From: a virus
Strand: one strand, 5' to 3'
Virus record (IMG/VR): IMGVR_UViG_3300037202_000169
Location: 1-28,385 of that record
Length of the DNA stretch: 28,385 nt
The position numbers and the translations under genes are program-made. Under the pieces are notes generated by a model. It searched no databases and was not told where the DNA came from. It saw only the letters and a list, made by a program, of their open reading frames with translations. Every line of letters begins with the position of its first letter. Position 1 is the stretch's first letter. Below, piece by piece: positions 1 to 28,385 of the stretch.

Positions 1-421
1 TGAGCGTGAAGGTGGCCGATGCCCCCGCGCGCCCAGTCGTGTTGCACGTGATCGTGATGCCAGGCGTGCCGATCCACTTCACATCCGTGTGGCCGACGCC
101 GTTGACGGAGTAATCGAGGGTGTTCCAGTCGGTCCAAGCGCTCTTGAGCGATTCCCATGCCTGAATGCCCTGCCACGTGATGTCGAAATCGAGCACAAGG
201 CCAGTGAGATCGCCGTCCGGGAGATACGAGAACAGCGGGTGGCCGAACGGATCGTCTTTCTGGAACAGGACTAGCACAGCGAAATCGGCCAAGTCGCGGA
301 ACACGCCGGACACGGTGAATCCGCTGTCGGACGCACCCCACAGTGCCGCAGCCGCGCCGTAATCGTCGAAGCCTTGCAGTGCCATCGTGCGATGCGGCTG
401 CAGCTTGTATATCTGGTCCAT
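1..421 (-). CDS. Tail-associated protein, 5' part only (cut by window edge)
   Basis: An open frame starts with ATG at 421 and runs off the left edge without a stop, giving 140 complete codons. It begins one base after the TGA of the tail-tip gene (TGA at 425-423), so it is almost certainly co-translated with it. The start reads MDQIYKLQPHRTMALQGF, followed by a stretch rich in Phe, Asp, Trp, Gly and Thr that looks like beta-structured tail or fibre material. I do not recognise a family. Position at the distal end of the tail operon suggests a receptor-binding, fibre or baseplate accessory protein, but this is inference from order only. Confidence 0.7.
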   Translation of the reverse strand, partial: MDQIYKLQPHRTMALQGFDDYGAAAALWGASDSGFTVSGVFRDLADFAVLVLFQKDDPFGHPLFSYLPDGDLTGLVLDFDITWQGIQAWESLKSAWTDWNTLDYSVNGVGHTDVKWIGTPGITITCNTTGRAGASATFTL

Positions 422-422
422 T

Positions 423-3400
423 TCAGGAGTAGATGAAGACCGAGAGATTCGAACCGGGGAACGTTGTCCCGACCGCCGTAATGCCGATGGAGACTGCCGT
501 GTTCGCCGGGATCTCGGCAAGAGCGCCGATCTGCGACGGAGTGGCAACCGCTGCCGTCTGGCCGGTAGGAATGGTCAAGGTCAGCCAGGCCGCGCCTCCG
601 ACGTAAATCGTGAACGTGATCGCAGCGCCGGTGGGCGCGGCCTGGACGTAAGCCTTCACGTCACCGACAGTGACGGGGCGGTTTAAATAGAGAGGCTGCG
701 CGGCGTTGGATTCCACGCCCAGCGTGCCCTGCATCTGGAAGACGAGGCCTGCAACTTTCGAGAGTCCTTCCGCGCCGAACACCCAGTCCTCACGGATCGG
801 CGCATCGCCATCGGGCGATTCGTTGCCGTTCACGTCAACGGTGAAGCCCGCGATCACGAGTGCCTCGTCCACGAAATTGCCGGTGGGCATGTTGATCGTA
901 GTCACTGCCAGCGGGTTGCCGTTATCGAGCGAGGTCGTATCGCAGGAGTAGGGCCAGGTTGGCTCCTCGATGATCCACACGTCGCCGGGGTTGATGACCA
1001 TGGGGAGGTCCCAGGTGATGGTGGTCGCGGTGTTCGCGGTGATCTTCCGCGGTGGCGTTCCGCGGGAGACACCCCGAAGCACCCGGACCAGATTACCGAC
1101 CTCGGCTCCAGGCGTCATCCCGGCGGGGTAGGCGATGTTCTGGCACCCGGAGTCCGTTATGGAGGTGGGGTTGGCGGAGTTGGACGTGTCGGCGTTGTAC
1201 CGGACCACCAAGCAGTCACCCGCCTGCACGATTCCGTTGGGGTCGGGAGTGACGCCGATGGTTCCGGTGCTGGAATCCCACGAAGTGACCGTCGCACTGA
1301 AGTACGGCGTGGCGCTTTCCGGCCTGCCGATGATCGAGATGATGCGGCCCACCGGCGTGAACGAAGGATTACTGGATGGCGGGCTGCCTTTCAGGTACCC
1401 GACCACGAGCGCCCCGGTTGAGACGCTATCGACGGGCGCGCCGATGATCCCGCCGTGAATCAGGTGCTTGGCTTTCAGCCGGACCTTGCTGACATACGGC
1501 GACGGCAGGGCCCATGTCGAGCGCACCAGCGGCCCGCCGAACGTGATCGACCCGGGCGTGTACGTGTTGTTCGGCCCCGCCGTCAACGCGCCGGTGGCCT
1601 GCGCGCAAATCAGATCGTCCTGCGTCGCGACGAACAACACGTAGGAAACCAGGCCCGCGACCGCCGGCCACGTGATGCCTTCCAGTGTGAATGCGCCACC
1701 CGCCGCCGCGCCGGTCCCGATGATGGCGATGTTCGACGGAGCTGAAGGAAGCCCGTTCGAGTCGACCGCGCAGATGGCCACGCGCAGCGTCACGTTGGCT
1801 GGCAACGAACCGCCCGTCGCGGATTGGGAGATCGACCCGATTCCGGGCGCACCCGCGCCGGTGGCGCTGAACTCGTTCACCGGCAGCTTTCCCGTGACCA
1901 CCAGGTTCGCGAGCATGCTGCCGTCGGCCAGTTGCGCGTAGGACTGGTTGGTATCGAAGGTCCACTCGCCGGGAAACAGTGCGTCATTCGCGGCCGCCTG
2001 CACTTGATATGGCGCCCACGCAGGCCCGAGCGGAATCGAATAGAACAGAGGCGGCAGTGGTCCGGGCACGACGTCCATCGGCTTCGGCCCGACGTCCAGA
2101 TCGTACATGGAGTCCGTGACGGTCTGTCCTTCGATCTGCACCGACCAGTCCTTCCTCAAGCTCCATCGCTGAATCCTGAAGGACATCGTGATGATCTGGA
2201 ACGAAAGATTGGTCCCGTTGCCCGGCGCCGATGCCAGGAGCAAGCCGGTCACAGTGTGGTAGGTCGGGTCCGTCGTGTAGCCCGTGATCAACACCTGCAC
2301 GCCGTTGATCACGACTTTCTTGTTCTCCATGGACGTGTCGAAGGCATCGCCGCTGGTCCATGTGACCGAGGTGCCGGTGACGTTGCACGTTCCATGAAGT
2401 CCGGGGATGTCCGGATGCGTCATTGAGACGACCTGCCCGACCTCGTTGCCGAGACCGAGCAGGGTGGTCTGCCATGCGGCCGCGCGCGCATCGCGCCACT
2501 CGGCGGGATTCACGCCGCCGATCTCCTCTCGCGTGCGCGTGGCGGCGATGCGCAAGGCCTGGCTGAGTGACGAGCACCCCACCGAGTGCATCTGGCTGGT
2601 GAGCGGAGATCCGCCGCGTCCGTAATACGCCGCGTGGCTCTTATCGCAATACTCTGCCGTGTTCGCCTGATATTGATAGGCGACGTCGGCGAACGAAAGC
2701 ACCAGGTGCTCGAAGCCAGCTTGAATCGGTGTCAGACGCAGGCTTTGAAACAGAGAGTTGGCGAGGGTGTAAGCATCCACCGCGCTGGCGTTGATCCGGC
2801 AGCCGAGTTTCAGCTTCCCGAACTCCCAGGTGTAGAAGCCCAGGCAGCAGTTGAGCACCTCGGTCAACCAGTCGCGGAACGGCTTCTGGCTGCTGATGAT
2901 TCCCTGGAACTGGAACTGTGTCTCCACGCCGGTACCGAGGATGGCCGCGACCTGGTCCGCCGCGATCTCGGCCGCGCCGCTTCCATCGCCCACTATCAAG
3001 GACGGCAGCACGAACGTGGCGAGCTGCGCGAACGAGGTCGGGCCGGTTCCGCCGGCGGGATTCGAGCCGGTGGACGGATCGCCGTACAAGCCGATCGCGC
3101 GCAGCAGCATGTTGACGGCGATCCAGAACGGATTGATAAGGCCCCTGACCGCCGTCCGGTTGCCGTTCTGATCCCACGTCCAGCCCCACATCCCGTAGTC
3201 GATGGGAACCGTCATCTGGTGCTGGTCGGGCGTGCTCGGCTGAATCGTGGTGGACTTGACGATGCGGATCTCGCACGCCGCCGTGCCTGCCGCGTATACG
3301 TTCGGCTCCCAGACCTGCGGCGACCCCTGGCCGAGCGAAAAGTAATCGGTGCCCGGGTTGGCTGGGTCGCTGCCGGCGACGTAGCGCAGCCCCATGCCCG

Positions 3401-4841
3401 GCTGGTATTTCGTGACGTTCAGGTTGCCGTCAACCTTCAGCCCTTGCCAGGTGTAGCCATCCACCATCGGCGCCACCACGTATCGGTAGCCGTCGGCGTT
3501 TGTGACGACCATCGACGCGGCGAACCCACCGAGTGGCCCGGCGCTGAGAATGCCGAGCGAGTCGGCGTAGCCCGATTCGTCGCGGTACGCGACCATCAGC
3601 GCGCTGGCCATGAACGCATAGAGGGGATTGCCGCCGCTGTTGCACCAGATCTCCGGCAGCGCCAGCCCCCAGACCGTATCGGAGAGGATCGACGTTGCCG
3701 TGACGGTGTTGCGCCCGAGGCCGAGGAAGCCGGTGGAATCGTCCTTGATGACGACGCCCTGTGGGTCGGCCTGGTGCGCGCCGAAGTAGGGAGCCATGCC
3801 ATGCACCTGGCAACCGTTCGCCGATTCGAGGTAATAGTCGCAGCTTGTGGGATCGCCGCCAGCAGCCGTCACCGCCGCGGCGCTGCGCCCCTTCGCGGCC
3901 CACGGACAGTTCACGCCATCGTTGTAGGTCTTCCAGCACTGGCGGCTGAGTTGCCGCTCGGGGTACTGGTTCATGATCTGGAAGAACCCGTCCGAACACG
4001 TCACCGGGAAGATCGGCGTGCCATCGCTCGTGAAATTCTGAATCACGCCTTTCCAGAGTTGCAGCAGAATCCCGGAGTTCACATGGAAGAGGCAGAGATC
4101 GATCTCGGCGTACTTCAAGTCGGTGTCGTTGGCGAGCTGCGTCATCACGCGGTCGCCGTTGCCGAAGGTGAAGCGGACGTTATCGGAGGTGCCTTTGATG
4201 TCCTGGGAGATCAGGACGTCGGAACCCGGCTCGCCGATCCCGATCAGGCGCGGCAGGTATAGCTGGCCGCCGACTGTGACGCGGCGTTCGGAGACATAGA
4301 TGTCAGGGACCGCTGACTCGCGCACGCGGATATGGACCAGGGGGACGATCTGCTGGACTTCGGAAAGCAGTGCCGTGGACAGCGCGGTCGAGGGGAATCG
4401 CAGGCAGGTGGAGTTGACTGCGTATGTGGGGGCTTGTGTCGGATCGACGACTTCGATGAGATTCAACCCGACCTGGGCAGCGTTGCGGAGGTATTCAAAG
4501 GAGATTGGCGTCTGCTCGAAGGTCACCAGCACGCCCGTGGTCGAGCCGCCGGGATTGGGGACGTTGTAGGTGAAAGCCTTCCACGGTCCCTGCATAGCTT
4601 CCCAGAACGCCTTGAGCTGGTTCGTTTCGGCCCAGTTCAGGTTCTGGTGCTTGAACTGAAACTTGCGTGGGCCGATCCCGACGTAGTACCGCTGCTCCTG
4701 CTTGGCGTCGAGGCTGCCAAAGCGATGCACGATCACCGGGCGTTCGACGGAGAAGCCGAGCGGGTACTGCGTGGTGAGCGGGAATGTCTGGCCGGAGTTG
4801 ATCACCGTGGGGACGGCGATACGGCCGATGGTGTCGGGCAT
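423..4841 (-). CDS. Large multidomain tail-tip/baseplate hub protein
   Basis: A 1472-residue protein from ATG 4841. The frame is open to 5048, but the upstream part overlaps the end of the TIR gene, so 4841 is preferred although no clear ribosome site precedes it. Residues about 1-135 resemble DUF2460-like distal tail proteins (the stretch around NQLKAFWEAMQGPWKAF). Residues about 170-350 resemble the DUF2163/gpL-like tail domain and carry four cysteines at about 302, 312, 334 and 344. The middle contains LTEVLNCCLGFYTWEFGKLK, typical of hub proteins that form the tail tip. Further on are fibronectin-like beta segments (SAPSNIAIIG, then WPAVAGLVSYVLFV), and the last 100 residues look like a receptor-binding beta domain. 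It appears to combine functions that lambda splits between M, L and J. Domain limits are read by eye. Confidence 0.8.
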   Translation of the reverse strand: MPDTIGRIAVPTVINSGQTFPLTTQYPLGFSVERPVIVHRFGSLDAKQEQRYYVGIGPRKFQFKHQNLNWAETNQLKAFWEAMQGPWKAFTYNVPNPGGSTTGVLVTFEQTPISFEYLRNAAQVGLNLIEVVDPTQAPTYAVNSTCLRFPSTALSTALLSEVQQIVPLVHIRVRESAVPDIYVSERRVTVGGQLYLPRLIGIGEPGSDVLISQDIKGTSDNVRFTFGNGDRVMTQLANDTDLKYAEIDLCLFHVNSGILLQLWKGVIQNFTSDGTPIFPVTCSDGFFQIMNQYPERQLSRQCWKTYNDGVNCPWAAKGRSAAAVTAAGGDPTSCDYYLESANGCQVHGMAPYFGAHQADPQGVVIKDDSTGFLGLGRNTVTATSILSDTVWGLALPEIWCNSGGNPLYAFMASALMVAYRDESGYADSLGILSAGPLGGFAASMVVTNADGYRYVVAPMVDGYTWQGLKVDGNLNVTKYQPGMGLRYVAGSDPANPGTDYFSLGQGSPQVWEPNVYAAGTAACEIRIVKSTTIQPSTPDQHQMTVPIDYGMWGWTWDQNGNRTAVRGLINPFWIAVNMLLRAIGLYGDPSTGSNPAGGTGPTSFAQLATFVLPSLIVGDGSGAAEIAADQVAAILGTGVETQFQFQGIISSQKPFRDWLTEVLNCCLGFYTWEFGKLKLGCRINASAVDAYTLANSLFQSLRLTPIQAGFEHLVLSFADVAYQYQANTAEYCDKSHAAYYGRGGSPLTSQMHSVGCSSLSQALRIAATRTREEIGGVNPAEWRDARAAAWQTTLLGLGNEVGQVVSMTHPDIPGLHGTCNVTGTSVTWTSGDAFDTSMENKKVVINGVQVLITGYTTDPTYHTVTGLLLASAPGNGTNLSFQIITMSFRIQRWSLRKDWSVQIEGQTVTDSMYDLDVGPKPMDVVPGPLPPLFYSIPLGPAWAPYQVQAAANDALFPGEWTFDTNQSYAQLADGSMLANLVVTGKLPVNEFSATGAGAPGIGSISQSATGGSLPANVTLRVAICAVDSNGLPSAPSNIAIIGTGAAAGGAFTLEGITWPAVAGLVSYVLFVATQDDLICAQATGALTAGPNNTYTPGSITFGGPLVRSTWALPSPYVSKVRLKAKHLIHGGIIGAPVDSVSTGALVVGYLKGSPPSSNPSFTPVGRIISIIGRPESATPYFSATVTSWDSSTGTIGVTPDPNGIVQAGDCLVVRYNADTSNSANPTSITDSGCQNIAYPAGMTPGAEVGNLVRVLRGVSRGTPPRKITANTATTITWDLPMVINPGDVWIIEEPTWPYSCDTTSLDNGNPLAVTTINMPTGNFVDEALVIAGFTVDVNGNESPDGDAPIREDWVFGAEGLSKVAGLVFQMQGTLGVESNAAQPLYLNRPVTVGDVKAYVQAAPTGAAITFTIYVGGAAWLTLTIPTGQTAAVATPSQIGALAEIPANTAVSIGITAVGTTFPGSNLSVFIYS

Positions 4842-4920
4842 GGAGTGTGGAACCTGGCTTACGAGAGAGAGCTTCAGGGAAAGGGCGTCACTTGAGTGCA
4901 GGCGGGCCGGAGCCGCTAGC

Positions 4921-7900
4921 TCAGTTGTCGCATGTTGGTTCCAGCGAGAGGAGATGGACCCGTCCCGCATTGTCGCCAGCGACAATCCGGTGTGGACCCG
5001 AGAATGCGCAACACCGGACAGCTCCATCGCAGGTGAATGTTGCCACAACGGTGCCCGCTTCTAAATCCCACACCTTTACTGTCTTATCCCAAGAGGCGGA
5101 GACCGCACGCCGCCCGTCCGGGCTCACCGCTACCCCTTGGATAATCGCAGAGTGGCCTTTTAGAGTGCGCATTTCGCGACCCGCTTCCAGATCCCACACC
5201 TTCAGCGTTTTGTCAGCAGAAGTCGAAACCACACGACGCCCGTCCGGACTTACCGCTACAGCGATGACCTCGGCAGAGTGGCCTTCTAGTGTGCGCAGTT
5301 CAATGCCTGTTTCCAGATCCCACACCTTCAGCGTCTTGTCCTTGGAAGCCGAAACCGCACGCCGCCCGTCCGGGGTCACTACCACGCCCCAGACATGGTC
5401 GGAGTGGCCTTTCAAAGTGTGCAAGGCACGACCGGTTTCCAGATCCCACACTCTTAACGTCTTGTCCCCAGAAGAGGAAACCGCGCGACGCCCGTCCGGA
5501 CTCATAGATACTCCGTTGACATAGGAAAGGTGGCCTCGCAGAGTCCGCAGTTCACGACCCGTTTGCAGATCCCACACCTTCAACGTCTTGTCCCCAGAAG
5601 AGGAAACCGCGCGACGCCCGTCCGGACTCACCGCTACTCCAGTGAGATAGGAGGAGTGGCCCTCCAGCGTTCTTGAGACGCGGCCGGTATCCAGATCCCA
5701 GACCTTCAATGTGTGGTCCCAAGAGGCGGAGACTGCACGACGCCCGTCGGGGCTGACCGCCACAGCCCGAACATCAGAATAGTGGCCTTCTAATAAGGGC
5801 AGTTCGTAGTCGGCTCTCAGGTCCCACACCTTCAGCGTCATGTCCCCCGAGGCGGAGACCATCCGCCGCCCATCCGGACTCACTGCCACGCCCCTGGCAT
5901 CGCCAGAGTGGCCTTCTAACGTGCGAAGCTCGCGACCAGTTTCCAAATCCCACACCTTCAGCCTGTAGTCCCACGAGGCGGAAACCGCACTCCGACCTTC
6001 CGGGCTCACCACCACCGCCCTAACGGCTGAGGTGTGACCTCTCAACGTGAGGAGTTCGTAGCCGGTTTCCAGATCCCACACTTTCAGCGTGTGGTCACTA
6101 GACGCGGAAATTGCACGGTGTCCGTCCGGGCTCACAGCGACACCCAGGACCGAGTCAGAGTGGCCTTCCATCGTGAGCAGTTCGTGGCCGGTATCCAGAT
6201 CCCACGCCTTCAACGTGTGGTCACCAGAAGCGGAAACCGCACGGTGTCCGTCCGGGCTCACAGCCACGCCCAGGACCGAGTCAGAATGGCCTTCCAGCGC
6301 GCGCAGTTCGAGGCCAGTTTCCAGATCCCACATTTTCAGCGTCTTGTCCTCAGAAGCGGAGACCGCGCGATGCCCGTCCGGACTCACCGCTACCGCGCGG
6401 ACCGAGGCAGAGTGACCTCGCAAGGAATGGAGTTCGCGGCCGGTATCCAGATCCCAGACCTTCAATGTGCCGTCCTCAGACGCGGAAACTGCACGCCGCC
6501 CGTCCGGCGTCACTGCCACGCCCCAGACCTTGTCCAAGTGGCCCTCCAACGTGCGTAGGGCACGACCGGTTTCCAGATCCCACACCTTCAACGTCTCGTC
6601 CAACGAAGCCGAAACCGCGCGCCGCCCGTCCGGGGTTAATGCAACGCCATTGACACACCCAGAGTGGCCTTCCAGCGTACGGATCAGCGCTCCTCCCGGC
6701 GGATGCAGCGTGGGATGCAATAGTCGGAGCCAAGGACTGTGAATTCCTTGCGTGAGCGACGTCATGAATTGCTGAACAGCCGGAAGCCCCTCATGCGCTA
6801 GCAGACGCCCGACCACCTGCCCAGCAAATTGCCATGGATCTTTCTCGATGACGTTTGACGAGAGCCGCACGGCGCCACGGATCAAATCCAGTGCTTTGCG
6901 GTCCGGGTGCTGCGCGCGGATGTAATCGAGCTGCAGGTCGTGCAAGCGGATAATTCCACTCTCGAGGTCCCGCTGCGCCAGCGACCGGTCTGCGAGGTAC
7001 CGACTGATGCGCCGGGCTGCCGATTCGTCGACATTCCAGAGCGTTTCGAGGATCGGTAGCGGGGTCGGCATGTCCTCTAGCAGGATGGCTAACGCCTTGT
7101 ACCGCTCCTGCGCTTCCGTTGCGAGCGACTTGACGCTCACTTCGATGGCGCGGAAGAAGCTCTGCTGCCCTTCCGGAAGTTGTTCTTCGATGTCCGTGAG
7201 ATCCGCCCTGCGCAGCAGGTCCACCGTATCCGCCCATTCTGCCGGCGTTGCCCCGCGCAGCAATGCCCCGACCATCGACACAGCCAGGGGCAACTTGCCG
7301 CACTCGTTGATGATGTCATCGGCCGCGGGCGGAAGTGGGGCAGCCGCGCTGCCCGCCCAGAGCGCCAGGAGCTCGCGCGATTGCGGTTCGCTCAGAAGTT
7401 CGACCCTGTACTCACGCGCGTTGCTGAATCGGGCGATCGAAGCGTCCCTTGTGGTGAAAAGAAAGCGGGAACGGGCCGACTCGGCAAGGAATGGGTCGAG
7501 GTCGGTCTTGCTCCAGATGTCATCGATCACGATTAGAGCTGCTTTGTTAGCGATCATGGTCCGATACTGGTTCTCGGAGGCGACGTCGTTCTCGTAGCGG
7601 TTGACATCATCACCGAGCGCCTTTGCTATCTCGCGTATCCAGGTCCGAAGGTCATGGGTCCGCTCGCGGCCGACAGTGATCCACACGATGCCGTCAGGAA
7701 ACGCCTGCTGGACCACTTCGTCGCGGCATAACGCCTGCGCGAGGACGGTCTTGCCGATACCGCCCATGCCTTCGAGCGCTGTAAGCGCGATGGCGGGGCA
7801 CGCATCGGCGGCGAACAGCGTGTCGCGGAGGGCGCGAATTGCTGCCGGCCGCTCCACGTAGTTCGCCACCATCGGAGGAGCAGTTACATAGGTGACGCGC

Positions 7901-8337
7901 GTCGAACAATAGCCTTCGGACAGCGCGACGCCGTTGCGCCGCTCGATATCGCCGAGCAGGTCCCGGAAGGGCTTGGCGTAGGTGGGCTCGGACGCGAAAT
8001 CGCGGTAGTTCTTTGATTCGAGGTGCAGGGGAATGTCGGACCTTGGCGCGGCGAGCACGGGAATAACGCACTTGCCCTTGCGGAGGGAACGAAGCTGCTC
8101 GGCGCGGCAGATTTCCGACCGATAAGACGCCGGGGTCAGCAGCGCTAGAACAACATCCGACGCGTCGATTGCGCTTTCGATGGCTACGGTCCAGGACTCT
8201 CCTCCGACAATGTCCTCGGTGTCAAGCCAAGCGTCAAAGCCCTTGGCTGCGAGGTCCCGCTGGAGCCGCTGCGCCAGTTGCGCTCCGTCTTTGCGGGCGT
8301 ACGAGATAAAAACGCTGATGCCCTTTTGCCTGGCCAT
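4921..8337 (-). CDS. TIR / NB-ARC (STAND) / WD40-repeat protein, putative phage-defence sensor-effector
   Basis: A 1138-residue protein of three parts. Residues 7-135 are a TIR domain (VFISYARKDG start; SYRSEICRAEQ, where E80 sits at the position of the catalytic glutamate of NAD-cleaving TIRs). Residues about 160-480 are an NB-ARC-type STAND NTPase: Walker A GMGGIGKT at 190-197, Walker B LIVIDD at 268-273, FLFTTRD at 292-298, CGKLPLA at 346-352 and an LHD motif at 465-467. Residues 553-1138 are thirteen 42-residue WD40 repeats plus one degenerate repeat, fitting two seven-bladed propellers. By family knowledge, the propellers or adjacent helices sense a ligand, the NTPase oligomerises and TIR depletes NAD. 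The gene lies between two tail genes in their orientation, with 193 bp in front of it, so it looks like a moron. The start ATG 8337 has a weak GAGTG-type ribosome site. A non-defence signalling role is possible. Confidence 0.9.
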   Translation of the reverse strand: MARQKGISVFISYARKDGAQLAQRLQRDLAAKGFDAWLDTEDIVGGESWTVAIESAIDASDVVLALLTPASYRSEICRAEQLRSLRKGKCVIPVLAAPRSDIPLHLESKNYRDFASEPTYAKPFRDLLGDIERRNGVALSEGYCSTRVTYVTAPPMVANYVERPAAIRALRDTLFAADACPAIALTALEGMGGIGKTVLAQALCRDEVVQQAFPDGIVWITVGRERTHDLRTWIREIAKALGDDVNRYENDVASENQYRTMIANKAALIVIDDIWSKTDLDPFLAESARSRFLFTTRDASIARFSNAREYRVELLSEPQSRELLALWAGSAAAPLPPAADDIINECGKLPLAVSMVGALLRGATPAEWADTVDLLRRADLTDIEEQLPEGQQSFFRAIEVSVKSLATEAQERYKALAILLEDMPTPLPILETLWNVDESAARRISRYLADRSLAQRDLESGIIRLHDLQLDYIRAQHPDRKALDLIRGAVRLSSNVIEKDPWQFAGQVVGRLLAHEGLPAVQQFMTSLTQGIHSPWLRLLHPTLHPPGGALIRTLEGHSGCVNGVALTPDGRRAVSASLDETLKVWDLETGRALRTLEGHLDKVWGVAVTPDGRRAVSASEDGTLKVWDLDTGRELHSLRGHSASVRAVAVSPDGHRAVSASEDKTLKMWDLETGLELRALEGHSDSVLGVAVSPDGHRAVSASGDHTLKAWDLDTGHELLTMEGHSDSVLGVAVSPDGHRAISASSDHTLKVWDLETGYELLTLRGHTSAVRAVVVSPEGRSAVSASWDYRLKVWDLETGRELRTLEGHSGDARGVAVSPDGRRMVSASGDMTLKVWDLRADYELPLLEGHYSDVRAVAVSPDGRRAVSASWDHTLKVWDLDTGRVSRTLEGHSSYLTGVAVSPDGRRAVSSSGDKTLKVWDLQTGRELRTLRGHLSYVNGVSMSPDGRRAVSSSGDKTLRVWDLETGRALHTLKGHSDHVWGVVVTPDGRRAVSASKDKTLKVWDLETGIELRTLEGHSAEVIAVAVSPDGRRVVSTSADKTLKVWDLEAGREMRTLKGHSAIIQGVAVSPDGRRAVSASWDKTVKVWDLEAGTVVATFTCDGAVRCCAFSGPHRIVAGDNAGRVHLLSLEPTCDN
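5044..6681 (-). repeat. Thirteen tandem 126-bp repeats encoding WD40 blades
   Basis: Thirteen in-frame units of 42 codons, each carrying a GH, a SPDG or TPDG turn, an SAS-type strand and VWDL. Recurring plus-strand words such as cgcccgtccgg and tccagatcccacacctt make the repetition visible in the DNA itself. A fourteenth unit at the C terminus has lost the WD and GH signatures. The units are much more alike than blades of old housekeeping propellers, which suggests recent amplification or gene conversion. Confidence 0.9.
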
Positions 8338-8530
8338 TTACGGGAAATCACTCTATCAATATCATGCTTGCCCCGTATCCCGCTCCGAATGAGCGGGGCC
8401 ATACAGCACTCCTACCGGTAGCTGTTGCCATTGAGGGTAGAGCGTGTCCGCGACAATTAACGCGATTTAACTGCTGGTGCGGAGCAGGGCCGCAAGTAGG
8501 CATCGCGGTTGGCATGGGAGTTGGCAGCCG
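8338..8530. promoter_or_regulatory. 193-bp leader between distal tail gene and TIR gene, with dyad elements
   Basis: This is one of the few real gaps in the late operon and is richer in A and T than its surroundings. It contains a 14-base dyad TTAACGCGATTTAA at 8457-8470, the palindrome CTACCGGTAG at 8412-8421 and a hairpin at 8379-8397. No convincing -35/-10 pair stands out in the minus direction. A private promoter or operator for the TIR gene is plausible but unproven. Confidence 0.35.
8379..8397 (-). other. Hairpin in the leader of the TIR gene
   Basis: The arms cccgctc (8379-8385) and gagcggg (8391-8397) pair perfectly over seven GC-rich bases around a five-base loop. No T-run follows on the minus strand, so it is not a standard intrinsic terminator. 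It lies about 40 bases upstream of the ATG at 8337 and could be an attenuator, an RNA stability element or a protein-binding dyad. Confidence 0.4.
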
Positions 8531-8953
8531 CTACACTTCCGCCACCTCCATCAATTCCAACCCCTGCACATTAGACCGCGCGACGTCTGTGCTCTGCGCC
8601 CAGTTGCCGCGGAAGACCACCGTCACGCGTCCCTGCGTGTTGTTGCCGGTCGGATCGTAGTTGCTTCCGATCTGCTGGCCTGATGCCACGTCGCACGGGT
8701 TGTAGAAGGCGAACGGGGTCAGACCGGCGTTCTGGGACACCCAGAAGTTGTATAGCGCCGAGAGCACTGAAGCGCTCAGGCGCTTGCTGAGCCGGAACGT
8801 CCGGCGCGAGGTCTGCGCAAGCTGCGACCGCTGGATTGTGCCATCGTGAAACTCGTTCTGGAGTTGAGCGTATTCGCGCAACTCCGTGAATGCGGTGCAC
8901 AGCGAGGCCGGCATCACCCCGTTGGGTTCGGATTGTACGAGATTGCCTGGCAT
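8531..8953 (-). CDS. Distal tail / minor tail protein
   Basis: A 140-residue protein starting with ATG 8953, seven bases after the tape measure stop. It contains LSASVLSALYNFWVSQNAGL followed by TPFAFYNP, the pattern (hydrophobic helix, then aromatic strand ending in a Pro/Asp turn) seen in small tail proteins such as lambda gpM and DUF2460-like distal tail proteins. The same kind of segment opens the 1472-residue tail-tip protein. Position directly after the tape measure is where the first tail-tip component is normally encoded. In the usual arrangement the hub gene would follow directly, but here the TIR gene intervenes. Confidence 0.7.
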   Translation of the reverse strand: MPGNLVQSEPNGVMPASLCTAFTELREYAQLQNEFHDGTIQRSQLAQTSRRTFRLSKRLSASVLSALYNFWVSQNAGLTPFAFYNPCDVASGQQIGSNYDPTGNNTQGRVTVVFRGNWAQSTDVARSNVQGLELMEVAEV

Positions 8954-8959
8954 TCGGGA

Positions 8960-11900
8960 TCACGCTACGGTCAATCCGGGCAACTGCATGTTGGCCGACT
9001 GCTGCGTCCGCCCGTAACTCGAATACTGGGCAGCCATCGCTTGGTCGGTCACGAACTGCGGTGTCACAAACTGGCCGGTCATGAAGTTCGCCGCGTCGGA
9101 GCCGCTGATGTTCAGCGACATGTACGTCGCGCCGGTACCACCTGCCGTGTTCGGGTTGCCCGGAGTCGGATAGGTCCCGGCTGCGATCCCGCCGAGCGTC
9201 GGGATGTTCGAAGCGTAGACGTGCGCTTGGCCATCCTGGTAGCTCGCTTGTTGATAGAGCTTTCCGCCTTGCTCCACCAGACTCCCCGCGTACGGCGTCG
9301 TGGCGGATAGCGGCATCTTCTGGCCGGTGGCTTCCGAGTACAACATCACGAGTTGACGCACGCTGGGGGATCGCACCGCCACCGCGATCTGGCCGCCGAA
9401 CTGCGACTGCGCGATCTGGACCACCTGTTTGATCGTGCCGCTGTTCTGGGGAATATCGACACCGTAGATGCTCTTGATGTCGTCGTGTGCCTCCCTCTGC
9501 GGAGACTTGACGCCGGCTATCATCTCTCCGATGCCAATGCCGAAACCGGCGGCGCCGCCAATCAGCGCGCCCAATGGGCCGCCCATCTGGAACCCGATGG
9601 CCGCCCCACCAGCCGTCCCTTCCGCTGTGCCCGTCCATGTGCCACGGCTGTTCCCGAGCAGCCCTTGTTGCGCAAGCATGGTACCGCCGGCCAGCATCGC
9701 GGCCCCAGCCACGCCACCTACTCCGGTGATCTTGCCGCCGGAATCTCCGGTTTGGACGTCGTTGCCGTTTTCATCTGTGCCGTAGGTCGGATTAGACGGG
9801 CTCCGCTTGAAACTCCCCCAGTTCGTGCTCTTGAAGTTACTGACGATTCCCGCCAGACCGCTCGGCCCACTCCCACCAGCCGCGCCGCCGCGCGCACCGC
9901 CGAACAGCAGAGCCAGGGGATTGAATCCGCCCGTCCCGCCCTGCGCCCGAGTCAACGTCGTCGCGCCCGCCGATGCGCCGGACCAATCTCCGCCGCCAGC
10001 AGCCCAAGGAGCGGGAGTATAACCACCGGTGGCCGCGCCAGACGAAGAGTGATCCGTCCCCCCGACCTCCGCTCCACCGCCAGCCGCGCCGGAGCCGCTA
10101 CGCGTGCTTCCGCCGAACAGCATTGCCATCGGGTTGAATCCGACACCACCGGAACTCCAAGGAGCGGGGGAATAGCCGCCCGCCCCCATGGGCGCGCTCA
10201 TCTTGGCCGGCGCAGAGATCGATGGAATGGAAATCCCCAAGACGCCAGCAGCACCGGCAGCACCACTCTGCAAGGAGGGAGCAGCCACTCCCATGCCTGC
10301 GGCCAGGATAGCCGTCAACGCCGCCATCACCGCGCTGTTCTGCATGGTCGCGGCGGTGTTCTGGTCAGTGGACACGCGTACCGGGTCCTGCTTGCCGCCC
10401 TTGAACACACCAGCGAACCCGCCCTGACCATCCGCGCCGTAGATGATCGGACGGAGGACGTTCGCCGCCATGCCGCCCAGCGTCTCGGTCACCGGCTTGA
10501 GCACCGCGGCGTGGACCGTACTCAGCAGATCCTTGCCGAAGTTCTTGGGCTTGGTGAACAGAACGTCGATCAGCTTTTCTGCCTGCTTCTGGAGGCTGTC
10601 GAACTGCGACTGGATCTCCTGCTGGCGTTTCTGTTGGAGCTGCGCCTGCTTTTCCTCGAGCTGGTCCTGCGCCTGGGCGATTTCCGTGTACAGATCCTTC
10701 TGCGCCTGCGCCGCCAGCACGGAGCGCTTCGCCGCGTTCTCTTCTTTCGATATCCGCTCCGCTTCGATGCCCGCCAACTGGACGGCCAGATCGAGCCGGA
10801 TCTGGTAGGCTTGTTGCGCCGCCGCCTCTTCCTTTCGCGCCGACAACTCCCGCTTTTCCGCCTCAGACATGGCCATCGGCGTTTCCTGGCCGGCGGTCAG
10901 TTCCGCCATCCGCGCGGACCGCGCGGCGCGCCGCCGCAATTCATCGCGCTGCGCCTGGACTCCGATGTCCTCGATCCGTTCCTGCGCGGCGAAGCCTTCC
11001 TCCCACTCCTTCATCTGCTCTTTGCTCGGCATCATGAGCGCGAGCATTTTCTTCTGCTGCTCGGCCGCTTGCTTGTCGGCGTACTTTTCGAACTCCTCCC
11101 ATGCCTTTTTCGAGAGCACGGCCGCCTGCTCGTCCGCCGCCTTGCGGATCGCGGCAATCTCCGATTCCGACGCCTTCACCTTCGCGGCCTGCTGCAGAAG
11201 CTGGTCGCGCTGATAGTAGATTTTGCCGATCGCGTCAAGCTCGGCCTCATCGCCCTTCTTCTCGAACTCGGCCGCCTGGCGACGGAAATCCTTGAGCTGC
11301 TCCGCGCCCTTTGCCACCGCGTCCAATGCCGCCTTGCGGCGCGCCTCGGTAGCTTCCGCAGTGTGGAGTTGTTGGCCCAGATCCTGTGCCTGAGCCTTCG
11401 TCAACGGCTTGTCGGGTTCGAGCAATTGCTTCTGGAGCCGCTCGACATCCTTCTTGGCATCGGCGTAAGCCTTCTCCATGCCATCGTGCGTGCCGAAGAA
11501 CCGGGCGCGAATGCGATCCGTTTCTTCCTTGCCTGCACGCAGGTCTGTCCGCTTGGTGGCCGCCTCGGCATCCTCCAGCATCTTCTGCAACTGCTGGATT
11601 TGGCCCTGGATATCGCTCGCGCGCTTCGCTCGGGCCTCCTCGTCGCGGGTGGGCGCAATCGCTTGCAGGATGCCGAAATCGCCGACCAGCCCTTGCTGTT
11701 GGACCCGCAAATCCTCGATGCGCTTCAAGGTGGCATCGCGGTTCTTCATGATGTCCGGCGCCCGGCGTTCCAGGTCGGCCACTTCCTGACGATGACCGGA
11801 GATCGACATCTTCGCCCCAATGCCGCCCGCCGCCCGAATGTCTGCGGCGTCCTGCATCGCCTGTTCCTCTTCGCGGCGCTGCCGTTCATCGTCTCCGGCG

Positions 11901-13036
11901 GTGCTGATGTTATTTAGGAACCAATCGACGCCCTTACCGACCCATGTCACGGTGACGACCAGCCCCTCTTTGAACTTGCGGACCAGCGCGTCCCACTTGG
12001 TTTCGAGCACGGTCACTTCACGCTGGTATTCGGCAAAGCGGCGAATGTCCTCCTCGGTCGGCCCGAAACCCTGCTCGTGGGCGACGCGCAGGTTCTCGTT
12101 GAGTTCCGTCATGAACGGAATCGCCTCCACGCCCACCTTCTTGAACAGGTCCATGGCGGCGGCGTCCCGCTGAAGGCCTTCCGGGAGCTTGTTCAGACCC
12201 TCGGAGATCTCCGTCAGAATCTCGGAGGTGGGCTTCATCTCTCCCGTGGCGGTGTGGAAATCGATGCCCATCCCGCGCAAGGTAGCCCGCACCTTTTCGC
12301 CTTCCCTGGAATTGTCGTCAGCCGCCTGGGACAAACCACGCATCAGGCGCTCGACAATCGAGATGTCCTGCCCGACCGCGCGCGCCGCGAAGCCGAACTG
12401 CCCGACTTCCTTCGCGGTCAAGCCGGTGCGCAGTTCCGCGTCCTTCACGCGGGTGCCGTATTCGCCGAGACTCTTTGCGGCCTCGAATGCGGACGCCGCA
12501 ATGGTGCCCAATACAGCAGCACCGGCAGTGACAGCAATGCCAAACGGACCAAGAGCGGAAAGCACCGACGAGAGTGCGCCCTTCGCACCCTGGAGCGGAT
12601 TCTCCATGAACTGGCTAACCCGGTCGCCGAACGACTGGATGGATTCGGCCTGCTTCCGCAGGGCTTCCTCAGCTTCCTTGGCCGCCTTGACCGCGAGAGC
12701 TTCGCGCGCGGCCTTCTCCTCCATGGCGATCATCTTTTCGTAAGATCTGGTGATCGCGTCGATGGCCTGCGGCTCGCGGTTGTATCGCTGCAAAAGCTGG
12801 TCCCGCTGCGTAATCAGCCGCTCCACGCCGCTCTTGCCATAGGTTTCAGCCTGCTTTTCGAGGGAGGCGATGAGCCGCTGGACCGAGGACCGGGTCTGAT
12901 CCGAGATCCGGATGACCTTGCCGTGCGACGATTCCGCTTTCTTCTCGAAGCCGTCGAGCGCGGCGTTGGCCTTGTCCGTTATCGGGGTGACCTGGTCCTC
13001 GGCTTCGAGGATTACGCGTTCCGCTTGGTCTGCCAT
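8960..13036 (-). CDS. Tail tape measure protein
   Basis: A 1358-residue protein that sets tail length and is expected to pass into the host membrane on DNA injection. The first 160 residues and the region about 370-800 are charged coiled coil rich in Ala, Glu, Lys, Gln and Arg. Hydrophobic segments occur near residues 160-195 (LGPFGIAVTAGAAVLGTIAA) and in the C-terminal third (MLAGGTMLAQQGLLG; GGPLGALIGGAAGFGIGIGE). Between these is a Gly/Ser/Pro-rich linker with a duplicated PAPW...FNP..LLFGG motif. The start ATG 13036 lies just downstream of the stop of the preceding gene (TGA 13040-13038), which indicates translational coupling. It is the longest structural gene after the hub and sits where expected. 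Confidence 0.9.
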   Translation of the reverse strand: MADQAERVILEAEDQVTPITDKANAALDGFEKKAESSHGKVIRISDQTRSSVQRLIASLEKQAETYGKSGVERLITQRDQLLQRYNREPQAIDAITRSYEKMIAMEEKAAREALAVKAAKEAEEALRKQAESIQSFGDRVSQFMENPLQGAKGALSSVLSALGPFGIAVTAGAAVLGTIAASAFEAAKSLGEYGTRVKDAELRTGLTAKEVGQFGFAARAVGQDISIVERLMRGLSQAADDNSREGEKVRATLRGMGIDFHTATGEMKPTSEILTEISEGLNKLPEGLQRDAAAMDLFKKVGVEAIPFMTELNENLRVAHEQGFGPTEEDIRRFAEYQREVTVLETKWDALVRKFKEGLVVTVTWVGKGVDWFLNNISTAGDDERQRREEEQAMQDAADIRAAGGIGAKMSISGHRQEVADLERRAPDIMKNRDATLKRIEDLRVQQQGLVGDFGILQAIAPTRDEEARAKRASDIQGQIQQLQKMLEDAEAATKRTDLRAGKEETDRIRARFFGTHDGMEKAYADAKKDVERLQKQLLEPDKPLTKAQAQDLGQQLHTAEATEARRKAALDAVAKGAEQLKDFRRQAAEFEKKGDEAELDAIGKIYYQRDQLLQQAAKVKASESEIAAIRKAADEQAAVLSKKAWEEFEKYADKQAAEQQKKMLALMMPSKEQMKEWEEGFAAQERIEDIGVQAQRDELRRRAARSARMAELTAGQETPMAMSEAEKRELSARKEEAAAQQAYQIRLDLAVQLAGIEAERISKEENAAKRSVLAAQAQKDLYTEIAQAQDQLEEKQAQLQQKRQQEIQSQFDSLQKQAEKLIDVLFTKPKNFGKDLLSTVHAAVLKPVTETLGGMAANVLRPIIYGADGQGGFAGVFKGGKQDPVRVSTDQNTAATMQNSAVMAALTAILAAGMGVAAPSLQSGAAGAAGVLGISIPSISAPAKMSAPMGAGGYSPAPWSSGGVGFNPMAMLFGGSTRSGSGAAGGGAEVGGTDHSSSGAATGGYTPAPWAAGGGDWSGASAGATTLTRAQGGTGGFNPLALLFGGARGGAAGGSGPSGLAGIVSNFKSTNWGSFKRSPSNPTYGTDENGNDVQTGDSGGKITGVGGVAGAAMLAGGTMLAQQGLLGNSRGTWTGTAEGTAGGAAIGFQMGGPLGALIGGAAGFGIGIGEMIAGVKSPQREAHDDIKSIYGVDIPQNSGTIKQVVQIAQSQFGGQIAVAVRSPSVRQLVMLYSEATGQKMPLSATTPYAGSLVEQGGKLYQQASYQDGQAHVYASNIPTLGGIAAGTYPTPGNPNTAGGTGATYMSLNISGSDAANFMTGQFVTPQFVTDQAMAAQYSSYGRTQQSANMQLPGLTVA

Positions 13037-13037
13037 T

Positions 13038-13496
13038 TCACGCTGCCTTGAGCATCACGAAGGGACGAGCCTGAAATGCCGCGAGCACGGACTGGCGGTC
13101 GCGCGGCGATACACCCCACTGCGCCTCGCGCCGGTTGTTGAAGGCGGCGATCTGCGAAGCCGTCAGCCGCCGGCCTGGAAGAGCTTCGTCCAGGAACCCG
13201 ATCGCCGCGCGATTCTCATTTGCGGTCAGTACTTTGAGACACCTGAGGGTGTGACCGCTCCAGGTCCAATCGCGGATCGGCTGGAGACCGCGCGCCGCCT
13301 TGTAGTCGGGATAGCCGCGGCGGCCGGACAGTCCCGGCTTCAGCGGCGCCGCCGCCTGATCGTAGATGTTCCGCCCGCTCTGAATGCGCGCCCGGATCGA
13401 GTCCGCCAGCACCTGCGCGAAGCCCTGCATTTCCGTGGCGGTGTAGGGCGAATAAACGAAGCGAGCGCGTTTGATTACGGTTTGAAAGTGAGCCAT
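13038..13496 (-). CDS. Small tail or morphogenesis protein upstream of the tape measure
   Basis: I chose ATG 13496, giving 152 residues beginning MAHFQTVIKRARFVY. The frame stays open to 13676, but those 60 upstream residues are Arg/Cys/Ser-rich without recognisable structure. The protein has an N-terminal segment like small tail-component proteins and a C-terminal part with WSGHTLRCLKVL and RREAQWGVSPRDRQSVL. I do not recognise a family with confidence. Position between the chaperone genes and the tape measure suggests a minor tail or virion-morphogenesis protein. The ribosome site is weak (AGAAG a few bases before the ATG). Its upstream neighbour in an ordinary phage would be the chaperone gene now separated by the HEPN cassette. 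Confidence 0.6.
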   Translation of the reverse strand: MAHFQTVIKRARFVYSPYTATEMQGFAQVLADSIRARIQSGRNIYDQAAAPLKPGLSGRRGYPDYKAARGLQPIRDWTWSGHTLRCLKVLTANENRAAIGFLDEALPGRRLTASQIAAFNNRREAQWGVSPRDRQSVLAAFQARPFVMLKAA

Positions 13497-13817
13497 GGCT
13501 GGCTTCTGCGAGCAGCGGCGCTGTAAGGCAAGTGGTCGTCCGGAACAGACGGTAAACGGCACCGGTAGGGGGCTCCGACGTGACGCGGACTTCGCAAGAC
13601 CGATGTCACCAGAACGCCGTGCCTGAACGGTTTTGTGAAAAAGACCGAGATGACTACACGGTCCGATGACCAGCAAACAGCCGCCCGGAAATGGCCACGT
13701 CCATCCGAACCGTCAATATCGATAAGGACCTATCAACGAACCCCGCTTCTGACCAGACGACTGCAGCCGCAGCCCACTTGAAACAACAACACAGCAACTT
13801 CTTTTCGGGTTCCCAGC
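13497..13817. other. 321-bp gap downstream of the HEPN gene
   Basis: No convincing gene is present. The only open stretch is the in-frame extension of the next tail gene up to 13676. There is no hairpin followed by a T-run to terminate the HEPN transcript. A TTGACG hexamer lies on the minus strand near 13710, but the hexamer 17 bases downstream (CATTTC) is a poor -10. A gap this long is unusual in an operon otherwise packed with overlapping genes and fits a scar left by insertion of the cassette. Confidence 0.4.
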
Positions 13818-14894
13818 TCACTCAGCGGGTCGCGCCTGGTCCCCATTGACTTGGCTGTAGACGTGGGACACGAGAAGGGCCATAGCTTCGCACAGTCGGT
13901 TCCAGTTCACTCCTCTGAATGAGAACTTTCGGTGAAACGGACGGTAATGAACAAGCGCATTCCTAAGCTGATAGATTCTTCTCGCTACGCACTGCGCACT
14001 CCTGGCACCTTCTGGGACTATTTCGCTCAAAGCCGCCATGACCGCCTGCAAGTGCTCAGGCGCTGCACCGTCCAGCAAGGCCTCCAAGCTTGGCTCCTCA
14101 CGCGGATACCATCCGAGCGTCTCCTCGAGCGTTTGAGCCATCTCAGCCCACGGTTTCGAAATCTGTACGGCAGTCATCAACTGCCGCGTGAGGGTAAGCG
14201 CGTATAAGGCCTCCAGGCATCGATAAAGGGCCAAAAACAGGGCGCTGGGGTCCATATCCAAAATGGAGCGACATAGGGTTTCATAAGGAATGGAGCCCGC
14301 GCTTAAATGTGTCACTGAAACAAGTACCTGGCCAAGTTGCTCGTCGATCCACTGTTCAGCGCGTCGATCGGAAAGGCATATGAGGAAGAACACCTTAGAT
14401 GATTCGTCGATCAGCAAATCCGGGACAGAAAACACGCGGATCTTCGGGAACAGGCCTGAAACCAAAAGCGGATCGTGCCCCCCGTAACCAGGAGTCGACG
14501 TCTTGTCCGCGTATTCCACAATATTCCGTATTTCAGACGCACTGGCGGCTGGGCTCGGCCTGACCTCGGACAAGAACGCTGTCAGAATGCCCCCGTGTAA
14601 TTCTTCAACCTCAAGTGCCTTGGGAGGCTCCAGGACGTCAAGCCCGGACGTGACAAAGAATGCTCGATTGGAAAAGTCAAACCGAGCAATCTTTACCACG
14701 GTAGAAAGGGCCAACTCCGCAACCAGTGTGGCATTCATTAGGAATTGCCTCTCTGAGCCGGTCGTGCTTATCCAGCGGGGTTGGCCGGCGTTCGAGATGG
14801 GTTCCGCACAACTGGTACAGTAATCATCCAGCGCGGTGAACAGCGCAGTATTGGCCGCTATCATGTTGCGGGACGGCATTAACCGGCTCGCCAA
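13818..14894 (-). CDS. HEPN-domain protein, putative RNase of a two-gene cassette
   Basis: A 358-residue protein if read from the TTG at 14894, which has GGAG five bases upstream. The ATG at 14879 forms a TAATG stop/start overlap with the upstream gene and is an equally good start. The C-terminal 60 residues carry ARRIYQLRNALVHYRPFHRK. Here R311-N-A-L-V-H316 is the R-polar-x3-H motif of HEPN ribonucleases, followed by a long helix (NRLCEAMALLVSHVY), as in ApeA-like HEPN domains. Residues 1-290 are not recognised: they hold strands with a CTSC pair near residue 27 and a helical middle. By family knowledge, such HEPN proteins cut RNA in abortive infection or toxin-antitoxin systems. GC content is lower than in the tail genes. 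It could instead be a non-catalytic HEPN, but both key residues are intact. Confidence 0.7.
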   Translation of the reverse strand: MASRLMPSRNMIAANTALFTALDDYCTSCAEPISNAGQPRWISTTGSERQFLMNATLVAELALSTVVKIARFDFSNRAFFVTSGLDVLEPPKALEVEELHGGILTAFLSEVRPSPAASASEIRNIVEYADKTSTPGYGGHDPLLVSGLFPKIRVFSVPDLLIDESSKVFFLICLSDRRAEQWIDEQLGQVLVSVTHLSAGSIPYETLCRSILDMDPSALFLALYRCLEALYALTLTRQLMTAVQISKPWAEMAQTLEETLGWYPREEPSLEALLDGAAPEHLQAVMAALSEIVPEGARSAQCVARRIYQLRNALVHYRPFHRKFSFRGVNWNRLCEAMALLVSHVYSQVNGDQARPAE

Positions 14895-16078
14895 CAGGGC
14901 TCCATGTTCGGAACATCGAACCCTTCGTCGATTAACACTTTAAAGGCTTCGTTAAATACTGAGCGTTCGTATCTACCGACCTGACCGACCTTCTTGTCAA
15001 GAACCTCGCTTAGGACGTCCAGCTTTAAGAACTCTCCGAGCTTGGGGATGTCTAGCTTGCACAGCCTAGTCTTCAAAACGCCGGCGTTCTTCGCGATCGA
15101 TTTCATGCGCGCTGCTCGGTCGTCAGAGCTTCGTTCAAGCCCGGGCCTGCCGACAACGTGTTGTGCGACGGCAACTACAAAGCCAATGCGGGCGGGCTGA
15201 CTTCCAAAGATGTCCTTGCCTCTTGAGAATCGCCGGCTCGTACGCTCCTCGTACCGGTCGAAGCAGATGTCGAGGTCGACCAGTGTCGATAGAGTCTGGT
15301 AAAAGTGGCCTTGAAATGCGTCATCCGAAAGATTGTCAACAAAATCGAGCCTAGAGAATTCTTCCGACAGCGACTCGCGCGGGTCAATGTTCGTCTTGCG
15401 CAGCGAGAACGCCAAATACAACTCGACCAGAGAATCAGAGCTGAATTGGCCGCCGCCTACCCGACGTCCCGGTTTGTCTGGCGTAAAGATCCGCTCAAGG
15501 TTCTTGACGTTCTTTTTTATTTCCTGAAGTAGCGGGGCATATACGACAGAAAGTTGACGGGCGAGGGTCCATGGAACCTGTCCTGTATTCAGGACCAACA
15601 TTCGATAAATCAATGCGCGGACGGACTGGGCGACCCAAAACTCGACCCTCATTTCTCGGGCGAACACACTTGGATCTATGCTTCCAGCCTCAATTAGGGA
15701 CGCCGTGCGTTGCATACCATCGATGATGGAAAGTTCCTTCTCGGAAATGCTGCCAAGAAAGGCCTCCTGAGAGACCGGTTTGTCGTCCGTTAGGATCGCG
15801 GCGCTCGCCTTATCGACCACCACTCCGATTACCACAGGCGGAAGAACGGCTCCGGCACGAATGTCGGAGATCATCCGATCCCGAATCCGTTTCGCCGTCG
15901 TCGTCTTGAGAACGTCACGTTGTCCGGTGATACCGCCGCGCTGCTCGTGCGCATCCTTGACGAGTTTCAAGTACGCGCCCGTTGGGAGTTTCAGAAGCGC
16001 CGAAAAGCACTCGGTTCGATGGTCCTGAAGCCAATCCATTTGCGGCGCGCCGGGAGGAGCTGGTGCCTTTTTTGCCAT
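14879..16078 (-). CDS. DGQHR/DndB-like protein (ParB-like fold), partner of HEPN protein
   Basis: A 399-residue protein from ATG 16078, preceded by AAGGAAATACCA. Residues about 45-90 (QRD...RIRDRMISDI...LPPVVIGVV) and 117-135 (SIIDGMQRTASLI, D120-G-M-Q-R124) follow the layout of DGQHR-domain proteins such as DndB: a short helix, a PP strand and the DG.QR motif. LVLNTGQVPWTLARQLSVVY at 161-180 matches the NxTQ.P...L segment that follows in that family. The C-terminal 200 residues are helical and not recognised. DGQHR proteins are known from phosphorothioate and deazapurine DNA-modification systems, but no modification enzyme is encoded here. It overlaps the HEPN gene, which implies coupled translation and a joint role as regulator, antitoxin or sensor. 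Confidence 0.7.
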   Translation of the reverse strand: MAKKAPAPPGAPQMDWLQDHRTECFSALLKLPTGAYLKLVKDAHEQRGGITGQRDVLKTTTAKRIRDRMISDIRAGAVLPPVVIGVVVDKASAAILTDDKPVSQEAFLGSISEKELSIIDGMQRTASLIEAGSIDPSVFAREMRVEFWVAQSVRALIYRMLVLNTGQVPWTLARQLSVVYAPLLQEIKKNVKNLERIFTPDKPGRRVGGGQFSSDSLVELYLAFSLRKTNIDPRESLSEEFSRLDFVDNLSDDAFQGHFYQTLSTLVDLDICFDRYEERTSRRFSRGKDIFGSQPARIGFVVAVAQHVVGRPGLERSSDDRAARMKSIAKNAGVLKTRLCKLDIPKLGEFLKLDVLSEVLDKKVGQVGRYERSVFNEAFKVLIDEGFDVPNMEPCWRAG

Positions 16079-16229
16079 TGGTATTTCCTTGGGTGACCTA
16101 TGTAGCCTATCTGAATTCTCGCATCGTTTACGCCGCCGTGCTAACGGCTGGACAGTTAACGCCGTCCTGGACGGGTGTCCCTCAGTCGCCAGGAATAGGT
16201 ACGTCGTGTGGCAAACGGGTCTTCACCAG
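16079..16229 (-). promoter_or_regulatory. Leader of the DGQHR-HEPN cassette
   Basis: This 151-bp gap separates the chaperone gene stop from the cassette. It becomes AT-richer towards the cassette and contains the perfect dyad CCGTCCAGGACGG at about 16160-16172 (plus-strand view: ccgtcctggacgg). On the minus strand, TTAACT about 70-80 bases before the ATG and the TAGGCTACAT region closer to it could form a weak promoter, but spacing and match are poor. Presence of a leader here suggests expression independent of the late tail operon. Confidence 0.3.
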
Positions 16230-16592
16230 CTACCGCGAACTCGTATTGCCGCCCTCGGACTTAGTCTGCTCCTGACGCTCCGTCTCGATCAACTCCAGCA
16301 CCCGGAATTCCTCCTCAGTGATGTCCGCGAGCGTGATCGTTAGCCCGATATTCTTGGCGTTCAGAATGCGGAAACACCGCCGCACCAGCGTGCCGTTCGG
16401 CGTGTCCATCGCCTCTTCGAGCAGGTTCTTTGGACAGGCCGGCCCATGGCTGACGTCGATGGCCTTCCAATCCGCGCCGCAGGCGGGACAGCCATCCAAC
16501 TCCGTCTGGGCCGAGTAGCCGCACCGTCGGCAACGGAAGATGCGGTCGGGACAATCTTCGTCAGGCCCACACAGCCCGCCCTGGTGCAGCAC
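16230..16592 (-). CDS. Zinc-ribbon protein in the place of the tail chaperone T frame
   Basis: A 120-residue frame from GTG 16592. Its N-terminal part has six cysteines: C8, C14 and the ribbon C21-x2-C24 with C35-x2-C38 (FRCRRCGYS...GCPACGADW). Its C-terminal part (NAKNIGLTITLADITEEEF) resembles the second half of tail-assembly chaperones of the lambda G/GT type. It lies in the -1 frame relative to the preceding 195-residue frame, as expected for a frameshifted T extension. The open frame reaches back only to 16661, overlapping the upstream gene by 16 bases, and no standard slippery heptamer is visible there. A GGAGGA sequence near 16626-16621 would allow independent initiation instead. Start is therefore uncertain. 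Confidence 0.65.
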   Translation of the reverse strand: MLHQGGLCGPDEDCPDRIFRCRRCGYSAQTELDGCPACGADWKAIDVSHGPACPKNLLEEAMDTPNGTLVRRCFRILNAKNIGLTITLADITEEEFRVLELIETERQEQTKSEGGNTSSR

Positions 16593-16645
16593 CGACCGGA
16601 TTAGGAAGCGAACGCCCGGCTCCTCCGGCCAATCGCCGGGCGCGG

Positions 16646-17233
16646 CTATTCCGGGTCTTCGTCAGCCTCGATGGCCAGTTGCGCGATGACCTCGGACACG
16701 GCGGCCGACTTGTGCACAATCGGCACCGCACAGGCATAGCCATCGTGCGAGATGTGCAGCTTGTCGTAGAGCGCGCCGCTCGGCTCCAGGAACGCGCGCG
16801 TCTCGACCGACCTCCGCGCGGCCACGACGCTGGTCGAAGCCCGCTCATGGTCCTGCATTTCCTTCGCGGTTGGCATCCGCAGCACATGAACTACTCTCGT
16901 GCCAGGGATCTTCATCTCGATCCTGTAATTGATACCTTCGCGCTCGACGTTGGCCACGGCGCACCGCTCGATGCGGCCGATCACCATGCCGGCCTCGGCA
17001 TCATCGAAGGCAGGGCCGTCCTTATCCGTGCGGATCTTGGCGAACAACTCCGCGTTGATCTTCGGCAGGTCCACGTCCTCGCTCTGCGATTTCCCGCGCC
17101 CCAGGAAATGGCGCACGGTGCGCTGCGCGCGGGCCCACACGCACCACTCCTCGTCCGAGGGGAACCGCACCTCGCAGCTTTTCTCGCCGCCCGACAGGAT
17201 CGGCACCACGAACGGCTTACTCGCGTCAAACAT
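16646..17233 (-). CDS. Tail assembly chaperone, G-like
   Basis: A 195-residue protein from ATG 17233, preceded by AGGAGACTTGA. It follows the tail tube gene by nine bases, the standard slot for the chaperone that keeps the tape measure and tube subunits competent for assembly. The sequence is mixed alpha/beta (FVVPILSGGEKSCEVRFPSD at the start, VIAQLAIEADEDPE at the end) with no catalytic motif. Assignment rests mainly on gene order and on the following -1 frame gene. Similarity to lambda gpG itself is not visible by eye. Confidence 0.6.
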   Translation of the reverse strand: MFDASKPFVVPILSGGEKSCEVRFPSDEEWCVWARAQRTVRHFLGRGKSQSEDVDLPKINAELFAKIRTDKDGPAFDDAEAGMVIGRIERCAVANVEREGINYRIEMKIPGTRVVHVLRMPTAKEMQDHERASTSVVAARRSVETRAFLEPSGALYDKLHISHDGYACAVPIVHKSAAVSEVIAQLAIEADEDPE

Positions 17234-17242
17234 TCAAGTCTC

Positions 17243-18271
17243 CTATTGGCAGATGCCCTGTAGCGGCGTGGTGACGGTCATTGTCACCATGCCGTTGGTG
17301 GGGTCGTAAAGCTGAACGCCGGTGATCTGGAGCGTCACGATACCGTCAGTGTTCCCCAATTCGGCGACGTTGAAGCCCATCTTCTGGATGAGCATCGTGA
17401 AGGAATTATTGGCGTCGCGGGTCATGGTGAACGTGGCCGTGCCGGTCGTGAGGTTGATCAGGTTCGCATACTCGGTCGACCCCGCTTGCACGCGCACCAC
17501 GAACTGCACCGCAAAGGCGCGGTCACCCCACTCGAAACGCCCCTGGATCTGGTAGCCATCCTGAGCTCCCGACCCAGGGAAGAAGCCGGGCCGGAAGTTG
17601 TTTTCCCAGGAAGCTTCCATCGACACGAACTGCTTGGCACTGCCGCCGGTAAGATAGTTGATGCCGTTGAACGTCAGGGCGCTGATCATGCCGGCATTGA
17701 ATTCATGCGGCGTGGAGATCGCCGGCAGCGTGATGCCGCTTGGCGAAGTGTACTGGCCGGTGGTGACGCACTCCACCGCGCACATCGCACTGGCGCGGCC
17801 TGGAGAGTTCTTGATGGAGAGCTTCCAGCCCTTGACGGCGCAGCCCACCAGCATTTCGTCCAACACCGCCGACCCGCCGGGCCGGATCTGTTGCACGAAC
17901 GAGAAGTAGGGCAGCTCCAGGCCGGTCGGGTTCGTCGCTCCCAGGGCCGGAACGATGGTGTAAACGTACGGACCGCTACCGCTCACGACGACGTTGCCCA
18001 TGGAGAAGGACAGCGCCCACGCGAGGAACTCCGACGAGGCATACTTCGAGAGCTCGTAGGCCGGCATGTTGTAGTGCGACTTGAAAAGCTGGGTCGGGAA
18101 CTCGTGCCCCTTGCCGATTTCCGCCCGGTCATCCTCGTTCACGGGGACCTTCGCCCACGGTTTGGTATTGAGATTCGTGTGACGCCAGATGGTCGCCACC
18201 AAGTTGGCCGTTCCAATGGCGGTCTGTTTGCCGAATCCCCAACCGTTCAGCAGTTCAGTGATGTTAGCCAT
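17243..18271 (-). CDS. Major tail tube protein
   Basis: A 342-residue protein starting MANITELLNGWGFGKQTAIG. The start ATG 18271 overlaps the stop of the preceding 55-residue gene (ATGGCTAA), and the frame upstream of it is not needed. The length, the beta-rich Gly/Thr/Ser composition and strands such as DRAFAVQFVVRVQAGSTEYA and GIVTLQITGVQLYDPTNGMV fit tail tube proteins that polymerise around the tape measure. It sits between the tail terminator and the chaperone pair. No sheath gene follows, which argues for a non-contractile tail. Two segments (ASWENNFRPGFFPGSG, GYQIQGRFEWGDRA) resemble the tube-fold strands of this protein class. Confidence 0.75.
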   Translation of the reverse strand: MANITELLNGWGFGKQTAIGTANLVATIWRHTNLNTKPWAKVPVNEDDRAEIGKGHEFPTQLFKSHYNMPAYELSKYASSEFLAWALSFSMGNVVVSGSGPYVYTIVPALGATNPTGLELPYFSFVQQIRPGGSAVLDEMLVGCAVKGWKLSIKNSPGRASAMCAVECVTTGQYTSPSGITLPAISTPHEFNAGMISALTFNGINYLTGGSAKQFVSMEASWENNFRPGFFPGSGAQDGYQIQGRFEWGDRAFAVQFVVRVQAGSTEYANLINLTTGTATFTMTRDANNSFTMLIQKMGFNVAELGNTDGIVTLQITGVQLYDPTNGMVTMTVTTPLQGICQ

Positions 18272-18431
18272 GCTTTTCCTCCTCAGCCACAACTACCGGC
18301 TTGTGCGCCGCCGCCGGCGCGGGAACCTGATGCCATCCAGAGGACATCCACGGTGAGAGTTTCTCCGCAGTCGCCTCAATTTCCTTGATCTCATCGCCTT
18401 GAGGCGACCGAAGAAATACCATTTCCGCCAT
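18264..18431 (-). CDS. Small conserved-position phage protein, 55 residues
   Basis: The frame reads ATG GCG GAA ATG GTA TTT from 18431 and ends with TAA at 18266-18264, overlapping the tail tube start by eight bases (ATGGCTAA). The protein is MAEMVFLRSPQGDEIKEIEA, then a TAEKLSPWMSSGWHQV segment and an Ala/Pro/Glu-rich tail. A motif of charged strand followed by a GWxxV end is common in tiny proteins encoded beside tail tube genes, but I cannot name a family. It begins 22 bases after the tail terminator stop, and a ribosome-site-like GAGGAAGAAG precedes it. The overlap strongly suggests a genuine translated gene. Confidence 0.65.
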   Translation of the reverse strand: MAEMVFLRSPQGDEIKEIEATAEKLSPWMSSGWHQVPAPAAAHKPVVVAEEEKHG

Positions 18432-18452
18432 CGCTTCTTCCTCTCAGGAAAA

Positions 18453-18950
18453 CTACGGGTTGTAAGACTCGATCAGCCGCACCGGCACCTCGAAGTACTC
18501 GAAAGTGGCGCCCTCCGGGCTGATCACGACCGTGTTGCGGCGCGCCGACGGCAGGTAGAAGTCCATCGGCTCGCAGTTCGGATCGACGGCAGTGTGCAGC
18601 ATCCGGAGGCTGCTGCCCGCCGGCACGTCGTTCACGATCCAGTTGAAGAGATCCTCGTAGCCGACATCGGCCTCCTCGGGCGCGCGCAGGTACAGCGAGA
18701 AATCATGCACAAATACGAGCGCATTGCCGAGTCTGCCGGGCCCGGTTCCCTGCCACGCGATCATGATCGACCCGGGCGGCATCGAAAGGATCGCCAGTCG
18801 AATATTGTTTTGCGTTGGCTGGCCAAAGACGGTGGCGTTCTCCGTGTAGAACTGGATGTAACTGCCATCCCCGCCCAGGGCATCCACCAGGTTCGGCAGA
18901 GCCTGGAGCGCCGTCACCCACTCGGCCAGGATCGTTTTCGGGTTAGTCAT
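18453..18950 (-). CDS. Tail terminator / tail completion protein
   Basis: A 165-residue protein whose ATG overlaps the end of the FII-like gene by eight bases (ATGACTAA). It starts MTNPKTILAEWVTALQALPN and continues as an alpha/beta protein with FVHDFSLYLRAPEEADVGYE and a C-terminal strand EYFEVPVRLIESYNP, the layout of gpU-like terminators that cap the tail tube and join it to the head. The position between the head-tail joiner and the tail tube supports this. Sequence alone does not separate it from other neck proteins. Confidence 0.65.
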   Translation of the reverse strand: MTNPKTILAEWVTALQALPNLVDALGGDGSYIQFYTENATVFGQPTQNNIRLAILSMPPGSIMIAWQGTGPGRLGNALVFVHDFSLYLRAPEEADVGYEDLFNWIVNDVPAGSSLRMLHTAVDPNCEPMDFYLPSARRNTVVISPEGATFEYFEVPVRLIESYNP

Positions 18951-19284
18951 CGGGATTCTGCCCGGCCCGCGCCATCAGCGAGAGTTCGACCAGCCCGTAT
19001 GGGTCCGGCTGGCGCACCGTGGTCACCACGAACTGCGATCCCCAAGCGGTCACCCAATCACCGCGCTGAGGGAAGTTCGCAAGGTCGGATGGATTGACGG
19101 AGATTTCTTCGACGTTGGCCAGTGCGCCGGACTCCTCGCGCACGCGTGCGTGGCGGACGGCCGTGATAGTCACCGGATCGCCAACCGCCACGCCTGCCTG
19201 TACGGATTGATACATCACCGGCTCGCCGAAAGTCTGCTGCATGACGGCGTTCGCAGCCGAGTCGATGGTGGGCCAGTCGGACAT
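18943..19284 (-). CDS. Head-tail joining protein, FII-like
   Basis: A 113-residue protein starting MSDWPTIDSAANAVMQQTFG. Lambda gpFII-like joiners are short beta-barrel proteins of about this size, with a start of this kind and an ending devoted to a conserved strand pair (here GDWVTAWGSQFVVTTVRQPD, then GLVELSLMAR). It lies directly downstream of the decoration-protein gene and overlaps the tail terminator gene, so neck proteins appear to be translated as a coupled pair. It would bind the portal end of the filled head to make it ready for tails. Confidence 0.75.
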   Translation of the reverse strand: MSDWPTIDSAANAVMQQTFGEPVMYQSVQAGVAVGDPVTITAVRHARVREESGALANVEEISVNPSDLANFPQRGDWVTAWGSQFVVTTVRQPDPYGLVELSLMARAGQNPDD

Positions 19285-19315
19285 ATATAATGATGCGGCG
19301 GCGCGGCGGCCGCGC

Positions 19316-20110
19316 TTAGTTGAGCGTGATGATGGAGTAGAACACCGTCACCACCATCGTGCCGTTGCCGGTGGCGAAGGCGCCCGTGGCGTTGACGATG
19401 TCGATGCCGGTCGCCGATGGCGGTTGGATGACACCCGTGGGCGGCGGCACCACGTTCTCGCTCGCGGCCGCGCTGGTGATGGTCGCGGCAGGGATGGTGG
19501 ATGAGTGCGGCACCACGCCGGTCCCGTGATACTGGAAGGACACCGCGCCGCCGCCGGTGAACTGCGTGGCGCCCGGCTTCATCTGTACGATGAACTGGTC
19601 CACTACGAGTACCTGTCCGGCCGCGGGCGCGGGCAAGATGCTGACCGCCGCTCCGAACATGGCCATGATCTGCGCCGCCGTGAGCGTCACCACGGTTTTC
19701 TGAATCAGCGACGGGTCGGTATCCGCCGCCTGCACCGGACCGAAGCCGAGCGGATTGAGCCGCACTCGGACGGTCGCATCGCCAGTCAGGCCGCCCGGCG
19801 CATTCACGCCACTCGCCTGGCTGAGCACCGCATAGCCGATCTCCTTGTTCGACACGCCGGCCGCCGTCAACGGACTGGACGTGGCCTGCAGGGCGGTGTT
19901 GTTCCAGAAGACTTTGTCTCCGGGGTTAAACGTGCTCGCGTCCTTGGCAAGATCGAACACGCCCTCCACCACCAACTCGCTCGAGTCGCCTATGTTCTGA
20001 CTGTTGACCGTCACGCCGAAGATGTTGCCGACCTGGCAACCGCCGCCGCTGAGCAGCGCGTAGGGCGCGACAACCGTGAGGGTTTGACCTTTTTGAACGT
20101 AATTCTGCAT
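19316..20110 (-). CDS. DUF2190-like capsid decoration / head fibre protein
   Basis: ATG 20110 is preceded by CAGGAGAAAACCG and gives 264 residues; the open frame upstream overlaps the capsid gene and is not used. Residues 1-115 (MQNYVQKGQTLTVVAPYALL, GDKVFWNN, IGYAVLSQASG, ATVRVRLNP) follow the DUF2190 pattern of small beta-barrel decoration proteins. Residues 125-264 form a second beta-rich, Ala/Thr/Gly/Pro-rich domain not seen in the short DUF2190 proteins, ending in GTMVVTVFYSIITLN. This extra part may stand out from the capsid surface as a fibre-like or adhesive domain. It is encoded directly after the major capsid protein, as usual. Confidence 0.75.
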   Translation of the reverse strand: MQNYVQKGQTLTVVAPYALLSGGGCQVGNIFGVTVNSQNIGDSSELVVEGVFDLAKDASTFNPGDKVFWNNTALQATSSPLTAAGVSNKEIGYAVLSQASGVNAPGGLTGDATVRVRLNPLGFGPVQAADTDPSLIQKTVVTLTAAQIMAMFGAAVSILPAPAAGQVLVVDQFIVQMKPGATQFTGGGAVSFQYHGTGVVPHSSTIPAATITSAAASENVVPPPTGVIQPPSATGIDIVNATGAFATGNGTMVVTVFYSIITLN

Positions 20111-20142
20111 CGGTTTTCTCCTGTTCTTATGCCCGCCACGCC

Positions 20143-22386
20143 CTACTGGCCGGCGTTCTTCTGAAGCCCGCGATAGTCGAGAGCCGCCGCGCCGAAATCC
20201 ATGCGCGCCTTGATCTCGACGCCATCCACTTCGAAACCCTGTTTGGTTTCGATGTACACGCCCTGCTGCCCTTCCAGGTAGCAGTACTCCACGGTGTCGA
20301 TCTGTGCCGGATCCGCAATCAGATACCAGCCCGTCGTCCCATTGGTGGCGGCATCGAGACGCGGCTCGACAACCGGAATCAGGCTGCGCACCCACTCCGG
20401 CACGACTTTGGTCGCATCCGCCGAGGCGATGTTGATCGGGTACACGAGTTGGAGCATGTAGGTCTCCAGCGCGGTCGGCACGGCGATGAACCGCGGAATG
20501 AGGTTCAGGGGAGTGCCCTGCGGTCCCTTCTGAAGGCGCATGGCGCCGCGCCCCTTGCCCAGCGCGGTCAACGGAGCGGAGTTGGCAACGGTGGAATCGA
20601 TGGCGCTGGCCACGCCGGTCAGCAAGTTGCTGTGATTGGCATGGAATAGCGCGGTGGAGTTCTTGTCACCCGCGTACACCGCCGCCGGATTCGACGTGAT
20701 GATGCCCCAAACGGTGTTCGATTCGAGTTGCGCTGCGGCCACGCCGAGCAATGCCGGGACGCGCGTGAACGCCTGGAGGTCGTCATTGATGATGACCTTG
20801 CGCGTCAACGCCACGATCTCGCCGTAGGTGCCGAGCGCGTAGTTGATGTTGTTGTCGGTCAGGTTGGCGCGGTGGTACTCGCCCTTCTCATTCAGCGCCT
20901 GCAAGACGGGCGCATCGGCGAGCATTACCCGGTTGATGGGCTTGAAGTCCTGCGCCGTCACCTGCCGGCAGAAGGGCTGGAAGGTGCGCGGATAGGCCTC
21001 GTACCCCTGGCGCAAGGTCTTGTTGGCGACGTTGGCCAGGATCGCCGGGAAGTCCGCGGTCGATTCGGCGCCGCCCGCGAAGAACTCCCGTCCCCGCGAG
21101 GATCCCTGGAGCGCCATCTCCGCAATCCGCGTCACGTCCATCCCGCGCGGGTTAGTGCCGCGCAGTTCCAGTGCCTCCTTCGCCATGTCGATGAGCTTGA
21201 AATTGCGGTACTCGCGGGCCATCTCGACGGCGCGGCGCTGCTGCTCGGGACCGTAGCCATCGAGGTATTCCCCGGTTTCGTTGCCGTTGTGGTCCCTGCG
21301 CCGCGCCAGGAAGAACCGCCCATCCGCCCGCAGCAGCAGAGCCATCTGCATGCAGGCAAGGCGCTGCTCCATGCCGTCGCGGTTCACCGAAGTGCCTCCC
21401 TCCCCGCGAATCGGGAATGCCGGCCCCTCTGCGCCGGCACGCGGCGGGACTCCCTGCTGGCCCTTGGTCGCGAGATGGGCAAACAGTTCCTTCCGCGCCT
21501 GATCGACGGGCACGCCCTTGGCGATGAAGTCGCTGATGACGGTCTCATCGATCCCGTATTTGATTGCGGTCGCGCCCAGCGTTTGGATTTCGCTGACGCG
21601 CTCCCGTTCGGCCTGGACCGCCTCTTCACGCGCGGCGGCCAGGGCCTGATCGTTCACAGTACGGGCATCCGCGCCCGTGTCCTGCGTGGTCGTCTGTTCC
21701 ATTGCAGGTTTCTCCTTTTGTGGGCTGATTGCCCGTACTGAATCGTTCGGTTGTGCGCTCAGAAAGCACGTGTTGAAATCGGCCGGCACCGTGCAAGGCG
21801 AAATCTCGAACGGCTCCCAGTCGGTGGCCTTGAACATGCCGATTTCCTTGTCGTTCAGGTAGGGCGGCTTGCCCTCTGGCATCCCCTCGGCCTGCGCATC
21901 CACCTTTTCGCGTTTGTACACGAATGTTCCGAAGCTGAGGTTTTGCAGGATGCCGGTGCTGGCCTTACGGAACATTTCGGCGCCATCGGGATCGCCCAGA
22001 TCGAACTGCAGCGTGGCCATGCCCTTATCGCCATTCGGCCAGGCGCGGCGCACCACGCCCAACTGGGCCCGCGTGCCGACCTTGCCCGCCATCAGGGACT
22101 TGAAGTCGTCTCCGGTGAAATGGGTGTCGAACACCGGTGCGCCGTTGTTCAGCCGGTCGAAGCGGCAGCCCTGCATGTCGAGCTGGAGCATGTAGGGTTC
22201 ACCAGTCGCGCGGTCAACCCTCGGGACGGCGGCCCCGCTGTACCAGACCACATCGATGGTGCCGTCCTTGGCGTTGGCGGTGCTCGGCAGCACTTGTGCG
22301 TCGGCGGAGAAGATTTCGGCGTCATGCTGCGCAGGCGGCGGCGCGCCCGCATCCGCAGGGGATATTTCGGTTCGTAGAAGCGGCAT
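20143..22386 (-). CDS. Prohead protease / major capsid protein fusion
   Basis: A 747-residue protein from ATG 22386, preceded by AGGAGGCACG. Residues about 1-215 are an HK97-type prohead protease: DTHFTGDDF supplies H89, GILQNLSFGTF supplies S151, and EPFEISPCTVPADF at 191-204 matches the family's final strand. Residues about 225-375 are Glu/Ala/Arg-rich helix, likely a scaffold or delta domain removed during maturation. Residues about 380-747 are the capsid protein (YGEIVALTRKVIINDDLQAF, HANHSNLL and a long C-terminal strand region). Similar fusions are known in some phages, where the protease cuts itself free. Inside the frame, ATG at codon 229 has its own strong ribosome site, so the scaffold-capsid part could also be made alone. 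Confidence 0.9.
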   Translation of the reverse strand: MPLLRTEISPADAGAPPPAQHDAEIFSADAQVLPSTANAKDGTIDVVWYSGAAVPRVDRATGEPYMLQLDMQGCRFDRLNNGAPVFDTHFTGDDFKSLMAGKVGTRAQLGVVRRAWPNGDKGMATLQFDLGDPDGAEMFRKASTGILQNLSFGTFVYKREKVDAQAEGMPEGKPPYLNDKEIGMFKATDWEPFEISPCTVPADFNTCFLSAQPNDSVRAISPQKEKPAMEQTTTQDTGADARTVNDQALAAAREEAVQAERERVSEIQTLGATAIKYGIDETVISDFIAKGVPVDQARKELFAHLATKGQQGVPPRAGAEGPAFPIRGEGGTSVNRDGMEQRLACMQMALLLRADGRFFLARRRDHNGNETGEYLDGYGPEQQRRAVEMAREYRNFKLIDMAKEALELRGTNPRGMDVTRIAEMALQGSSRGREFFAGGAESTADFPAILANVANKTLRQGYEAYPRTFQPFCRQVTAQDFKPINRVMLADAPVLQALNEKGEYHRANLTDNNINYALGTYGEIVALTRKVIINDDLQAFTRVPALLGVAAAQLESNTVWGIITSNPAAVYAGDKNSTALFHANHSNLLTGVASAIDSTVANSAPLTALGKGRGAMRLQKGPQGTPLNLIPRFIAVPTALETYMLQLVYPINIASADATKVVPEWVRSLIPVVEPRLDAATNGTTGWYLIADPAQIDTVEYCYLEGQQGVYIETKQGFEVDGVEIKARMDFGAAALDYRGLQKNAGQ
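21700..21719 (-). promoter_or_regulatory. Internal ribosome site and start inside the protease/capsid gene
   Basis: On the minus strand the sequence AAAAGGAGAAACCTGCAATG places GGAG nine bases before an in-frame ATG at 21702. Initiation here would give a 519-residue scaffold-plus-capsid protein that lacks the protease, at the natural boundary between the two domains. The quality of the site equals that of the best gene starts in this operon. Confidence 0.6.
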
Positions 22387-22394
22387 CGTGCCTC

Positions 22395-22883
22395 CTAGTC
22401 CTTCACCGCGCTGACGGCGATGTAGTCGTTTTCTCCCAGCTTCTTCAACTGGTAGAGTTGCTTCTGCAGCCAAGCGACGTGGCCCTTAAACTTGTCGTCA
22501 CCTTCGCGATGCCACTTCACCAGGTGCTGGTAGAAGTGGAAGTTCGACATGTCGCCAGCGTCGTAGCACTGTTTGCAGAGATCGGTAAACCTTGCGATGG
22601 CGGCCTGCTCGGCGGCAAACGCATCGTTCAGAATCTCGGTGACGCTATCGTGGGTCGCGGCGGCCTTCAGCTCAATCGTGGGCGCCCCTTCGAGGAACAG
22701 CACGCGGCTCACCAGGCACTTCATGTGGTCCTCGCACTGCTCTTTCATCTGCTTCAGGCCGTCGGCCAGATCCAGGCCGAGACGTTTCACGTCGCGCTGA
22801 TCGAGAAGATACTGAAGCATCATGGAGCCTTCCATGTTGGCCGACTCCATAAGCCCGGCGATTACCTGTGGGTTCCCTTTCAT
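22395..22883 (-). CDS. Bacterioferritin-like protein with altered ferroxidase site
   Basis: ATG 22883 is preceded by AAGGAGGGACGTTT and gives 162 residues, the length of bacterioferritin (about 158). The start MKGNPQVI, Y25 and the segment RVLFLEGAP at 60-68 line up with E. coli Bfr without gaps. Of the diiron ligands, E18 and E51 are in place, E92 and H135 match after short gaps, but the partner of H54 is M54 and the partner of E127 is not acidic (F132 by alignment). The haem-binding Met52 is replaced by Asp. It may store or bind iron poorly or serve a structural or damage-protection role. It lies between portal and protease/capsid genes with 26 and 8 bp spacing, so it is expressed with the head. 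Confidence 0.85.
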   Translation of the reverse strand: MKGNPQVIAGLMESANMEGSMMLQYLLDQRDVKRLGLDLADGLKQMKEQCEDHMKCLVSRVLFLEGAPTIELKAAATHDSVTEILNDAFAAEQAAIARFTDLCKQCYDAGDMSNFHFYQHLVKWHREGDDKFKGHVAWLQKQLYQLKKLGENDYIAVSAVKD

Positions 22884-22909
22884 AAACGTCCCTCCTTGTG
22901 GTTGAGTCT

Positions 22910-24598
22910 TCAGCTGCGGTAGAGGCGAGATGCGGATTCGAAGCTGCCGCCGGCGCGCGCCATTCCGGCGACCAGCAGATCTTTCACCATGCCAAGGTCC
23001 TCTTCCGAGAGCGAAGCGAAGCCCTGGCCCTTGGACTTGGTGGGGGCCGCTTTGCTGCTCGGGGTCCGCTCCTCCGTTGCCGCCGGCTGCTCCTGGCCGC
23101 GGAGCGTCGTGTTGCGCGGGTCCGAATCCAGGATGATTTCGAATTTGTCCACCAGCTTGTTGAACAGTGCAATCTGCTGAAGCTGGGTGGGAGGGTCGTA
23201 ACCGTTCTCCAGCACGGCCTCGAACCAGGTCTTGCGGCCCATGCGGACATCTTTCAATACGCCCTCCGCATCCTTCACCGGATCGACCGATTCGAATCGC
23301 GGCGCGGTCCACTGTACACTGCGCACTGCGATCTGCGGATCGTTCGCGGCGGATTTTGGAATCTTGCCCTGCATAATCAGCGTGTCGATGAACCGCCGCC
23401 ACACAGGCATCGCGAATAACGGGATCAGGGTGAGCCAACGGAAAGCCTCCACCGTGTTTCGGAACCCGAGCATCCCGCCGCGCCATGAGGAGTAATTCAC
23501 CTGCGACATGTCGCCCGTGCCGAGTTCATAGGGCAAGCCGATTCCGGCCATGATCCCCTGCAGCTCGGTCATCTTGTATTCGCGGTACCCGCCCGCCGGC
23601 GGCGGATTGTTGAACTTGATATCCTGGCCAGGCTTCAGATACTCAACCATCCCCGGCTGGAAGCTTTCGACCGGGAGGCCACTCGATGGATCGGTTCCCG
23701 CGATGCCGAGTGGATCGCCATCGACGCCCTCCGGTTGTTGCACGAACGCCGTGACACAAGCTTCCACCTTCTTGCGGACCCGCTCCGCGTCGCAGTAATC
23801 GTCGAGATCGCGAAGCGCCATCATCACCGGCGCGAGCCACGGCACGCCGCGCACCTGGCCGGGCCGGAGCACGCGGTAGACATGCATGATCTGGTCGGCC
23901 GGAACCGGCTGGCTCACAATGCCGCCGCGCGGGTTGAGGATCAGAACGCCGCCCGGGTGGTAACTGAACAGCCAGTACGCGACGCGGCGTCCCATCTCGT
24001 CGAACTGCACACCCTCCATCACATGGCCATTGACCAGCCCCATCGTGCGAGCCTGATCAAGGAAATCGGCTTCGAGCATCTGAAGCTGAAGCGGAATACG
24101 CAGACCGGCGTCCGCAGGTCGCGGCCGGAAACGGACAATCGCTTCTCCCGATTCCGCCATGGTGCGGACGGTCAGAGTCTGCATGCCATAGAAATCGAGG
24201 CGCTGCGGTGTGTCGCAGCCGTCGGCGAAGAACGGCCACTCGGCATCGATGATCTTGTCGATGGCCGTGTTGCCGGTCTTCGCTTTCGGGACGATACCAG
24301 TCCCAACGACATTCCCGGCTAGTTCCTCTACAGCGCGCGCCGCATAGGGATTGTTGCGGATCAGATCGCGGCTGCGGTTGCGGAGCCAGATGAGCGACCC
24401 CATCAACTCGACGTTGGCGTCCGTCGAGGCGGCGTACCAACCGTGTGCGCGACGTCCGGCGGTGGCGCCTTCGTACCGGAACCGTTGCGCGTGGCGTTCC
24501 AGATAGCCCGTGGTCAATTCGAGCGCCACGCGGCTGCGCACACGCTGCAAGGCAGTGCGCGGAGCCACGATGCTGATGGCCTTGTCGAGAAGATTCAT
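22910..24598 (-). CDS. Portal protein, lambda family
   Basis: A 562-residue protein from ATG 24598 (MNLLDKAISIVAPRTALQRV), four bases after the stop of the gpW-like gene; the longer frame overlaps that gene and is not used. Lambda-family portal landmarks are present: NPYAARAVEELAGNVVGTGI, SYHPGGVLILNPRGG, then QIMHVYRVLRPGQVRGVPWL and RDLDDYCDAERVRKKVEACV. The protein forms the dodecameric ring through which DNA enters and leaves the head and to which the terminase docks. The C-terminal 80 residues are low-complexity and charged (TEERTPSSKAAPTKSKGQGF). Length matches the family. Confidence 0.92.
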   Translation of the reverse strand: MNLLDKAISIVAPRTALQRVRSRVALELTTGYLERHAQRFRYEGATAGRRAHGWYAASTDANVELMGSLIWLRNRSRDLIRNNPYAARAVEELAGNVVGTGIVPKAKTGNTAIDKIIDAEWPFFADGCDTPQRLDFYGMQTLTVRTMAESGEAIVRFRPRPADAGLRIPLQLQMLEADFLDQARTMGLVNGHVMEGVQFDEMGRRVAYWLFSYHPGGVLILNPRGGIVSQPVPADQIMHVYRVLRPGQVRGVPWLAPVMMALRDLDDYCDAERVRKKVEACVTAFVQQPEGVDGDPLGIAGTDPSSGLPVESFQPGMVEYLKPGQDIKFNNPPPAGGYREYKMTELQGIMAGIGLPYELGTGDMSQVNYSSWRGGMLGFRNTVEAFRWLTLIPLFAMPVWRRFIDTLIMQGKIPKSAANDPQIAVRSVQWTAPRFESVDPVKDAEGVLKDVRMGRKTWFEAVLENGYDPPTQLQQIALFNKLVDKFEIILDSDPRNTTLRGQEQPAATEERTPSSKAAPTKSKGQGFASLSEEDLGMVKDLLVAGMARAGGSFESASRLYRS

Positions 24599-24602
24599 TT
24601 CG

Positions 24603-24857
24603 TTACCAGCGGTCGTCCAGCGTTGGGCCCGTGGGACCATCGCCGCGCTGGTGTTGCGCGAACCGGACGCGGCTCCCGGTCTGCCCGCTGGCCTGCCGGA
24701 TGTCCTCTTCAATCTCAGCCTTCGCCTTGCGGAGATCGTCCACCGAGCGGTACGTCACCTCGCGTCCATCTGGGAAGCGCACTTTCAAGGTGGGATTCCC
24801 GAGCGCCTGGTTGACGGCATCCAGGTTCGATTGCAACTGCTGAACGGTCAGTGCCAT
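24603..24857 (-). CDS. gpW-like head-tail joining protein
   Basis: ATG 24857 overlaps the terminase neighbourhood so tightly that the terminase TGA (24861-24859) is one base upstream; this gives 84 residues beginning MALTVQQLQSNLDAVNQALG. The longer open frame reads into the terminase gene and is not used. A helix, then a two-strand hairpin with VRFPDGREVTYRSVDDLRKA, then a second helix and a charged tail is the pattern of lambda gpW-like proteins, which plug the portal after packaging. The place between large terminase and portal is the lambda position for W. Confidence 0.8.
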   Translation of the reverse strand: MALTVQQLQSNLDAVNQALGNPTLKVRFPDGREVTYRSVDDLRKAKAEIEEDIRQASGQTGSRVRFAQHQRGDGPTGPTLDDRW

Positions 24858-24858
24858 A

Positions 24859-26754
24859 TCAATTTCTTCCAAACCAGTTTCGGCGCGGTATCCATGGGTC
24901 TTCCCCGCGCTCGGCGGGCGGTGGGGCGGGCCGCTCAGTATTGGCCGGCTTTGTGACCACCGGAATGTTCGGCGGCGTCTCCCCGCGTCGCGTCTGCACC
25001 ATCCGCGCGAAGCGGTCACAATGAACCGGCAGTTTCAAGCCGCTGGCGTACAGCGCGTGCAGAGCCGCATACGCGAGGACCCGCGCGTCCAGCCCTTCGT
25101 TGCGGGCATTGGCCGGCTTCCGCCATTCCTGCTTCGGAAACCCGTTGTGATACCGCGTGAACTTTCTCTCGGCGGTCAACTGCTCGAAGTACGCGAGGTC
25201 CCGCCCGATCGGGAAGTGGCAATAGCCCGGCCCCACATCCCGGAGCTTCAACCGGTCGTAGATCGCCGTCTTCGCCGCATCCACGCCGATCATGAAGAAC
25301 GGAGTCTGGTTCTTCCGGCTCGGCTTGCGCGGCCAGATCGGCGACTCCCCCGCGCGCCCCTTGGTAGCGTAGACACGCCGGTTGTAGCGGTCGCGCGTGA
25401 AATGCAGCACGGTGGCATCCTTGAACCCGCAGTCGATGCACGTCGCGACGATCCGCATCGGCAGCCCGGACGCATGCAGGTACTCGGAAAGCAGGAGGCC
25501 CTCCAAGTGCTCCCACACCTCGTTGCGCGTGACATCGCCAGGGATCACGTGATAGGCAATCGACCAGGATTCCTCATCGCGTCCCCATCCAGCGATTTCC
25601 ATCTCCAGGCGATCGGCCTGTACGTCGACGCCTGCCGTGATCAACGCCACGCCATCCGGCGCCTCTGCTTCGAACGGCTCGCAGCGACTCCACAGACCAT
25701 GGGCATCCGTCGCCACTTCGTGGGTCTCCTCCCACAACTCGGCGAGCACCGTGTTCAGAAATGCTTTGAGCGTCTCCGGCGACTTCTTCGCCGCCAGAAA
25801 CTCCACCGCGATCTCTCCCCAGGACTTCTTTGGCGAGATCAACTGCGAGACACGGAACCCGGGGATCGGCGAGGACGGGTTCGCAGGGCGGTACTCGCCG
25901 CGCTCCACCATCTCGGCTTTCAAGCGGTGAGGAATCAGCTCGCGACAGTCGGCGCAGCGATACGCGGCGTCTTCGGGCTTCCCCTCCGGCCACACTACGC
26001 CCGGCCCCGTGCCATCGCCGAACGCGAGCACCTGGAAGCACCCGCACTGTGGGCAGGGCACGAAGTAATCGCGCTGGTCGCTCTCCCGCCACGCCAACTC
26101 AATGCGGCTGACGCCCTTGATCGTCGGGGTGGATGCCATCACGATCTTCTTGTTGTGGGCGAACTCCGCGGTGCGCTGGATCGCCAGCGATACCGGGTCG
26201 CCCTCCGTGCCCGCGCTCGCCGGGTAACGGTCCACCTCATCCAGCAGCGCGTAGCGGATCGGCCGCATGGCGAGCCCCGAGGGCGAGATGGCCCCGGTCA
26301 ACGTAATCTGTCCTGCGCCATTGGCCAGAACCTTGTGCAGCGTCGTGTTGCTCGAATCCCGCGACTTGACGGGCGCGATCTTTCCACGGAGTGCCGGCGT
26401 CGCGCGGAACATGGGCGCCACGCGGTCCTTCGACAGCGCCTTGGCATCCTCCGTGCGCGGCTCCACTACCAGCACCGGTCCCGGATCCACATCGGCGATG
26501 AAGCCGATGAAGTTGAGGAGCACTTCCGTCTTGAGGATTTGTGCTCCCGATAGCACGACGACCTGGCGGCACGGATGGCCGGGGCTGAGCACGTCCATCG
26601 GCTCGCGCTGGTAAGGCCGTGTGCGCCACTGGCCGCGCTCGGCCGCCGCGCCGCCGGTCAGCACGCGGTTCTCATCCGCCCACTGCGAGACGGTAATGTC
26701 GCGCGGCGGCAACATGGCCGCGGCTCCGACTTCGTGTATGGAAAACGGCTGCAT
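24859..26754 (-). CDS. terL: Terminase large subunit, GpA family
   Basis: A 631-residue protein, close to the 640 of lambda gpA. The N-terminal ATPase shows the deviant Walker A region VLSGAQILKTEVLLN and Walker B YALLDEVDRYP. A zinc-finger pair CPQCGCFQVLAFG and YRCADCRELIPH follows in the middle, as in this family. The nuclease half has ITAGVDVQADRLEMEIAGWG, IVATCIDCGFKDATV and GLDARVLAYAALHALYAS. It pumps DNA into the prohead and cuts the ends. The start ATG 26754 is one base after the stop of the small subunit gene (26756), so the two are coupled. The lambda-type family suggests cos-type packaging, but no cos site is recognisable here. Confidence 0.95.
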   Translation of the reverse strand: MQPFSIHEVGAAAMLPPRDITVSQWADENRVLTGGAAAERGQWRTRPYQREPMDVLSPGHPCRQVVVLSGAQILKTEVLLNFIGFIADVDPGPVLVVEPRTEDAKALSKDRVAPMFRATPALRGKIAPVKSRDSSNTTLHKVLANGAGQITLTGAISPSGLAMRPIRYALLDEVDRYPASAGTEGDPVSLAIQRTAEFAHNKKIVMASTPTIKGVSRIELAWRESDQRDYFVPCPQCGCFQVLAFGDGTGPGVVWPEGKPEDAAYRCADCRELIPHRLKAEMVERGEYRPANPSSPIPGFRVSQLISPKKSWGEIAVEFLAAKKSPETLKAFLNTVLAELWEETHEVATDAHGLWSRCEPFEAEAPDGVALITAGVDVQADRLEMEIAGWGRDEESWSIAYHVIPGDVTRNEVWEHLEGLLLSEYLHASGLPMRIVATCIDCGFKDATVLHFTRDRYNRRVYATKGRAGESPIWPRKPSRKNQTPFFMIGVDAAKTAIYDRLKLRDVGPGYCHFPIGRDLAYFEQLTAERKFTRYHNGFPKQEWRKPANARNEGLDARVLAYAALHALYASGLKLPVHCDRFARMVQTRRGETPPNIPVVTKPANTERPAPPPAERGEDPWIPRRNWFGRN

Positions 26755-26755
26755 G

Positions 26756-27292
26756 TTACAGGCCTGCGTCAGCGATGGCTTTGCTCACCTTGCGCAGCAC
26801 GGCCTCATCATCGTTTTTCAATAGCCGATGGATGGCTTTCTCGTCGTTGACGGCGGCCAGCATGGGTGCCAAACGGTCGGCGCGCGCCTGGAGGTGGTCT
26901 TTCACGATGGCCGAGAAACTCGCGGCATACTCCGATGCGCGCACCGCCTGGATCAGCTTGCCGGCGCGCTCCTCGTATTCCAACTGCGCCGTCCGCGCTT
27001 CGAAACTCGTTTTGACCGCTCGGGCACGCAGATATTGAGCGACCGGATCGCCCGTCGCTGCCGGCGGTTCGGGCATCGGGGAAACCCGTTCCTTCGGTGG
27101 TGCGGCCGCCGTTCGATTGACCGTCTGGCCGGCGAAGGTGTTCTTGGCCCATTCCTGGTTGGCGCGCTTCGGATCTATGGTGCCGTCCGGCAACGTCGTG
27201 ATGCGCTTGCTGGCGATGGCCTTCTGTACGGCGGTGAGACTGCACCCGCGCATCCGCGCGTATGCCCGGAGAGAAATGCCCATCATCGCCAT
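26756..27292 (-). CDS. Terminase small subunit, Nu1-like
   Basis: A 178-residue protein that opens with a helix-turn-helix: YARMRGCSLTAVQKAIASKR, then TLPDGTIDPKRANQEWAKNT, the DNA-reading fold of Nu1-like small terminases. A central helical, charged region (AQYLRARAVKTSFEARTAQL, YEERAGKLIQAV) matches the self-association part, and the C-terminal end would contact the large subunit. It is the first gene of the late minus-strand operon. No clear ribosome site precedes ATG 27292; ATG codons at residues 3 and 4 are alternatives. Confidence 0.85.
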   Translation of the reverse strand: MAMMGISLRAYARMRGCSLTAVQKAIASKRITTLPDGTIDPKRANQEWAKNTFAGQTVNRTAAAPPKERVSPMPEPPAATGDPVAQYLRARAVKTSFEARTAQLEYEERAGKLIQAVRASEYAASFSAIVKDHLQARADRLAPMLAAVNDEKAIHRLLKNDDEAVLRKVSKAIADAGL

Positions 27293-27365
27293 ACGTTCGC
27301 CCAGAGAATCTTTCTTTTGAAGAATCGAACTTCAGAGTTGCTATTCGCCGCGACTGAAGTGATGT
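27293..27365. promoter_or_regulatory. Divergent intergenic region between late operon and plus-strand genes
   Basis: A 73-bp, AT-richer gap from which the terminase operon and the plus-strand genes leave in opposite directions. TTGAAG at 27317-27322 and CTATTC at 27341-27346 could be a weak plus-strand promoter with an 18-base spacer. TGAAG and CTTCA (27318-27322 and 27330-27334) form a small inverted repeat that could be an operator. Neither is strong. Confidence 0.35.
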
Positions 27366-27620
27366 ATGTGTTCGATGCCACGCACCACCAAGACCACCAA
27401 ACAAACCGCCGCCGCCTGCTATGCCGAACGCCACGCCGAGTGCCAGGACTTGCTGAAGCGCATCGCCAGCCGCCTGGAGCAACACCAGAAGGACCAGACT
27501 CAGGAGCCCGCCAACTGGGGCTACCCGGGCGACCTTGGCCGCGTCACCGAGGAACTGGCCTACGTCCTCGCTAGCCTGGGCGACCGCAGCGCGGTGGACC
27601 AGAAAGGACTGGAGTACTGA
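27366..27620 (+). CDS. Hypothetical protein, 84 residues
   Basis: An 84-residue protein if read from ATG 27366, or 81 from ATG 27375; no clear ribosome site decides. It is mostly helical and charged (AERHAECQDLLKRIASRLEQ), then NWGYPGDLGRVTEELAYVLA, which looks like a small helical-bundle protein. I do not recognise a family. It is followed two bases later by the next plus-strand gene, so the two form a unit. It may be an early or accessory phage gene or a host gene at the prophage border. Confidence 0.6.
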   Translation: MCSMPRTTKTTKQTAAACYAERHAECQDLLKRIASRLEQHQKDQTQEPANWGYPGDLGRVTEELAYVLASLGDRSAVDQKGLEY

Positions 27621-27622
27621 CC

Positions 27623-28132
27623 ATGCAGAAACACAACGTACAAATCGGCACGACCTACATCGTGAAGGTCAGCGGCACGCTGGCGAAGGTTCGCATCACG
27701 CGCGAACACCCACGCGGCGGATGGTACGGTACCAACCTCGCCACCGGCCGCGAGATCCGCATCCGCACAGCCGCCCGCCTCCGCTCGGAGGTGAAGCCCG
27801 CTGGAGGAGGGTGCCGCGAACAAATCCGCAACCCGCGCTTGCCGGATTTCAGCGCCGACGAACTGCGCCGCGTAGTGGAACGGGCCAAGGCCGAGATCCT
27901 CGCGGACGTCGCCGCCGGGACCGTCCCCAGCACCTGCGCCTCCTTCAGCGAACTGCACGACTACACGGACGCCAATGGCTACGGCGGGGCGTTTGAGCGT
28001 CCCTTCGACAACGAGGAAACGGACTTCTGGAACGCTGTCCAGGATGCCGTTGACGCATGGATCAAGCAGGGAGGCTTGCAACGCCTCACTGACGAAGAGG
28101 CGCGCCGCATCGCCGACGAGATCGAGTTCTGA
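27623..28132 (+). CDS. Hypothetical protein, 169 residues
   Basis: A 169-residue protein, ATG two bases after the stop of the previous gene, with GGAG about 11 bases upstream. The N-terminal 60 residues form a small beta unit (VQIGTTYIVKVSGTLAKVRI, GGWYGTNLATGREIRIRTAA) like an SH3/KOW-type barrel. The middle and end are helical and acidic (SADELRRVVERAKAEILADV, RLTDEEARRIADEIEF). No enzyme motif or family is recognised. It is expressed with its two plus-strand neighbours. Confidence 0.65.
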   Translation: MQKHNVQIGTTYIVKVSGTLAKVRITREHPRGGWYGTNLATGREIRIRTAARLRSEVKPAGGGCREQIRNPRLPDFSADELRRVVERAKAEILADVAAGTVPSTCASFSELHDYTDANGYGGAFERPFDNEETDFWNAVQDAVDAWIKQGGLQRLTDEEARRIADEIEF

Positions 28133-28146
28133 AACAGGAGACCACC

Positions 28147-28385
28147 ATGACGACTTTCACCATCGACACCGACAACAACATCACTGCCTTCGCCGCCGCC
28201 GAGCAGATTTCAGAAGGCCAAGATCGTTTCAGCACAGAAAAGGAGTTCGCCAAGCTCTCCGCAGACTGGCCCATCACGCGGTTCGTCGAAGTCTGGAACG
28301 CCTTCGCCGGCGCGCCGCCCTTCGGCGAACTGAAGCCGGTCAAGAAGTTCACCGACCGCAAGACGGCGGTCGCGCGCATCTGGAA
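28147..28385 (+). CDS. DUF3489-like protein, N-terminal part (cut by window edge)
   Basis: An open frame from ATG 28147, preceded by AACAGGAGACCACC, runs off the right edge with 79 complete codons. The start MTTFTIDTDNNITAFAAAEQ and the segments KEFAKLSADWPITRFVEVWN and PVKKFTDRKTAVARIW are the N-terminal signature I associate with DUF3489 proteins of Acidobacteria and Alphaproteobacteria. Those proteins end in a predicted winged-helix DUF3489 domain, which would lie beyond the window. The function is unknown; a DNA-binding role has been suggested by its fold. It is part of the plus-strand trio. Confidence 0.75.
   Translation, partial: MTTFTIDTDNNITAFAAAEQISEGQDRFSTEKEFAKLSADWPITRFVEVWNAFAGAPPFGELKPVKKFTDRKTAVARIW

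Follow-up and report, generated by a model that had tools for sequence, protein, structure and literature searches.

The two overlapping genes at positions 13818-16078 of the window, by which we mean the whole stretch of DNA analysed (28,385 bases, positions 1-28,385 of the IMG/VR virus record IMGVR_UViG_3300037202_000169), constitute, to judge from family profiles, a divergent form of the anti-phage system Dazbog (DzbA–DzbB), and they lie in a hypervariable accessory cargo hotspot of a temperate soil siphophage lineage. We consider it quite probable that the pair is a working anti-phage system, with DzbA as sensor and DzbB as RNase, and part of the accessory cargo of a temperate lambda-like siphophage, a reading directly supported by homology, linkage, co-divergence, active-site conservation, predicted fold placement and cargo status at a hotspot. 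The features of the region are as follows:

8960-13036, minus strand: tail tape measure gene (PHROG 12506, E = 1.8e-8).
13038-13496, minus strand: conserved tail gene of 152 amino acids, downstream border of the hotspot, 71-96% identical in relatives.
13497-16229, minus strand: cargo hotspot interval in the window, 2733 bp, holding the Dazbog pair; same junction compared in 69 relatives.
13818-14879, minus strand: dzbB-like gene, 353 amino acids from ATG, with a predicted C-terminal HEPN RNase domain.
14879-16078, minus strand: dzbA-like gene, 399 amino acids, ATG start, DUF262/ParB-fold with DGMQR core; predicted sensor/NTPase.
16230-16592, minus strand: conserved tail gene g120, upstream border of the hotspot, 69-92% identical in relatives.

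The two open reading frames, their DGMQR/LNTGQVPW and RNALVH motifs and the overlap of the genes, on which the initial annotation was built, were all confirmed on the minus strand. The first protein (399 residues) contains IIDGMQRT and VLNTGQVPW, while the second carries YQLRNALVHY about 43 residues before its C terminus. The ATG of the second gene and the TAA stop of the first have one base in common (TAATG), and this ATG, at 14879, is a more likely start than the alternative TTG at 14894 (13818-14894), which would give a protein of 358 rather than 353 residues. The lower G+C noticed earlier also holds, with values of 0.52-0.58 over the pair and its borders against about 0.62-0.65 on either side, i.e., a foreign composition within the tail operon. 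No promoter was recognisable upstream of dzbA, and a search of the cassette for promoters, terminators and border repeats returned nothing convincing.

Based on gene content established by family search, the minus strand of the window corresponds to the structural operon of a lambda-like siphophage (small and large terminase, portal, protease-capsid, cement, head-tail attachment, tail genes and tape measure); at the DNA level, no phage of the annotated collection resembles it. Two overlapping small ORFs (16230-16887), for which no family match was obtained, stand upstream of the pair at the position of tail assembly chaperones, and the order downstream is the small tail gene (13038-13496), then the tape measure. 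The earlier description of the pair as sitting alone between a chaperone pair and the tape measure overlooks a tail gene on the downstream side. This downstream tail gene likely starts at the ATG at 13496, since a TTG start reaching 13676 is probably spurious, the relatives matching from residue 61 only. An integrase or resolvase is present in 14 of the 29 larger contigs of relatives, and the phage lineage is therefore temperate, at least in part. In the same tail region, a protein of 1138 amino acids (4921-8337, minus strand) shows at least 13 WD40 repeats (Pfam WD40, E = 2.8e-144), which is unusual for a phage, and represents a possible receptor-binding or adhesion part.

Dazbog reportedly comes originally from Millman et al. 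2022. The first protein of the window matches the PADLOC profile of DzbA (PDLC03835) over nearly its full length (E = 1.3e-42, residues 17-398), as well as PHROG 27603 (E = 9.5e-164), and the second matches the profile of DzbB (PDLC03836) weakly (E = 1e-4), this match being confined to residues 208-316 of the 358-residue form. The initial annotation knew of no named system with just this pair, which proved wrong, because PADLOC names the pair and Dazbog had already been published. The N-terminal ~200 residues of the window DzbB fall outside the match to the PADLOC model and differ from model Dazbog; the trigger may differ too. Among the forms tested, the best PADLOC scores for Dazbog belong to plasmids of Moritella (L006) and Pseudomonas (L007), whose high-scoring DzbB also has RxxxxH, like the window DzbB. 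In the DzbA tree, the window falls in a clade apart from these two plasmids, with Azospira (L010) and Janthinobacterium (L011) as its nearest neighbours. Of the 49 members of the DzbB clade, 36 match PDLC03836 at E <= 0.01. The current DzbB model covers the divergent clade poorly. As for function, Dazbog has published anti-phage activity (PMC10952713); it does not defend unless its DUF262 gene is present, and phage methylases are triggers, the mechanism not being settled there (PMC10952713, PMC12409349). A defence role, as first proposed, is supported by this kinship.

The motifs D-G-x-Q-R and Y-R-M-L-x-L-N-x-x-Q-x-P-W are invariant in 49 DzbA homologues, among which GmrSD_N matches 42 at E <= 0.1 (best E = 2.6e-6), the window protein itself scoring 14.4 bits, below the Pfam cut-off of 33.2. 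The DndB profile matches 13 of the 49, weakly, and the Pfam scan found no DndB match in the window DzbA. The top Foldseek neighbours of the AlphaFold model (pLDDT 88.5) are BrxU, SspE and the ParB-like PadC (E = 0.08-0.8, none significant), which are all of the same broad fold class. Altogether, DzbA is predicted to carry a ParB/DUF262 (GmrSD-like) DGxQR core that is akin to DndB but distinct from it. Of the label “DGQHR/DndB-like” given initially, the ParB/DGQHR-type family is supported, but the core of the protein is nearer to DUF262/GmrSD_N than to DndB. Membership in the DndB/phosphorothioation group was discarded, as there are no dnd genes, the neighbours are phage structural genes and the match is weaker than that to DUF262.

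In the alignment of 49 DzbB homologues, whose identity to the window protein goes down to 15%, E223, R306, N307 and H311 are the only invariant columns, and the mean column identity is 24%, against 39% for DzbA (49 homologues each). The motifs are not due to chance, since R306, N307 and H311 in DzbB and D-G-x-Q-R in DzbA are invariant across 49 homologues of each protein. In its published definition, a HEPN domain has Rx4-6H where helix 3 ends, a polar residue (mostly N, D or H) after the arginine and an acidic residue in helix 2 (PMC3710099). In the AlphaFold model of DzbB (pLDDT 95.3), R306 is found near the end of helix 294-310, with H311 just beyond, then a loop and a final helix (326-348), and E223 belongs to a helix (211-223) ahead of the one carrying R306. 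DzbB hence displays Rx4-6H with the polar N307, an upstream helical E223 and the motif at the junction of helix and loop. Across the 49 members, the Pfam scan returned weak matches to HEPN_Apea in 13, along with several other HEPN families, the window DzbB scoring under the HEPN_Apea cut-off. A profile comparison between the C-terminal part of DzbB and separately collected HEPN_Apea proteins gave a probability of 60.6% (E = 8e-5), against 0.1-0.2% for control regions (the N-terminal part of DzbB and DzbA). Because the Foldseek search of the model against PDB and viral models returned no significant match, the HEPN fold is argued here from motif, profile and topology, on which basis the C-terminal domain of DzbB is a predicted HEPN RNase. 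The original HEPN assignment thereby gains support, and, of the structure and profile checks suggested with it, motif placement and profile comparison agree with it while Foldseek yielded nothing significant. In three loci (L066, L067 and L101), the DzbB ORFs reach 640-650 amino acids, about 300 residues longer than usual, and overlap the end of dzbA, which reflects either a reading frame that happens to run on upstream or a genuine additional domain.

An alignment-based scan recovered 80 loci in bacterial genomes (including Proteobacteria, Actinobacteria, Cyanobacteria, Bacteroidetes and Firmicutes), together with 16 loci from viral contigs, to which plasmids add 10 records. Where enough sequence was available downstream of DzbA (100 loci), 89 loci show DzbA followed by a DzbB-type protein with R[N/C/H]xxxH, usually within a gap of about 50 bases, and the motif lies ~43 residues before the end of these partners. 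Recurrence of the gene pair in other genomes, proposed from the outset as a check, is thus observed, in linked order and in many phyla. In several of the 11 exceptions, the motif turns up past a frameshift or in a different reading frame, and three (L024, L026 and L036) appear to be DzbA without DzbB. Moreover, the pairwise distances of DzbA and DzbB are correlated (r = 0.88, the best of 2000 shuffles reaching 0.31): the two proteins co-diverge. Annotated phages gave no matches at E <= 1e-5, nor did a single-sequence search of viral contigs, in which relatives came up by alignment search only; a search for the DzbA family within one phylum returned 2 of 398 genomes, one of them being the genome used as centre. 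In a P2-like phage (L090), a tail completion gene and a tail fibre gene flank a DzbA 58% identical to that of the window, together with its partner; the presence of Dazbog in late operons is therefore not limited to the lineage of the window. On plasmids, cytosine methylases adjoin several DzbA homologues. In particular, on the Roseobacter/Sulfitobacter plasmids L002, L003 and L009, DzbAB is found near a cytosine methylase gene, which is odd for a system whose presumed trigger is methylation.

From these data, we infer how the system could operate, from its trigger and activation step to its RNA target, the killing and the expression from the prophage, with DzbA as sensor and DzbB as activated RNase. 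Briefly, DzbA, whose DUF262/ParB fold belongs to a class with members that hydrolyse nucleotides and sense modified DNA, would detect an invading phage, the trigger most likely being either phage DNA that is methylated or modified in another way, or a phage methylase. Once triggered, it would activate DzbB, the C-terminal HEPN domain of which would then cut RNA and stop the cell ahead of the multiplication of the competing phage. The death of the infected cell would benefit the resident prophage, and the phage lineage would swap such defence-like genes at the cargo hotspot between its two tail genes.

At face value, two overlapping genes with the effector in second position might also be a toxin-antitoxin module, in which DzbA would hold the HEPN toxin DzbB inactive and its loss would free the toxin, thus stabilising the phage in its host. 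HEPN toxins are indeed common in such modules. Nevertheless, we regard this explanation as unlikely, given that DzbA is both larger and more conserved than DzbB, that its invariant DGxQR core is unlike typical antitoxins and that the published Dazbog relative defends against phages and needs its DUF262 gene. Thus, between the two roles initially considered for the first protein (to sense or to restrain), restraint is without support and a sensor-effector arrangement fits better. We give still less credit to the idea that DzbA is a type IV (GmrSD-like) restriction enzyme acting on modified DNA, with DzbB as a mere helper. Its DUF262/GmrSD_N kinship, its top structural neighbours BrxU and SspE (not significant, as stated above) and the cytosine methylases beside several plasmid homologues all point that way, but the Pfam scan of DzbA found no DUF1524 nuclease domain, and it is DzbB that holds the strictly invariant catalytic residues of HEPN type.

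The sensor-RNase reading of the pair as accessory cargo also draws on its location. Judged by its terminase and by the tail protein encoded at 17243-18292, the phage has many close relatives in IMG/VR. The distance from g120 to the following tail gene could be measured in 69 loci: its median is 1271 bp (range 39-6734), it exceeds 500 bp in 65 of them, and the borders are conserved (flanking genes 69-96% identical in relatives). Sorted by content, 69 intervals (those of 68 relatives and of the window) make up 59 groups with almost no sequence in common between groups, and the G+C of the interval is below that of the flanks in 68 cases out of 68 (mean 0.560 vs 0.621). In L155, the site is empty, the two tail genes directly adjoining. 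None of the relatives examined carries Dazbog, and comparing the junctions by position revealed no conserved border sequence. The other junctions of the operon are nearly constant in length, except for the one that follows the tape measure (8953-8960 in the window), a less pronounced second variable site where 7 of 45 relatives have insertions of more than 500 bp. That the hotspot escaped the initial annotation is explained by the latter having worked from one sequence. We found no account of this tail-operon hotspot among the open-access papers covered by our search. The comparison also makes it very improbable that the phage needs the pair for its own growth, as tail or counter-defence genes, instead of carrying it as cargo that protects the host: it does lie within the tail operon and on the same strand, but unrelated genes or nothing replace it in all close relatives examined, its G+C is lower and its homologues occur on plasmids and bacterial chromosomes.

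Regarding the other occupants of the site, a PADLOC scan of 95 cargo ORFs matched 159 families (E <= 1e-5), of which many are mutually redundant methylase models, the top matches being type II methylases (6e-100) and CARF proteins (4e-67). By reading of the sequences, L135 (8817-15220) encodes an HD-like protein, an ATPase, a CARF-like protein and a cytosine methylase, and L160 (5341-10518) a DNA methylase, a kinase-ATPase and a CARF-like protein; these operons are seemingly two related but rearranged systems. Three further occupants were checked by search: an ATP-binding protein in L137, three of whose plasmid relatives have a cytosine methylase beneath the matching stretch, an ATPase in L132 that is akin to ATP-binding proteins of BREX and, in L183 (12053-14148), an FRG-domain protein followed side by side by a DUF262 protein, which could be a second sensor-effector-like pair built on DUF262. 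The hypothesis that this DUF262 protein is a direct homologue of DzbA was dropped, and the two are handled as separate DUF262 proteins, because their one-to-one comparison gave only E = 0.004, outside the core. In L148, L151, L162 and L189, a DUF262 protein is encoded elsewhere in the contig. Other occupants are not evidently defensive, i.e., a radical SAM protein (L128), propeller proteins (L146, L149) and a pentapeptide protein (L145), many cargo ORFs match no assigned family, and many may be spurious, above all those on the minus strand. The site is therefore an accessory hotspot, and a likely defence hotspot. The radical SAM (SPASM-like) protein of L128 (12364-13785) is accompanied by a small ORF downstream, possibly forming a peptide-modifying system. 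We put forward, as a tentative proposal with somewhat less than an even chance of holding as a whole, that the site is a large undescribed anti-phage reservoir in a widespread temperate soil phage lineage, the system differing in nearly every phage, and that more than one of these systems follows a plan of DUF262 sensor and varying effector, the latter being HEPN for the window and FRG for L183, with Dazbog itself being a DUF262-gated HEPN RNase.

Dazbog, HEPN effectors in prophages, phage defence hotspots and late-operon morons are already known. HK97 gp15 is one such late-operon moron, also located in the tail gene region. Tab of phage JBD26 is an anti-phage cargo gene among late genes (PMC10884400). 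Both are single small genes, unlike the window site, which takes up to 6.7 kb. Small variable loci between two conserved phage genes are likewise found in P2/P4 phages, where antiviral hotspots of ~1-5 kb show fast turnover and diverse defence systems (Rousset et al. 2022, PMC9122126), but these are located near cos, in the cI-integrase interval, etc., whereas the window site is internal to a tail operon, in a siphophage lineage unrelated to theirs. The staphylococcal prophage defence protein Tha, a demonstrated RNase, is also prophage-borne with a C-terminal HEPN carrying RNxxxH (RNSIMH), but it is a single protein with a tail-protein trigger and no DUF262 partner (PMC11087260).

With model Dazbog, the window pair shares the two genes, their order and approximate sizes, the near full-length homology of DzbA and the RxxxxH of the C-terminal domain of DzbB; it differs by its separate DzbA clade, the unmatched N-terminal ~200 residues of DzbB and its place in a phage late operon. 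PD-T4-2, which is said to be from Vassallo et al. 2022, is possibly an independent combination, the comparison with the window pair being by description only. Both DUF262 and HEPN are listed for it, i.e., the same combination of parts as in the window pair, in a domain review that does not list HEPN for Dazbog (PMC10952713).

Dazbog was previously a two-gene system of unclear mechanism, and, with the invariant residues of the predicted HEPN domain, two mutations suffice to test its effector step. In addition, the hotspot provides fixed anchor genes for collecting dozens of unassigned candidate defence genes from metagenomic phage contigs, while cargo inside an operon that builds virions raises the question of how a killing RNase would stay silent or get expressed there. 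Finally, in the 85.6-kb record IMGVR_UViG_3300048503_000180 (L124 and L190), the tail region of the phage is present twice with differing hotspot cargo, corresponding either to tandem prophages or to a joined assembly.
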